DNA from: Rhizobium tropici CIAT 899
Lineage (GTDB): Bacteria; Pseudomonadota; Alphaproteobacteria; Rhizobiales; Rhizobiaceae
Direction of reading: 5' to 3'
NCBI RefSeq assembly: GCF_000330885.1
Contig: NC_020061.1
Location: forward strand, 62,001-126,000
Length of the DNA stretch: 64,000 nucleotides
Position numbers and translations under genes: made by a program
The notes under the pieces: generated by a model
Told to the model about the DNA's origin: nothing
What the model saw: the letters and a program-made list of their open reading frames with translations, nothing else
The model's database searches: none
Shown here: one piece after another, positions 1 to 64,000 of the stretch
Layout of the letters: every line of letters starts with the position of its first letter
Position numbering within the stretch: the first letter of the stretch is position 1

Positions 1-8
1 GGACCGCT

Positions 9-1366
9 GATCATGTCCCAGGACGTGGTGTAGCTTAGACGACCACGGCTCATCCCAGAGGGTCGGATGAGTATCAGCTTGCTGCTGGCAGGCTGATGAG
101 CGGATCATCGCTCATTGTGGCGATTGTCTCAAGTGTCATGTAGCGGGATCGCTGGACGGCCCATTCATCGTTCTGTTCGAGCAGCAGCGCACCGACCAGG
201 CGCACGATGGCGTCGTCGTTGGGGAAAATGCCGACGACCTCTGTGCGCCGCTTGATCTCACCGTTCAATCGCTCAATGGGGTTGGTCGAGTGAAGTTTGG
301 CCCAATGCTGCTTGGGAAAGGTCATGTAGGCGAGCACGTCTTGCTCGGCACTGTCCATGAGACTGGCGAGCTTCGGTACCTTTGGCCTGATCTGGTCGGC
401 GACGTTGCGCCACTGAGTGCTTGCGGCCTCCGGCGTGTCCTGAGCGAAGGCCGTTGCAATGAACGCGGAGACAACCCGGCGTCCGCTCTTTCCAGCATGG
501 GCCAAGGCATTGCGCATAAAGTGCACCCTGCAGCGCTGCCAGGTGGCGGAAAGCACTTTCGATACTGCGGCCTTGATGCCCTCATGGGCATCGGAGACGA
601 CGAGCTTGACGCCGCGCAGCCCCCGCCTGATCAGCTTTCGAAGAAACTCGGTCCAGATCGCCTCGGCCTCGGACGTGCCGATCTCCATGCCGAGCACTTC
701 GCGTCGGCCATCGGTGTTGACGCCGACGGCGATGATTACGGCGACGGAGACAATACGACCACCGCGCCGAACCTTGAGGTAGGTCGCATCGATCCACAGG
801 TAGGGCCATTCTCCTTCGATGGGCCTGTCGAGGAAGGCCTTCACCTTCTCATCGATCTCCTCGCAGAGCCGGGACACCTGACTTTTGGAGATGCCCGACA
901 TGCCCATGGCCTTGACGAGGTCATCAACAGAGCGGGTCGAAACACCCTGGATATAAGCCTCCTGGATGACCGCCGTCAGAGCCTTCTCGGCCATGCGGCG
1001 CGGCTCCAGGAAGCTCGGGAAGTAGCTGCCGGTGCGAAGCTTGGGAATGCGCAGCTCGACGGTGCCCGCCCGTGTCTCCCAATCCCGGTCGCGATAGCCG
1101 TTACGCTGGGCCAGCCGGAAGCCATTCTTCTCGCCATAGGCCGCGCCGGTCTTCGTGCCGACCTCCAGCGCCATCAGCTTCTCGGCAGCAAAGCCGATCA
1201 TCTCCCGCAGCAAATCGGCATCAGCGCTCTTCTCAACGAGTGAGCGCAGGTTCATCATGTCGTCGGTCATCGGTGGTGTCCCTCAGGTTGGCTCTAAGCA
1301 ACCCGACCCTACCGGAAATCACCGATGGCTATGAAATCAAGCTACACCACTCCATGGGACACGATC
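9..1366 (-). mobile_element. IS256-family insertion sequence, copy A
   Basis: A complete 1358-bp element. Its imperfect terminal inverted repeats start GATCATGTCCCAGGACGTGG at the left and GATCGTGTCCCATGGAGTGG at the right, read inward. It is flanked by a perfect 8-bp direct repeat, GGACCGCT, at 1-8 and 1367-1374, as expected for IS256-family transposition. A second copy of the same length and encoding the same protein lies at 48323-49680 in the opposite orientation with a different target duplication. The two therefore inserted independently. Confidence 0.95.
74..1270 (-). CDS. IS256-family (Mutator-like) transposase
   Basis: A 398-residue DDE transposase filling the IS256 element. The order of conserved blocks is typical of the family: an N-terminal RNGYRDR region (about residues 56-62), the first catalytic Asp in LWIDATYLK (about 158), a second in VVSDAHEG (about 224), the CRVHFMRN block (about 246) and the C-terminal Glu in [13 protein letters not shown] (about 340). 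The length matches intact family members and there is no internal stop, so the enzyme is probably active. It is identical at protein level to the copy at 48419-49615, which points to recent movement. The long plus-strand reading frame at 290-1243 is a shadow of this gene. Confidence 0.95.
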
Positions 1367-1484
1367 GGACCGCTTCGCAGAGGAGAGTTTTGAAAAATGG
1401 CGCGCCGGCTGTTGGCGTGATTTGTCGCGCTACGCCAAGGACAGGAGTGAAACTGCCCGCGAAGACCCTCAAAACGCCTTCCAC

Positions 1485-1533
1485 CATCCATTGCTTAGAT
1501 CATTGCGATCCAACCAATCAATTTTACCGATCT
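1485..1533 (+). promoter_or_regulatory. nod box (NodD-binding site)
   Basis: The site starts CATCCATTGCTTAGATC and continues with ATCCAACCAATCAATTTTAC. It keeps the consensus order and spacing (ATCCAY, GAT-like half site, ATC-N-AA-CAATC-RATTTTACC). It lies about 60 bp upstream of the acyltransferase gene in the same direction, so that gene is probably flavonoid/NodD-inducible. The IS256 copy ends 110 bp further upstream and leaves the box intact. Confidence 0.88.
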
Positions 1534-1590
1534 TTCGGAGATGCTTATTAGAGGTCGAAACTGAAAATCAAGGCGCCGAATTGCCGGAGC

Positions 1591-2784
1591 ATGAGAGTAA
1601 ATATGAAGATAAATCGGATAGTTGGGATCGATGTGGCTCGTTCATGTGCGATTTTCCTGGCTATGGGAAGTCACGTCTTGGCGGTGTCCAAATTGGCAGA
1701 CGTTTTTAAGGGAGCCTATGTTGATGGTCTTAAATTAATGATGGCGCTTGCAACGCCAACGTTCATTGTTCTTTTCGGAACGATGCTTGAAGTCGTATAC
1801 AGACCACGATTTGATACCGACAAGCGCAGTATATCGATCGCTCGTCTGTGGTCGCGGGCCATTCAATGCTGGCTGTTATACAGTCTTTCCGTCGTCGTTC
1901 TTTTTTTCGCGAAGTCGGAATACTCGTTCTTCTTTTCCCTATCGACGATCTTCATGCTGGGGGTGACCCCATTCACTGACATTCTGAAGTTTTACGCAAT
2001 CGCACTGACTGTGGCTCCCGCCCTTTTATGGACGCGCAATCGCCTGGGCCTAGTTCCGCTTCTGATCCTGGCCGTCGCCATTCACATTCTTCATCCGGTC
2101 TTGCGCGGGCTGCCAAGCCCCGTAGTATTTGGCTTGCCAACGGAAGTGGACCGTCTCGCGATGTTCCTGTTCGGAATAGGGGGAGCCAAGCTCGGTGGCC
2201 CCTCCGTCCTGCATGGCATGACGCTTGTCATATCCGGAATGGCCCTCGGGAAAATTCTGATGGGCTCGGCTTCGGGTGTGGCCGCAGGGATGACTCGGCG
2301 CGCTTGGCTTGTGCTCCTTGGCACCGGACTGTCGCTCATCGCGGGCGCGTGGATACTCGATAGCGAAACGAAGAGAGGCCTTGGGAACATGGCCATGCGA
2401 CTGGACAGCCATCCGCTTTACTTCGCCGCCGGCATTCTCGGTGCTTTTGCCGTTACGGCCGCCGCTGTCCTGCTTACCCTGCGCCAGTCGATTGCGCCGA
2501 CCGCGCTGTGGAGATCGCTAACGTTCTTCGGTCGCACGAGCCTCTTCACCTTCGCCTTTGGCAACATGCTGCTCTATTGCGTGCCATTTGAACCAACCAC
2601 CATAACCCAGTCGGCTCTGCTCACAGTGCTCCTGATGGCGGCGATTACGTTGCTGAGCTTCTGTTTCGACAGAGCATCGCAGCAGGACGGCCGGATGGCG
2701 AAGACCGTTTCCGGCGTCCAAACCTCCATCCACCGACTGGCGACGATGTTGTCAGACCAAGGATTGCGTTTGATTGCCAGATGA
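1591..2784 (+). CDS. Membrane acyltransferase, NolL/NodX-like, nod-box controlled
   Basis: A 397-residue protein dominated by about ten hydrophobic segments. It opens with a sequence of the acyltransferase-3/OpgC/NolL type (GIDVARSCAIFLAMGSHVL), where the aspartate, arginine and histidine are typical of membrane O-acetyltransferases. The position right behind a well-formed nod box suggests that it decorates Nod factor or a surface polysaccharide with an acetyl group at the inner membrane. The reading frame can start at 1591 or at 1603 (MKINRIV); the second fits the family better. NolL acetylates the fucose of Nod factors in other rhizobia, but I cannot assign this protein to NolL without an alignment. 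The relationship to a nodulation acyltransferase is inference from topology plus nod box. Confidence 0.7.
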   Translation: MRVNMKINRIVGIDVARSCAIFLAMGSHVLAVSKLADVFKGAYVDGLKLMMALATPTFIVLFGTMLEVVYRPRFDTDKRSISIARLWSRAIQCWLLYSLSVVVLFFAKSEYSFFFSLSTIFMLGVTPFTDILKFYAIALTVAPALLWTRNRLGLVPLLILAVAIHILHPVLRGLPSPVVFGLPTEVDRLAMFLFGIGGAKLGGPSVLHGMTLVISGMALGKILMGSASGVAAGMTRRAWLVLLGTGLSLIAGAWILDSETKRGLGNMAMRLDSHPLYFAAGILGAFAVTAAAVLLTLRQSIAPTALWRSLTFFGRTSLFTFAFGNMLLYCVPFEPTTITQSALLTVLLMAAITLLSFCFDRASQQDGRMAKTVSGVQTSIHRLATMLSDQGLRLIAR

Positions 2785-2792
2785 GGAGCGGA

Positions 2793-3184
2793 GATGATCA
2801 GGGTCGCCGGAACCTACGATGATTCCGTTAAGGAGGCTGCAGGGGTCGCCGAGGCCAATGAGTGGATTATCGTCTCCGACACGTCGTGGCGATGCCCGAA
2901 TGCTACGAGCCGTCGCTGTCGCCTGGCGGATACTGGCGCGTGTTGCCGACGCATTCATGACGGTGGATGAGGACGACGCTGTCGCGACAATGAAGCGTCT
3001 GGCCAATCCAATTGTCGGAGACCCCGCGGTAGTGCGGGCGAAGGCGGCGGCGTGGGCCTTGCGGGGCTCATCAGCGCTCTGCGGATCCGGAAGCCAAGAA
3101 AGCTTCGCCTCGATCAGGATCGCCCCGGCGCCCAAGAGACCGGCGCCCTTTGCAGCCCAATCCCGCGACGAGCCGGCGCCCTAG
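2793..3184 (+). pseudogene. Relic of diaminopropionate ammonia-lyase (PLP enzyme)
   Basis: The first part translates as MIRVAGTYDDSVKEAA and then EWIIVSDTSW, which matches the middle of diaminopropionate ammonia-lyase. After a deletion and frameshifts the text resumes as ADAFMTVDEDDAVATMKRL and GDPAVV, then GLAGLISALR in another frame, matching the C-terminal part. The catalytic lysine region is absent. It is a decayed fragment of a catabolic gene that directly follows the acyltransferase. The adjoining aconitase relic suggests ancestral metabolic DNA eroded by rearrangement. Confidence 0.6.
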
Positions 3185-3270
3185 CGTTCTCCTGCAACGA
3201 TCACCGTATCCAGTCCGCCTTTTGATATCGTTGGCCTACCTCCCATAACGGGCCTACCTCGCCTTAAGCG

Positions 3271-3483
3271 CTATGGATCGTGTGGCGCGCGGATCGGCCG
3301 TCGATGAGGAGGTTGGCCGCCATTCCGTTGTGGGAAAGTCCTTTGACCATCGCTTTCCAGCTTCCGCGTCGGGTGGCATAGACGTTCAGGGTCGTCTGCA
3401 GGATTGCCCTCGACGATCAAATGCCTGCCCGCTTCGCTGCCGGCGGATATCTGGCCTGCCGGCGATATGTGGTCGGTTGTCAT
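3271..3483 (-). pseudogene. Relic of an aconitase-family gene (swivel domain)
   Basis: One frame reads [12 protein letters not shown] and SEAGRHLI, the hallmark of the aconitase C-terminal swivel domain. After a frameshift the next frame reads [18 protein letters not shown] and RSARHTIH, continuing the same family. Only this fragment, about 70 codons, survives. No start, 4Fe-4S cysteines or remaining domains are present. It cannot be functional. Confidence 0.65.
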
Positions 3484-3794
3484 ATCATCGCCGAGGACAA
3501 GCAGTGGATGGGCGACGAAGTTGCCGAGACGGTCTGATCGCCGAGGCTGTCGATCATGGCGAGCGAAACTGGCGAATTGCTTCTTGGTTTGTCGTCACTG
3601 ATACGCGTCTTGCTCGCGCCATGAGCGGCCCGCTTGCTCAAAGGTCAAATAGCTTCGTCCGAGGAAGAGACATGCGCGAAATAGCCTGAAATGGCTATTT
3701 GAGGTCAATCAATTTTTCATTAGAAGCTGACAGGGGGCCAGTTGTTTGCCGTCACTCCAAGCGCGCGACAAAACAGTGAATTTGGTGGAGCAAG
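3484..3794. other. Non-coding stretch with a perfect inverted repeat
   Basis: No convincing gene. An 8-bp perfect inverted repeat (AAATAGCC-TGAAAT-GGCTATTT, 3679-3700) lies about 95 bp upstream of the AraC-family gene. It could be an operator or a weak terminator. A CAATCAATTTTT string at about 3705 resembles the 3' core of a nod box but lacks the upstream half. Confidence 0.4.
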
Positions 3795-4790
3795 TTGACC
3801 GAAATTCTGACGCTTAAGCTCGAGGCGACGTCGCTCACAACCAGTGAGGTCTCCGAATGGCTTAACGGTGAAAAGCACGACAATTTCTATCGGCCTCTCA
3901 GTAGCGATAGCCGCGGTCTTTTCTCATTCGGTGTCCATGGCGCCGGCGAGATGGTGGGCTGGACGGGATCGACTTCAACGGACCGCGCCTTTTCCGTCAC
4001 GATCGAGAATGATGGCTTCATGTTCTTTGTCGAGCATGGAACCTGCTATGACCTGGCAACAGGCGGCATAAGTCATGCTATCACGCCCTGCACGGGACTG
4101 CTGACGACGGCCGACCGCTATTCCGCGGTGAACATTCACGCAGGCTCTGTTGCGGAGGGATTCTGCATCCCAAGGAGCGCAGTAAACGCCGCTCTGATCA
4201 GCACCTTCGAACGCCTGCCACCTGTCGATTTCGAATTCGCTCCCCTGCAGGACCTGACAGCGGGACCGACGCCACCTCTTTTAAAACTCATGCGTTTCTT
4301 CCGAGATGAGATCTGCGCCGATCAAAACCTAGAGGTTTCTCCCCTTGCCCTGACGAGCTTCCAAGAGATGTTCTGTCTGCTGATGGTGCAGAATCTGCCT
4401 CACACGTTTTCGCAGACGAAATCGCCGGTGCAGACCATTGCGCCTCGCCAGCTTCGAAGAGCGCTGGAGTTTGCCAGAGCACATATCGCAATGCCTATCA
4501 CGATTGCGGACATGGCAGCGGCAGCGGGCGTCAGCGTGCGGGCACTTCAGATCAATTTTCGACGTTTTTTGAACGTCACTCCAATGGCTTATCTGAGGCA
4601 GCTCCGCCTTGATGGCGCACGTCGCGATCTTTTAACTGCCACGCCATCTGCGACGGTCAGTGAAATCGCGCGTCGCTGGGGGTTTATACAGATGGGCCGC
4701 TTCTCTCAGGAGTATCGTGCGGCTTTCGGCGTCCTGCCGAAATACGATCTAGGGCGCAGCTATGATAAGAATCGGACTACGGCGTTATAA
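3795..4790 (+). CDS. AraC-family transcriptional regulator
   Basis: A 331-residue protein. The N-terminal 200 residues form a sensor region of the AraC-binding-like type. The last 100 residues carry the two helix-turn-helix units of AraC/XylS proteins (ITIADMAAAAGVSVRALQINF, then VSEIARRWGFIQMGRFSQEYRAAFG), including the conserved GRFS motif. The start is TTG at 3795, chosen because GGTGGAG at 3784-3790 is a well-placed ribosome site. It has the same architecture as the second AraC protein at 27454-28494, and the two are probably distant paralogues. No obvious target lies next to it, because the flanks are relics. The inverted repeat at 3679-3700 is a candidate autoregulatory site. Its ligand is unknown. 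Confidence 0.85.
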   Translation: MTEILTLKLEATSLTTSEVSEWLNGEKHDNFYRPLSSDSRGLFSFGVHGAGEMVGWTGSTSTDRAFSVTIENDGFMFFVEHGTCYDLATGGISHAITPCTGLLTTADRYSAVNIHAGSVAEGFCIPRSAVNAALISTFERLPPVDFEFAPLQDLTAGPTPPLLKLMRFFRDEICADQNLEVSPLALTSFQEMFCLLMVQNLPHTFSQTKSPVQTIAPRQLRRALEFARAHIAMPITIADMAAAAGVSVRALQINFRRFLNVTPMAYLRQLRLDGARRDLLTATPSATVSEIARRWGFIQMGRFSQEYRAAFGVLPKYDLGRSYDKNRTTAL

Positions 4791-5370
4791 AGCGCATGTT
4801 GACACCCGTTCCATGTCGACGCGTGTTCGCGGATTGATAATGGACAGATCGAGGGCGATGGATCTGCCAGCTAGAGAAACTGAGCTCTCTGGGCAATTGC
4901 ACCTGCTATTTCGCTCGGGCTGAATTCCCACGCAGGTACCCTTCGTTCCAAGAGCGCTTTCCGACCCCCCATGGTCGGGGCGAACATACATAACGCGATC
5001 ACTGTCAAGCCGAGAGCGCCATCGTCGCTCGTCGATGGCCGAGAGCTTGTCATTGCTTAGGAAAGTTGTGAGCCAGATGTAACGGGTAGCATAGTTGCCC
5101 GGCGCCATCGCATCGGGCCGAACCCGTTATTCACCTGGCGCACATCACCAGATCTAGAAACAAAATTTCTCACAAATGTCATTGCCTGGAAACATTCAGA
5201 CGTCCCCGGCCGCCGGCAATAATCTAGGATATCGAGGCTCTTTCAGAGCGGCAGCTCTCAGATCGCTTTAGTCAATTCTGACATATAAGAGATTCGTTAC
5301 GGAGCCTGATTGCCGATGTATCAACCTGAATGTTATCGTCAATAACGCTCTGATCCCGGAATTCTCCAAT
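4791..5370. other. Non-coding stretch, nothing recognised
   Basis: Short frames on both strands have no recognisable motifs. In-frame text just upstream of 5371 (NLNVIVNNALIPEF) appears to belong to the patatin-like relic that follows, so decayed coding sequence begins before position 5371. Confidence 0.3.
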
Positions 5371-5805
5371 ATGTCGGACAGCACGTTGCCTGTGATGGCA
5401 AGGGCATATTCGATGTTGGTCAAGGCGCAGGAACGGGATTCTCTGATGGCCTTATACGGCTATGCCCGTCGGACTGAAGCCAAGCTTCATGTAGCCTCTA
5501 TTGATTGCCAGCTTCACTACGATATGTCCGATCCGTTCAATGAAACATATATGCGTTCGATTTTCGACCTTGGCACGCGGGAAATGTTGTCAGACGCGTT
5601 ATGGAAAGACGAGCCCCTGTTTACGGTCGCCGCGTCTCCATACGGCGGTCAACTGCTGGCAGTAATCCTCCCATCCATCCGAGAGCCAGGCTACTATTCC
5701 CCCGGAGGTAATGCGGTACTCCCCAAAGCCTCGAGCGCTCTATTCGCTTGGCGCAGGCCGCTCGGCAATGTCGAAGACTGCGGCGTTGTCCTGGATTTCC
5801 CTTAG
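5371..5805 (+). pseudogene. Relic resembling the C-terminal part of a patatin-like phospholipase
   Basis: The frame encodes STLPVMARAYSMLVKAQERD and LYGYARRTEAKLHVASID, followed by YDMSDPFNETYMRSIFDLG. I read this as the C-terminal half of a patatin-family hydrolase. The nucleophile (GXSXG) and oxyanion-loop regions are missing and no matching upstream frame is open, so it is most likely a truncated remnant. Its 3' end overlaps the convergent ligase gene by 66 bp, which also suggests erosion. The family assignment is from memory of the family pattern and is uncertain. Confidence 0.4.
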
Positions 5806-6804
5806 ACCCTTGTAGGAGGCGTGACGAAGGCTGCCGTCATGTGTCCAGCCGCGGAACTCGATTTCGGCAATAATTGTCGGCTGAGCAAAGACGAGATTCT
5901 TGCCCTTCAGCGGCACGACCGGCCTGGCTGTCTTCAGCTTATCGAGGGTCTTGCGCAGGTATTCGGCATCTTTCGTGTTGAAGCCGGTTCCGACCGAGCC
6001 GACATAGGCCCAATCATAACCTTTCCGCGCGGCGAGCAGCAGGCTACCGATGCCGCCGCGTGCCGAGGACGACTGTTCATAGCCGACGACCATGAAGCTC
6101 TCGCTTTGGATGCACTTGATCTTCTGCCAATCGCCGGTGCGCCCGGAGCGATATGGCCGGTCGCGGTGCTTGGCGATAATGCCCTCAAGCCCTGCCCGGC
6201 ATGCGTGCTCCAGCAGGACCTCGCCGTCCAAGGCCATCTCCTGCGACAGGCGAACGGCGCCGTCGCTCGTCGGTGAAATGAGATCCTCCAGCAGATGCCG
6301 CCGCACCGAAAGCTCGGTGCCAGTCAAGTCGTGGCCGTCAAGATAGAGAAGGTCGAACGCATATAGGATCGCTTCGTCTGACGCCTTTTTGCCGCCGCGG
6401 CCACCAAGCGAGCGCTGCAATGCCCCGAAGTCGGAGCGGCCTTGATTGTCAAGCACGACGGCTTCGCCGTCGAGAATGGCGCTGTTGACCCCGAGTGCAC
6501 GCGCCGCATCGACAATTGCCGGAAAGCGGTGCGTCCAGTCGTGGCCTCCGCGAGTGATGACCTTCACATCCTTCCGATGGATGTGGAGCGCCAGACGGTA
6601 GCCGTCCCATTTCACCTCGAACAGCCAGTCGGCTCCCTTCGGTGGTGTCGGCTTCAAAAGCGCCAGGCACGGCTCGATGCGCTCGGGCATCGGATCGAAG
6701 GGCAGGCTTGGCTGGGCGGGATCGCGCTTTCGCACCTGGCGTGACTGAAGGGTCGAGCCGGATTCGTCGAGCAGCGGCATCGAGGCTTTGCGTCTTGTCG
6801 TCAT
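5740..6804 (-). CDS. ATP-dependent DNA ligase (LigD ligase-domain type, NHEJ)
   Basis: A 354-residue ATP-dependent ligase with the nucleotidyltransferase motif FEVKWDGYRLA, whose lysine takes the AMP (about residue 65). It also has SAILDGEAVV, LYAFDLLYLDG, GLEGIIAKHRDRPYRSGR and KIK, all in the usual order, followed by an OB-fold ending in GWTHDGSLRHASYKGLRE. It lacks the polymerase and nuclease domains of full LigD. The gene overlaps the upstream ku remnant by an ATGA tetranucleotide, the standard bacterial non-homologous end-joining pair. The ligase itself looks intact, but its Ku partner is truncated here, so it would depend on a Ku encoded elsewhere. Confidence 0.88.
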   Translation of the reverse strand: MTTRRKASMPLLDESGSTLQSRQVRKRDPAQPSLPFDPMPERIEPCLALLKPTPPKGADWLFEVKWDGYRLALHIHRKDVKVITRGGHDWTHRFPAIVDAARALGVNSAILDGEAVVLDNQGRSDFGALQRSLGGRGGKKASDEAILYAFDLLYLDGHDLTGTELSVRRHLLEDLISPTSDGAVRLSQEMALDGEVLLEHACRAGLEGIIAKHRDRPYRSGRTGDWQKIKCIQSESFMVVGYEQSSSARGGIGSLLLAARKGYDWAYVGSVGTGFNTKDAEYLRKTLDKLKTARPVVPLKGKNLVFAQPTIIAEIEFRGWTHDGSLRHASYKGLREIQDNAAVFDIAERPAPSE

Positions 6805-7238
6805 CTCGTCGATTGCTTCCCTGAACCCCGTTCGTTCTCGATGGACTTGCGCAACGCATCCATGATGTTGATGACATTGCCCGTCAAAGCTTCAGCCTTC
6901 TTCTTCGGCATGGCTTTGGACGGTTTCTTCAATTGCTTCTTCTTTGTGTTGATAATGTCAAGCAGCGTCTCCTGCATCGGATCGGCGACCATCTTCGGGC
7001 TCCAGCGCTGAGTCTGTTTCTTGATGAGCTGTTGCACGAGCGGCATCAGTTCCGCTTCTGGCTCTTCATCATCGATTGCGGCAAAATAGTTTTCCCCATC
7101 CCGCACCTCATCACCATAGCGCAGCGTCCAGAGCACGATACCCTTGCCGCATGGCTCGGGCATGACGGCGCGTTCCCGCCGCGAAGGCACCAGCCTCGAT
7201 ATGCCGACCATGTTCTCTGCGCCCATGGGGTCTGGCAA
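6801..7238 (-). pseudogene. ku: 5'-truncated ku (NHEJ end-binding protein)
   Basis: The frame begins at the conserved middle of bacterial Ku (ENMVGISRLVPSRRERAVM, then GKGIVLWTLRYGDEVRD) and runs through the C-terminal lysine-rich tail (KKKQLKKPSKAMPKKK). The N-terminal half of the beta-barrel core is absent, and upstream sequence at 7240-7620 shows no Ku-like text. Family members are about 270-300 residues and only about 140 remain. Loss of the 5' part probably came from a rearrangement. The downstream ligase retains translational coupling to it (ATGA). Confidence 0.8.
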
Positions 7239-7704
7239 GACTTTGAACGCTGCCGGTCCAGGGGAGGGTGAATGTGCGACCGTTGGCCCTTTGCGGATAT
7301 ACTTGAATGACGACCAGCGGCAGCAATTGTCGGAGCCGAAATCGGCCCCAACATGATGGGAAACGGGAGCGTTGATCCCCTATTGTGTACATTTTTCGGC
7401 GCGACACTTGTTCTATAAAGGGACGACAAAAGCGTTTCGACGCGAGTCGGTATCGTCTTGTCAGACCGTTGGTCAGTTTGAAGGTCGACGTGTTCCAGCC
7501 AACCGCGCAATGGCGATCCGTTCGCGGCGCAGCGGACGGACAGAATCGCTCCCAAAGCTGGGCGCAATCGGGTGACGTGCTTTGCGGCAGAACTCGCCAA
7601 ACTCGTGAATTTCGCATCAAGAATATGTAATCGCATCACAAATTTGAAAGTCGAGACGTCTGGTTGCCCCTATCATGCCCTTTTGCGACCTTAAGGGAGC
7701 CGGC
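7239..7704. other. Non-coding stretch between ku remnant and XRE gene
   Basis: Three overlapping frames on the minus strand and two on the plus strand are open here, but none has recognisable motifs. It probably holds the promoter of the XRE gene and the breakpoint that removed the 5' half of ku. Confidence 0.3.
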
Positions 7705-8181
7705 ATGAGTGATATCACAGACTTCGAATCTAGTTTCACGCGGCAAAGGCCGTCGCCATCGGATGCGAGGATCCATCCCGTCGATCGCCACGTCGGACAA
7801 CAGATCCGCATTCTCCGAATTCAAGCCAATTTATCGCAGAACGAGTTGGGCAAGGGCGTCGGCGTCAGCTTTCAACAGATGCAAAAATACGAAAGCGGCA
7901 AAAACCGCGTCAGTGCTTCGATGCTCTATGAAATAGGAAGTTGCCTGCATGTGCCAGTGGCGCGGTTTTTCGAAGGCCTGCCGGAGCCGGGCAGCGGAGT
8001 TCCCCACCAAGAAGCCGCGGAGATTGACGAACGTATCGCATACCTGTCGACGGCTGACGGTCGCCGACTGATTGAAGGCATTTTGCGTCTGTCGCCCCGA
8101 ATCAGGAACCGGGTTCTTTCGATTGTCGGTATTCTCGCCGAGGAACAGGAACAGGCCGGCGAGCAGACGGCCGAAGCGTGA
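7705..8181 (+). CDS. XRE-family helix-turn-helix regulator
   Basis: A 158-residue protein with an N-terminal Cro/CI-type domain at about residues 30-85: GQQIRILRIQANLSQNELG, then the recognition-helix region VSFQQMQKYESGKNRVSASML. A C-terminal region of about 70 residues has no known ligand fold. This is the common rhizobial type of small XRE regulator, many of which are plasmid-borne. The ATG at 7705 is preceded by AAGGGA at a good distance, so I prefer it to the upstream in-frame ATG at 7675. Neighbours are a ku remnant and a broken DUF3768 gene, so its target is not evident. Confidence 0.85.
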   Translation: MSDITDFESSFTRQRPSPSDARIHPVDRHVGQQIRILRIQANLSQNELGKGVGVSFQQMQKYESGKNRVSASMLYEIGSCLHVPVARFFEGLPEPGSGVPHQEAAEIDERIAYLSTADGRRLIEGILRLSPRIRNRVLSIVGILAEEQEQAGEQTAEA

Positions 8182-8266
8182 CAATGTGAGCAAAGATAGA
8201 TTTTCTCTGTATAGCTCTTTTGCCCGCCGCTGCCGCATCTCTCTACCCGCGGCAGGACACCCCGGC

Positions 8267-8599
8267 TTAGTATTCCTCGGCCAGCATGATCGCGAGGACA
8301 CGGACGATTTGCATCGCGTCGGTCGGATCTTCGGAGCCATGCATCATATCGCTGACGTAGTAGTTGATTTTCCAGAACACCTCGTGTCCATCAGCCAGCA
8401 TCGCCCCCAAAATCGTACTTGTCATGGGGATCGTTGTCGGGCGTGAAGCTGTTAAAGTCCTGCACGGCGTCGGCAATGCGGGACCGGGTGGGATCGGGAA
8501 GCCTGCGGATACCTTGCGTTACGAGCACCTTGCCGGTAGCCAGCTCGAGCGGAGAAGGTCGTTCCGGCTCTGGATTCGTGGCGTGCGGTTGATCGTCAT
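8267..8599 (-). pseudogene. DUF3768 gene disrupted by two frameshifts
   Basis: Three frames read in succession give a DUF3768 protein: MTINRTPRIQSRNDLLRS, then ATGKVLVTQGIRRLPD through DFNSFTPDNDPHDKYDFG, then AMLADGHEVFWKINYY to LAIMLAEEY. The second shift falls in a run of five G (minus strand, about 8407), where removing one G restores the frame. The first is near 8545. DUF3768 proteins are small, common on rhizobial plasmids and of unknown role. The homopolymer position leaves a sequencing error possible for one of the two shifts. Confidence 0.65.
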
Positions 8600-8854
8600 A
8601 GCTTTTGCTTTCGTTGGTTGATTGCGCCGATGGTACATTCCGCACGAATGCGAATGGAGAGGCCTGTCCTGCCCAACACGGATCGGAGCGGGCCCGGCAT
8701 GGATGGCAACACGAGGTTTGCTTAGGAAGGCCGCCACTCATGGCAGCCGGTCAACCCGAAAGCCTATGCCGAAGCTCCTCCCAGATCGCTATAAGCCCAT
8801 CCTTGTTTGCCATTGACCGACGGCAGCGCGCGCATGTCGCCGCTTGCCGCGCGT

Positions 8855-11301
<2,447 letters not shown>

Positions 11302-11482
11302 GCGGGATGTTCCTTCTGCAGACGGTTGACAAAAACCAGAATCGGGCAGTCGCCGCGTGCGCGCCGCGGCAGTGCTAGGCAACCGCTGCGATCGGCGACG
11401 CGGACTCGGAAACCGCACAGCATGCACCGCTGCTGCCACCGATCGCAGCGGCACAGGGGCGGTTCCACGCGGGCGGGCGCGC

Positions 11483-12481
11483 TCATGCGCATGGCGCGTG
11501 CGTGAACAGATATGCGTTGGCCCGCTGCAGGATCTGCGCCAACCGTTCCGCACGCGGCCCCAGCGGGGCGATGGCATCCTCCGCGTCGCGCAACAGATCC
11601 GCGACGAACTGGCGCGCTGCCTTTAGCCCCATGATCGACGCGCAGGTCGGCTTCTGCGCCGCCGCGTCCTTGCCGGGCGTCTTGCCAAGGGTCGCTTTAT
11701 CCGCTGTCGCGTCGACAATGTCGTCGACCACCTGCAACGCCAGGCCGAAACAGGCGCTGTAGCGATCGAGCGCACAGTACAGCTCAGCGTTCGCGGCATC
11801 CTCCGCGATGGCGCATAGTGCGCCCATGCGAACGGACGCGCGCACTAGCGCTCCGGTCTTCATGCGGTGCATCGCCAAGATCCTGCCCAGCTCAACGTGC
11901 TTTCCAACCAGCGACAGATCTATGGCCTGCCCGCCTGCGGCACCCTCGGCGGACACTGCCTGCGCCAGTTCGCGCACGAGCGCGATACGGTTGTCGCCCG
12001 GGGCATCAAGGCTCGCCAGGGTCAGGAAGGCGTGCGCCTGCAGTGCATCCCCGACCAGGATCGCAGTTGCTTCGCCGAACTTGACGTGCACGGTCGGAAG
12101 GCCGCGGCGAAGCACGTCGTCGTCCATTGCGGGCAGGTCGTCGTGGACCAGGGTACAGGCGTGCATCATCTCGATGGCGGCGCCGACGACGTCGAGCATG
12201 TGCGCCGGGGTGTCGGCCAGTTCGCCGGCAGCCAGACAGAGCAAGGCGCGGGTGCGCTTCCCGCCATGCAAGGTAGCGTAGCGCATCGCCGCCATCAGCT
12301 CGGTCTCACCGTCGTCCTCGGGGCAGAGAAGACGCGTCAGCGCCTGTTCGACCCGCTTTGCGCCGTCCTGCATCCAGATCTCCGGCAGCAGCCTGCCGGA
12401 TGCGCCGGGCGCCTGCGCGCCCAATCCGCCGAGCGCGGAAATGCCAGTTTGGTCATCGTGTAGCGTGGAACCGGTCTGCAT
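11483..12481 (-). CDS. ggps: Geranylgeranyl diphosphate synthase (GGPS)
   Basis: A 332-residue trans-isoprenyl diphosphate synthase making the C20 precursor for gibberellin. The first aspartate-rich motif is LVHDDLPAMDDDVLRRG and the second is VVDDIVDAT. The helix-D region GGKRTRALLCL is also present. It is full length with both catalytic motifs intact. This matters because ggps is reported to be broken in some rhizobial copies of this operon. It lies 105 bp downstream of cyp117 and 181 bp upstream of cps, all on one strand. Confidence 0.93.
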   Translation of the reverse strand: MQTGSTLHDDQTGISALGGLGAQAPGASGRLLPEIWMQDGAKRVEQALTRLLCPEDDGETELMAAMRYATLHGGKRTRALLCLAAGELADTPAHMLDVVGAAIEMMHACTLVHDDLPAMDDDVLRRGLPTVHVKFGEATAILVGDALQAHAFLTLASLDAPGDNRIALVRELAQAVSAEGAAGGQAIDLSLVGKHVELGRILAMHRMKTGALVRASVRMGALCAIAEDAANAELYCALDRYSACFGLALQVVDDIVDATADKATLGKTPGKDAAAQKPTCASIMGLKAARQFVADLLRDAEDAIAPLGPRAERLAQILQRANAYLFTHAPCA

Positions 12482-12586
12482 GTTGTCAATGTCCTTGTTC
12501 CTGACAGGAGAGGGCCACGGCGAGCGGCGAACCGCCTTAGCGTTGCCGGCGTCGCTGCCACGCCACGCGGAGCTTGCGACGCCAGC

Positions 12587-13924
12587 TCATGAGAATCCGA
12601 TGCGGATTTTCATGGAGGGCTGTGCTGTCGGGTAATAGCGCCGGCCTTTTTCAGCGTCGCTCAGCAACCGCGGCCGCACCCCGGCCTTGTGCATGGTCAG
12701 TGCCAAGGCGATGCCGAACTGCACCAGTTCCAGCCATACCAGGTGGTAGCCGATGCAGACGTGTGGGCCGCTGCCGAACTGCAGCATGTCCACCGGCCGG
12801 ATCGGCCCCGTGCGTTGTAGCCACCGCGCCAGGCGGAACTGATCAGGCGCCTCGTGCAGCAGCGGTGAGGTCGAGAAATGCAGCAGCGGGATGCCCAGAC
12901 TGGTGCCCGCAGGAATGCGCCGCTGGCCGAGTTGTAATTCCTGCGTCGCGCGACGCGGTAAGAGCGAGGACGCCGGATGCATGCGCAGCGTCTCGCGAAA
13001 CAGCGCCTCGGCGACCGGGCACTGCGACAGGTCCGCGTGCCGGGTCGGCACCGCGCCCACGCGTTGCGCCTCCTCGACGAGGGAGTCCCACAGCTCAGGC
13101 TGCCGCGCCAGCTCGATCACCATCCAGGCCATCGTTGAGGCGGTGGTCTCGTGACCGGCAAGCAGCAGCAAGCGAACGTTGGCGACCAGGACGTCATCGG
13201 AGAGCGCGCCTTCGCTGCGATCGAACGCGCTCACCATGTCGTTGATCAACCCGGTGCGCGCGGCATGCGCGCGCGCGCCGCGGATGAACTGGCGCGACTG
13301 CGCGTCGATCCAGTCGCGGGCGGCGCGGCCGCGCCGAAAGGGCGTTCCGGGCAGGTCGATCGGCGGCGCGAGCATCAACTGCAGCAGTTGCCGGTACTTG
13401 CGATGCCACTCCGGCAGGTCTTGGGCGGGGATGCCCATGAGATAAAAGGTGAGCTTCAGCATCAAGTCGCCGGTCTCGGGCAGGATAGTTACTTCACCGC
13501 GCTCGCGCCATGCCTGCACCCGGGCCCGGATGACGGGCTCGAATAGCTCGCCAATGCCGGCCTCGGTCAGGCCCCTCGGCAGGAATGCCGACTTGATCCC
13601 ATCGCGCGCCTGCCGATGCGCGCTACCGTTCAGAGTGACCAACGTTCCGCCAAGGATTTCGGGTGCAATCTCTTCAATCAGTGCCGAGGACACGTCCTTG
13701 TGCCGGAGCAACGCAAACGCATCCGGATCCAGGCACGTCATCAGTTGTCCGGCAGGGCCAAAATCCAGCCAGAAATGGCTGCCCAGCGTCCGTTCCGCGC
13801 GCCGCAGCAGGCGCGGCAGGTCACAAACGATGGCGGGAAGATGCCCGACCAGGGGGAAAGCGCCGGGCATGACCGGGATGTCGTCCCGCAGCCGGTGCCG
13901 ACGGTTCAGCGGGTTGAGCAGCAT
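12587..13924 (-). CDS. cyp117: Cytochrome P450 CYP117 (ent-kaurene oxidase)
   Basis: A 445-residue P450 with the I-helix oxygen-binding motif LLLAGHETTASTM, the K-helix ExxR (FRETLRMHP) and the haem-binding loop QFGSGPHVCIGYHL with its axial cysteine. By operon position and family it is CYP117, which oxidises ent-kaurene in three steps to ent-kaurenoic acid in characterised rhizobia. It is cytosolic with no membrane anchor, as usual for bacterial P450s. The start at 13924 lies 5 bp after the sdr stop, so the two are co-translated. All key residues are present. Confidence 0.92.
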   Translation of the reverse strand: MLLNPLNRRHRLRDDIPVMPGAFPLVGHLPAIVCDLPRLLRRAERTLGSHFWLDFGPAGQLMTCLDPDAFALLRHKDVSSALIEEIAPEILGGTLVTLNGSAHRQARDGIKSAFLPRGLTEAGIGELFEPVIRARVQAWRERGEVTILPETGDLMLKLTFYLMGIPAQDLPEWHRKYRQLLQLMLAPPIDLPGTPFRRGRAARDWIDAQSRQFIRGARAHAARTGLINDMVSAFDRSEGALSDDVLVANVRLLLLAGHETTASTMAWMVIELARQPELWDSLVEEAQRVGAVPTRHADLSQCPVAEALFRETLRMHPASSLLPRRATQELQLGQRRIPAGTSLGIPLLHFSTSPLLHEAPDQFRLARWLQRTGPIRPVDMLQFGSGPHVCIGYHLVWLELVQFGIALALTMHKAGVRPRLLSDAEKGRRYYPTAQPSMKIRIGFS

Positions 13925-13929
13925 GTCTA

Positions 13930-14775
13930 TTACCTCTCTGGCGCCGCGGCCGCTTCGGCGGTGTCACTGGTCGGCCGCGCGGCACGGCTGTTGCCACCAT
14001 CGGCGTATGTCGGCACATGCGTCAGCATGCCGCCGTCGATGCACACGACTTGGCCGGTGATGAACGCAGCATCGTCGGAGAGCAGGAAAGCCACCAGCGC
14101 GGCCACGTCCTCGGGGCGGCCGACGTGCCGCAGGAGCTGGTGCCGGCGCAGATGCCGTTGCATGCACTCGTCCAACTTGTCGAGGAGACGTTCGGTCATG
14201 ATAAGACCCGGCGCAACCGCGTTGCAGCGGATCTGCGCGTGACCATATTGGGTGGCGAGCGAGGCCGACAGCATATTCATCGCGGCCTTCGACGCGGCGT
14301 AGGAGGTCAGCGCGGTGTCACCGCTGAGCCCCTGGCACGAGGACATGTTGACGATCGCGCCACCGCCACGGGCGATCATGCGCGGAATGGCCTGGCGGCA
14401 GCAGAGCAGCGTGCCGCGCAGATTAGTCGCCATCGTTTCATCCCAAACCGCCAGGTCCAGATCGAGGATCGCGCGGTCGCATGGGGTCAGATGCATGGCG
14501 CTCGCGTTGTTCACCAGCAGATCGACCCCACCGAAGTGCCGCTCCGCCGCCTCAAATAGCGCGGCCACAGCCTGCGCATCGGCGATGTCCATGGCCAAGG
14601 CCAGCGCGTGGCCAGCTTCGGCCGCGATCTGCGCCGTGCACGCGGTGGCCGCTGAGCCGTCAATGTCGGCCACGACCACCCTGCCGCCCTCGCGCGCAAT
14701 GGCGAGGGCGCATGACTTCCCGATGCCGGCGCCGGCGCCGGTCACCACGGCCACCTTGCCCTCAAACCGTCCCAT
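13930..14775 (-). CDS. sdr: Short-chain dehydrogenase/reductase of the gibberellin operon (SDR-GA)
   Basis: A 281-residue classical SDR. The NAD-binding TGAGAGIGKS motif sits at the N-terminus, followed by NNASA, the catalytic serine region NMSSCQG and the active-site tyrosine/lysine in SYAASKAAMN. In this pathway the SDR completes oxidation of gibberellin A12-aldehyde to GA12. The ATG at 14773-14775 follows AGGAGGA and overlaps the end of the ferredoxin gene by 14 bp. An upstream extension of the frame is not used. The C-terminal tail of about 30 residues is alanine-rich and variable. Confidence 0.92.
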   Translation of the reverse strand: MGRFEGKVAVVTGAGAGIGKSCALAIAREGGRVVVADIDGSAATACTAQIAAEAGHALALAMDIADAQAVAALFEAAERHFGGVDLLVNNASAMHLTPCDRAILDLDLAVWDETMATNLRGTLLCCRQAIPRMIARGGGAIVNMSSCQGLSGDTALTSYAASKAAMNMLSASLATQYGHAQIRCNAVAPGLIMTERLLDKLDECMQRHLRRHQLLRHVGRPEDVAALVAFLLSDDAAFITGQVVCIDGGMLTHVPTYADGGNSRAARPTSDTAEAAAAPER

Positions 14776-15070
14776 CGTGTCCTCCTGGATTGCATTGGTC
14801 TTTCGTGGCATGTCGCTCGGCCTCTGCCAGAGAAGGCGTAGGGTCGGCCCGGGCTGGCTCGCCATCCCCAGCGGCGCTTTCGACGACCCAAATGGCGGCA
14901 ACTGGGCACTGGCTGGCAGCGAGCCGCACGGCGGCGTGCAGCGCTTGGGGGACCGTCACCACGCACACTTCGGCCACGCCGTCCAGTTCGCGCTGGCGAA
15001 AGACGCCCGGCAGGGTTAGCACACACTGCCCAGTGGTTCCGCAAAGATCCTGGTCGACCACGACGCGCAT
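14762..15070 (-). CDS. fd: 3Fe-4S-type ferredoxin of the gibberellin operon (Fd-GA)
   Basis: A 102-residue ferredoxin. The cysteines are in DLCGTTGQCVL (C-x5-C) and AASQCPVAA, the pattern of bacterial 3Fe-4S P450-partner ferredoxins. In characterised operons it supplies electrons to CYP114 for the ring contraction to GA12-aldehyde. The ATG at 15068-15070 lies one base after the cyp114 stop, so translation is coupled. The 3' end overlaps the sdr start by 14 bp. The C-terminal 40 residues extend beyond the fold and look disordered. Confidence 0.9.
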   Translation of the reverse strand: MRVVVDQDLCGTTGQCVLTLPGVFRQRELDGVAEVCVVTVPQALHAAVRLAASQCPVAAIWVVESAAGDGEPARADPTPSLAEAERHATKDQCNPGGHDGTV

Positions 15071-15071
15071 C

Positions 15072-16364
15072 TCAGCGCCCCGCCTGCGCATGCAGCCGCA
15101 CGGGCAGGGCGCGGAATGTCCTAAGGAACGCGGATGGCTCCAGGGTCGGCTGATCGGCGAGTACGAGCGTAGGGAAGCGCGCCTCGATCCGCGGCAGGCT
15201 CTCGGCTAATTGCACCCGGGCCAGTTGCGCCCCGAGGCAGAAGTGGATGCCGTGGCCGAAGCTCAGCATGATCTTCCCGTCAATCGACATGCCAGGACTG
15301 GTGCCGTAGAACCGTACGGGGTCGAAGCGGTCGGGATCGGCAAAGGCGTCCGGGTCACGATTGCCGGCGGCGATCAGCACGCGCACGTCCGCGTTCTTCG
15401 GGATTACCACGCCGCCCAGTTCGATGTCGCGCTGTGCGATTCGCGGAATGGAGCTGAACATGGCGGGTGCGTTGCAGCGCAAGACTTCTTCGACGAATGC
15501 CTCGACCCCCTTGGCATCTCCCTGCAGCCAGTGCCGCTGTTCGGGATGCGCCAGCATCGCCAGGACCGCATGGTCAATGGTCGCAGCAGTGGTGGCGAAG
15601 CCACCCAGCAGCATGCCCCATAGCATGCTGATCAACTCCACATCCGACAGCATATCGGCATCATCGCCGTGTGCGCCGACCAGCATCGACACGACGTCCT
15701 GGCGGGGATCGGTGCGCCTGCGCTGTATGAGGTCGCCGAAGTAGGCCTTAACTTTGGCGCTGGCTGCGTCCGCCTCGGCGAGCTGGGGATCGCTGGCGTG
15801 CGGGCTCAGGCCTTCCAGGATGGCGCCGATGTTGGCGGCGAGCCCGAACATGTCCTCCTGGGGTATGCCGAACAGTTCGGCAAAGACCAGCATTGGCAAG
15901 GCAAGCGCGAATTCGCGATGCAGGTCCACTGCCTCCCCGCGCTCAAGCGCGTGCGCCATGCCGTCCAGGCGCGCTGCGACGATGTGCACTATGCTCGGCC
16001 GCAGGTTGTCGATCTCGCGCATCGTGAAATCGCGGGAGATCAGCCGGCGCAGACGCGTATGCGTCGGTGGATCCTTCATCGCTAAAGTGGACGCCAGCAG
16101 ATTGAGCGACAGGCTGGTTGCCGCACGCGGGAAATAGCGCGCCAGTTCGCCCGGCGCCGGTCCCCGAAACGCATCGCCCGTGGCCTTGAGTGCCCAGTAG
16201 ATGTCGGCGTGGCGGCTCAACAGAAAGAGGCCTGACGCTGCCCGGTGCACCGGATCGTGCTCGCGCAACCACCGCATGAACGGATATGGGTCGTGGATGC
16301 ACGCCGGCGACGCGAGTTCGGCGAAGGCGTCCCGGCATACCGCGGTTGTTTCTTTCACGTCCAT
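15072..16364 (-). CDS. cyp114: Cytochrome P450 CYP114
   Basis: A 430-residue P450 with the I-helix [14 protein letters not shown], the ExxR motif in VEEVLRCN and the haem loop [18 protein letters not shown] with the axial cysteine. The GGFATT sequence replaces the usual AGxET, with alanine in place of the acidic residue. CYP114 with its ferredoxin turns ent-kaurenoic acid into GA12-aldehyde, including the B-ring contraction. The atypical I-helix fits an unusual chemistry. It is tightly linked to fd (one-base gap) and lies 89 bp after cyp112. Confidence 0.92.
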
Positions 16365-16453
16365 CTTGGTTACCTGTTGGTTGCTGATCTGGCCGGCGCG
16401 CCAGGCGCGCCGGCCATGCGGAGAAGATCACGATCCCCAGCGGCTTCCACGCA

Positions 16454-17656
16454 TCACCAGAACACCGGAAACTCCTCGAACCCGCCGGTGATGATCTCCT
16501 TGCGCAACTTCAGTTTTTCGGGCGCCACGGCGAGGCGCAGCGCGGGAAAGCGCTGAAAGATCGAACCGAACACCGCCTTGAGTTCCAGCCTGGCTAGCGC
16601 AACGCCGATGCAATAGTGCGGCCCGTAGGAGAACGCCAAGTGGGGCTTTCCTTCGCGTCCGATGTCGAAGATTTCCGGGTCCTCGAAATGGCGCGGATCG
16701 AACGCCGTCGCCGGCAGGCCGACCAGCACCTTGCTCTCCGCGGGAATACGCACGCCCGCTATGGTCACGTCGGTTCTCGGGTAGCGCATGACGCCGTCCC
16801 AGCCCGCGCCCGGGGGGTACATACGCAGGATTTCCTCCACTGTCTTGTCCACAAGGGATGGATCGCCGACCAGGCGTTCGCGCTGTTGCGGATGACGGAA
16901 CATCGCCAGCAGGCCGAATTCGATCTGCGCGACGGTGCTCTCGTGCCCCGCCACCAGCATGCCCGCCGCCAGGCCGATCGCCTCTTCCTCGGTCGCTTTG
17001 CCCTGATCGACCGCCGCGAGCAGATCCGTCAGCAGGTTGTCGCCGGGGTCCTCGCGCTTGTCCCGCATCTTGCCGCGAATGTAGGCGCGCAGCTCTTCCC
17101 AGGCCAGGCGCGACGCGCTGCGCGGGCCGCTTTCATGCTGGTGCGTCATCACCTCGTCGGACAGCCCGGCGAAAAAGGCGTGATCCTCATAGAGCACGCC
17201 CATCAGCGCGCTAATGACAATGGCCGGAAGCGGAAAGGAGAGGTGGAGCCGCAGGTCGGCGGGCTGGGGCTGGGCCGCCAGCGTCTCAAACAACTGCGCG
17301 GCGATCGCCTCGACCTTCTGCGCGAGCAGCTCCATATTGCGGTCGCTGAAGGCCCGTCCCACGATCGTGCGTAACCGCGCATGCTCGTCCCCCTCGTGCG
17401 AGACCAGCCACCCCGGCGAACCGAGAATCACTGAATCCGGGGTAAATGCCGCCGGCGGCATCCCCGCGGGCCGGAATGCAGTGTCGGAGAGCACCGCCTT
17501 GGCCTCGTCGTAGCCTGTCACCCACCAGCCTTCGTGCCCGGACGGGAAGCGCACGCGATGGATCGGACCGTTGGCGCTTAGCGTTAGCATCTCGGGCGAG
17601 GGCTCGATGTGATTGAGGCGCCACATCGGCAGCGTCGGCAAGGGTTGTTCGGACAT
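16454..17656 (-). CDS. cyp112: Cytochrome P450 CYP112
   Basis: A 400-residue P450, the first intact gene of the gibberellin operon. Motifs are the I-helix GMLVAGHESTVAQ, ExxR in VEEILRMYPPG and the haem loop FSYGPHYCIGVALARLEL. In studied rhizobia CYP112 removes carbon 20, converting GA12 through GA15 and GA24 to GA9. The ATG at 17654-17656 lies 9 bp downstream of the stop of a decayed P450 fragment (probable cyp115). Without cyp115, GA9 rather than bioactive GA4 is the expected end product. Confidence 0.92.
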   Translation of the reverse strand: MSEQPLPTLPMWRLNHIEPSPEMLTLSANGPIHRVRFPSGHEGWWVTGYDEAKAVLSDTAFRPAGMPPAAFTPDSVILGSPGWLVSHEGDEHARLRTIVGRAFSDRNMELLAQKVEAIAAQLFETLAAQPQPADLRLHLSFPLPAIVISALMGVLYEDHAFFAGLSDEVMTHQHESGPRSASRLAWEELRAYIRGKMRDKREDPGDNLLTDLLAAVDQGKATEEEAIGLAAGMLVAGHESTVAQIEFGLLAMFRHPQQRERLVGDPSLVDKTVEEILRMYPPGAGWDGVMRYPRTDVTIAGVRIPAESKVLVGLPATAFDPRHFEDPEIFDIGREGKPHLAFSYGPHYCIGVALARLELKAVFGSIFQRFPALRLAVAPEKLKLRKEIITGGFEEFPVFW

Positions 17657-17665
17657 GGTGGCAGT

Positions 17666-17960
17666 TCACTCTCTAAGCGATGGAAAGGGCGGAAGGTGAC
17701 TGGCAGGCGACGGGCAGCGAACGACGGAAGACGGCATGGAGGCGATGTCCTCCACCGCGATTGTCAGCGCCAGGTCCTCCAGCGGCACGAACGGCGCGGG
17801 GAAGGTGCATCATAATTCTAGGCGCGCCGGCGCAGCGCCCAGGCGGAATTCCGACGCTTCGCCGAGCGACAGGTGCGGGTCGTGCCAGATGACGTCGAGC
17901 CTGTCGGAGTCGGCATAGATTGCCTAGTCGTAGAGCTTGGTGAATGAGGTTCGACCCTAC
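17666..17960 (-). pseudogene. 3' remnant of a cytochrome P450, probably cyp115
   Basis: The frame ending at 17666 reads AIYADSDRLDVIWHDPHLSL, then EFRLGAAPARLEL, then CTFPAPFVPLEDLALTIAVED. This is the end of a bacterial P450: the meander, the haem loop and the last helices. It carries in-frame stops at 17924-17926 and 17810-17812. In the haem loop the axial cysteine is replaced by arginine (EFRLG instead of HFCLG). Intact operons place cyp115, the GA9-to-GA4 3-oxidase, at exactly this position. The identity as cyp115 is inferred from position. Confidence 0.75.
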
Positions 17961-18184
17961 CCGCCAGCGACGTCTCCGCCAACACGACCTCCGGACCAGT
18001 CCCACACCGCCGGTGGCAGTTAAACTAGATCGCATCCAACACGTCCCTGCATTTTCTCGGGGTCCACAACCACGCGCCAAGTCATTCCCACAGCGAACCG
18101 TCGGATCAGACGCGAACAGCGACGCGGCGCCGTGTGCGTCCCAAAGACCATCGCACTGCGATTGGTGATGATGCCGCAAACAGA

Positions 18185-18199
18185 GCAAATCGCGTGCCG
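18185..18199 (-). promoter_or_regulatory. Sigma-54 (RpoN) -24/-12 promoter of the gibberellin operon
   Basis: On the minus strand the sequence is CGGCACG-CGAT-TTGC, with the invariant GG and GC separated by exactly ten bases. Only the first base deviates from TGGCACG-N4-TTGC. It lies about 225 bp upstream of the P450 remnant and about 530 bp upstream of cyp112. The NifA-type site 45 bp further upstream strengthens the call. Confidence 0.8.
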
Positions 18200-18243
18200 A
18201 AGTGAAATCGCAGGCTCAGCGGGCACTTCCTAGCGGCGCGTAG

Positions 18244-18259
18244 TGTCAGGTTACTGACA
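18244..18259 (-). promoter_or_regulatory. NifA upstream activator sequence
   Basis: A perfect TGT-N10-ACA palindrome (TGTCAGGTTACTGACA). Its centre is roughly 78 bp upstream of the predicted start site of the sigma-54 promoter at 18185-18199, a normal position for NifA binding. The arms extend as CAG/CTG, so the dyad is stronger than chance. Confidence 0.8.
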
Positions 18260-18984
18260 TTGAGTCTCAATGCCGACAACCGGCGGAGCAAGTGCCCGAC
18301 AAAGCCCTGTTCGTGCGCTGAATGTGAGGAGCTGTCCTTGCGCGATATTTCAAGCATCCGGATTGCCTGCAACAGGCGTGGTTTGCTGGAAACCACTCCG
18401 ATGTCGGCGGCAACGATCAGGAAAATGAAACCCGCTCTCCGACATCTCGCCGGGTCGGATGGGCATGCGACGCGGAAGCCGCAGGGTCGGGTCGCCGAGC
18501 TTGGGAACCTACCTGCCTTGGTAGTTCGCGCACGCGAAATGCGACTGGTATATTCCATATCGTGCATACGCTCCAACTAGCGACATGCTACCCGACTTTG
18601 CCCTGTCGAAGTAGGTAGTCGCGGGAAAAGCCGGACGATCTGCAAGCGCGTTCGGTTTTTTCTTTGTTAGGTTCTTCCCTCAAATAATGCGGTGAATGGA
18701 CTATCAGCGGGCGCGTTGCTATCTGCTACATGCGAACGAAATAGAAAGGGAGACCCGACACACGGGTCAGAGTTCCGGGTATCACCCTTCAAGTTGAAGG
18801 AAATTGGATTGTTTGCGCCGTCGCGGAAGGCGATGAATGGAACTCTTCTCGCTTTGCCATGAATCTTACATCCTCTCTAGTTGAGATATTTCTAAAGTAT
18901 CATCCTTGCCGATTGTCGTTCGAGGCGTGACAGGAGAGAGCGAATCTGCTTCTTCCTAATCAAAGCATTTTGGAAGACGCCAAT
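18260..18984. other. Non-coding stretch upstream of the NifA site
   Basis: No gene recognised on either strand. The sequence GGATTGTTTG at about 18804 resembles part of a reversed nod box but has no matching second half. Confidence 0.35.
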
Positions 18985-19260
18985 ATGGATGAAGCAGAAA
19001 ACGACCTGCGTTTGATCGCCGTTATGCGGCGCTACTTCGCTGTTAGGGACGAGCTGGCAGGTTTGAAGTCCGCGCTTGAGGACAAGCGAAAAGCGGCGGG
19101 AATCGCGGTCGGCGAATTTTATCACGTGCGCGCCGACAACCAGCATGCAAAGGATGTAAGTCGCACCGTCGCGCTGAGACGGGAGCTGGAGTTTCTGATG
19201 AGCCTTGCCGAAGGCTGGTCCCGGGGAGACATCATTCATCTCGCCCCATCAGCCGAATGA
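18985..19260 (+). CDS. Small hypothetical protein
   Basis: A protein of 91 residues rich in charged and helical residues (DEAENDLRLIAVMRRYFAVRD, then LAGLKSALEDKRKAAG). It has no signal peptide or membrane segment and I do not recognise the family. Codon use resembles that of surrounding symbiotic genes. The ATG at 18985 has GGAAG twelve bases upstream; an in-frame TTG at 18970 is possible. It is flanked by non-coding DNA and an intron relic, and nothing in the context indicates its role. Confidence 0.5.
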   Translation: MDEAENDLRLIAVMRRYFAVRDELAGLKSALEDKRKAAGIAVGEFYHVRADNQHAKDVSRTVALRRELEFLMSLAEGWSRGDIIHLAPSAE

Positions 19261-19289
19261 TCTGGCAAGCGCCGATGCTGCGGCGTGTC

Positions 19290-19640
19290 CTGTCGGGTTA
19301 GGAACGACCCCTCGCCGGGTCGCTCCTCCCTAAGACCGTACGCGCAGTTTCCCCGCATACGGCTCAAGCCTCCACTAGGCCCTGTTTGACCAGAGCCGCC
19401 AGTTCCTGTTTATCGGCAGAGTGGGCGGTTCCATCAGGCCGATCCGTAGTTTCCGAGGGCAGACCACGCCTGCGGCGAAGTAGCGGTCCCACATCGGATC
19501 AAACGGATTCGCTTCGGCCCGGATTTTGCGGTGGCGACGAATAGGAACGTCGGGTGTATGGAGTAACCGCCGGAACGTGATATTTCCGGCAGTATCCTCG
19601 ACTGCTGCGCGGAATACCCAGTCTCGCCCTCGCTATCGGC
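19290..19640 (-). mobile_element. Relic of a group II intron (3' end)
   Basis: On the minus strand 19365-19333 gives a domain V hairpin (GAGCCGTATGCG-GGGAAACTGC-GCGTACGG), one of the most conserved group II elements. A domain VI-like stem follows towards 19290. Upstream, out of a single frame, are codons for FRRLLHTPDVPIRRH and KIRAEANPFDPMWDRYFA, the C-terminal end of an intron-encoded reverse transcriptase. The rest of the intron is missing, so it is immobile. It is distinct from the complete intron at 38602-40524. Confidence 0.7.
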
Positions 19641-19889
19641 CCAGTGATCGGATGCGGCGCCATGTGAGGACTGCGTCTGGACCCGGAGGCGAGATTGATT
19701 GCTGGCGGGAAGCGTTAGCGGCTCAACCCGAAAAATAATGGCCATCCGAGTTCGCGAGCTTTCGGAAAGGCGAGTCAAGGAATCCGCCGGGATGGAAAAT
19801 GGTCTCTGCGCTTGCTGCGGGAAACGCCATCGTCCTTGCACCTTCGGAACTGCGGCCGTTCTCCATACCTCTACATCCCGACATCGCCA

Positions 19890-20165
19890 AGTGAGATTTA
19901 CGGAATCGACCGCCGCCGGCGGCGCGATCATGAAACGATCGCATCCACCCAAATCAAACTGATGACGCTCGAGCTCGGAGGCAAGAGTCTTCCGCGGACT
20001 TGAAGGTCGCGGCCCGCTTCGTCGCCCGCTTCGGCAGGCGTTGCGAGCGTCGCGGACGTTGCTCGTCGACATGACTTGGTGCCGCAGCGGATTTACACCT
20101 GGCGCCGGCAGTTTGCGAAGAGGGCAGAAGTGCCCGGTGACGATTGGGCCAAGCAGCGAGTTTGA
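19890..20165 (+). pseudogene. Relic of IS66-family tnpA
   Basis: One frame reads ASVADVARRHDLVPQRIYTW followed by RRQFAKRAE, the helix-turn-helix of IS66 OrfA. A little upstream in another frame EIYGIDRRRRRDHETIAS resembles its N-terminus. Frameshifts and stops separate the parts and no other IS66 gene follows. It lies directly upstream of a truncated nod box and may mark the breakpoint that removed that box's 5' half. Confidence 0.6.
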
Positions 20166-20201
20166 GGAACGCCAGAGACATGCCGGCCGCGAATTGTATT
20201 C

Positions 20202-20221
20202 ATTCAAACAATCAATTTTAC
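20202..20221 (+). promoter_or_regulatory. Nod-box 3' half (possibly truncated nod box)
   Basis: ATTCAAACAATCAATTTTAC matches the conserved 3' core of nod boxes at nearly every position. The upstream ATCCA...GATG half is not recognisable and IS66-derived sequence ends about 35 bp upstream. It points toward the glycosyltransferase gene 475 bp away. Whether NodD can still bind is open. Confidence 0.55.
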
Positions 20222-20535
20222 GCAGCGCCCCGAACGCCTTAAAAATTGCAGGACAGATGGAGTCGAACGAAACCTGAGCGGGTAAGTCATTGAGTTCGCT
20301 GCCCGCGAGCTGAAGACGACCGGGGAGTCTTCAAGTCCATCCGCAGATGCGTGCGACGGACGTAAGTTCGCAAGACGATATCACCTTTGTCGAGGTCGGC
20401 TAAGCAGCTAGACCTTTCCGGCCGATTGTGCCAACTCCCGACCAGGTTGAGCTGTGTGCAATCGGGGAGTCCTTTCGGGTTTACGGCACCTGCTAGAACG
20501 TGTGTGACGGCCGCAAGGGAGCATCATCTTTCTAA

Positions 20536-20566
20536 CCGGAAAGTTCCCGCTGAGGGAAGTTTCCGG
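20536..20566 (+). other. Strong hairpin in the leader of the glycosyltransferase gene
   Basis: Arms CCGGAAAGTTCCC and GGGAAGTTTCCGG pair over 12 of 13 positions around the loop GCTGA. No T-run follows, so it is not a standard terminator. It lies between the half nod box and the ATG at 20697 and could act in RNA stability, attenuation or protein binding. Confidence 0.5.
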
Positions 20567-20696
20567 GGAGTGTGTTGCATCGCCCCGCCTCCGATTGTGA
20601 CAGCGGCAGAACTCGACACGACGCACCAATTATCGATCACCTATTGCAGCCTCCGATTACGACGAAATTTGGCTTCAAACACGATTGAGGTGAGGC

Positions 20697-21953
20697 ATGT
20701 TGTATAACTTCCTGCTTGCGTCCTGGGGGACGTCGGGTAATCTGGGCCCGTTGCTGACTGCAGCTCGACAACTGCAACGGGTTGGCCATAGCGCCCGCAT
20801 TATGGCTGATCCAGAGATGCGGCGTGAAGTGGCTGCGGCGGGTTTCGACTTCGTCTCCTGGCGGCGTGCCCCGATGGGGATCGACGCGGATCCTGCCTGC
20901 TTTTCAGACATGCAGGACTGGTTCCAAAAGGCGGTGTTCGGCCCGGCGCCAGCCTACGCAGCCGACGTCCAGGATGAGATCGGCCGCATACCGACGGATG
21001 CTGTCATTGCCATCGATATGTTGTTTGGTGCCGTGTTGGGCGCCGAAGCCGCTGGCGTGCCGATCGCAATGTTGTCACCCCATGTGAGCCTTCGCCCTTT
21101 GCCAGGAATTCCGCCGGCCGCCAGCGGATTGGCGCAGCCGCAGACGCCAGAAGAGCGGATCGCGATCGCGGCGGCGAACGAAAATTGGGCTTGCTTCCTG
21201 GACCAATTCCTTTCGCTTCTAAACGAGGCGCGTGCCGGCCTCGGCCTGTCCGGTTTGGCCAGGACGGTGGATTTATTTGAGTGTGCCGATCGGTACTTGC
21301 TGGCGATCAGCCGGACCTTCGATTTTGAGGCCGACCTTCTACCGGACAACGTTCGTTATGTTGGGCCACTGCTGGAGCAGCCAAATTGGTCAAGGAGCTG
21401 GAAGGCGCCTTGGCCTGTGGACGCCAATCGACCTCGTGTGCTCGTCGCCTGCAGCTCCGGCGCTCAGGGTCAAGACGACTTGGTTCAACGGATCATTTGC
21501 GCATTGGGTACGCTGGACGTGCACGCGGTGGCGACCATCGGACCTCATGTTGACGCGGGGAAGCTGGTCGCCCCCGCGAACGTGCATCTGTTGCACGGCG
21601 CTCCGCATGACACAGTGATGAAGGAAGTCTGCCTTTTGATAACGCAGGGCGGCCACGGCACCGTCAGCCGGGGGCTGATAAACGGTCTACCGCAACTGGT
21701 GCTCCCCAACGGGCGCGACCAGGGGGATAATGCTGCACGAGTTGTGTCGAAGGGAGCTGGTCTTCGACTACCCCCGAGTGCTAGCGAAGCCGAGATCGCC
21801 CATGCCGTCAGTGGCCTGTTACAGGAGCCGCGCTATCGCGATGCGGCGCGCCGCTTGGGCGATGGCATCAAAGCTGAAATCGCCGCCTCCGGTCTCATTG
21901 ACGAATTGGAGGCTATGGTGGCAAATAAATCCATTGTTGGATCGGCGACCTGA
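20697..21953 (+). CDS. GT1-family glycosyltransferase (UGT/macrolide type)
   Basis: A 418-residue GT-B glycosyltransferase. The N-terminal domain begins LLASWGTSGNLGPLLTAARQ, the acceptor-side motif of this family. The C-terminal domain holds the donor-binding signature ITQGGHGTVSRGLINGLPQL followed by LPNGRDQGDNAARV, where His, Gly and the terminal Asp-Gln contact the nucleotide sugar. Such enzymes glycosylate small lipophilic acceptors such as sterols, polyketides or flavonoids. The ATG at 20697 follows GAGGTGAGGC. It leads a same-strand series with a hydrolase and an exported peptidase. A half nod box and a leader hairpin lie upstream. The acceptor is unknown. Confidence 0.85.
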   Translation: MLYNFLLASWGTSGNLGPLLTAARQLQRVGHSARIMADPEMRREVAAAGFDFVSWRRAPMGIDADPACFSDMQDWFQKAVFGPAPAYAADVQDEIGRIPTDAVIAIDMLFGAVLGAEAAGVPIAMLSPHVSLRPLPGIPPAASGLAQPQTPEERIAIAAANENWACFLDQFLSLLNEARAGLGLSGLARTVDLFECADRYLLAISRTFDFEADLLPDNVRYVGPLLEQPNWSRSWKAPWPVDANRPRVLVACSSGAQGQDDLVQRIICALGTLDVHAVATIGPHVDAGKLVAPANVHLLHGAPHDTVMKEVCLLITQGGHGTVSRGLINGLPQLVLPNGRDQGDNAARVVSKGAGLRLPPSASEAEIAHAVSGLLQEPRYRDAARRLGDGIKAEIAASGLIDELEAMVANKSIVGSAT

Positions 21954-22270
21954 TGCGGGCGGCTTGATCGTGCATTCGGATTGTTCGATTTTATCGTCGG
22001 TGCGCTCAGGCATTTCCTCCATGGGTATTTAGGCACCGATATCTTTCCTTCGATGCTTGCCTACCGGGCAAGTCGATCTTCGTCTCCGGCTTGGTGCCGC
22101 TCACAGTTCATCATGTTCAAGTGCTGCCCCATTTGCCACGGGCATTCTCAACTGGATCAGTTTGCAATCGGCAAGCCATTGCTCTCGCGGTCTGAGTGCC
22201 GCGGGTCGTTCCCCTCTATGACACAAACACTCTACCCTTTGCTGGCGAGCCCAAAAAAGAGCCGAACCCC
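21954..22270. other. Short gap between glycosyltransferase and hydrolase
   Basis: No gene recognised. Frames contain short hydrophobic strings (for example FVSGLVPLTVHHVQVLPH) that might be eroded membrane-protein sequence, but I cannot assign them. Confidence 0.3.
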
Positions 22271-23131
22271 ATGAATGTAGCCGAATCGAGCCCCGTCCTG
22301 ATGAACCGCGCCGGGGTGTGCCTTGCGCACTTCGAAGCAATATCGGCTTCGCCCCTAAGTCCGCCGCTCGTCCTGATTCACGGCTGGACCGGCGATCACA
22401 GGATATTCACGCCGCAGATCGAATATTTTGCTAAAAGTCGGCACGTCATGGCGGTAAACCTCCGCGGTCACGGAGACAGCGACGCGCCGAAGCAGGAGTA
22501 CACGATCGAGGATTTTGCTGACGACGTAGCGTGGCAATGCAGCGAGCGGAACCTGGTGAAACCGCTGATCATCGGCCACAGCATGGGTGGATCGGTCGCA
22601 CTCGAGCTGTGCGGCCGCCATCCTGAGCTGGCCTCTGGTGTGGTGATGATCGATTCTATTGTCACGCCCCGGTGGGCGCTTCGCGACAGCCCCGAAATTG
22701 ATCAGTTCCTGGATGCAATTTCGAGCTCAAACTATCGGGAGGTTTTGCGAAAAAACGCGTGGTCCATGGCCCTCGACTACGACGACCCTTCCAGGCGCGA
22801 GAGCATCCACAACACCTATATCCGCGCCTCGTGCGAGAAGACACCGCAGCATGTGGCGTATTCTGCAATGCGCAATTTCATCCTCAACTATGATGCGTCT
22901 CCTGCGGCAACGCGTTGCAAGGTCCCGATGGCCTACATCGCTGCCGATGTGCCGCTGGTGAGCGCTGCATGTGATCTCGACTGGCTAAAGGTTCGCTGCT
23001 CCCAACTCGTTTTGGCCAAGACGCTGTTGGCTGGCCATTTCAATACCATCGAGGTGGCTGACCAGGTAAATGCGATGCTCGACCGCTTCTTAGCAGTCGG
23101 CCTTAGGCCGCGCCCCACCACCCGGATGTAA
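22271..23131 (+). CDS. Alpha/beta-hydrolase fold protein
   Basis: A 286-residue alpha/beta hydrolase. Visible elements are the oxyanion region VLIHGWTGDHRIF, the strand-turn VNLRGHGDSDAP, the nucleophile elbow IGHSMGGSVALE (Ser about residue 108) and a C-terminal histidine in LLAGHFNTIEV. The family covers esterases, lipases, dehalogenases and lactonases, so the substrate cannot be read from sequence. No signal peptide is present; the protein is cytosolic. The ATG at 22271 was preferred because residues upstream of it do not fit the family. It lies between a glycosyltransferase and an exported prolyl oligopeptidase on the same strand. Confidence 0.82.
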   Translation: MNVAESSPVLMNRAGVCLAHFEAISASPLSPPLVLIHGWTGDHRIFTPQIEYFAKSRHVMAVNLRGHGDSDAPKQEYTIEDFADDVAWQCSERNLVKPLIIGHSMGGSVALELCGRHPELASGVVMIDSIVTPRWALRDSPEIDQFLDAISSSNYREVLRKNAWSMALDYDDPSRRESIHNTYIRASCEKTPQHVAYSAMRNFILNYDASPAATRCKVPMAYIAADVPLVSAACDLDWLKVRCSQLVLAKTLLAGHFNTIEVADQVNAMLDRFLAVGLRPRPTTRM

Positions 23132-23887
23132 CGGATGTGCCTAATAGACTGGTTTGCGATGCTATGCCGACCGAGGCCAGCCGAATTCGTGTAGGGTCCG
23201 CTGTCGCGACCGACATGAAATCTGGCGGGGAGTGTAAAGGCGTTCTCAAGGCAAGCGGCGCTTGATCGTCGTTAATGTAACCGTGGTGCGGATTGCCCGG
23301 CACGACCTGTCATGCCATGAAAGTTTCGCCTCGTTGCTCGCCAAGCGGGCATTAGACCTGATCTGTGTTTCGATGACGCGCTCTATACCGCGGGTCGAAC
23401 GGCCGGTTACAACAGCCGCACGCGCATCGCCCACAGCCGCACCATCTTCTTGTCATTTGACCGCTAACCATCGCCATCACGGCCGCATTTGCGTATTCGC
23501 CTGACCTTTGCGCCTCCTTGCAGGCGTGAATCGTACGCATGTTTCTTGGGAGGCTAGCGAGACGAAAATGGTCGCTCTCCGCTCCGTGACCAAATATGTG
23601 GTCGCTCGCCACCATCACCGGGCAGGGCAATCCATTCGTCACGTGATGGCCGACCAAGCACTCCTGAGAGCCTCGGCGAGGCGCACCTTCCCGCCCGTGC
23701 ACTCAATACCAGGCCTGGTGACCTATGCGCGCCTTCGCCCTTGTGGGGAAATCAGTACGAGGATCGTCTCAGAGCCATATGGAAGTGACAAACCTGGAGC
23801 GGTTGCGACATTGCAGTGCGACTTATCCTACAAGGCCTTCATGCTCCCAAGCCTTTGATTCCAGAGGGTCAGTTCAGATGCGCTTGA
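23132..23887. other. Non-coding stretch upstream of the peptidase promoter
   Basis: No gene recognised. Two one-mismatch NifA-like palindromes (TGG-N10-ACA at 23795-23810 and TGC-N10-ACA at 23817-23832) lie 60-95 bp upstream of the sigma-54 promoter at 23888. Confidence 0.35.
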
Positions 23888-23903
23888 TTGGCACAGCTCT
23901 TGC
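23888..23903 (+). promoter_or_regulatory. Sigma-54 promoter of the prolyl oligopeptidase gene
   Basis: TTGGCACAGCTCTTGC has the invariant GG and GC ten bases apart and matches TGGCAC and TTGC fully. The ATG of the peptidase gene is 63 bp downstream, giving a leader of about 50 bases. There is no perfect NifA palindrome, only near matches. Confidence 0.75.
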
Positions 23904-23966
23904 CGAGACGAGAGGCGGAGCGGTTTGTTTCAACCGCTTGGACGTTGGATTTCGGCGAGGTAAATT

Positions 23967-26156
23967 ATGCGCGGTACATTTCTGAATAGATTGGTGTTGG
24001 CTATGGTTTTGGCGATGGCATTCACCATGGCGGCTTCTGCCAAGGCGCCGATGACCACTGTTGCCAAGCCGATCGATTCCAACCCTAACAACGCTCCCAA
24101 CGACGCCGCCGACCCTCGCGCCTATCTGAATGAGATTGACGGCGAAAAGGCGATGGTCTGGGTGAAGGCGCATAACCAATCAACCGTCAACAAACTGTCG
24201 AAAGATCCACGCTATGGCGAATATCAGGCTGACATTCTGAAGATCTTGCAAGCCACCGATCGCATTGTTCGGCCCGGCTTCGCGCATGGCAGCACGATCG
24301 ACAACTTTTGGCAGGACGGCACGCACGTGCAGGGTCTGTGGCGGCGGACGAGCTGGGAAGCCTACAGGTCTGGAAGCCCTCAATGGCGCGTCATTCTCGA
24401 TGTCGAGGCGCTGTCCAAACTCGAGGATAAGACCTGGGTGCTCAGAAGCGAGAACTGCCTGCCGCCCGTCGACAATCTCTGCCTGCTCAGCCTGTCTGAT
24501 GGCGGCAAGGATGCAGATGTGGTGCGCGAATTCGACATCGCCAGGGGCCAGTTCGTTAAGGAAGGCTTCGTCCTGCCTGAGGGCAAGCAGTCGGCGACTT
24601 GGGTGGACGAGAACACCATCTACGTGACTCGGGAATGGACGCCGGGCGAAGTGACGGATTCCGGCTACGGCTACGTCACCAAGGTGCTGAAGCGGGGCCA
24701 GAGCCTCGATCAGGCGGTCGAGATTTTTCGCGGCGACAAGAAAGACGTCTCGTCTCGCCGCAGCGTGATGCGCGACATTGATGGCAAGTATGTGATGGAC
24801 ATCTCCTATCGCGACCTCGACTCGTTCAACACAGAACTAGCCTTCTACCCGAACGGTCACACCGATAACCGCAAGGTCGTTCTGCCATTCCCGACCACAG
24901 CTGCTTTAAGTGGCTACTACAAGGGCCAGGCAATCTACAATTTGAAGTCGGACTGGGCCTCGGCCAATGGCACCGTCTTCCACAATGGCGCGCTAATCGC
25001 TTTCGATCTCCGCGCGGCGCTCGCCGATCCGGCGCACGTTGAACCACTTGTGCTGTTCATGCCGAACGACCACCAGTCTGTCCAAGGGATTACCCAGACG
25101 AAAAATCATCTTGTGCTGTCGATCCAGTCGAATGTCAGCAGCGAGGTACGCAGCTTTGATTTCGGCAAGAATGGCTGGTCGTCCTTTAAATTGGCCCTGC
25201 CGGAAAATTCGACTTTGTCCGTGACGTCGAGCGACAATGAGAGCGATCACCTGTTCATCTTCTCGGAAGGTTTCCTCGAACCCTCCACCCTTTTTTACGC
25301 GGATGCTGCAAGCGGCAATGTCGAGAAGCTCAAGTCGAGCCCGGAACGCTTCGATGCTGAAGACCTGCAAGTACAGCAGTTCTGGGCGACCTCGGAGGAT
25401 GGAACGAAAGTTCCCTACTTCCTCGTGGCGCGCAAAGATATTAAGCTCGACGGCACGAACCCCACCATCCTCTATGCTTATGGCGGTTTTGAAATTTCAA
25501 TGCGTCCCACCTATTTGGCAACACTTGGCAAGTTGTGGTTGGAAAAGGGGGGTGCCTACGCGCTGGCCAATATACGAGGGGGTGGCGAATTCGGACCAAA
25601 ATGGCACGAGGCCGGTTTGAAAACCCATCGTCAGCGTGTCTATGACGACTTCCAGGCCGTGGCGCAGGACCTGATCGCGAAGAAGGTTACCTCGGCACCG
25701 CATCTCGGGATCATGGGTGGTTCGAACGGCGGCCTGCTGATGGGCGTGCAACTGACCGAGCGCCCTGATCTATGGAACGCGGCCGTGATCCAGGTGCCGC
25801 TTCTCGACATGGTCAACTTCACCCACATGTCGGCAGGAGCCTCGTGGCAGGGCGAATATGGCAATCCGGACGATCCTGTCGAAGGCGCCTTTCTGCGCTC
25901 GATCTCGCCATATCATAACGTAAGGGCGGGTGTGGGTTATCCGGAGCCTTTCTTCGAAACCTCGACCAAAGATGACCGCGTCGGTCCGGCGCACGCGCGC
26001 AAAATGGCCGCCCTGTTCGAAGATATGAGTCTGCCCTTCTACTATTACGAAAACATCGAGGGCGGCCACGCCGCTGCCGCCAACCTGCAGGAACGCGCGC
26101 GCCTCTACGCGCTCGAATACACCTACATGTCTCAAAAACTCATGGACAATAAGTGA
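23967..26156 (+). CDS. Exported prolyl oligopeptidase-family serine peptidase (S9A)
   Basis: A 729-residue protein. Residues 1-27 form a Sec signal peptide ending ASA, so it acts in the periplasm or outside. A propeller region follows, then the catalytic domain with serine in GIMGGSNGGLLMG (about 571), aspartate in STKDDRVGPAHARK (about 670) and histidine in IEGGHAAAANL (about 701). It resembles the y4nA/y4qF peptidases of the NGR234 symbiotic plasmid. S9A enzymes cut short peptides after proline. A sigma-54 promoter lies 63 bp upstream and GAGGT precedes the ATG. It may trim peptides during symbiosis, but the substrate is unknown. Confidence 0.9.
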   Translation: MRGTFLNRLVLAMVLAMAFTMAASAKAPMTTVAKPIDSNPNNAPNDAADPRAYLNEIDGEKAMVWVKAHNQSTVNKLSKDPRYGEYQADILKILQATDRIVRPGFAHGSTIDNFWQDGTHVQGLWRRTSWEAYRSGSPQWRVILDVEALSKLEDKTWVLRSENCLPPVDNLCLLSLSDGGKDADVVREFDIARGQFVKEGFVLPEGKQSATWVDENTIYVTREWTPGEVTDSGYGYVTKVLKRGQSLDQAVEIFRGDKKDVSSRRSVMRDIDGKYVMDISYRDLDSFNTELAFYPNGHTDNRKVVLPFPTTAALSGYYKGQAIYNLKSDWASANGTVFHNGALIAFDLRAALADPAHVEPLVLFMPNDHQSVQGITQTKNHLVLSIQSNVSSEVRSFDFGKNGWSSFKLALPENSTLSVTSSDNESDHLFIFSEGFLEPSTLFYADAASGNVEKLKSSPERFDAEDLQVQQFWATSEDGTKVPYFLVARKDIKLDGTNPTILYAYGGFEISMRPTYLATLGKLWLEKGGAYALANIRGGGEFGPKWHEAGLKTHRQRVYDDFQAVAQDLIAKKVTSAPHLGIMGGSNGGLLMGVQLTERPDLWNAAVIQVPLLDMVNFTHMSAGASWQGEYGNPDDPVEGAFLRSISPYHNVRAGVGYPEPFFETSTKDDRVGPAHARKMAALFEDMSLPFYYYENIEGGHAAAANLQERARLYALEYTYMSQKLMDNK

Positions 26157-26346
26157 GCATGGATCCTCGCGATTGGAACGGATTTGCAATCCGGTTCGAG
26201 TAAAGGATCGGACCGTTGCCGCGTGCGTTTCTTTGGCGGCGGACACGCACGACAAAATCGGGTTGTATCAAGCCCCAATGCTTCTTCCGCGCTCAGAAGA
26301 CCTATCTGGTCTTACGCAAGATCGCCTTACGTCCCTCGATAATTTC

Positions 26347-26362
26347 TTGGCACCGTATTTGC
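26347..26362 (+). promoter_or_regulatory. Sigma-54 promoter upstream of doxX-like gene
   Basis: TTGGCACCGTATTTGC matches TGGCAC-N5-TTGC with exact GG-N10-GC spacing. It is about 100 bp upstream of the DoxX-family gene and in the same direction. No TGT-N10-ACA site was found in the 150 bp upstream. Confidence 0.7.
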
Positions 26363-26465
26363 GCGAACTGATCAACCCAGGTTCGTTCCTATCGATCCGG
26401 CGTCCTGATCCGAATGCCGATCGACCGGAATTAGGACGAGACAACTGGAAAAACTGGAGACTGCT

Positions 26466-26870
26466 TTGGAGGATGCTTCAAAACACGCGCAGACGGCACT
26501 CGCCGTGCTCCGAATCGTTACCGCCCTGCTGCTCATTGAACATGGCGCCATGAAGCTAGCCGGATTCCCCGCGTTCGGCGTTGGCGGAGCAGGGGACGAA
26601 GCCAATTTATCCACTCTGATGCTGATTTTTAGCCTTCGGGAGGTGTTCGGCGGCCTGGCTGTGCTGACTGGCCTCCTGACCAGACCGGTTGCATTCCTTT
26701 TATCCGGGCAGATGGGCCTCGGCTATTGGACTACCAATTTCTCAGGCAAGAGCGCCTTTCCCGTGCCGAACGGCGGCGATGGTACGCTCCTGTTTTGCTT
26801 CATCTTTCTTTATCTGGCCTCTACAGGGCCCGGGGCTTGGAGCTTTGACGCAAAGATGAAGCGAATATGA
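26466..26870 (+). CDS. DoxX-family membrane protein
   Basis: A protein of 134 residues with four predicted membrane helices. Typical DoxX features are AVLRIVTALLLIEHGAMKLAGF near the N-terminus, SLREVFGGLAVLTGLLTRPVAF in the middle and NGGDGTLLFCFIFLYLASTGPG near the C-terminus. DoxX proteins sit in the inner membrane and are linked to respiratory or redox functions, but their exact role is poorly known. The start is a TTG at 26466 and is uncertain. The gene has its own sigma-54 promoter. A decayed second copy lies at 31549-31793, on the opposite strand. Confidence 0.75.
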   Translation: MEDASKHAQTALAVLRIVTALLLIEHGAMKLAGFPAFGVGGAGDEANLSTLMLIFSLREVFGGLAVLTGLLTRPVAFLLSGQMGLGYWTTNFSGKSAFPVPNGGDGTLLFCFIFLYLASTGPGAWSFDAKMKRI

Positions 26871-27453
26871 GAGGGGCTTCGTGACTGCAGCGGGAAGAAT
26901 CGTACGTCCGGAACCACCATCGTTGAATTCCCCGCTTTGGATCGTATCGGGAAGTCACCGTATGACATCTGGTCAGCAAACATGCTGAAGAGTAAGTGAC
27001 GACTGACCTAGAGAAGCTCTCCTTCTTTATTCAGAATATACCACGAACTTATTGGGGATCGCGAGCGTCAACCTTTGCGGTTGACAATGCCGATTGCCTG
27101 TCGACATAGGTATACAACAACATTAGGTCGACAAGAAGCGGCGTCGAGGTGGAACCCGCCACGGGCGAATGCTAGTAGACGAAACCAAAAACAACCGCTC
27201 TCCGAGCGCCGTAATCGGCCAACCCTTCAGTCCACGCCTAAGAGGCGAAGGCGACTGAAGATCCTGAGGCAGATGTCATGCCTGCCAACACTCGGATAAG
27301 AGTGGAGAGGAAATAAACCGCCTCGTCACTGGAGGTTTCGGGCGCCGGGCAAGCTATGTTCAATTAAAAAATGGTTGTCGCAAGCTCTATGAAACTCGAG
27401 AGACGATCTTGTATGAACCGACAAGATCGATGTCGCTGGCACCTGGAGAACAC
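26871..27453. other. Non-coding stretch before the second AraC gene
   Basis: No gene, nod box or sigma-54 motif recognised. Confidence 0.35.
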
Positions 27454-28494
27454 ATGATGGAAAATAGCGCCGATGATGCCGTTTTTCGATATTGCGGCTC
27501 AACGTTCGATAGCATGATCGAAACTCTCAGCGAGGTTTTCGGGACATTCGACGCTGAACTCGTAAGTCGCTCCCAAGAGTTCCATTGGGGGATCGATCTT
27601 TCGACTTGTGAAGGCGCCGTGTTGATTACCGGTTCCCATCAGGATGGGTTTCAGTTCCGCACGGAATGGTGCTCGGGTGCAACGGAGCATCTATCGATCG
27701 TGGTGCCGCGCAGCGGTGGCATGGGGGTTACGTACGGTCGGCGCACCGCCGAGGCAGCACAAGGGAAATTGCTGCTTTACCGGAATTTCGAGCCTGACGG
27801 CATCGTGATGCACGGGCAAGCCAATCTAATAGATGAGTTGGTGCTTGATTGGGCCTTATTCCAACGGACAATTTGCGAGACTTTTGACGTGCCTTTCAAT
27901 GGCTCCCTTGACCTCCTGCCTGAGCTGGATCTGTCAACGCCAGTTGGCCGCACGATCGGCAATCTCGCCGAAACAATCATCGACGGAATGCGCGCTAATG
28001 GTCCGCTTTTGCAGTCTCCTATAGCCATGGCACATATTTCGCAGGCGCTCGCCGATGTGGTGATAAGGATGGTGCCTCATCGGCTATTGCATCTGCTGGA
28101 TAAGAAACCCAGCATGATCGCTCCCAGACATGTTCGACGCGGGATCGAGTTCATGCGGGCCAATATCGACCAGCCGATTACAATGCCGATGGTGGCAGAC
28201 GCAGCGGTGGTTTCCACCCGAGCGCTCGAAGCTGGTTTTCGTGCTTTTAAGGACATGACACCCGCAGCCTATCTACAAATGCTTCGGTTGCGGGCAGCAC
28301 GGGAAGACCTGCTAGATCCAGAGAACCGCATGCTTTTGAAAGACATCTGCCTGAAATGGGGGTTCTTTCAGTTCGGGAGGTTTTCCGCAGTTTATAGGGC
28401 GCACTATGGAGAAAATCCGTCTGAAACAAGGAGAGGCGCTTGCGGGTTGCATTCTTTTAGCGCCCCGGGACGAAAAAAGATTGGCTGGAAATGA
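27454..28494 (+). CDS. AraC-family transcriptional regulator (second)
   Basis: A protein of about 346 residues. A long N-terminal sensor region ends near residue 230 and is followed by an AraC/XylS DNA-binding domain: ITMPMVADAAVVSTRALEAGF, then LKDICLKWGFFQFGRFSAVYR, which includes the GRFS signature. It shares this layout with the AraC gene at 3795-4790 but the sensor halves differ strongly. I use the ATG at 27454, which follows GGAG by five bases, rather than a TTG at 27409. It lies between the DoxX gene and the disrupted hydroxylase gene, so it may control the 20-31 kb cluster. Its inducer is unknown. Confidence 0.83.
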   Translation: MMENSADDAVFRYCGSTFDSMIETLSEVFGTFDAELVSRSQEFHWGIDLSTCEGAVLITGSHQDGFQFRTEWCSGATEHLSIVVPRSGGMGVTYGRRTAEAAQGKLLLYRNFEPDGIVMHGQANLIDELVLDWALFQRTICETFDVPFNGSLDLLPELDLSTPVGRTIGNLAETIIDGMRANGPLLQSPIAMAHISQALADVVIRMVPHRLLHLLDKKPSMIAPRHVRRGIEFMRANIDQPITMPMVADAAVVSTRALEAGFRAFKDMTPAAYLQMLRLRAAREDLLDPENRMLLKDICLKWGFFQFGRFSAVYRAHYGENPSETRRGACGLHSFSAPGRKKIGWK

Positions 28495-28964
28495 CGGACC
28501 GATTGTTTTCAAGGCGAAACGATCATGTTGGATTTCAACCGCTACCTTGTCTTCGTCATTCTTGCCATCGGTTCCACAGCGTTGGAACTCCCGTCAGTAC
28601 GCGATAAAAAAATTAAGCCGCAGACCCGCGAATTGCGGACACACTGTATCGGCACAAAACGAACGTCCGGTGTCCGAACGTTGTTTCGATAAACGCTCGG
28701 TTGGGTCTGCACCCAGCGGTCAAATAACCAGGCCGCCGACAGAAAGTGAGTGAGACCTGCCAGGTTGAAGAGCACCAGTGCCCTACGAGGACTGGAATAC
28801 CGCCGCTTTCAAAAAGACGTGGTCTCCTGTGGCGCAGTTTCTGCCCGCCAACCGCTTGTGCCGGCCGATATCCCCTTACTGTAAGGCGACGGCCAGGGTG
28901 GCAGCAGTCAAGAAGCATGACTCCGGCGGCTTGCCGATTACTGCGGCGGCTCGTGGATTGGCGA
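28495..28964. other. Non-coding stretch
   Basis: No gene recognised. A weak GG-N10-GC motif (TGGCGCAGTTTCTGC, about 28830) departs from sigma-54 consensus at both ends. Confidence 0.3.
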
Positions 28965-29014
28965 TAGCCATTTGCGAAACGAATTGGTCTTATCCAAACA
29001 ATCGATTTTCAATC
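28965..29014 (+). promoter_or_regulatory. nod box upstream of fatty-acid-hydroxylase gene
   Basis: The 3' half, ATCCAAACAATCGATTTTCAATC, matches the nod-box core with one substitution. A degenerate 5' half (TAGCCATTTGC) lies a few bases further than ideal. The ATG of the hydroxylase gene is 56 bp downstream, the usual distance. Confidence 0.72.
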
Positions 29015-29304
29015 GCCGCCGACATCGCATACGGCAATTACGTCGTTCCAATTCGTCGGAGCAATTCTAATGTACGTTCTCGATTTAGAGGAGATGGCCC
29101 AGTTCTTCGTGAAATCGTTCACGCTGGTTGCGATATTTGCTACGACATGCGTCGTACTCGAGGTGATCTTTCCGGCTTATCGATATAGCTTTGCCTCGTA
29201 CGTTCGCGGCGCGCGGAATTGGGTTATTCGCATTGGATGCGGTGCTGTAATCTGGCACTTGTATGCTCTGGGTTTGCAATTGTTAGGGATTAAACCGCTC
29301 CTTC

Positions 29305-30714
29305 TGTAACGGGCTGTCCCGAGTCAATCCCTTTTGAGCTTAATCCCTCGCCGAGTGCTTGCTTCTGTCCGCAGTCGACGCCGGGGTCGCTGCTTTATGG
29401 GGTCTGCTGAGGACCGGCTGGCCAATCTAAGGACGCGCAGTCACCTCAGTGCTGCTTGCGGTTCATCGGCCTATCCGCTCCATCGTCCCGGCGAAGGGAC
29501 CTTGCTCCGGTGGGCTGATGGTGGTGCCCGCCCGAAACCTTGTCTTGTTGTCTCGCTTCCTGCTCAGGCGGTCATGGCTGACGCCGCCTTGTGGGGAATG
29601 AAGTTGGTTTTATCCCTGAGCATGTGGTGCAACACCACCGCCAGCTTACGGGCCAGCGCAACACGCGCCTTTCTGGGTCCCGCACGTCTTGCAACCGCCA
29701 GCGCCCAGCTTTTGAGATCCGAACCCTTCACGGGGCGCGTCAGGATGACATTGGCCGCCTCGTAGAGCGCGGTTCGTACGCCCGCATCACCGATCTTCGA
29801 GATGCGGCCGCTATAATCGGTTTCGCCCGATTGATACTTCTTGGGCGTCAATCCGAAATGCGGCCCCACCGCTCGTGATGATCGGAAGCGCTCAGGCGCG
29901 TCAACAGCCGACACGAATGTCAGCGCCACCAGCACGCCAACGCCGGGCGTCGTCATCAGCCGACGTGCATTATCGTCCTGACGGGCCATGACACGCAGCT
30001 TTCGTTCAAAACCTGCAAATTCGTCCATAAGCGCGTCGCGCACCTTCAACAGTGAAACGGTGATCGCCTCCAAGGTCGGATGACCTTCAATCAGCTCGCG
30101 GATCCGTGCCGCATAGGTGCGCCGCGTGGTCGGCCCTACCTTGAGGCCGAAACCGCGCAGAATGCCCCGGAGGCTCATCTCGATGTCGTGAAGTTTTCCC
30201 TGGATGAGCTTGCGTGCGGTCAGCAGCGCTCGCACCTCCTGGGCCGGAAGAGATTTGCAGTGGACCGGCCTGAACCAGCCAAGCCGCATTAACTGCGCAA
30301 TACCCCGTGCGTCCTTCTTGTCGGTCTTCACGGGCATCGTCTTGAAGGCCGCCCGCACGTGGCGCGTCTCGATCAGTTCGACCGCCAGATCCGCCTTCGC
30401 CATTTCCGCGTAAAGCCATTGCGACAAGGGGCCAGCCTCAAGACCAATTCGTTCCATCGCCGCGCCCTGCTCGCCAAACCAGGCGATCAGCGCATCGGGT
30501 TCACTGTGGACCTTTGCCTCGCGCACGATGCGGCCATCCGCATCCACCACGCACACACTCGAGTATTCCAACGAGACATCGATTCCGGCATACTGCTTCA
30601 TGGTCGTCTCTCCGTGATGCTATGGAGCAGGCCACTCCTGACTCCGCGACACCATCATTGTGAGGGACGACCACCAAGCCTTCAAACTCGCCTGGCTGGG
30701 ATCCGCCCGTTACA
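29305..30714 (-). mobile_element. IS110-family insertion sequence
   Basis: A 1410-bp element bounded by the perfect 10-bp inverted repeat TGTAACGGGC / GCCCGTTACA. It interrupts the fatty-acid-hydroxylase gene. Removing it, apart from one or two junction bases, restores a continuous reading frame. Confidence 0.85.
29564..30601 (-). CDS. IS110-family transposase (DEDD type)
   Basis: A 345-residue transposase. The N-terminal DEDD domain begins YAGIDVSLEYSSVCVVD and includes RIGLEAGPLSQWL and VKTDKKDARGIAQLM. The C-terminal transposase-20 region has TPGVGVLVALTFVSAVD and GPHFGLTPKKYQSGE with the essential serine-containing block. Length and motifs are complete and no frameshift is visible, so the element may still move. 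It is oriented opposite to the gene it disrupts. Confidence 0.93.
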   Translation of the reverse strand: MKQYAGIDVSLEYSSVCVVDADGRIVREAKVHSEPDALIAWFGEQGAAMERIGLEAGPLSQWLYAEMAKADLAVELIETRHVRAAFKTMPVKTDKKDARGIAQLMRLGWFRPVHCKSLPAQEVRALLTARKLIQGKLHDIEMSLRGILRGFGLKVGPTTRRTYAARIRELIEGHPTLEAITVSLLKVRDALMDEFAGFERKLRVMARQDDNARRLMTTPGVGVLVALTFVSAVDAPERFRSSRAVGPHFGLTPKKYQSGETDYSGRISKIGDAGVRTALYEAANVILTRPVKGSDLKSWALAVARRAGPRKARVALARKLAVVLHHMLRDKTNFIPHKAASAMTA

Positions 30715-31548
30715 CCATCTAACGGTCAATTTTGGTGCCTTGCTTCACTCTAGCAATCCGCTCATCAACACGGGGCTCGCCGTCCTTTCAGGTGTGCTCG
30801 TCGCGATAGCCGGTGACTTCTTCTATTATTGGATGCATCGCGCCCAACACGCCGTTCCGTTCCTTTGGCGCCTGCATGCCACTCATCACTCAATTCGTGA
30901 ACTGACGGCCTGGAATTGCAATCATCATTTTACCGAGCCATTTGTATACGCATTGTTTGTCACGCTACCACTTACGCTGGTTAACTTCGAATCAGGCGTC
31001 GTGCCCGTCGTTGCCATGACCCTAATTACCTTTCAGGCCCACCTTTCTCACTCTAGCACACGAGTCAACCTTGGGCCGCTCCGATACATTATCGGCGACA
31101 ACAAATTCCACCGCATTCACCACTCGATGGAACCGCATCATCGGCATCGAAACTATGGGTTCTTTACGACGGTATGGGACACGATTTTCCGCACGGCATA
31201 TTGGCCGAAAAAGGACGAGTGGCCGCAAGTTGGTCTCCGAGATCAGTCCGAACCACTCACCGTACGTGACTATTTTATGTTTCCGTTTGATAAGCGACGT
31301 TGGATCAGAACCAAGGTCGGAAATGGTATGCGGGGAGTTGAGGCTGGCGGATTGAACGCGGCGGAAAGAGATGGACCTGTTCGTTCGGATATCAGTTCCG
31401 CAGCTTGAAGTTCAAAGAGTTGGGTCTGATCTAAACTTGGTGGCGGCCTTGATCAGGAGGCTGCTTAGCGAGAAGATCTGCAAGGCTGCGGCCCACCGTT
31501 TGGTGATGATCCTATCCGGCAAGTTGAGCACGAGGGTCGGCTCAGATC

Positions 31549-31793
31549 CGTTTCATCTTAGCATCAAAGCTCCCCGGCCCGGCCAAGACCAGATACAGGA
31601 CGACGAAGCAAAACAGGATTAAGCCATCGCCGCCGCCTGCGGGCAGCATTGGCGAAAACCAACTGTCCTGCCGGTGCCTCGCCGCCTGAGGGGAAGCCAA
31701 ATAGTTTCACAGTGCCATGTTCAGTGAATAGCCGCGCGGCAACAATCCAGAGCACGGCAAGTGCCGTCTGCGTGTTTTGAAACGTTCCTTCAA
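31549..31793 (-). pseudogene. Decayed doxX-like copy
   Basis: On the minus strand, in pieces from different frames, are TQTALAVLWIVAARLFTEHG and TVKLFGFP, then GGGDGLILFCFVVLYLVLAG with PGSFDAKMK. This matches the DoxX protein at 26466-26870 end for end, but the middle is deleted and frames are shifted. It is a degenerate duplicate. Confidence 0.65.
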
Positions 31794-32250
31794 ATTAGTA
31801 TTGAGCCTCTTCGCCGCATCATAAACTCCCGCTCAATCGGGATCCGGGTCAGAAGGCGCTCGACCGCTGGGATGAACCGAATTGATCTCTGGCAAATATC
31901 ACGCCAATAGAAATTCGCAGAGGACGTGAAACCATTGTTACGCATGGAAAGGTCTTTCCGGGCGCCGAAGGGGATTGCCCTCCGAACAGATCGACTACCG
32001 ATATAGCGATGACAAAAGGCCTGCCGTTCACTCGCTGAAGTTCACCAGGATGCTGTGCGGATCGCTCTTTCTTTCCCACCAAATGGGCCCGCTGTCGGAC
32101 TGCGCGATATTCAATTTTCCGCCCACTATGCGATTTGCGAAGAAAGTTTTCACAGAGCGTCTTTGCGCTGTGAAAACGTCAATTTGTATTACTAATGAGG
32201 AGTACTGATAGGTTTGTAGGGCGTACATACACGCTGTGGATAGATAAGTT
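31794..32250. other. Upstream region of nodD
   Basis: No gene recognised. It presumably holds the nodD promoter; I see no nod box. Confidence 0.35.
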
Positions 32251-33225
32251 ATGCGGTTCAATGGGCTTGACCTAAATCTCCTAGTCGCGCTCGACGCCCT
32301 GATGAGCGAACGCAATCTGACGGCGGCGGCGCGCAGTATCAACCTGAGCCAGCCAGCCATGAGCGCGGCGGTCGCACGGTTGCGCACCTATTTCCAAGAT
32401 GAGCTGTTTACGATGGCCGGCCGCGAATTTATCCCCACCCGGCGGGCTGAAGGTATCGCGCCGGCGGTGCGCGAGGCTCTGCTGCAGATTCAGCTCTCCA
32501 TTATTTCGAGGGAGCCGTTTGACCCGGCTAGGTCGGATCGCCGCTTCAAAATTGTGCTTTCCGATTACGTTACACTCGTGTTTTTCGAAAGGATTGCGGA
32601 GCGTGTCGCGCGAGAAGCTCCCGGCGTCAGCTTCGAATTTCTTCCCCCCGGCGATGATAATGAAGACCTTCTTCGGCGCGGCGACGTTGATTTTTTCATT
32701 CTGCCGGAAATATTCTTATCAAACGCCCATCCCCAAGCGAGACTGTTCGATGATGTCCACGTGTGCGTAGGCTGCACCTCGAACAAGCAACTGGAAGAGC
32801 CGTTTACGTTCGAGAGATACATGTCGATGGGGCACGTTGTGGCCAAATTCTATACGCGGAGGCCGGGACTCGAGGATTCGTGCCTCCTCGAGCACGGTCG
32901 CGAGAGACGGATCGACGTCGTCGTACATGGCTTCAGTATGATTCCGTCCATGGTTTCGGGCAATGAGCGCATAGGAACCATGCCCTTACGGCTGGCGCAG
33001 CACTTCGCAAGAACAATGCCGCTGCGCATCGTCGAGCTTCCGCTGCCACGACACCTTCCGTTCACCGAAGCCGTTCAATGGCATGAACTTCACAATAGTG
33101 ATCCGGGAAGCGTCTGGATGCGCGAAATGCTGTTTGAGGAGGCGTCCCGCATGGTTTCGCCGATTGCCACGACCGCGCCGCTCAGCAACTCAAACCAGCA
33201 CGAATGTTGTCCTGCGCACATGTGA
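32251..33225 (+). CDS. nodD: NodD, LysR-family nodulation regulator (copy 1)
   Basis: A 324-residue LysR protein starting [18 protein letters not shown], the characteristic NodD N-terminus. The winged helix-turn-helix covers residues 1-65 ([20 protein letters not shown]). The central and C-terminal effector domain includes [15 protein letters not shown] and [20 protein letters not shown]. NodD binds nod boxes and activates nodulation genes with plant flavonoids. It is a close paralogue of the nodD at 44929-45918, with a one-residue difference in spacing near residue 201 and a different C-terminal tail. It stands alone, not divergent from a nod operon, and its inducer range may differ. Confidence 0.93.
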
Positions 33226-33772
33226 TCCGAAAACTTCATCGGGCCATGACTATTATATGGCTGCCATAGCGCCGTTTCGGGCGCCGCGCTATACGCCGCG
33301 CGTTAATGCTGCCGGCAAGCTTATACGTTCCCGCGCCCGCTCGCCGACCGCTTTGACGATAGTGGGATTAGCTTAACACCGGGGACGCTAGTTTAGGGTA
33401 GCCGATCGCGAACATCGCTCATCCATGACCTCACGTTTTGCCGGTCTGTCTGCCGCTCAACGATGTCGGAGATGCGACTACGCCGTGAGGGCCACTTGGG
33501 TGATCTTGTTGGAAAGTGGCACTTTGAGCCATCGGCAGATCCGGATAATGCACGCGCCCCGCCGAAGAGTAGATGATTGCGTCCATCGCTCGTATGTGAC
33601 TGCTGGGCTGCCGGACAATTGCCGCAGGGTATCTTGTCGACGTGCTCACTGCCCAGTTGGATCAATGTCGCGGACATGGTCATGAAGAACCCCCGGTCAA
33701 CGCCGTGCCAAGATTGTAGGACTCGGCGCGGCGATGGCGGGTGATCAAATTGATCGGTGATCGTGGGGTTGC
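33226..33772. other. Non-coding stretch downstream of nodD
   Basis: No gene recognised; overlapping frames on both strands lack family motifs. Confidence 0.3.
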
Positions 33773-34183
33773 TCACTGCTTTGCGGGCGCGGATTTCTGC
33801 AGTTTGTCGTCAAGTTTCTTCACGAGAACAGGATCCTTCTGTGCAGCGGCCAGAATTTCGTTGTATTCGTCCACTGAAATATTGGGAGAGGTCTGAACGG
33901 CCTGTATCATCTGTTTTCTTGCCTCGCTCCGTAGCTCTTGCTTCGCTGTCTCATCCGGCGCCGCCTTGATCTTGGCCGCGTACTCCTGCCTAATCTTGTC
34001 CACCTGGAGATAGGCGACGGCAAAAGCTTCGATCTTCTGGTCACTGATGGCCGCAGCCGCACCATTGCCATCTGGTTGCCCTTGGGCGGGTTGCGTCTCT
34101 TGCGCCGCTGCAGGATTGCTGAGAAACATCAAGCCCAAAACTGCAGCGGTCAACGATGCGGCAGAGATGTAACGATCGATCAT
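33773..34183 (-). CDS. DUF4168-type exported protein
   Basis: A 136-residue protein. Residues 1-30 (SLTAAVLGLMFLSNPAAAQ) are a Sec signal peptide. The mature part is a helical domain with AISDQKIEAFAVAYLQVDKI and ISVDEYNEILAAAQKDP, which I recognise as DUF4168, a periplasmic family of unknown function. The ATG at 34183 follows AGGAATT. The longer frame to 34306 is not used. It lies downstream of the y4wF/y4wE-like pair on the same strand, so it occupies the place of a third gene of that locus. I cannot confirm relation to y4wG. Confidence 0.7.
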   Translation of the reverse strand: MIDRYISAASLTAAVLGLMFLSNPAAAQETQPAQGQPDGNGAAAAISDQKIEAFAVAYLQVDKIRQEYAAKIKAAPDETAKQELRSEARKQMIQAVQTSPNISVDEYNEILAAAQKDPVLVKKLDDKLQKSAPAKQ

Positions 34184-34475
34184 TTTAATTCCTCTCATAT
34201 AGTGCGGGGGACAAGGCTTCTTTCCCAGCGTAAAGCCAAAAGCGGTGATATAGCCGGCTTCGGTCGACGAGGATTCGGCGACAATGTGGCCTTCAATGCT
34301 TGCCATAGGACGATAGCGAGGCGATCATGATACCATGAACGGGGCGCTGCCGAGAACTTTGCCATCATCAGGAGCATATGAACCGGATGCGACGGCGAGG
34401 AGCTTGACGTTTAGCATCCAACTGGACGGCCAGCACGGCGCAGGAAAAGTTGTTGGGGCTCCAAATTATGGCGCA

Positions 34476-35504
34476 TCAGTTAAGACGAGCCATAAATTCG
34501 GATTGAATAGTGGCTGCTGTGTAAAGGGAAGCATCCAGCGGCAGGGTCCCAAATGCAAGTTGACACAGAAGATAGTTGGCGCCTGCCTCTTCTACCTGGC
34601 TAAGTAATGTTTGTCTCACCGACGCCGCCGACCCTGCGATGCATAACTCGTTCTCAACCGCCTCGTCGAAAGTCAGCGGCAGGTTTGGTGGAGTCTGCAG
34701 GTCATTTAGCTCGTAAAGGAATTCAAAGCTGGCGAGCCAGTGTTCGTAAGCCGGCGCTGCGAGCACCCAGGCTTCGCGGTCAGAACGCCCAATCACGATC
34801 ATGCGAAGCAAGCCACGAAACGAGGATTGATCATCTTCGCCCGTGTTCTCTTTTCGATGGGCGCGGAAGGCGTCAGTAATTTTGCGGACAGAAGAGGACG
34901 GTCCCAGGCACGCGATGTTTGCGCCGTTCGCAGCGGCCCAGCGGGCCGATTCGGGTCTACCTGTGGCAATCCACATCGGTGGATGCGGGCTTTGATGAGG
35001 TTTTAGTGTCAAAGGTATGTTGCTCAGCTCAAAATGCTGGCCCTTATGGGACAACGTGCCGCCTCTCATCGCATTAAGAAGAATTTCACTGGCTTCCGCA
35101 TAGCAGCCTGGTGCCGCGTCCGCACACATCCCGAAATAACTTAATTCGATCGGGAGAGAACCGCGTCCAATCCCGACCTCAACTCTGCCGCCGCTCAATT
35201 GGTCCAGCATACAGATTTCTTCAAAAGCACGCAGCGGGTGATAAAGGGGCAGCAGCATGACAAGTGGCCCGATACGAATCCAACGCGTACGCTGCGCGAC
35301 GCTCGATAAAAACAGATTTGGCGATGGCCCTCTCCCATGTGGAGTACAGTGGTGCTCAGCAAGGTGATAAGCGTAAAAACCAAGGCCGTCGCACGCCTCG
35401 GCTAACCTCAGGCGATCTGAGTACTGCTGGGCTATGTCGCAGCCGTTGTCGTCCAGATGATCGAAGATGCCGAAGGTCAGATTAGAAGGAATGGCATTTC
35501 CCAT
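34476..35504 (-). CDS. Luciferase-like flavin monooxygenase (y4wF-like)
   Basis: A 342-residue bacterial luciferase-family (LLM) TIM-barrel enzyme using reduced flavin. Signature parts are YAYHLAEHHCTPHGRGPSPN at residues 50-70, RIGPLVMLLPLYHPLRAFEE and GGRVEVGIGRGS. The ATG at 35504 follows GGAGA. It lies 212 bp downstream of a HisC-like aminotransferase on the same strand, an arrangement matching y4wE-y4wF of NGR234, which is reported to be nod-box controlled and needed for indole-3-acetic acid production. That role is therefore inferred for this pair. Confidence 0.82.
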   Translation of the reverse strand: MGNAIPSNLTFGIFDHLDDNGCDIAQQYSDRLRLAEACDGLGFYAYHLAEHHCTPHGRGPSPNLFLSSVAQRTRWIRIGPLVMLLPLYHPLRAFEEICMLDQLSGGRVEVGIGRGSLPIELSYFGMCADAAPGCYAEASEILLNAMRGGTLSHKGQHFELSNIPLTLKPHQSPHPPMWIATGRPESARWAAANGANIACLGPSSSVRKITDAFRAHRKENTGEDDQSSFRGLLRMIVIGRSDREAWVLAAPAYEHWLASFEFLYELNDLQTPPNLPLTFDEAVENELCIAGSAASVRQTLLSQVEEAGANYLLCQLAFGTLPLDASLYTAATIQSEFMARLN

Positions 35505-35716
35505 TCGATTGTCTCCAATGTTAGATGAAAGATGTCGATTCAAGCGATGAAGAGGCGGTCTATGCTCCGGCCGTGGTTCTCCACGACGAGGCATCAAAAG
35601 GCACCAGGGTCAGTGCAATCGCCGACACCGGTTGTGTCGACCTCATTTGGTGCGGAGATCTGGGTATCCCGGCCAAATCGACTTGGCTGTTTCTGTGGTG
35701 TCGGCAAAAACAAAGA

Positions 35717-36829
35717 TTAGCCGTGCGTGACCGGCTGCATCTTCAGGCTTTTAGAAATGTCAGCGGCGGCTGATAGGAATGCATCCATTTGGGTTTTTGA
35801 ACCGACGCTTACGCGAATATGATTTTCCAGGCCGTCATCGGGAAAGACGGCAACAAGTATCTTTCGTCTTCTCAACGATGCTTGCCACCACGTGCCGTTT
35901 TGCCCAGGTGGTGCGCGAGCAAGCAAGAAATTTGCATGAGACGGGGTCACCGAAAATCCGAGTTTAGAGAGTGCGGCCGTGGTTCGGTGTCTTTCATCTT
36001 TGATATGTTTGTGGTTCTCGGCGTAGGCGGCGCGGTGCGAGAGGATGCTGGTGCCGACCGCGTGGGCAATAAGATTCATATTGAAGAGATTTTGGCTGTT
36101 ACGCAGCCTTCCGATAAGTTCAGGATGACCGAAGCCGAAACCAATGCGAATACCGGCGGCGGCGTAGCTTTTAGAAAATGTTCTTAAGACCAGCAGGTTC
36201 GAATGGCGATTGATAAGTCGTAGAGCATCGTCGGGCGCAAAATCGACATACGCCTCATCCAACACTATCAAACGGTCGGATTGCGCAGCGAGCCTGTCGA
36301 TCTCGGCTATTGGAACAAAGGTTCCGCTCGGGTTATTCGGATTGGCCAGCAGGATGAACTTTGCCTCTTTTGCGGGACCGAGAAGCAATTGCTCTATCGG
36401 CAACGAATAAGCTTTGCTCCATTCGATTTCGAGAAATTGAGCACCCTGCAACAAGGCTAGTTTGCGGTTGAACGAAAAACCTGGCGACATCATCGCCACG
36501 CTATCACCCGGAGCAAGGAAAGCCCTGTAGATTAGCCCCAGCAGTTCAGACGATCCATTGCCGGCGATCACCTGATCGCGGGAGAGGCCATACGCATTGG
36601 CGGCCGCTTCCCGCAAGCAGCGATTATCATCCTCCGGATAAAGGTAATGCCGTTTGAGGGCGGCAATCGCGCTTCGCATCACCAGCATTGGCAACGGAAA
36701 TGGATTCTCATTCGTGTCCAGCTTAACGCAATTGGCTTCAGGACCCGGCTGTTTAGCCGGAATAGCGTCGAGCTGTCTCACCGTCTGCGAAAGAGCCGAA
36801 AGCACACTTTGCAGTTTTGCATCAGACAT
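35717..36829 (-). CDS. HisC-like PLP aminotransferase (y4wE-like)
   Basis: A 370-residue class I/II aminotransferase of the histidinol-phosphate type. Motifs are VIAGNGSSELLGLIYRAF, the substrate/PLP segment NPNNPSGTF, LDEAYVDFAP and the Schiff-base lysine in TFSKSYAAAGIRIGFG (about residue 220). It stands next to an LLM monooxygenase instead of his genes, so a symbiotic role is more likely than histidine synthesis. In NGR234 the corresponding y4wE takes part in auxin formation, presumably by transaminating tryptophan. A nod box lies about 680 bp upstream on the same strand. Confidence 0.85.
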   Translation of the reverse strand: MSDAKLQSVLSALSQTVRQLDAIPAKQPGPEANCVKLDTNENPFPLPMLVMRSAIAALKRHYLYPEDDNRCLREAAANAYGLSRDQVIAGNGSSELLGLIYRAFLAPGDSVAMMSPGFSFNRKLALLQGAQFLEIEWSKAYSLPIEQLLLGPAKEAKFILLANPNNPSGTFVPIAEIDRLAAQSDRLIVLDEAYVDFAPDDALRLINRHSNLLVLRTFSKSYAAAGIRIGFGFGHPELIGRLRNSQNLFNMNLIAHAVGTSILSHRAAYAENHKHIKDERHRTTAALSKLGFSVTPSHANFLLARAPPGQNGTWWQASLRRRKILVAVFPDDGLENHIRVSVGSKTQMDAFLSAAADISKSLKMQPVTHG

Positions 36830-37510
36830 ATCTTTTCTCCGTATCAGTTAGTCGAACCCGCTAGCATGTGATCGGCAGTCCTAGCTGAAGCCCATGTATC
36901 TTCGTTCCGCTTCGACGACGGCAGCAACGATCATCCTGTCCGCAGATCGCCACGCAACGCTAACCCTCTAAAACCGCAATTTGCTCAAGCCTTTGAAATT
37001 AGAGCGGCGCCTTTGGACCAGCCGCCTCTCACGATGTGATTTGGCGGCCAATGCCGCCAGCTTGCCCCCGCCGTTTTCGAATGCGGCTCTCACCCGGCCC
37101 ATCCCCTAAAGTGGTAGTCTCGGCAAAACTCCGAAGGCAGCTGACGGGATCGCAATCGCGACCGACCGCGTCGAGACCGGCAGAAACGTGCAGCTCGCTT
37201 GGACGATCACCACGGAAATCTTCATGAGGGCCTCCTGGAGCATGAAATTACAAGCCGAGAGCTACGGACTGGATCGAGACCTCAAACACGACCATGCGAG
37301 CGAGATCGATACCGTCCGTCGGCGGATTGGGTATTCTGATCTGCCCAATACCTTCGCCACTGATGAGCCGGCCGTCGCCAGTGGGATCAATGGGGACATC
37401 GTCGACATCCCTGCCGAGGAGGCTTATCGTCATGTGAACCACCACTGATTAGCATCGCCGACCCCACCGTCGGTGGAGCACTTCACCGCCTATTTACGCT
37501 TGATCGGCCC
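36830..37510. other. Long leader between nod box and aminotransferase gene
   Basis: No gene recognised on the minus strand. A plus-strand frame at 37188-37448 has no family motif. The 680 bp may reflect an insertion and decay between promoter and gene. Confidence 0.35.
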
Positions 37511-37558
37511 ATCGGGATAATCGATTGATTTAATAGGACTCATCCAAATGTCGGATGG
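37511..37558 (-). promoter_or_regulatory. nod box pointing at the y4wE-like locus
   Basis: On the minus strand the site reads ATCCGACATTTGGATG, six bases, ATT-AAAT-CAATCGATTATCCC. Both half sites and their spacing agree with the consensus. Deviations are ATT for ATC and loss of part of the TTTTACC tail. It corresponds in place to the nod box of y4wEFG in NGR234. Confidence 0.7.
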
Positions 37559-38108
37559 TTGCGGCAAGCTTCGCATCACAGCGGTGAAAATCGACCAGGG
37601 CAGGTGTCGTCGGTTCGTGCCCGCGGCGGCGTCGCTCGTGGCAGCGCAATAGACTGCCGGCCATGGCTCTCGCGGGCTCCTCGACTCACCGCCGCATCGA
37701 CATTGCAATGTCCTAATCATCGTCTCGGCACGATTTGCTGCAGGCGATGTTCAGGCCGTCATTCCAACGCGATCGGAAGTACAGGCTCTCCCTTGAGTCT
37801 GATGCGGGCACTATCTCGCGATTTTCATTGGAGGATTAGGTTATCGTCGAATTTGGCGGCGATCGCCGGCTCCGCTCGTGCTGTCGGCACCCTCGCCGGC
37901 ATTGGCGAGAAGACCGACCGGCGGGACTGGGTGTTCGAGGAAGCTGCGGGACTATAGCGCGGGCTTAATGCGAGCCTGGCTCGCGGGCAAATGACATATT
38001 TTGATGCAAGCGCCGCTGCGAGCAACCTCCCAGCGTCGAGAAGCATGTTGCCTCCAGCTGCAGCTCCTGATCCGCCTTTCCTTCGGATAGAGACGTAGCC
38101 GCAAATGC
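37559..38108. other. Non-coding stretch before the IS5-family element
   Basis: No gene recognised. Confidence 0.3.
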
Positions 38109-39089
38109 TTAGAGGCTGCCTCAAAAAGAGGTGGGTGATTTCAGCAGGTTATGATTCCTTCGGATTTGCGAGATTCGATGGAGAACACGATGGCCTGGAC
38201 CAAAATCACCCGTCGGCAATATGCCCGGCGAACGGCACGCTACGCAAGCGATATGACGGATCGGGAATGGGGTCTGGTTCAGCCTTTCCTGCCAATGCCG
38301 CGCCGCTTGGGCCGCCCGCGGACCACGGATTTGCGAGAGGTGGTGAATGCCCTGCTTTACATCGCCACAACTGGTTGCCAATGGCGGATGCTGCCGAAGG
38401 ATTTTCCACCCTGCTCGACCGTCCAGCGCTATTTCTATGAATGGAGAGCGTTGGGACTTTGGCCACGCATCAACCATCGTCTCGTGATGGAAACGCGCGA
38501 GTTGGAGGGCAAGGAGGCAAGCCCGACGGCCGGTGTGATCGATAGCCAGAGCGTCAAAACCACCGAAAGCGGCGGCATCCGGGGCTATGACGCGGGCAAG
38601 AGTGCGCCTCGAAGGCGCGTGTCACCAATGGAGGAAGGTTCCATCCAGAGAGTTGTCGATTGATCTGGTAGCTGACGAGCGGATCGGTCGGGTAACCGGC
38701 CGGTTCGAAGCCTCGTGACAAAGGCCGCCTTGGGCGGTTGAGCAATCCAGTGGGCCGTAACGCGAGTGAAGTCCGAGCAGGCCTCGAAAGAGTCGATGCA
38801 GATGCCGACCCGTCTCTTACCCGGGGAAGGCCGTGCGAACAGGGAAGCAATCGTCACAAGCACCTGTTCGGTCTGCCGGGGTATTGGGCACGGCACGCGG
38901 GAAGGGTGATGCGGGTAATCGAGGGAGACCCGTGCGGTCGGAGGTCGCGGCTTCGACATCGCTGATGGCGATGGACCGGACGGGAGTCGGACAGGGTCGT
39001 AAGACTGTCGATGCCGGGCAATGCCGGCGGAGGAAAGGACCCTGACTTCTGGCATGCTTTCGAAGATGGTGAGGAAAGGGTGATTGGCG

Positions 39090-40412
39090 ATGAGCCTCGA
39101 AACACCTGAAAAGATCAGGAACCTACAGAGAAAGCTCTATTGTAAGGCGAAGGCGGAGCCCGCTTTCCGCTTCTATTTGCTCTACGACAAGATTTGCCGT
39201 GAAGACATTCTGCGCCATGCCTATGCGCTGGCCCGCGCCAATGCGGGAGCGCCTGGCGTCGACGGAGTGACCTTTACGCAGATCGAGGCGTCGGGCGTGG
39301 ATGCGTGGTTGGCGGGCCTGCGCGAAGAACTCGTTTCGAAGACGTACCGACCCGATCCGGTGCGGCGGGTGATGATACCGAAGCCTGGGGGAGGCGAGCG
39401 TGCGCTCGGCATTCCCTCTATCCGCTGTCGCGTCATCCAGACCGCTGCCAAGCTCGTACTGGAACCAATCTTCGAGGCGGACTTCGAGGACGGTGCTTAT
39501 GGTTATCGGCCGCGTCGCAGCGCGGTCGATGCAGTCAAGGAAACGCACCGGCTGATGTGCCGGGGCTACACCGACGTTGTCGACGCTGATTTGTCGAAAT
39601 ATTTTGACACGATCCCGCATTCGGACCTCCTCAAATCGGTGGCCCGACGCATCGTCGATCGGAGCGTGCTGCGGCTGATCAGGCTGTGGCTGCGAGCACC
39701 GGTCGAGGAGCGGGATGGCGACGGGAAACGGCGCATGACTGGCGGCAAGAGCAGCACACACGGCACGCCCCAAGGGGGTGTCGTCAGTCCGCTGCTCTCG
39801 GTCATCTACATGAACCGGTTCCTGAAGCACTGGCGTCTCAGCGGTCTGGGTGAAGAGTTCCGCGCGCACGTCATCTCTTATGCCGATGACTTCGTCATTC
39901 TCAGCCGCGATCATGCGGCCGAGGCGCTGGCGTGGACAAGGACGGTGATGACGAAACTCGGGCTGTCGCTCAACGAGGCGAAAACCTCGGTGAAGGATGC
40001 CCGGCGCGAACACTTCGACTTCCTTGGCTACTCGCTTGGACCACGTCATCTGCCCAACGGCGGCCGGTGGTACCTGGGAGCGAGCCCGTCCAGGAAGAGC
40101 GTGCAGCGGATCAAGACCAAGGTCAGCGCGCTGCTGACGCCGGGCAACAAGGGCACATGGCCTGAAGTTCGCAAGCGATTGAACCGCCTCCTGGGCGGTT
40201 GGGCCGCATACTTCTCCTATGGCGCTCTCGCATCGGCCTATGAAGGCGTCGATCGACACGTCTATGACCGCGTCACGAACTTCCTGTGCAGACGGCACAA
40301 AGTGCAAGGACGCAGCACGCGTCGATTCCCACGTGAACATGTTTACGGGGAATTGGGCGTGCTGTGTCTTCGACGCGAGCGCGGCAAGCAGTCGCCGTGG
40401 GCCTTACGATGA
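39090..40412 (+). CDS. Group II intron reverse transcriptase/maturase
   Basis: A 440-residue intron-encoded protein. Reverse-transcriptase blocks run in order: AGAPGVDGVTF, IPKPGGGERALGIPSIRCRV, DADLSKYFDTIPH, GTPQGGVVSPLLSVIYMN and the catalytic SYADDFVILS, then LGLSLNEAKTSV. A maturase (X) domain follows. No HNH endonuclease is present, as in the endonuclease-lacking classes. The ATG at 39090 follows GAGGAAAGG. The gene lies in the domain IV position of the intron. The open frame on the opposite strand (39123-40340) is a shadow. Confidence 0.93.
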   Translation: MSLETPEKIRNLQRKLYCKAKAEPAFRFYLLYDKICREDILRHAYALARANAGAPGVDGVTFTQIEASGVDAWLAGLREELVSKTYRPDPVRRVMIPKPGGGERALGIPSIRCRVIQTAAKLVLEPIFEADFEDGAYGYRPRRSAVDAVKETHRLMCRGYTDVVDADLSKYFDTIPHSDLLKSVARRIVDRSVLRLIRLWLRAPVEERDGDGKRRMTGGKSSTHGTPQGGVVSPLLSVIYMNRFLKHWRLSGLGEEFRAHVISYADDFVILSRDHAAEALAWTRTVMTKLGLSLNEAKTSVKDARREHFDFLGYSLGPRHLPNGGRWYLGASPSRKSVQRIKTKVSALLTPGNKGTWPEVRKRLNRLLGGWAAYFSYGALASAYEGVDRHVYDRVTNFLCRRHKVQGRSTRRFPREHVYGELGVLCLRRERGKQSPWALR

Positions 40413-40420
40413 AGCCAGTC

Positions 40421-40458
<38 letters not shown>

Positions 40459-41015
40459 TGAGCGGGGAAAGGAAACGGAGCGAGCCTCGCAAGGGCCAGC
40501 CACCGCGCCTTTCCTCGACTCTACAGACCAAAGGCCGCAAGCGCCATATCATCGTCGATACGCTCGGCCTGATGGTCGGTCTCATGGTGCACAGCGCCGA
40601 CATCCAGGATCGCGACGGTGCTCCCGATCTCCTGAAATCCATCCGCCACAGGTGGCCATGGTTGCTGCATGTCTTCGCCGATGGTGGCTATGCGGGCGAT
40701 AAGTTGAAGCGGCGACTGAAAAAGATCGGGCGCTGGACGATCGAGATCATCAAGCGCTCGGACAAGGCGAAAGGCTTCGAGGTTCTGCCGCGTCGATGGG
40801 TGGTCGAACGGACCTTCGCCTGGCTTGGCAGATGCCGCAGATTGGCCAAAGACGTCGAACGCTCCATCGCATCAGCCGAAGCGTGGATCATGATCGCCCA
40901 CATTCGTCTCATCACCAGACGGCTAGCAAGGTATGGATATCGTTGAACGCTTTTCGAATCCGACTCTTAGCGCGACAGGGCCGACAAATATAACCGTCGG
41001 TTCTTTGCTTGGTGA

Positions 41016-41031
41016 TTGGCATGGTTGTTGC
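41016..41031 (+). promoter_or_regulatory. Sigma-54 promoter of the disrupted peptidase gene
   Basis: TTGGCATGGTTGTTGC matches TGGCAYG-N4-TTGC perfectly with GG-N10-GC spacing. AAGGAAAGG (41056-41064) and the ATG at 41067 follow. The IS5-family insertion at 40966 may have cut it off from an upstream activator site. Confidence 0.78.
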
Positions 41032-41302
41032 GTCGTCTCAGGAAGACAGTGCACTAAGGAAAGGTCATGATGATTCATGGATGCTCGATGGCGATGGTCC
41101 TTGTCGGTGGATACCTTCTTGCTGCATCCGCAGGGGACTTGGCGGCGCTGAGGATGGTTTATCTGCGTCGCCATTGTCGATGGCTGATATATCCAATTTC
41201 GATACTTTCATGGTTCGCAGCCCACCGATTTCACTCGGCCTGGATCCGTTTTATGCCAAGTATGCTGACGCAGCAGGCATACCTATTCTTACTGATACCG
41301 CG

Positions 41303-42474
41303 TCCCGTTTAACTTGACTCTTTGGCCTTCCCAAAACGCGGTGAATCTGAATCTCTGGAGCAAACCGGAGGTCTGCGATGCGATCAGGGATTTCATTGCG
41401 TGAGGATTTTGAGGGAGAAGGTCTGCGGCGGCTGGCGCGGCAGACGAAGGACGCCGCCCAGGCACGACGTTTGTTGGCGCTCGCGTCGATCTATGACGGA
41501 GGCTCGCGTTCCGATGCCGCCCGTCTCGGCAATGTCACGCTCCAGATCGTTCGGGACTGGGTCATGCGCTTCAACGAGCGTGGTCCCCAAGGCCTGATCA
41601 ACGGCAAGGCTCCCGGTCCGCAGTCGCGATTAAACGATCAGCAGCGTGCGGCCTTGGCACAGGCCATCGAGCGCGGACCGACGCCCTATCTTGACGGCAT
41701 TGTGCGTTGGCGTCTGTGCGATCTGGTTCAATGGCTTTGGGAAGGGTTTCGCATCTCGGTGAGCGAGCAAACGCTGAGCCGTGAGGTGCGAGCCATGGGC
41801 TATCGCAAGCTGGCCGCACGGCCCAAACATCACGCGCAAGACCCCCAAGCCATTGAGGAATTTAAAAAAAGTTCCCCGCCGCGGTGGCAGAAATTGCCGC
41901 TGGAGCGGCACGAGGCAAGCAAATAGAAATCTGGTTCGAGGACGAAGCTCGCATCGGTCAGAAGAACAAGATCACGCGCCGGTGGGCCAAGCGCGGAACG
42001 CGACCTTCAGCGCCGCATGATCAACGCACCAGATCGGCCTACATCTTTGGCGCAATCTGCCCGAAGCTCGGCAAAGCGGCAGCGCTGGTCATGCCGTGGT
42101 GCGACACCTACGCGATGACGCAGCATCTGGCCGAAATCGCCCGTCATGTCGCCGATGACGCCCATGCCATCCTCATCATGGATCAGGCGGGATGGCACAT
42201 GTCCAACAATCTCGTCGTGCCCGAAAACATAACGATCCTGCCGCTCCCGCCGAAATCGCCAGAGTTGAACCCGGTCGAAAACCTCTGGCTCTTCATGCGC
42301 GAGAATTGGCTCTCGAACCGAGTCTTCAAATCCTACGACGATATCGTCAATCACTGTTGCGACGCATGGCGAAAACTCGAAAGTCAGCCCTGGCGCATCA
42401 TGTCCATCGGACGCAGAGAATGGGCCAATGCGTTCTGATCAATGAGAAGCCGTATGAGTCACAAAAAACGGGAG
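41303..42474 (+). mobile_element. IS630-family element nested in IS701
   Basis: It is bounded by imperfect inverted repeats beginning TCCCGTTT, with GACTC shared further inward. It contains a two-frame transposase and is inserted 16 bp inside the left end of the IS701 element. The exact borders are not certain because the expected TA duplication is not clear. Confidence 0.65.
41378..42438 (+). CDS. IS630-family transposase made by frameshifting
   Basis: The first frame (41378-41926) carries the DNA-binding half: RRLLALASIYDGGSRSDAAR, VRDWVMRFNERGPQGL and YLDGIVRWRLCDL. The second (about 41872-42438) carries the DDE domain with IWFEDEARIGQKNK, ILIMDQAGWHMSNNL and LPPKSPELNPVENLW. They overlap around the slippery run TTTAAAAAAAG at 41861-41871, a standard programmed frameshift site in this family. 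The fused protein would be about 350 residues. No other defect is visible. Confidence 0.88.
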
Positions 42475-42534
42475 ATTCGCGGTTTGCGATGATGTGCTAG
42501 CGTGGCGATTCGTGGTCAGCAGGAGCAAGCTGAG

Positions 42535-43942
42535 ATGAATGGCCTGAGCGGAAGAAGTGAATCAGACTTTGCGGATTATGTCGAGAGGCTTGTCGATGTG
42601 ATCGGCCATGCCGATCGGGCAGAGCCGCTGAAGGATTACTGCCTTGGCCTCATGCTGCCGGTGGAGCGCAAGAGTGTCGAGCCTCTGGCAGCGGTAACGG
42701 CACCGGCGAGGGTTTCGTCCAAGCATCAGTCGTTACTGCATTTCGTCGGTCAGGCGCCGTGGTCGGACGAGGCGCTTCTGCGGCGGATTGGCGATTTGGT
42801 GCTGCCGCTGATCGAGCGACATGGGCCGATCGAGGCGTGGATTGTAGATGACACCGGCTTTCCCAAGTAGGGCAGGCATTCGGTCGGGGTGGCGCGGCAA
42901 TATTGTGGCCAACTCGGCAAGCAGGACAACTGCCAAGTCGCGGTCAGCTTGTCGATCGCCAACGTCGCAGCGAGCTTGCCGATTGCCTACCGGCTGTATC
43001 TACCCGAGATCTGGGCCGACGATGCCGAGCGGCGGCGCAAGGCGAAGATCCCTGACAGCGTCGCATTCCAGACCAAACCGGCCATCGCGCTGGAGCAGAT
43101 CCGAGCCGCCCAGGCAGCCGGAGTGGCGCCCGGTGTGGTGTTGGCCGATGCCGGCTATGGCGTGGACGGCGCATTCCGCGCCGGCCTGTCGGCACTCGGC
43201 CTCGACTATGTCGTGGGCGTGCAGCCGACACTCAGCGTCTGGCGACCCGGCGAGGGACCATTGCCACCCGAGCCCTGGCGCGGAAAGGGGCGGCCAACCT
43301 CGCTGATGCGCCGCAGCCCCGAGCACAGCCCGATATCGGCCAAGGCGTTGGCGCAGGAACTGCCGCAAGATGCCTGGCAGATCATCGGCTGGCGGGAAGG
43401 AACCAACACTGACCTCAACTCTCGCTTCGCCGCCGTGCGCGTCAGGCCCGCGTCCAGGGATTACAAATTGACCGAGCCCCGCGCCGAGGAATGGCTGCTG
43501 ATCGAATGGCCCGAGGGTGATGCCGAACCACTCAAATACTGGCTCTCCACTCTCCCGGCCGCCGCTTCGCTCGCAAAGCTCGTCAGCACCGCCAAGCTGC
43601 GCTGGCGCATCGAGCGCGACTATCAGGAACTCAAACAGGAACTCGGGCTCGGCCACTATGAGGGACGCGGTTGGCGCGGCTTCCATCATCATGCAAGCCT
43701 CTGCATTGCCGCTTACGGATTCCTCATCTCCCAAAGGGAGACGATTCCCCCCTCAGCGCCGCCCGAAACCAAAAACCGCCCGCAATCTGGCCTTCCCCAG
43801 GGTTATCGACCCCGCGGAGCCCCCGATCCGACCCGAGCGACACGTGTCGAATTCGATCGCCACAATCCGAAGGCACTTGACCGTCGCACTCAGTCGCAAC
43901 CTCCAGCGATGTCCATGCTGCTCCCGGATGAAGGATCGATAA
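42535..43942 (+). pseudogene. IS701-family transposase with nonsense and frameshift mutations
   Basis: The frame starts MNGLSGRSESDFADYVERL and runs to WIVDDTGFPK, where a TAG at 42868-42870 replaces the usual lysine codon. It reopens with GRHSVGVARQYCGQLGKQ and holds LADAGYGVDGAF and WRIERDYQELKQELGLGHYE, the DDE core. Near 43750 the C-terminus shifts to another frame, where PKTARNLAFPRVIDPAEP fits the family. The transposase is therefore inactive. Confidence 0.85.
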
Positions 43943-44664
43943 AATCCACAAATTTGTGACGCAGTAAGACTATTATCTCGTCCGAAAAGGTTCCAGACAC
44001 GGCACTTTTAATCGCACGTGACATTGTCCTATACATGTTGTCAGAACGTCGTGATGTTCGCGATGCCTTAATCTGGGCCGGGGCGCGGGTGGGCATCATG
44101 GCGATCGACGAGACGACGACTGACATTCCGGAGCAGCGGGATTGGAAGAAGCCGGCGCCCGATGATCCCCGCCTCACCCCCGACGAACGGCGGAATTACG
44201 CCAACACGATCGACAAGATGACTGCCCGGGAATACTGGGCCCAACGGGCACGCGGCATGGGCGGGCTCTACACGACGGGGGCCGTGGAAAATTTGATGGG
44301 CGTGCCTGGCACTCGCTATTACGGAGGAAACATTCTTGTTCACGAATTCTCACATAATATCTTCAACGCGCTTCGCACGGTGGATCCTGATCTCGTCGCG
44401 CGAGTTGAAAAAGCCTATTTCCACGCCCGCGAGAAAGGACTCTGGGCGCGTTCGTATATGGAGAACACCGTCGATGAGTATTGGGCCGAAGGCACGCGGT
44501 TTTGGTTCAATACGAATACAGCTTACAGCCATGGTGCACTCACCGTCGCCACATCAGACGAGTTCGAGGCTCACGATCCAGAGCTCTACAATATCATGGC
44601 TGAAGTCTACCGCCATGATCACCACATTCTGGCGGATGTCTTTTACCGGCACTCTGCAAAGTAA

Positions 44665-44928
44665 CGGCTAACGTCGATCGCCTCGGTAACGGGTGCTGAG
44701 CCTTATGCCTGCAGTCCGCAAAGGCGACCCGAGTTATGGCAGCTCGTCCTTCCTGTCGATCGGACCGCTGCAATTATTCGAGTTTTCGTTCAACTGGAGC
44801 ATCCATGCTGTTCCGCTGCGCCCGGACGCAAAATAACGTTGCGACCGGTTATCGCCGTGCGGTCGAACCCAATTGGCTTGTGTAAATCTTAAAGTGAAGG
44901 GCAAAGCACGTGACTTCTCCGCCCGTTA
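44665..44928. other. Gap between peptidase relic and nodD copy 2
   Basis: No gene or regulatory motif recognised. Confidence 0.3.
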
Positions 44929-45918
44929 TCAAGTTCGCCGATCGCAGGTGAGCGGGTCAGGGCCGGTGCTAATCCGGTGCATATGAGGTTCGGCCGCGCC
45001 CGGCGGCGAAATCATGTGGGACGCCTCCTTGAATAAGAGTTCGCGTATCCAGAGGCTTGCCGGATCACTATTGTGCAGAGCGGGCCATTGTACGGCTTCG
45101 GTGAACGGAAGGAGTAGTGGTAGCGGAAGCTCAACGATTTGCAGGGGTATGGTTTTTGCGAAATGCTGCGCCAGCCGTAAGGGCATGGTTCCTATGCGTT
45201 CGTTGCCCGAAACCATCGGCGGGATCATGCTGAAGCCATGCACGACGACGTCGATGCGTCTCTTGTGACCATATTCGAGCAAATACCATTCCTCGATGCC
45301 AGGCCTACGGACATTCCCAAACTTGACCACAACGTGTCCCATCGACATGTATCTCTCGAACGTAAACGGCTCTTCCAGTTGCTTGTTCGAGGTGCAGCCT
45401 ACGCACACGTGGACATCATCGAACAGCCCTGCTCGGGGATGGGTGTTCGACGCGAACACTTCCGGCAAAATGAGAAGATCGACGTCGCCGCGCCGGAGTA
45501 AATCATCAGTGTCATCGCCCGGGGGCCGAAATTCGAAGCTGACAGCAGGAGCTTCCCGCGCCGCGCGCTCAACGACTTTTTCGAAAAATACGAGCGCGAC
45601 GTAATCGGAAAGGATAACTTTGAAGCGACGATCCGATTGGGCGGGCTCAAACGGCTCTCTGGAAATAATGGAGAGCTGAACATGGAGCAGAGCATCTCGC
45701 AAGGCGGGTGCCAGGCTTTCTGCCCTAGGTGTGGGGATAAATTCGCGCCCAGCGATCGTAAACAGCTCATCTTGGAAGAAGGTGCGCAGCCGTGCGACCG
45801 CCGCGCTCATGGCTGGCTGGCTCAGGTTAATGCTGCGCGCCGCCGCCGTCAGATTACGTTCGCTCATCAGGGCGTCGAGCGCAACCAGAAGATTGAGATC
45901 AAGGCCATTGAACCGCAT
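44929..45918 (-). CDS. nodD: NodD, LysR-family nodulation regulator (copy 2)
   Basis: A 329-residue NodD with the same N-terminal 70 residues as copy 1, including the helix-turn-helix [20 protein letters not shown]. Substitutions are scattered through the effector domain ([38 protein letters not shown]). It is probably a flavonoid-responsive activator. It is transcribed in the same direction as nodA and lies 113 bp downstream of its stop, while most rhizobia have nodD divergent from nodABC. This arrangement suggests rearrangement. Confidence 0.93.
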
Positions 45919-46031
45919 ATTTCTTCATCCGATGGCGGCCGATATGATCCTGCCGATGACCGGACCGGATTGCGCTTGGGACAGTGAGCTCCACGAGGAG
46001 CCTGAGCACTTCCGCTAGCAGTCGAGGTAGC

Positions 46032-46622
46032 TCATAACTCCGGTCCGTTCCGGTCGATCATCGTACCGGCTGGCCAGGCGGAGATGGGCTGTCCAATCGG
46101 CATAATGATGACAAGCGGATCCTCGACACGGGTGGGCGGCAAGTCGATGCGTGCGTGTGGCAGCGTAGATCGTACGCTCACCTGCGACACAACAGTCAGT
46201 GGACTGTGTCGGCCGAATCTTTCAATGTGTTTCCGCAGCTCGGGTCGAACCGTACCGAAGGCGAATGGAACTTGAAACTTCTGCAATGTGGGAAGCATAA
46301 CCTGAATCGAATGGGCGATGCCGAGCCCCTCGAGATCCGGACGCACTCCATATAAACCTAGCTCAGCCACCAAAAGGTCTACCCCGTCAACTTTGATGAA
46401 GCGGCGCAGCAAGCCCAGATGGGCCGCAACACCGATCGAGTCGTACGCGATCGCACGAAGCTCCGGTCTTGCTCCGGCCCAGCTTTGACTGCCTTGGAAC
46501 GGCTTTGCATTAAACGCGCCAGTCGGCCCGTATGTCTTCCGAAAGAACTCGGCGAGTTCGACATGATCGGAGAGTTGCAACTCATTTTCCCAGCACAATT
46601 TCCACTGCACGTCTGCGCGCAT
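46032..46622 (-). CDS. nodA: NodA N-acyltransferase
   Basis: A 196-residue protein of standard NodA length, starting [20 protein letters not shown]. Conserved blocks are [44 protein letters not shown] and [12 protein letters not shown] near the end. NodA transfers the fatty acyl chain to the de-N-acetylated chito-oligosaccharide made by NodC and NodB, in the cytosol. nodB and nodC are not adjacent, as in strains where nodA stands alone or is duplicated. AGAGG precedes the ATG. The upstream nod box appears decayed, so expression is uncertain. Confidence 0.95.
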
Positions 46623-46652
46623 TCAAAGACCTCTTCTTTTGACGCTGGCCGG

Positions 46653-46704
46653 ACGATTTACGGCCTAAGGGTTGTTATTATATCGCTACGACAAGCAATG
46701 GTAG
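46653..46704 (-). promoter_or_regulatory. Possible decayed nod box upstream of nodA
   Basis: On the minus strand TACCATTGCTTG, then TCGT, then ATATAATAACAACCC occupy nod-box positions with correct spacing. However GATG has become TCGT, ATC has become ATA, and CAATCRATTTTACC is largely lost. CCATTGCTT is identical to the box at 1485. It is also closer to the ATG than usual. Confidence 0.35.
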
Positions 46705-46706
46705 TA

Positions 46707-47197
46707 TATCGGCACAAGTGCTGGCCGATGGCTTTCCTGCAAGGCTGATGCTCTTCGTCCTATGGACGCGGGCGAGGCGATATCCTTGACCCCAGCGGCC
46801 AATATCATGAGGCGAACCAAAACTGAAATGGCATTCCTTCATGGATCCATGAGCAGCGCTCATAATGGTGAGCAGAGAGTGTTTGCAGGTGAAGCCAAAA
46901 AGTGCTCGCGTTCGAACCGCTCACAGAGGACTCCTGAAGGAGCATCAGCCGCAATATCGATCGGACGTATTTTCGGCCGTTGGGCTAGGTCTGAATGGAC
47001 CCAAGTTTTTTCCAATACTGGCCGCGGTCCGATTTTCCTCTCGGGAAAGAAGGTCGATGCGCCCTAAAGACGAGATTGGAACCGGCTTAGGTGACAATGA
47101 AACGGCGGAAATGGAATCACGTGACATGTAGCCCCATACTGGCTCGGGGGCGGGGCGGTTCGCCGCCAAGGAAATGTGAAGTCCGTCGAAATCCCGG
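46707..47197. other. Non-coding stretch between nodA and aquaporin gene
   Basis: No gene recognised. Confidence 0.3.
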
Positions 47198-47953
47198 TCA
47201 GGGGCGCGGTTGGAAGTGGCGAGCTGCATCAGCTCTACTTCGCCCTGCAAGAGTAGCGCCATTGCGCTTCAGCGAGTTGCTTGTTGGTCGAAACGCGAGA
47301 ACTTCAGTGAGTTGCAGAAGGCCCGCCGCAACAGCACCGAGCATCGGTGCAATTATATAGAGCCAGAGCTGTGAGCGCGCCGTCTCCCCTGCAAAGAGCG
47401 CCGGGCCGAGCGACCGTGCAGGGTTTACAGAAGCACCCGAAACCGAAATGCCGGCCAGATGGATTGCGACTAAGGTAAGACCAATTGCAAAACCTGCGAC
47501 AGTGCCCGCCCCTTCCTCGGTGGTGCTTTTGAGAAATACCGTTACAAACAGGAACGTGGAGATGAACTCAAACAGGAACACAGATCTGACCCCATAAGCT
47601 CCCCAGCCGTTTTGGGCGAAACCTTCTACGGCAATGTCGTAGCCACCGACTTTGTCCATGGCTATCACATAGAGAGCGCCTGCGGCCGCTATAGCCCCCG
47701 CACTTTGAGCCAAGACATACGCGAGGAAGTCCCACAGTCCAAACCGTCGCGAAACAAGAAAACCGAGGCTGACCGCGGGATTGAGATGAGCGCCTGATAC
47801 TGGGCCAATCGCGTAGGCCATCGCCACCACTGTCATCCCGAAGGCAAGAGCGACACCGAGGGGGCCCACCTCGGAACGCATAAAGACGAGTGTGCCGCAG
47901 CCGAAGAAAATGAGCGCAAACGTTCCTAGTAATTCGCAAAAATATCTATTCAT
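47198..47953 (-). CDS. aqpZ: Aquaporin, AqpZ-like water channel
   Basis: A 251-residue MIP-family channel with six membrane helices. Both NPA boxes are present: SGAHLNPAVSLGF after helix 2 and SGASVNPARSLGPALF after helix 5. The arginine after the second NPA and the histidine in VAIHLAGIS are selectivity-filter residues typical of water-specific AqpZ. The last 30 residues form an unusual polar, arginine-rich tail. The ATG at 47953 has GGAG six bases upstream. An earlier ATG at 47974 adds seven residues. A role in osmotic adaptation during infection is possible but not shown. Confidence 0.9.
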   Translation of the reverse strand: MNRYFCELLGTFALIFFGCGTLVFMRSEVGPLGVALAFGMTVVAMAYAIGPVSGAHLNPAVSLGFLVSRRFGLWDFLAYVLAQSAGAIAAAGALYVIAMDKVGGYDIAVEGFAQNGWGAYGVRSVFLFEFISTFLFVTVFLKSTTEEGAGTVAGFAIGLTLVAIHLAGISVSGASVNPARSLGPALFAGETARSQLWLYIIAPMLGAVAAGLLQLTEVLAFRPTSNSLKRNGATLAGRSRADAARHFQPRP

Positions 47954-48322
47954 CCTTAACTCCGTTGATTGCATCTCTGCGGATATTTGTCGTCAACCTC
48001 GACATTCTCGCTGCCGACTGGGTTTTTGGCAGGTTATCGATGCAGTGTTCGCCAGAACCCTTTGACGCCCACAGGATCAATCGTCCGGTCCGTTCTGTGC
48101 CCTATGTCGTTGACTTCAATTTTGTGACGACCAGCCGAGATCAGGACCGGTGCCCTTGCTGCGGCTTGCTCCCGGCGGTCTGCGATAAACACACAAGTTT
48201 CGTGCCAAACAAAAGTGGGTCTACGGCAGAGCGATCACTCCGAGGGTCGATCTATCTGGCGTTCAAAAAAGTCTTGAGTCCGACAATAAGCGACATAGCA
48301 GACGCGTTGCAGTCTGAAGATT
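47954..48322. other. Non-coding stretch between aquaporin and IS256 copy B
   Basis: A plus-strand frame (47965-48324) with a CPCCG motif ends inside the IS terminus and has no recognisable family. A TGT-N11-ACA dyad lies at 47988-48004, one base longer than a NifA site. Confidence 0.3.
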
Positions 48323-49680
48323 GATCGTGTCCCATGGAGTGGTGTAGCTTGATTTCATAGCCATCGGTGATTTCCGGTAGGGTCGGGTTGCTTAGAGCCA
48401 ACCTGAGGGACACCACCGATGACCGACGACATGATGAACCTGCGCTCACTCGTTGAGAAGAGCGCTGATGCCGATTTGCTGCGGGAGATGATCGGCTTTG
48501 CTGCCGAGAAGCTGATGGCGCTGGAGGTCGGCACGAAGACCGGCGCGGCCTATGGCGAGAAGAATGGCTTCCGGCTGGCCCAGCGTAACGGCTATCGCGA
48601 CCGGGATTGGGAGACACGGGCGGGCACCGTCGAGCTGCGCATTCCCAAGCTTCGCACCGGCAGCTACTTCCCGAGCTTCCTGGAGCCGCGCCGCATGGCC
48701 GAGAAGGCTCTGACGGCGGTCATCCAGGAGGCTTATATCCAGGGTGTTTCGACCCGCTCTGTTGATGACCTCGTCAAGGCCATGGGCATGTCGGGCATCT
48801 CCAAAAGTCAGGTGTCCCGGCTCTGCGAGGAGATCGATGAGAAGGTGAAGGCCTTCCTCGACAGGCCCATCGAAGGAGAATGGCCCTACCTGTGGATCGA
48901 TGCGACCTACCTCAAGGTTCGGCGCGGTGGTCGTATTGTCTCCGTCGCCGTAATCATCGCCGTCGGCGTCAACACCGATGGCCGACGCGAAGTGCTCGGC
49001 ATGGAGATCGGCACGTCCGAGGCCGAGGCGATCTGGACCGAGTTTCTTCGAAAGCTGATCAGGCGGGGGCTGCGCGGCGTCAAGCTCGTCGTCTCCGATG
49101 CCCATGAGGGCATCAAGGCCGCAGTATCGAAAGTGCTTTCCGCCACCTGGCAGCGCTGCAGGGTGCACTTTATGCGCAATGCCTTGGCCCATGCTGGAAA
49201 GAGCGGACGCCGGGTTGTCTCCGCGTTCATTGCAACGGCCTTCGCTCAGGACACGCCGGAGGCCGCAAGCACTCAGTGGCGCAACGTCGCCGACCAGATC
49301 AGGCCAAAGGTACCGAAGCTCGCCAGTCTCATGGACAGTGCCGAGCAAGACGTGCTCGCCTACATGACCTTTCCCAAGCAGCATTGGGCCAAACTTCACT
49401 CGACCAACCCCATTGAGCGATTGAACGGTGAGATCAAGCGGCGCACAGAGGTCGTCGGCATTTTCCCCAACGACGACGCCATCGTGCGCCTGGTCGGTGC
49501 GCTGCTGCTCGAACAGAACGATGAATGGGCCGTCCAGCGATCCCGCTACATGACACTTGAGACAATCGCCACAATGAGCGATGATCCGCTCATCAGCCTG
49601 CCAGCAGCAAGCTGATACTCATCCGACCCTCTGGGATGAGCCGTGGTCGTCTAAGCTACACCACGTCCTGGGACATGATC
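48323..49680 (+). mobile_element. IS256-family insertion sequence, copy B
   Basis: A 1358-bp element with the same terminal repeats as copy A, in inverse orientation. It is flanked by its own 8-bp target repeat TGAAGATT at 48315-48322 and 49681-49688. It inserted about 60 bp upstream of a sigma-54 promoter. Confidence 0.95.
48419..49615 (+). CDS. IS256-family transposase, second copy
   Basis: The protein is identical over all 398 residues to the transposase at 74-1270. The catalytic motifs [17 protein letters not shown] and [13 protein letters not shown] are intact. Together with copy A it forms a pair of inverted repeats 47 kb apart, which could recombine and invert everything between, including the gibberellin operon and nod genes. 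Confidence 0.95.
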
Positions 49681-49744
49681 TGAAGATTTGCGCGCAAGCG
49701 GCAGAACAATACTCGGAAACACCTTTTTGAAAGCGTATGCCTAG

Positions 49745-49761
49745 TTGGCATCGAGTTTGCA
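49745..49761 (+). promoter_or_regulatory. Possible sigma-54 promoter of the phasin gene
   Basis: TTGGCATCGAGTTTGCA has GG-N10-GC spacing and good -24 and -12 boxes. It lies 232 bp upstream of the phasin ATG. No TGT-N10-ACA occurs in the 60 bp left between it and the IS256 copy. Confidence 0.55.
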
Positions 49762-49992
49762 CGTACTCGTCGTTAGGCGGCAAGAAGCAGCCAAGTATAT
49801 GGCCGCCTTCCTAAACCAGGCGGTAACGGAGCCAATTCGGATCTCTCGGATCCGTTTCTGAAGAACGGCCGTCAAACTGAGTTCCGCATTTGTCCATGTC
49901 CAAACTGCCAGGTGATACTCTCAGGATCAAATTTTTCAACAATATCGCCGTGCCTAGCGACATTAACAAACAACGTGAGAAGGAATAGCACT

Positions 49993-50451
49993 ATGACCAC
50001 CAAGGTTTCAGAAAGGTCCTTTGAAACAATCGAAAATTCAGCATCATCGCCTCTGAAGGTGGCCGATCAAATCGGGGCATCCGTAGAAAAGGGGAACAAA
50101 CAGTTGACCGAAGCTTTCTTTAAATTCGCGTCGAGCGCTGAAGAGGCGCAAAAAATACTCACTCCGATCTTCGAAACCGCAACGCTGGCCGGCTACGAAT
50201 TGTCGCTTAAGTCCGTCGCTGCGTTGCAGGCGAATGCGGTGGCCGGTTTCTCGCATTTGCAAGCGTTGTTCGGCGCGAACTCGCCGTCACAGGTCTTCGA
50301 ACTCCAATCGGCGTTCCTGCACAAGCGCGTAGACACCAGCATCGAGAATGCCAAGGAATTCCGGGCACTGGCGAGCAAGGCAGTGGCTGAGATCGCCAAG
50401 CCGATCAACAATGCATTTGACAAATTTTTGGCGGACCTCAAGGCAGTATAA
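49993..50451 (+). CDS. phaP: Phasin (polyhydroxyalkanoate granule protein)
   Basis: A 152-residue helical protein of the phasin family: EKGNKQLTEAFFKFASSAEEAQ, LAGYELSLKSVAALQANAVAG, and SPSQVFELQSAFLHKRVDTSIEN. Phasins coat polyhydroxybutyrate granules in the cytosol and influence their size and number; bacteroids often store such granules. The ATG at 49993 follows AAGGAA. It sits alone behind a long leader and a possible sigma-54 promoter, with the IS256 copy immediately upstream. The symbol phaP is by family, not by orthology. Confidence 0.85.
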   Translation: MTTKVSERSFETIENSASSPLKVADQIGASVEKGNKQLTEAFFKFASSAEEAQKILTPIFETATLAGYELSLKSVAALQANAVAGFSHLQALFGANSPSQVFELQSAFLHKRVDTSIENAKEFRALASKAVAEIAKPINNAFDKFLADLKAV

Positions 50452-51077
50452 ATTGGCTGGCCAGTGCAACAACGTCCTATGGGACTGTTGTACCCTCCGT
50501 CTTAATTAGGAGGAAGACGAGCGCTACCCTACGATCTGTTGTGTTCGCAATTTCAATCGACGGATCATGATCCTAGTTTCGTTTAGAGAATCCAAGGCCA
50601 CTAAAGAATTGTTTGACAGAAGGAGCCGTGGGATGTGATAGCGCTTAATTGCCGAAGCAAGGAAACTGACGCGGTCGCAGCCTCGGCAATAACCGCTTTT
50701 TTGAAGTGGTCGTCGGGAGGCGCGCGGCTAGCAAGGGCTTAGTTGCTCGATACCTTGCGCCATCCTGATCATCGCAGCTAACGACGACTCTCCCGTTCTA
50801 CGATCGTCAGTCGGTGCGATCTTCGCAAGGGAGCGGCTTGGTTGGCCGCACCACGCACGATCAGAGAAAAGGCTTTGCGATTATTGCCGTAGGCGGTGGC
50901 AAGTTTCACGATATCGCGTCGCATCGTAACAGGCGACGTTTGCCACCCGCTCTGCCTTGAGGGTCGCCCCCTGCTGGCTCGATCAAGGCGACTTCGCGTC
51001 GTTCCGACTCTTGAACGCGCGAAAGTTATTCCAATATTTGCCGGATGGTCACAGGTGACATTGGAAAGGAAAATAGG
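50452..51077. other. Non-coding stretch after phasin
   Basis: No gene recognised. Open frames on both strands at 50778-51632 lack motifs and overlap the DUF982 gene. Confidence 0.3.
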
Positions 51078-51383
51078 ATGCCGATAACCGATGTCTCCTG
51101 GACTCGTCTGGTCACTATCCGACTGCAGTGTGGTCTTGAGCGGACGTTTGCGGGCGTTTACGATGCTTTGGATTTTCTCGAAAACGAATGGCCATTGCGT
51201 TATGGCGAGCGCCATCAGCGTGCCATCAGGACCTGTCGCGGTGCCCTCAATGGCGGCGTAGCCGCCGTCGTTGCACGAGAGGCATTCATGGCCGCTTGCC
51301 TCGAAGCCGGCATGGTGGCCCCTTTGAAAGCCAAGCCGAACGCCCACCCGGGACGAATCGCTCGGCGGGCTCTCGTCCAATGA
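51078..51383 (+). CDS. DUF982 protein
   Basis: A 101-residue protein of the DUF982 family, which is frequent on rhizobial plasmids. Characteristic text is VTIRLQCGLERTFAGVYDAL, DFLENEWPLRYGERHQRAI and AREAFMAACLEAGM. The function is unknown. The ATG at 51078 is preferred over one 33 bp upstream because family members begin near this point, and AGGAAAA precedes it. It stands alone between non-coding stretches, close to the change from IS-rich DNA to plasmid backbone. Confidence 0.82.
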   Translation: MPITDVSWTRLVTIRLQCGLERTFAGVYDALDFLENEWPLRYGERHQRAIRTCRGALNGGVAAVVAREAFMAACLEAGMVAPLKAKPNAHPGRIARRALVQ

Positions 51384-52006
51384 TTTGGATGGTCCCGCTT
51401 TGCTCAAGGCTGGACTTGCGCTTTCAAGTCCAATCCAGATCGCCCCCGTCGACCGTCTGATGAAGGCTAGTTCCTTGGCGGTGTGGTCGACCTTGGCGAC
51501 AACGGCCGGTTGATCATGCACCGAAACGAGCAAGGTGTGAATGAGTGCGCTTGCCGAGCAGCTTCGCGTAGCGCAGACGTATCTCCTTCTTGTCGATCTC
51601 ACATTCGATACATTATTCAACGAGCACGGCAAATTCGCAGTCGTCTATCGGAGTTGCACGAGCGCGCGCGTGCAATCGACGTTCTGCAATCTAGCGATCG
51701 CCGGCACTGCATGTTGTCGTTCCCCCGATCGAACTAAGAGCCGCTGGGATAGCAATCCGATCAAGCGATCAAGCAGCCGCTACTTGAAGCAATACGCAGA
51801 CCATGATTGGCCCTTACGCCCTTATCGATTGCCTCACGGAACTTTCATTGGGTATCCGAGATTGTGCTGGAGAAAGACCCCTCCCAGACAAAGCGCGAGC
51901 GGCCCGCTTGTGCGGCGAGATCGATAGTTTTGTGACCTCCCGACAATTGAAACCACAATGGCTCAGCCGCGTCGTTGGCCGTTTCGCCGCCGGGATCGTA
52001 TCCCGC
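51384..52006. other. Non-coding stretch before the ROK gene
   Basis: No gene recognised. A frame at 51803-52213 runs into the ROK gene antisense and shows no family motif in its free part. Confidence 0.3.
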
Positions 52007-53260
52007 CTAGATGACGAGCTTCAGGTGGCTGGACAAGACCAAGCCAGCGGCCCCTCGCAATGCCGTATGACCTTCTCCGATGCCATTCAGCGTGATCGAA
52101 ATCTCCTGGTTCGGTCGCTTCTTGACCAACCGTTCGACATGTTGCCTGACGCGTTCGGCCGCGTCCGCGCCGCCGCCTGCAATGTCCCCATGCAGCACAT
52201 AGGAGTTGAGTGACAGGGTCTGCTGCAGGTTGAGGATCCCGAAGGCGACGTTTCTGGTATAGCGGTCCAGCAGACCATTCGCAGCTTCGGCGCCTTCTGC
52301 TGCCTCTTTGACGAGGCGAGCACAGGTGACGCTTTCAGGGTTTGCGAAGCCAAGTCGGGCCGCTTCACGCCGCAGCCAGGGTAGGGCGGCGACTGTTTCC
52401 CAGCATCCGTGCTTGCCGCAATTGCAGAGTTCCCCATCGATTTGCACGACGGTATGGCCTAGTTCGCCGCCGGAGCCGGCAAGGCCCCGGTAGACCCGTC
52501 CGTCGATGTAGAAAGCGCCGCCCAATACCTCACCGGTATAGATCGCCGCGAAGTTTTGTTGGCCCCGTCCCGGCCCGAACCACCGGTCGCCAACGAGAAG
52601 CGCGCGCGGATGATGGTCGATGACAACAGGCAATGAGAAATGCGCCTGCAGGATATCGACCAAGTGGAGGCCAGTCAGAACGGGCGCAAGATTGACGGCG
52701 AGGATCACCCCGTTGTCGCTGTCGATCATGCCCCCCGAGGCGATGCCGATCCCGAACGGTGCCTGGTGGGCTTGGGAAAGCGTCGCGGACAAGGTGTCCT
52801 TGATGATCGCCAGGAACGCACCCCTATCGCCATGCGGATCGAATTGCGCTTTGGTGAGGGCTTTGATATCGCCGCTGAGCGTCACAAGGCATGTCTGGAT
52901 CCTGCCGGGCAAGAGAAGCACGGCGCCTAGCATTGGTGCTTCAGGATTGAAATAGATCGGACGCGCCGGCTTACCGCCCTTGAAGTCTGAGGGCACTGCG
53001 TCGCCTTCGACGAGCAGGCCCTCCTCGATCATCGGCTGGACGATTCCCGTGATCGTCGTGCGATTGACGCCCGCCAGACGGGCAAGCTCGGCGCGGCTTT
53101 TCGGACCGTTGTCGTACAACGCCTGCAGCACCCGACCGCGATTGATCTCGCCGAGGGTCGACTGCGAAACGAGCCTTACATTGCCACTTTCGCCAGCAAG
53201 CGTGTCCTTGTTGGGACCGCGCTGCCCCAGCGAATAGGATGGCTGATTCTCGAACTTCAA
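52007..53260 (-). CDS. ROK-family transcriptional repressor
   Basis: A 417-residue ROK regulator. Residues about 35-95 form a MarR-like helix-turn-helix (NRGRVLQALYDNGPKSRAEL, LAGVNRTTITGIVQ). The sugar-binding part has GIGIASGGMIDSDNGV, GGAFYIDGRVYRGLAGSGGE and the zinc motif CNCGKHGCWE. Such proteins repress sugar uptake genes and release DNA when their sugar binds. The start appears to be TTG at 53260; ATG at 53267 is in another frame. It is divergent from the sugar ABC operon at 53532 and very likely controls it. Confidence 0.88.
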   Translation of the reverse strand: MKFENQPSYSLGQRGPNKDTLAGESGNVRLVSQSTLGEINRGRVLQALYDNGPKSRAELARLAGVNRTTITGIVQPMIEEGLLVEGDAVPSDFKGGKPARPIYFNPEAPMLGAVLLLPGRIQTCLVTLSGDIKALTKAQFDPHGDRGAFLAIIKDTLSATLSQAHQAPFGIGIASGGMIDSDNGVILAVNLAPVLTGLHLVDILQAHFSLPVVIDHHPRALLVGDRWFGPGRGQQNFAAIYTGEVLGGAFYIDGRVYRGLAGSGGELGHTVVQIDGELCNCGKHGCWETVAALPWLRREAARLGFANPESVTCARLVKEAAEGAEAANGLLDRYTRNVAFGILNLQQTLSLNSYVLHGDIAGGGADAAERVRQHVERLVKKRPNQEISITLNGIGEGHTALRGAAGLVLSSHLKLVI

Positions 53261-53401
53261 CTTGCATCTCCGATTTGCCAGCCCCGTCGTTCTAGCTTGA
53301 GAGCGCTTGCTCGACCAGATGGCGCTTGATGGCTTACCGCAACAGATGCGGAGGCTTTAGCCGCGGGAACGCCCGAACGCACCTTCTTGACAGTACCATA
53401 A

Positions 53402-53420
53402 GTTTGTGCGAAGTACAAAC
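53402..53420. promoter_or_regulatory. Candidate ROK operator
   Basis: A perfect inverted repeat GTTTGT-N7-ACAAAC located in the divergent promoter region, just downstream of a TTGACA (53387-53392) that could be the -35 box of the transport operon. Its position and symmetry suit a repressor site. Confidence 0.5.
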
Positions 53421-53531
53421 AAACTGTTGGCAATGGCAGATGAGGGGTAACAATCGAACTCGAGCTCGGCGCCGTGAAGGTTTCCCGTGGTCGGATGAGG
53501 TTGGATTTAAGAACAACTGAGGAGGCACCAC

Positions 53532-54998
53532 ATGACATTCGATATTGGAAATATGTCGCGCCGGAACATGCTGAAGTCGGCATCTGTCGCCGCTCTCTTG
53601 GCATCGAGCGCGGGCGCGCTTGTCGCGCCACGGCGTGCGTCTGCCCAAGACGCGAAGACCATACGCGTTCTGTCGGTCGAAGATCCATTCTTCTTCTCGA
53701 TGAAAGCCATGATCCCGGAATTCGAAAAGGAAACGGGCATCAAGGTCGAGCTCGAAAGCCTCTCTTACGACGCGTTGCAGACCCGCCTTGTCTCGGCCTT
53801 CGTCGCCAAGACGTCGGACGCGGACGTCATCGCGGTCGACCAGATGTGGCTCGGGCAGTATCTCGACAACGGCTGGATCATCTCGCTCAACGACTACATC
53901 GCCAAGGATAGTGATATCGATCTCGCCGACTTCATTCCCGAGGTCCTCTATTCGTCGAACATGTGGCGCGGGCAGATCGCCACACTGCCGGTTGCGGCCT
54001 ATGCGCAAGGGGTGATGTACCGCAAGGACATCTTCGACAGCTTCGGCATCGCCGCGCCACCGACAAAGGCCTCTGAAGACTGGACATGGACGAAGTACAT
54101 CGAGACGCTGAAGTCGCTCGAAGGCAAGTCCTTCGGTGGCAAGCCGCTCTTCCCGACGGTGATCTGCGGATCGCAGCCGTCCCCGATCACCCATATGTTC
54201 ACCCAGCTTTCCGCCAGTCACGGCGCGAACTGGTTCAAATCCTTCCCCGGCGCACCGTGGGACTTCTCGCCGCAGCTCACAGGTCCTGCCTGGTCAAAGT
54301 CGCTCGAGGTCTACCGGCAGCTTTACAAGCTCTCGCCGCCCGAGGCGATCAATTACGTCTGGTTCGATGCCGGCACCCGTTTCGCCAAGGGCGATATCGG
54401 CATGTTCTACTGGTGGACGCCGTATTTCTACCTGGTCAAGAACTCCGGCTACATGACCGGCAAGAAGTCCGATGTCATGGACAAGTATGCGACCGCAGCC
54501 CTGCCGAAGGCAGATGGCGTGGCGCAGACAGTCAGCCTCGGCGGCTGGAGCCTTGGCGTCCCGTCGAGTTCCGACCGGCAGGACAACGGTTACGCCTTCA
54601 TAAAGTGGGCGACGTCAAAGGCGACCCAGAAGAAGATGGCTGAGTGGCCGGACCTCAATTTCCAGTTCTCGGATTTTGCCCGCAAGTCGCTCTACGAAGA
54701 CGCGGACGTCAAGAAGATCTATTCATACCTCGATGTCCAGTACGACATGATGAAGCAGGGCAACGGCAAGATAACGCGTCCGCCGGTTCCGGGTTATACC
54801 GCGGTCGAAAGTGTGCTCGGCCTGACGCTCAACCAGCTTCTGACCGGCAGCGAAGATCCGAAGACCGCGCTGGAGCGCGCCAACAGCCTCTTCGAAAGCA
54901 TCCTCAAGGGCAATCTGATGATCCCCTACCAGAAGGAAAGCTACGCTGACACGCTCGACGGCGCCAAGGCGCTGATCGGCAAGCTCGGCAAGGCGTAA
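53532..54998 (+). CDS. Sugar ABC transporter, solute-binding protein (family 1)
   Basis: A 488-residue extracellular solute-binding protein. The N-terminus has a twin-arginine signal (MSRRNMLKSASVAALLASS, cleavage near RASAQ), so it is exported folded to the periplasm. The body shows the MalE-type pattern: IRVLSVEDPFFFSMKAMIPE, FEKETGIKVELE, QTRLVSAFVAKTSDADV and the C-terminal WATSKATQKKM. It binds a sugar or oligosaccharide that cannot be identified from sequence. GAGGAGG precedes the ATG. It is the first gene of the operon running to 59133. Confidence 0.9.
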   Translation: MTFDIGNMSRRNMLKSASVAALLASSAGALVAPRRASAQDAKTIRVLSVEDPFFFSMKAMIPEFEKETGIKVELESLSYDALQTRLVSAFVAKTSDADVIAVDQMWLGQYLDNGWIISLNDYIAKDSDIDLADFIPEVLYSSNMWRGQIATLPVAAYAQGVMYRKDIFDSFGIAAPPTKASEDWTWTKYIETLKSLEGKSFGGKPLFPTVICGSQPSPITHMFTQLSASHGANWFKSFPGAPWDFSPQLTGPAWSKSLEVYRQLYKLSPPEAINYVWFDAGTRFAKGDIGMFYWWTPYFYLVKNSGYMTGKKSDVMDKYATAALPKADGVAQTVSLGGWSLGVPSSSDRQDNGYAFIKWATSKATQKKMAEWPDLNFQFSDFARKSLYEDADVKKIYSYLDVQYDMMKQGNGKITRPPVPGYTAVESVLGLTLNQLLTGSEDPKTALERANSLFESILKGNLMIPYQKESYADTLDGAKALIGKLGKA

Positions 54999-55071
54999 TG
55001 GAATTCTTCTCGGGCCGGCGCGGAAACGCTCGCGCCGGCGGTCATCCGCCAAGAAGAACTGGACTTCGACG

Positions 55072-56001
55072 ATGCACACGACAGCCATTCGCTCCTTGCC
55101 AACGCTTACGCCCGTCCGGCGCGGCTTCGTCCGCCGCAACCTGCCTTACCTGTTGATCGCGCCTTCCGTGATTATGCTGTTGGCGCTGATCGCCTACCCG
55201 CTGCTCTTCGCTCTCAAATCCAGCTTTTACTTCTGGAACTTGCAGGTCGGGCCGCAGCCTTTGGCTTTCGTCGGCATCGACAATTACGTCCAGGCGCTCG
55301 ATGCGTTCGATTTTCGCGCCGCACTTACCAACACGCTGATCCTTTCGGTGCTCGGCACGGCGATTGAGTTTTCGCTCGGCCTGGCGATCGCACTGGTGCT
55401 GCTCAAGGCGCTGCCCGGCATGAATGTCGTACGCGCGCTGCTGATCCTGCCAACCACGATCGCGCCGATCGTCGTCGGCTTCCTGTTTCGCTATCTTTAT
55501 GATCCGGGCGGCGGTCTCGTGACATGGGTGCTGCAGTCGCTCTGGCTACCGGTGCCGGCGGAGGGCATCCTCGGGTCACCGACGACTGCGCTTGCCGCCA
55601 TACTCTTCGTCGACATCTGGCAGTGGACGCCGTTCTTCGCCATCGTCCTCTATGCGAGCCTGCTTTCCGTTCCCGACGAGATCATCGAGGCGGCGCGTCT
55701 CGATCGCGCATCGGCCTGGACGATCCTGATGCGCATCAAGCTGCCTCTCATCCGGCGCACCGCGACCATCATCGTCATGCTGCGCTTCATGCAGATCTTC
55801 AACACCTTCGACACGGTGCTGGTGCTGACCCGCGGCGGGCCGGGGACCTCGACACGCACACTCGGCTATTCGCTCTACGAACAGGGTCTGGTGAACTTCA
55901 ATGTCGGGTTGGTGAGTGCCCAGACGTGGATCACGGTGCTGATCGTCAACGTCATCATCGCCCTCTACGTGTTCTTCGCCTTCCGCAATGAGGAGTGGTG
56001 A
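55072..56001 (+). CDS. Sugar ABC transporter permease (MalF/UgpA type)
   Basis: A 309-residue inner-membrane permease with six predicted helices. The cytoplasmic EAA loop reads EIIEAARLDRASAWTILMRIKLPL, which docks with the ATPase. The N-terminus (LPYLLIAPSVIMLLALIAYPL) is typical of the type. It lies 73 bp after the binding-protein gene, and its stop abuts the next permease gene, whose ATG begins one base later. It pairs with the MalG-type permease at 56003. Confidence 0.92.
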   Translation: MHTTAIRSLPTLTPVRRGFVRRNLPYLLIAPSVIMLLALIAYPLLFALKSSFYFWNLQVGPQPLAFVGIDNYVQALDAFDFRAALTNTLILSVLGTAIEFSLGLAIALVLLKALPGMNVVRALLILPTTIAPIVVGFLFRYLYDPGGGLVTWVLQSLWLPVPAEGILGSPTTALAAILFVDIWQWTPFFAIVLYASLLSVPDEIIEAARLDRASAWTILMRIKLPLIRRTATIIVMLRFMQIFNTFDTVLVLTRGGPGTSTRTLGYSLYEQGLVNFNVGLVSAQTWITVLIVNVIIALYVFFAFRNEEW

Positions 56002-56002
56002 C

Positions 56003-56833
56003 ATGGCCAGCCGCAAGACCTTCTATACTGCGCTCACCTATGCCGCCGGCCTCTTGTTCCTGGCGGTCTTCATCGGCCCGATCCTCTGGTTTCTGGCGCT
56101 CGCTATCCGGCCGGCAGAAACAGCGTTCGCGATGCCCCCGCAAGTGACCTTCGAACCGACGCTGGATGCCTTCCGCCACATCCTCGTCGATCCTGGCACG
56201 AACGCGCCGCAACTCGTGAACTCGCTCATCGTGGCGATCGGCGCGGTGTTGCTTAATCTGCCGTTCTCGGTGCCTGCCGCTTACGCGCTCTCGCGCTTTA
56301 AGATGCGGGGCAAGAAGAACATCATGCTCTGGTATCTCGGCCTGTTGATGGCGCCGCCGATTGCCTTCCTGATTCCGTATTTCGTGTTGATCACGCGGGT
56401 CGGCCTGCAAGGTTCGTATTTGTCGATGGTGCTGGTGCTGCAGACGTTGACGATCCCGTTTTCGGTCTGGCTGATGAAGAGCTTTATCGACGAGGTGCCG
56501 GCGGAGCTGGAGGAGGCGGCCCGCGTCGACGGCGCCCGCTGGCACACGATCATGTGGCGCATCACGCTGCCGATCGTCCGCCCCGGGATCATTGTCACCT
56601 CGATGTTCGCTTTCGTCTTTGCCTGGAACAACGCGGCCTTCCCACTGGTGCTGAGCTCGCGTTCAACCGCCACCCTTCCGATCGGAACGCTCGGATATTT
56701 CGCCACCAGCGGCGTGACCTGGAACTACATCGCAGCCGCCGCCGTGCTCGCGATGATCCCGCCGATGATCATCTTCCTGGTCTTCGACCGTTACGTCGTG
56801 CGCGGTCTCACCTTCGGCTCGGTGAAGGGCTGA
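56003..56833 (+). CDS. Sugar ABC transporter permease (MalG/UgpE type)
   Basis: A 276-residue permease with six helices. The EAA motif is ELEEAARVDGARWHTIMWRITLP. The start at 56003 (MASRKTF) is set by GAGGAG ending eight bases upstream; an ATG at 55988 is in the same frame but poorer. It forms the membrane channel with the preceding permease. The C-terminal end YVVRGLTFGSVKG is standard for this subfamily. Confidence 0.92.
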   Translation: MASRKTFYTALTYAAGLLFLAVFIGPILWFLALAIRPAETAFAMPPQVTFEPTLDAFRHILVDPGTNAPQLVNSLIVAIGAVLLNLPFSVPAAYALSRFKMRGKKNIMLWYLGLLMAPPIAFLIPYFVLITRVGLQGSYLSMVLVLQTLTIPFSVWLMKSFIDEVPAELEEAARVDGARWHTIMWRITLPIVRPGIIVTSMFAFVFAWNNAAFPLVLSSRSTATLPIGTLGYFATSGVTWNYIAAAAVLAMIPPMIIFLVFDRYVVRGLTFGSVKG

Positions 56834-56863
56834 TCTTTTACGGTTTGAATGGAGTCATATAAA

Positions 56864-57889
56864 ATGAGCAAACTTCGCATCGGCGTCATCGGCGCCGGCC
56901 TTTGGGGCAATAACCACGCCCACACCTTCAACGTGCTGCCGGAGACCGAACTGGTTGGCGTCTGCGACCTCGACGAGGGCAGGGCGCTGAAGATGAAGGA
57001 GAGTTTTGGCGCAATCGAAGCGTTCACCGACTATCAGAAGCTCATCGCCAGCGACCGGATCGACGCGGTGTCCGTCGCCACACCCGACTTTACCCACACA
57101 CCGATCATCCTTGCAGCGCTCAAGGCCGGCAAACATGTCTTGAGCGAAAAGCCCCTCGCGACCACAGTCAAGGAAGCAGAAGAGATCGCCGAGGCTGCCG
57201 CAAAGTCCAAGGGCAAGTTGATGATCGACTTCCACAATCGTGTGAACCCGATCCTGGCGCAGGTTCGCGACATGATCCAGGAGGGCCAAATCGGGCTTGC
57301 CAAGCACGGCACGGCGCGCCTTTCCAACACGACCTTCGTTCCCTTCGAAATGCTGAGCTGGGCCGCGAAATCCTCCGCACTCTGGTTCCTGGGCAGCCAT
57401 CTGGTCGATGTATTGCGCTTCATCCTCGAAGACGAGGTGACCCGCGTCTACGCCGTGGCCCGTTCCGGGACGCTTGCCGCCGGCGGCGTCGACACCAAGG
57501 ATTTCCATGCCTCGATCCTCGAATTTTCCAGAGGCACTGTCGTGACCATGGAAAACAGCTGGATCCTGTCGCGCGACAACCCTTCGCTTGTCGATTTCAA
57601 GGTGGAAGTCGTCGGCGAAAAGGGTCAGATCCAGGCTGATCCCACCCATAGCGGCGGCCTGCGCCGTATCGTCGATGGTGGCATGCGGTTCAACGACTAC
57701 ATCGGCATGACGCCGACGGGTGCAACCCGCATCGGCGGCTTCGTGCAGGAATCCATCGCGCGCTTCGTCGATAGCGTCGTGCGTGGCGTGCCCCTGCTTG
57801 CCGACGCCAATGATGGGCTTGCCAACACCAAGGTACTGGCTGCGATTGAGGAGTCCGTCGCCAGCGGCAAGCCCGTGACCATCGGCTGA
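56864..57889 (+). CDS. Gfo/Idh/MocA-family oxidoreductase
   Basis: A 341-residue NAD(P)-dependent sugar dehydrogenase. The N-terminal Rossmann motif is IGVIGAGLWGNNHA, followed by the family motif LSEKPLATTVKEAEE, where the lysine is catalytic. The substrate domain includes MIDFHNRVNPILAQ and WFLGSHLVDVLRF. Such enzymes oxidise a hydroxyl of inositols or sugars. Being inside a sugar ABC operon, it probably starts degradation of the imported compound. The start at 56864 follows GGAG; an in-frame ATG at 56849 is less likely. Confidence 0.9.
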   Translation: MSKLRIGVIGAGLWGNNHAHTFNVLPETELVGVCDLDEGRALKMKESFGAIEAFTDYQKLIASDRIDAVSVATPDFTHTPIILAALKAGKHVLSEKPLATTVKEAEEIAEAAAKSKGKLMIDFHNRVNPILAQVRDMIQEGQIGLAKHGTARLSNTTFVPFEMLSWAAKSSALWFLGSHLVDVLRFILEDEVTRVYAVARSGTLAAGGVDTKDFHASILEFSRGTVVTMENSWILSRDNPSLVDFKVEVVGEKGQIQADPTHSGGLRRIVDGGMRFNDYIGMTPTGATRIGGFVQESIARFVDSVVRGVPLLADANDGLANTKVLAAIEESVASGKPVTIG

Positions 57890-57966
57890 TGGCGTGACCA
57901 ATCTTACGAGGCACGCCATCCGACCCGATGACTTGCCTCGCCACGTGATACTGGGAGAAGAACTAT

Positions 57967-59133
57967 ATGGCGTCCATGACCTTTGACGGGATTGGAAAAA
58001 CCTATCCGGACGGGACCGTCGCCGTCGCCAATGTGAGCTTCACGGTCGGCGACGGTGAATTCGTCGTGCTGGTCGGACCGTCGGGCTGCGGCAAATCTAC
58101 GCTTCTGCGGATGGCGGCCGGGCTCGAGCAGCTCAATAGCGGCCGGCTGCTTATGGACGATCAGGATGTCACCAACACCGAGCCGCAGGACCGCGACATC
58201 GCGATGGTATTCCAGAACTATGCGCTGTATCCGCACATGACGGTCTACGAGAACATGGCCTTCGGCCTGCAGCAGCGCAAAATGCCGAAGGACAAGATCG
58301 AGAAGCTTGTGCGCGACGCAGCCGAGATGCTCGACCTTACGAAATACCTGAACCGCAAGCCGGGCGCGCTCTCCGGCGGTCAGCGACAGCGCGTCGCGAT
58401 GGGTCGGGCGATCGTCCGTCATCCGATGGCATTCCTGATGGACGAACCGCTGTCCAATCTCGACGCCAAGCTGCGCGTCCAGATGCGGGCCGAGCTCAAG
58501 CTTTTAAACCAGCGTCTTGGCGTTACTACGCTCTACGTCACCCATGACCAGGTCGAAGCGATGACGATGGGTGACAGGGTTGCTGTGCTGAAGCCTGTCG
58601 CTGATGCCGGCGAGAGCAACCTGCAGCAGATCGACACGCCGCAGCGGCTTTACGACCGGCCGGCGAATTTGTTCGTTGCCGGTTTTATCGGTTCGCCTGC
58701 GATGAATTTCGTCCGGGCCGACCTTGAGGCGGACGGGGCAAGCCTGCGCGCGACGATCGCGGGAACCGGGATTGCGTTTCCGGTTCCCGCGAGTGCCGCA
58801 TTGTCTGCCTATGCCGGACGGCAGGTGATCGCCGGGATACGCCCGGAAATGTTTCTGGTGTGCAAAGAGCATGAAGCGCTGTTCAACGAGCCGATCCCGG
58901 TTGCCGAAGCGCTCGGCCCCGACACCTTCGTCTTTTTCGACATTGCCTCTCCGCCCGTCGACATCAGCGACGTGGAGGATCCGCCAGAGTTCAAACGAAA
59001 GGGCACGAACCGGCTGGTGGCGCGTATCCCGCCAGTATCGACGCCCGCGCCCAACAAGCGCCTGCCGCTGACCGTCCATCTGGAAAAGCTGCACTGGTTC
59101 GATCCGCAAACAGGAGCTGCCATTCGCGACTGA
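57967..59133 (+). CDS. Sugar ABC transporter ATPase (MsmK/UgpC type)
   Basis: A 388-residue ATPase. The Walker A motif is GPSGCGKST (about residue 38), the signature is [15 protein letters not shown] and Walker B is [14 protein letters not shown], followed by a switch histidine in [12 protein letters not shown]-terminal TOBE regulatory region is present. It powers the two permeases of the operon. A good ribosome site (GGGAGAAG) lies ahead of the ATG, and a terminator follows at 59194. The 3' part has an insert around [18 protein letters not shown] that is unusual. Confidence 0.92.
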
Positions 59134-59193
59134 CCGGATGAAACGAGCAAGCGCTCGGATTTCCGGTCGTCTTGCCTGCCTCCCAGGGCGACT

Positions 59194-59235
59194 GGGGCTG
59201 TCGTCATTCAGGTCTCGGCGGCAGCCCCTTTTTTT
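59194..59235 (+). terminator. Rho-independent terminator of the sugar operon
   Basis: GGGGCTGTCG and CGGCAGCCCC pair with one G-U around a loop of about 15 bases, followed by a run of seven T. It starts 61 bp after the ATPase stop. Confidence 0.85.
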
Positions 59236-59305
59236 AGTGGCTGGCTTTTTGGAACCCCGTGTTTGCGAACGCGGATATCAACATCATCTCAAAGGGGAGT
59301 GGCGT

Positions 59306-61224
59306 GTGAAACACGTTCCAATCGTTGGCAAGTTCTTCGTCGTTGTCGGCATGTTCGGGCTGGTGGCCCTCGGCCTCTCCCTCTACGAGACCCGGGAGTT
59401 GTTCAGGATCGACGCAGCCTACACCGACCTCCTGACAAAGAACGCAGCCGCCGCCCTTCACCTGGCCCAATCCAACCGAAGCCTCCAGACAGCCCGCGCC
59501 AATATCGGCGACATGATCATGGCGCGCTCCAAAGACGGCAGGGTGCGTGCTGAAGAAAGCCTCAAGGAGGCGCAGGAAAGCTTCGTCGCCTCCATGGATC
59601 TGGCGATCGCCGCGTTACCGGCGCAAGCCGACTTGCCGCCGTTGAAGACGGATGGGTTCGCAATCTTGACGACGACATGCGGTGCGGCAATCGCTGTTGG
59701 CCGAACGGCAGACAGCGAGGCCAGCATCGCCATGGTCCAGCAGCTCTTTCTGAGCATGTGCCAACCGGCATTCGCGGCAATATCGCCGAGATTTCAGTGG
59801 CGGCAGCCAAGATGATCGAGGATGCCGACCAAAAGCGCAGCGACGTTTCCGCCTTGGCCTCCGATACGTCGAAAAGGGCAATGGGCGGCGCCGTGATCGC
59901 TTTGGCAGCGGTGCTGGTTCTGGGCGTGCTTGCCGTTCGCGCCTGGATCGTCAAGCCGATCCGGCGGATCGCCGACACGATGACGACGCTGGCGGGCGGC
60001 AATCTCTCGGCAATTGTCGAAGGAACCGATCGTCGCGACGAGCTGGGCATGATGGCGAAATCGGTGCAGATATTCAAAGACAATGGGTTGCGAGCACGCG
60101 AGATGGAAAGAGACGTCGAAGCTGGCCGCGAGGCGCGCGAGCGCGAACGTGTGCGTGCGGAAGAGTTAGAGCGGGAGCGGGTAAGCAAGATGACGGAGGC
60201 CACCTCCAGCCTTGCTGAAGGTTTGAAGCATCTTGCCAGTGGCGACCTCACGTTCCGACTGGAACAACCGTTTGCCAGCGAATTCGAGCAACTGCGCGCC
60301 GACTTCAACGCTGCGCGCGAGCAATTGGCAACCGGCCTCCGGACGGTGGCAGTCGCCACTGCGGCGATCGATGGCGGTACATCGGAAATAAGCCAAAGTG
60401 CCCTCGAGCTTTCCAAGCGGACCGAGCAGCAGGCGGTCTCTCTTGAGGAAACCGCCGCCGCCCTTGATCAGGTTACACAAGGAGTTTCGAATTCCTCCAG
60501 GCGCACCGAGGAGGCCCGCCGCGCGGCAGCGGACGCGAATACGTCGGCACGCAATTCTGCGGCCGTGATGGCAAAGGCGATCTCGGCTATGCAGGGCATC
60601 GAACATTCGTCCAACGAGATCGCGAATATCATCGGTGTCATCGACGAGATAGCGTTTCAGACGAACCTGCTTGCCTTGAATGCTGGCGTCGAGGCATCCC
60701 GGGCCGGCGAAGCCGGCAAAGGTTTTGCGGTTGTCGCCCAGGAAGTCCGAGAACTTGCTCAACGATCTGCCCAGGCGGCCAAGGGGATCAAGGAACTGAT
60801 CCGCAATTCGACGGGCGAAGTGAGTTCCGGGGTAAAGCTGGTGCAGGAAACGGGACGAACGCTCGAAAAGATTGAGGAGGAGGTAGGCCTGATCAGCAGC
60901 CAGCTTTCTGCCATTGCGACGTCTGCAAACGAGCAGTCCGCTGCCCTTACGGAGATCAACAGCGCTGTGAACCGGATGGACCATGTCACCCAGCAAAACG
61001 CTTCCATGGCCGAGGAATATACTTCGGCAAGCACATCGCTGGCAGGGGAGGTCCGGCGTCTGCAGGATATCGTCACCGAGTTTCGGCTCGACGCCTCTGA
61101 GGACCTTTTGCAAGCTTTTGAGCGGTCAGGCGACCTTCCGATGTCGGCAGGTTCGCCCGCGCTACGTCTCGTCGCTGATGTCAAGGGTGCTTTGGAGGGC
61201 TCACGCAAGGTTGCCGAGCATTGA
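59306..61224 (+). pseudogene. Methyl-accepting chemotaxis protein with a frameshift
   Basis: The GTG at 59306 follows AAGGGGAG and opens a receptor with an N-terminal membrane helix (GKFFVVVGMFGLVALGLSLY) and a helical ligand domain. Near 59745 the frame changes: the upstream frame gives IAMVQQLFLS and the downstream one PTGIRGNIAEISVAAAKMIE. The second frame has the second membrane helix, a HAMP domain (VKPIRRIADTMTTLAGG) and the signalling tip (DEIAFQTNLLALNAGVEASR). Joined, it would be about 640 residues. Unless the shift is a sequencing error the receptor is dead. Confidence 0.85.
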
Positions 61225-61381
61225 TACGACGGCCCGCTCCTAAGCGGTCGCGCCCTAGGCATCGGTGCGTTTCTGAATGGTTATGGCCTGGGCGGACAGG
61301 TCGTAAGTTGCAAGCGGCCTTCGAACAGGTTGGCGAGCCAGGATTCCACGGACGAGGTGATCAGTTCGCAAAAGGTGTTTG

Positions 61382-61585
61382 ATGCCCAAATGGATACTCT
61401 CACCGATTGAAAGGTCTTGCCTGCTGTGGATAGCGCTCGGCAGAAGCATCGCAGAAATCGCGTTGTTGGAAGGAAAGAGCGAGGCAGACATCCGATCCTA
61501 TCTTGAGCAGGCGGTCACCTCGGTCGGCGCGAGCTCTATAGAGGACGCGCTGAGGAAGATGAACTTCCATCGACCGTTACATTGA
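61382..61585 (+). CDS. Small LuxR-type HTH protein
   Basis: A 67-residue protein made only of a LuxR/GerE-like DNA-binding domain: LSPIERSCLLWIALGRSIAE, then IALLEGKSEADIRSYLEQAV and SSIEDALRKM. The usual N-terminal sensor is missing and no sensor sequence precedes it, so it may be a single-domain regulator or a remnant of a larger LuxR protein. The ATG at 61382 follows AAAGGTG. It lies between the chemoreceptor gene and the nickel locus. Confidence 0.6.
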   Translation: MPKWILSPIERSCLLWIALGRSIAEIALLEGKSEADIRSYLEQAVTSVGASSIEDALRKMNFHRPLH

Positions 61586-61637
61586 CCTCACGGCAAATAT
61601 GGCGGCGTGCTTCGCTTGGGTCGAGTACGTTCCCTTC

Positions 61638-62684
61638 TCAAGATACGTTCGCGTGAATGCGGTCATAGCCTTTCATGCGATAGATCATTGCCGAAACGAC
61701 CCAACTCGCGATGAAGATGCCCACGACACCAAAGCCGAGATTTTCAAGGCTGTCGTTAAAGGTGGCGATTGCCTCCCACAAAGTGCCCCGCAAGCCGAGC
61801 TTGTCGGAAATCAGGCCGAGCGCTTCTGCGCCTCCGATTAAGATCGCGACAATCACCGAGGCGGCGGTGACCGTCAGATTGTACCAGAGCTTGCGGGCGG
61901 GGTTCATAAGGGCCCAGCCGTAGGCGCCCGTCATCAGAGCGCTGTCCGTCGTATCCATCAGCGACATGCCGGCTGTGAAGAGGGCCGGGAACACAAGGAT
62001 CGTCCAGAACGACAAGCCTTGCGCGGCCTGCGAAGCTGAAACGCCCAGCAAAGCGATTTCCGTGGCGGTGTCGAAGCCGAGGCCTAAGAGAAAGCCGATC
62101 GGATACATATGCCAGGAGCGTGTGACCACCTTGAAGGTGCGGCGAAAAACGCGGGCCAGCAAGCCTCGTCCAGCCAGCAGCGCATCAAGGTCCTCATCGA
62201 CAATTTCCTCGCCACGCCGCGCTCGCGAAAAGGCGTCCCAGATAGGTTTCAGGATAACGAGATTGGCAATTCCGATCACCAGCAGGAACAGTGCTGAGAC
62301 GGATGTGCCGATTACGCCGCCAATGTCGTGGAAACCCTCAGTCTGGCTCTGCATTGCATAGGCGGTGATGGCAACGGCAAGCGACGCCAGAACGCCGATG
62401 CTGGAATGGCCGAGCGAAAAGAAGAATCCAACCGAAAACGGCTGCCGACCCTCGTGCATAAGCTTGCGCACGACATTGTCGATCGCGGCGATATGGTCTG
62501 CATCAAACGCGTGACGGACACCGAGCATATAGGCGACAAGGGCCATGCCAAGCAGTGCCGGTCGATCGGAGAACGAAGTCCAAGCCCAGATCCAAGCCAG
62601 GACGTTGGCTGCGACCAGCAAGGCATAAACGATGGCAATTTTTGTTTTGGCGTAAAGCGGTTCGTCATCGAAAGGGCTACGCAT
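61638..62684 (-). CDS. NiCoT-family nickel/cobalt transporter
   Basis: A 348-residue inner-membrane permease with about eight helices. The metal signature RHAFDADHIAAIDN is in the second helix, followed by FFFSLGHSSIGV and LGFDTATEIALL, the other motifs of the family. It imports Ni2+ or Co2+. Its start at 62684 lies inside the 3' end of larB (8-bp overlap), with AAGGGA upstream. An alternative upstream start at 62768 would overlap larB more. Placement with lar genes points to nickel as substrate, for the nickel-pincer cofactor. Confidence 0.9.
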   Translation of the reverse strand: MRSPFDDEPLYAKTKIAIVYALLVAANVLAWIWAWTSFSDRPALLGMALVAYMLGVRHAFDADHIAAIDNVVRKLMHEGRQPFSVGFFFSLGHSSIGVLASLAVAITAYAMQSQTEGFHDIGGVIGTSVSALFLLVIGIANLVILKPIWDAFSRARRGEEIVDEDLDALLAGRGLLARVFRRTFKVVTRSWHMYPIGFLLGLGFDTATEIALLGVSASQAAQGLSFWTILVFPALFTAGMSLMDTTDSALMTGAYGWALMNPARKLWYNLTVTAASVIVAILIGGAEALGLISDKLGLRGTLWEAIATFNDSLENLGFGVVGIFIASWVVSAMIYRMKGYDRIHANVS

Positions 62685-63375
62685 TCGGACGTCCCTTGCC
62701 ATCTTGAACAGACACCCGCCGGACCATGCTGAGCGCTCGGAACGCCGCACAGGCGGCGCCGTAGCCATTGTCGATGTTTACGACGGTCAGTCCGGGCGCG
62801 CATGAGGCGAGTGCCGCGTGCAGGGCGGTTTCTCCTCCGTTCGACACGCCGTACCCGGTCGATGTCGGAAGACAGATGATCACGCCGGGAACGAGCCCGC
62901 CGAGCACGCTGGGAAGAGCGCCGTCCATGCCTGCAACCGCGACGATAACGGGAAAAGTCCGCAATTCCTCGACCCGCTCCAGTAACCGCCATAGGCCTGC
63001 GACGCCGATGTCGATGAACTGTCTGGTCGGGGCGCCGAGATAAGCCAGCGTTCGCAAGACCTCGGCGGCCTGGGGCATGTCCGAACTTCCGGCCGACACG
63101 ACGGCGATATCGGGTGCTTGCTGTTCGGCAGGCGGGGTCCAATTCAGGAATGCTGTCCGCGAGATGGGGTCGTAGTCCAATCGTTCAAGATAGGCCGGCG
63201 CGAGGCGACCAAAGACCTCCGCCTCGAGGCGCGTCAACAGACAGCGTGTGCCGCGCTCTAAAACGCGGTCCATGATCGTGGCAAGCTGCGCATCGGATTT
63301 CCGGGCGCAGAGTACTGCCTCATCGAATCCCACGCGCTCTGTGCGCTGGAAATCCAGCCGGACTTCTTCGTTCAT
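62677..63375 (-). CDS. larB: LarB, nickel-pincer cofactor biosynthesis
   Basis: A 232-residue protein of the LarB/AIR-carboxylase type. The C-terminal part holds IAVVSAGSSDMPQAAE, RQFIDIGVAGLWRL, VIVAVAGMDGALPSVLGGL and TSTGYGVSNGGETAL. LarB carboxylates nicotinic acid adenine dinucleotide to the pyridinium biscarboxylate, the first step to the nickel-pincer nucleotide used by lactate racemase-like enzymes. It overlaps the end of larE by four bases (ATGA) and the NiCoT gene follows. larC is not in the window. Confidence 0.9.
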   Translation of the reverse strand: MNEEVRLDFQRTERVGFDEAVLCARKSDAQLATIMDRVLERGTRCLLTRLEAEVFGRLAPAYLERLDYDPISRTAFLNWTPPAEQQAPDIAVVSAGSSDMPQAAEVLRTLAYLGAPTRQFIDIGVAGLWRLLERVEELRTFPVIVAVAGMDGALPSVLGGLVPGVIICLPTSTGYGVSNGGETALHAALASCAPGLTVVNIDNGYGAACAAFRALSMVRRVSVQDGKGRPNA

Positions 63376-64000
63376 GAATTTCGCTCCCGCAAAAAGGCGC
63401 TGCCTCGGGCGTATGCCTGGAAATCGATCGGCCGTCGACTACCGAACGCCTCTGAAATCTGCCCCACGAGGCGCGCGCGACTATCGCCAGAGAGTTTCGA
63501 CAGCGTCGGTTCATCGAGTTCGACAACCACCCCGGTTTGCCGCACCCTGCAGCGCACCGTTCCCGGCGAGAGCTCGCGCCGCAGCAGCATCTCGACCCGA
63601 TCGATGGCTTGCAAGATCTCGGGTTCGATCCTGAGAGCCGTCTCAACGCGGCTCGACAGGCAGGGCGCTGAAGGCAGTTCGGCGAGGTCAGCAAGATCAT
63701 AGGCGGACGCCATGGCACGGACATCTGCCTTGGACATGCCGGCCTCGACAAAGGGATGACGTACACCATTGGCTTAGGCCGCCTTGAGGCCAGGGCGCCA
63801 ATCGCCAAGATCGTCCGTGTTCGTGCCGGAAAAGAGCTGCGCTGCCGAAAGCGAAGACAGGGTGCCGTAGAGATTGGACTTGCAGAAGAAGCAGCGGTTC
63901 GAGGGATTGGCGAGATAACGTTCGTCGGCAAATTCCCCCGCATCGATGATCCGTAGGTCCCAGCCATGACGGGCTGCATAGTCTTTGACCCGTTCGGTGG
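63372..64000 (-). pseudogene. larE: larE, sulfur transferase, partial and with an internal stop
   Basis: The gene enters from beyond the right edge. Minus-strand codons from 63998 give YAARHGWDLRIIDAGEF, NPSNRCFFCKSNLYGTL, where the cysteines donate sulfur, and FSGTNTDDLGDWRPGLKAA. A TAA at 63774-63776 then interrupts, followed by NGVRHPFVEAGMSKADVR and the C-terminal half ending at 63372. LarE inserts sulfur into the pincer nucleotide. The stop replaces a single codon and the frame otherwise continues, so this is a nonsense mutation or an error. The N-terminal PP-loop lies outside the window. Confidence 0.85.

Follow-up and report, generated by a model that had tools for sequence, protein, structure and literature searches.

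Capture of a porin 5' end as the probable origin of NifA/sigma-54 control of the gibberellin operon in Rhizobium tropici CIAT 899

The gibberellin (GA) operon of Rhizobium tropici CIAT 899, a bean-nodule bacterium, very probably stands under a NifA/sigma-54 promoter that was captured together with a porin 5' end and fused to cyp115; judged by homology, the control region derives from a different gene. What appears to be new here is the origin of the promoter. NifA control itself, and captured nif fragments in Mesorhizobium loti R7A, were already known. The window (the whole stretch analysed, 64,000 nucleotides) lies on C3 (549,467 bp), the symbiotic plasmid of the strain, and the presence of a GA gene cluster on the R. 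tropici pSym has been reported (PMC3557214). Rhizobial GA operons pose two puzzles. Why have most of them lost cyp115? And how did an operon shared with pathogens become nodule-induced? If capture of a NifA promoter by fusion into cyp115 did both, there would be one answer to the two questions, traceable at the DNA junctions. The features discussed are the following.

18263..18278, minus strand: UAS1, TGTCGGCATTGAGACT, a one-mismatch NifA-type site (TGT-N10-ACT), 19 bp further upstream than UAS2
18244..18259, minus strand: UAS2, TGTCAGTAACCTGACA, the perfect TGT-N10-ACA palindrome of the initial annotation, its centre at about -78 from the predicted start
18184..18200, minus strand: -24/-12 sigma-54 promoter, TCGGCACGCGATTTGCT, with a predicted transcription start near 18173
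18027..18303, minus strand: promoter and 5' leader captured from a Bradyrhizobium outer-membrane beta-barrel (porin) gene (77-80% identity), with a porin-like ATG at 18033-18035
17909..18021, minus strand: degraded porin codons ~31-68 (~4-30 deleted), with two in-frame stops
17708..17908, minus strand: cyp115 remnant, residues 331-398, with one in-frame stop, in frame with the porin remnant; junction at ~17908/17909 by protein alignment
16454..17656, minus strand: cyp112 (cytochrome P450), with which the intact part of the operon begins
15072..16364, minus strand: cyp114 (cytochrome P450), named by operon order (PMC7273348)
13930..14901, minus strand: short-chain dehydrogenase of the GA operon (Pfam)
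12587..13924, minus strand: cyp117 (cytochrome P450; Pfam, named by operon order)
11483..12481, minus strand: geranylgeranyl diphosphate synthase (polyprenyl synthetase family; Pfam, named by operon order)
9754..11577, minus strand: ent-copalyl diphosphate synthase (Pfam, named by operon order)
8855..9874, minus strand: ent-kaurene synthase, 86.7% identical to the L050 protein

The operon runs entirely on the minus strand from cyp112 (17656) to ks (8855), and Pfam scans recover three cytochrome P450s, a short-chain dehydrogenase, a polyprenyl synthase and two terpene cyclase/synthase-like proteins, all encoded by long open frames that match their families. The order cyp112, cyp114, sdr, cyp117, ggps, cps, ks, from which the names are taken, is that of the rhizobial p-cyp115-type GA operon, and the open reading frame list holds a 109-residue frame (14762-15091) where a ferredoxin gene would be expected, between cyp114 and sdr. 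Two neighbours may be mentioned: an ATP-dependent DNA ligase (PF01068, PF04679) at 5740-6804 on the minus strand, downstream of the operon, and, divergent from it at 20697-23131 on the plus strand, macrolide-type glycosyltransferase-like and alpha/beta-hydrolase frames that all score below family cut-offs.

Are the promoter motifs real, and are they unusual? The initial annotation had described a TGT-N10-ACA palindrome and a -24/-12 promoter on the minus strand upstream of the GA operon; both are where it placed them, with 43 bp between the perfect site and the promoter 17-mer and 62 bp between the one-mismatch site and the same 17-mer. The -24/-12 element differs from YTGGCACG-N4-TTGCW by one base (C for T before GG), and its matrix score of 11.1 bits is below those of all 14 training promoters (18.2-24.4). 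In the window, TGT-N10-ACA occurs four times against 7.1 expected, and there are 39 strings within two mismatches of the -24/-12 pattern against 29.9 expected. Motif counts alone were therefore dropped as support, TGT-N10-ACA being no commoner than chance in the window. Either motif alone is unremarkable; their combination is unusual. Among the eight window sites that score at least as high as the GA promoter with the sigma-54 matrix, one has a perfect TGT-N10-ACA 20-130 bp upstream, and it is the GA promoter itself. The composite with 20-50 bp spacing is found three times in the 6.69-Mb genome (6,686,334 bp searched, four contigs) versus once for a reversed-pattern control, and on the symbiotic plasmid at the GA operon alone. 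The exact 17-mer occurs once in this genome and in 4 of 394 genomes of the family, this one included, at one copy each; the other three copies adjoin cyp112 as well. A nifA gene lies on the same contig (C3:256317-257981, TIGR01817 at 745.9 bits with a cut-off of 528.85). Neither an E. coli-type sigma-70 promoter nor an intrinsic terminator was found in 17500-18900, and the GA leader holds no strict FixK/FNR box. Elsewhere in the window, TTGGCACGAAACTTGTG at 48192-48208 (minus strand) has TGTCGGACTCAAGACT 61 bp upstream, of the TGTCGG...GACT type like UAS1 of the GA operon, with a same-strand frame at 47198-47974; and a sigma-54-like TTGGCACAGCTCTTGCC at 23888-23904 (plus strand) precedes an oligopeptidase-like frame (23967-26156) by about 60 bp, the nearby UAS being imperfect.

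Which of these elements does evolution keep? Up to 1500 bp upstream of cyp112 were compared in 81 sequences, the window and 80 relatives (the best 80 of 128 confirmed cyp112 relatives with named organisms), some on contigs that are shorter. The exact 17-mer precedes cyp112 in 22 of the 81, the window counted, in Rhizobium, Bradyrhizobium and Sinorhizobium. Over 20 non-redundant rows, picked by a slightly loosened 17-mer after L002, L003, L070, L074, L078 and L079 had been dropped as copies or divergent, the 17-mer ranks second of 274 windows in conservation. UAS1 ranks 15 of 275 in the same rows. UAS2 comes 137th of 275: the right half hardly varies, but the left half reads TGT in 2 of 20 rows. 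A perfect palindrome at the UAS2 position occurs in just 3 of the 80 relatives (L002, L003, L023), of which L002 and L003 are identical to the window across the 1500 bp compared. The perfect palindrome of UAS2 is thus mostly specific to the R. tropici lineage and UAS1 is the better conserved of the tandem pair. It also follows that NifA would have to accept imperfect sites, because the perfect TGT-N10-ACA is absent from most members of the class. UAS1 now becomes a NifA-site candidate for mutation in R. tropici alongside 18244-18259.

Where does the promoter come from? A DNA search with window 18330-18150 finds, besides GA operons, paralogous promoter copies in the two Bradyrhizobium genomes that carry L050 and L043. 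Behind five of six such copies (L111-L115, L123) follows a frame with the related start MRPGVLLLGA, MRSGVLLLGA or MRSRVLFLGA, and the sixth (L114) has a frame of similar WNW...GG type further down. The two proteins scanned both match the outer-membrane beta-barrel family PF13505 (L115, 564 residues; L113, 368 residues); donor-type promoters thus lie upstream of beta-barrel genes in genomes G394 and G395. Homologues of the L115 protein, among the 120 listed of 333 that passed, come from Bradyrhizobium wherever an organism is named, with one exception from Mesorhizobium. L111 and L112, the porin copies most similar to the GA leader, are followed by short frames and seem to be broken. Window 18303-18027 aligns with the promoter and 5' leader of L111 at 80% identity (E 8e-65) and 18021-17911 with its codons ~31-67 at 79% (E 5e-23). 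L111 carries both promoter and UAS motifs, and its counterpart of UAS1 is the perfect TGTCGGTATTGAGACA. From these motifs the donor porin may itself be NifA-controlled. In Bradyrhizobium diazoefficiens, bll1944, a 'porin family protein' and a candidate member of the leader porin family, is listed as a NifA target (PMC6515984, PMC4926349). R. tropici itself offers no source: in its genome the sole match to the promoter at E <= 0.01 is the GA site, and the porin search returns no close copy, giving two distant outer-membrane-protein matches (37 and 39% identity) and a remnant at C3:79906-80025. Among 72,556 plasmid records, 58 have a porin-leader match (47 Rhizobium, 10 Bradyrhizobium, one Sinorhizobium), and at least one of the Bradyrhizobium matches is annotated as a beta-barrel gene.

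The porin leader precedes cyp112 in 24 of the 81 loci, several of them near-copies of one another. These loci were picked by leader homology, not by the motif, and 22 of the 24 carry the exact 17-mer, L073 and L080 being one base off; L078 and L079 have a more diverged version of it and give no cyp115 match in the junction alignment. In 18 of the 24 both sides align at DNA level with porin codon 67-69 joined to cyp115 codon ~331, and protein alignment places the same junction in the window, L002 and L003 (21 of 24 in total), where the DNA alignment starts at cyp115 codon 320 and overlaps the porin part. The three misfits are L030, by its look a later deletion, L068 and L075. In L050 and L043 the porin alignment starts at codon ~35; in L043 cyp115 residues 331-408 still align, at 92%. 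Because 21 of 24 loci share the junction, a single porin::cyp115 fusion, made in a Bradyrhizobium-like donor and then spread, is most likely. The direction of transfer is suggested by the longer porin genes elsewhere as against the truncated copy here, and by the full-length cyp115 of the Xanthomonas operon L064.

Is the porin the only donor? A leader homologous to nifH is found in 19 of the 81 loci, 13 of them Mesorhizobium. It consists of the nifH promoter and about 64 nifH codons: in L037 the match to the promoter, leader and first codons of its own nifH, the NifH being confirmed by Pfam, extends over 431 bp at 73% (E 9e-58). The homology stops at codon 63-64 in 18 of the 19 loci. Homology to cyp115 sets in again at codon 381-383 in 11 loci, and at codon 373-389 in 18. 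In L008 and L016 the nifH fragment persists but the sigma-54 promoter is a different one, of which the L008 genome holds a 37-bp copy (89%) before a frame that by eye resembles a molybdate-binding protein. By this homology test neither leader is present in the remaining 38 loci: five Ensifer/Sinorhizobium, three Xanthomonas, 19 Bradyrhizobium, L078, L079 and nine others. Promoter-plus-UAS pairs occur in 10 of 17 nifH-type, all five Ensifer-type and both L008-type leaders. The Ensifer/Sinorhizobium pairs lie 77-81 bp before cyp112; two of these loci (L005, L007) have a full-length cyp115 upstream, with a cyp112 fragment in between in L005, and a pair is found in L018 ~910 bp before cyp112. Upstream of cyp115 in L005, L007, L018, L051 and L064, and at L066 and L081, no pair was found. 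A sigma-54-like ATGGCACGCCTTTTGCT (17.7 bits) sits ~400 bp upstream of the full-length cyp115 in L005 and L007, where TGT-N10-ACA is lacking and a separate NifA-type promoter lies just before cyp112. The 19 Bradyrhizobium operons (e.g. L012, L022) have a minimal cyp115 remnant, or none that was found, and within 1500 bp no convincing combination of NifA promoter and UAS, so that NifA may not control every GA operon. A conserved GTGGCATATCATTTGCA in five of them (L014, L022, L028, L032, L039) was rejected as a NifA promoter since it has no UAS, and the alignment of the other 14 revealed no shared promoter.

How were the leaders acquired? On a quick cyp112-cyp114 DNA tree, in which 25 of 75 inner branches are open, the porin label (26 rows, including L078 and L079) requires 12 changes, of which starred branches force at least four; the nifH label (17 rows) requires six, with at least two forced. 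Both labels are clustered yet scattered, and a simple history of one origin per clade was rejected on these counts; leaders were probably exchanged between operon lineages. Judging from their leaders, rhizobia appear to have brought the GA operon, which they share with plant pathogens, under NifA-type promoters on more than one occasion, by gene fusions that may have destroyed cyp115. That remnants of cyp115 stand at the 5' end of GA operons in rhizobia was already described (PMC7273348). Our tentative proposal, which we regard as a serious possibility, is that a pathogen-type operon was domesticated at least twice, when the 5' end of a NifA-controlled gene (nifH in one lineage, a porin with NifA-type motifs in another) recombined into cyp115. 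In a single event the operon would have come to depend on nitrogen-fixing conditions and lost its GA4-making enzyme, with GA9 left for the plant to activate; on this view cyp115 would have disappeared as a side effect of promoter capture, in place of, or in addition to, selection against GA4. It may well be instead, though we hold this too with some doubt, that cyp115 decayed first and that porin and nifH 5' ends were joined to a dead gene, a sequence of events compatible with NifA control in which capture is not the cause of the loss of GA4 formation. Some rhizobia do have short cyp115 remnants (residues 395-408 in L006 and L010-L013) and neither leader, the reconstruction in PMC7273348 infers one early loss of cyp115, and leaders could have replaced one another in turn. 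However, the porin-type (class A) junction is in frame in the window, residues 331-408 still align at 92% in L043, and break points differ between porin-type and nifH-type leaders.

Does NifA act on these operons? That it does is not new, having been published for B. diazoefficiens and M. loti. In nodules of a B. diazoefficiens nifA mutant, blr2143, blr2144 and blr2145 change by log2 -4.9, -4.5 and -4.2 (PMC4926349 Table 3, which gives one value per row, taken here as the nifA column). In PMC6515984 Table 2, blr2144 and blr2145 are marked as NifA+RpoN1 targets and blr2146, blr2147 and blr2148 are not (two of five operon genes). The transcription start of blr2143 is among those that PMC4842269 mapped only in nodules, and an msi071::lacZ fusion in M. 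loti R7A gave 618 units in the wild type versus 6.3 in a nifA2 mutant (PMC3538637 Tables 1 and 4). How do these operons relate to the window? The kaurene synthase of L050 is identical over 291 residues to PDB 4w4r, blr2150 of B. diazoefficiens USDA 110, and L050, used as a stand-in for that strain, has the promoter class of the window and the porin::cyp115 junction; blr2143 would then be the porin::cyp115 fusion frame. The open-access literature yielded no expression data for the R. tropici operon. By analogy with these orthologues, NifA/sigma-54 control is very likely in R. tropici, and here the claim of the initial annotation holds in its core, backed by promoter conservation, nifA on the same replicon and the B. 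diazoefficiens data; the palindrome it singled out is poorly conserved. Its further statement that GA synthesis is restricted to nitrogen-fixing bacteroids goes too far: all five of blr2144-blr2148 are induced in free-living microoxic B. diazoefficiens (PMC6515984 Table 2), and an operon can be controlled by NifA without being confined to bacteroids.

The picture that emerges would be as follows. NifA would bind the two tandem sites, 18278-18263 and 18259-18244, and thereby allow the sigma-54 promoter at 18200-18184 to transcribe the GA operon; this would happen mainly in the nodule, under low oxygen and with nifA expressed. As the sequence shows, a Bradyrhizobium outer-membrane beta-barrel gene supplied the promoter, the leader and ~68 initial codons, which were joined to cyp115 at codon ~331. 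The fusion most likely arose once, is now present in Rhizobium, Bradyrhizobium and one Sinorhizobium, and in R. tropici has become a pseudogene with three in-frame stops in all. Transcription would cross this ~0.5-kb leader into cyp112 and the rest of the operon.

Could a different protein activate the promoter? The promoter might depend on sigma-54 with another enhancer-binding protein (e.g. of NtrC or DctD type) as activator, TGT-N10-ACA being there by chance. The lack of conservation of the perfect palindrome and its unexceptional frequency would fit, and six of seven NifA-like matches in the genome fall below the nifA cut-off and are probably, at least in part, other sigma-54 activators. 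This is nevertheless very unlikely, as B. diazoefficiens operon genes fall more than 16-fold in the nifA mutant (PMC4926349, no value being taken as that of the nifH mutant), the donor-type promoter L111 has its perfect UAS at the homologous place, and promoter-plus-UAS pairs recur in the nifH-, Ensifer- and L008-type leaders. Might the leader be a fossil, the captured promoter being dead in R. tropici and cyp112 silent or driven from elsewhere? The low matrix score, the stops, the deletion of porin codons ~4-30 and the length of pseudogene to be crossed all lean that way. Against them, the -24/-12 element is among the most conserved stretches of the leader and exact in nearly all porin-leader loci, neither a sigma-70-like alternative nor an intrinsic terminator was found in 17500-18900, and the operon genes retain their long open frames, which makes a dead promoter highly improbable. 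NifA acting on the captured promoter thus stays the preferred reading.

Comparison with known systems places the R. tropici operon among its relatives. Like the USDA 110 operon (blr2143-blr2150) it has a truncated cyp115 at its 5' end (PMC7273348), and the dependence of the first genes of that operon on NifA and RpoN is published (PMC4926349, PMC6515984); the R. tropici fusion differs from that of the stand-in L050 by its in-frame stops, its porin deletion and the perfect palindrome at UAS2. It resembles the diterpenoid operon msi071-msi064 of M. loti R7A in its probable NifA-sigma-54 control, as described there in PMC3538637. The -24/-12 of R7A is, unlike that of R. tropici, the nifH sequence (PMC3538637), and the Mesorhizobium loci compared here, a set that does not include R7A, have the nifH promoter and ~64 nifH codons as leader, not a porin. 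The cyp112 genes of Xanthomonas (L064, L065, L076) are orthologous. Unlike R. tropici, Xanthomonas L064 has a full-length cyp115, and none of the three loci has a promoter-plus-UAS pair upstream, L065 offering 91 bp; L076 gives no adjacent cyp115 match within the sequence examined. The porin::cyp115 leader would show cleanly how a gene fusion can rewire regulation, and it now occurs in several genera, carried by symbiotic plasmids and islands. The open-access literature searched contained no statement of a porin or nifH origin of GA leaders, although one may exist in print elsewhere.

Promoters joined to gene fragments are found before other operons too. In M. loti R7A, a nifH fragment (msi321-320) and a nifQ fragment (msi332-331) are likewise a promoter with a piece of nif gene before an unrelated operon (PMC3538637 Table 1); in R. 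tropici, unlike those, the captured piece stems from an outer-membrane protein gene, and its fusion cuts short a gene of the hormone pathway. Outside the window on the R. tropici pSym (L122 ~5700-6050, C3 278.7 kb), a NifA-type UAS and CTGGCACGGCTTTTGAA are followed by what resembles, by eye, a degenerate start of nifH, with a prolyl oligopeptidase-family gene downstream; this is perhaps another captured nifH 5' end. In M. loti DSM 2626 and Ensifer LCM 4579, too, other genes have fragments resembling the nifH promoter or start in front of them (L118 ~4734-5000; L119 ~4830-5200), so capture of nifH 5' ends looks recurrent.
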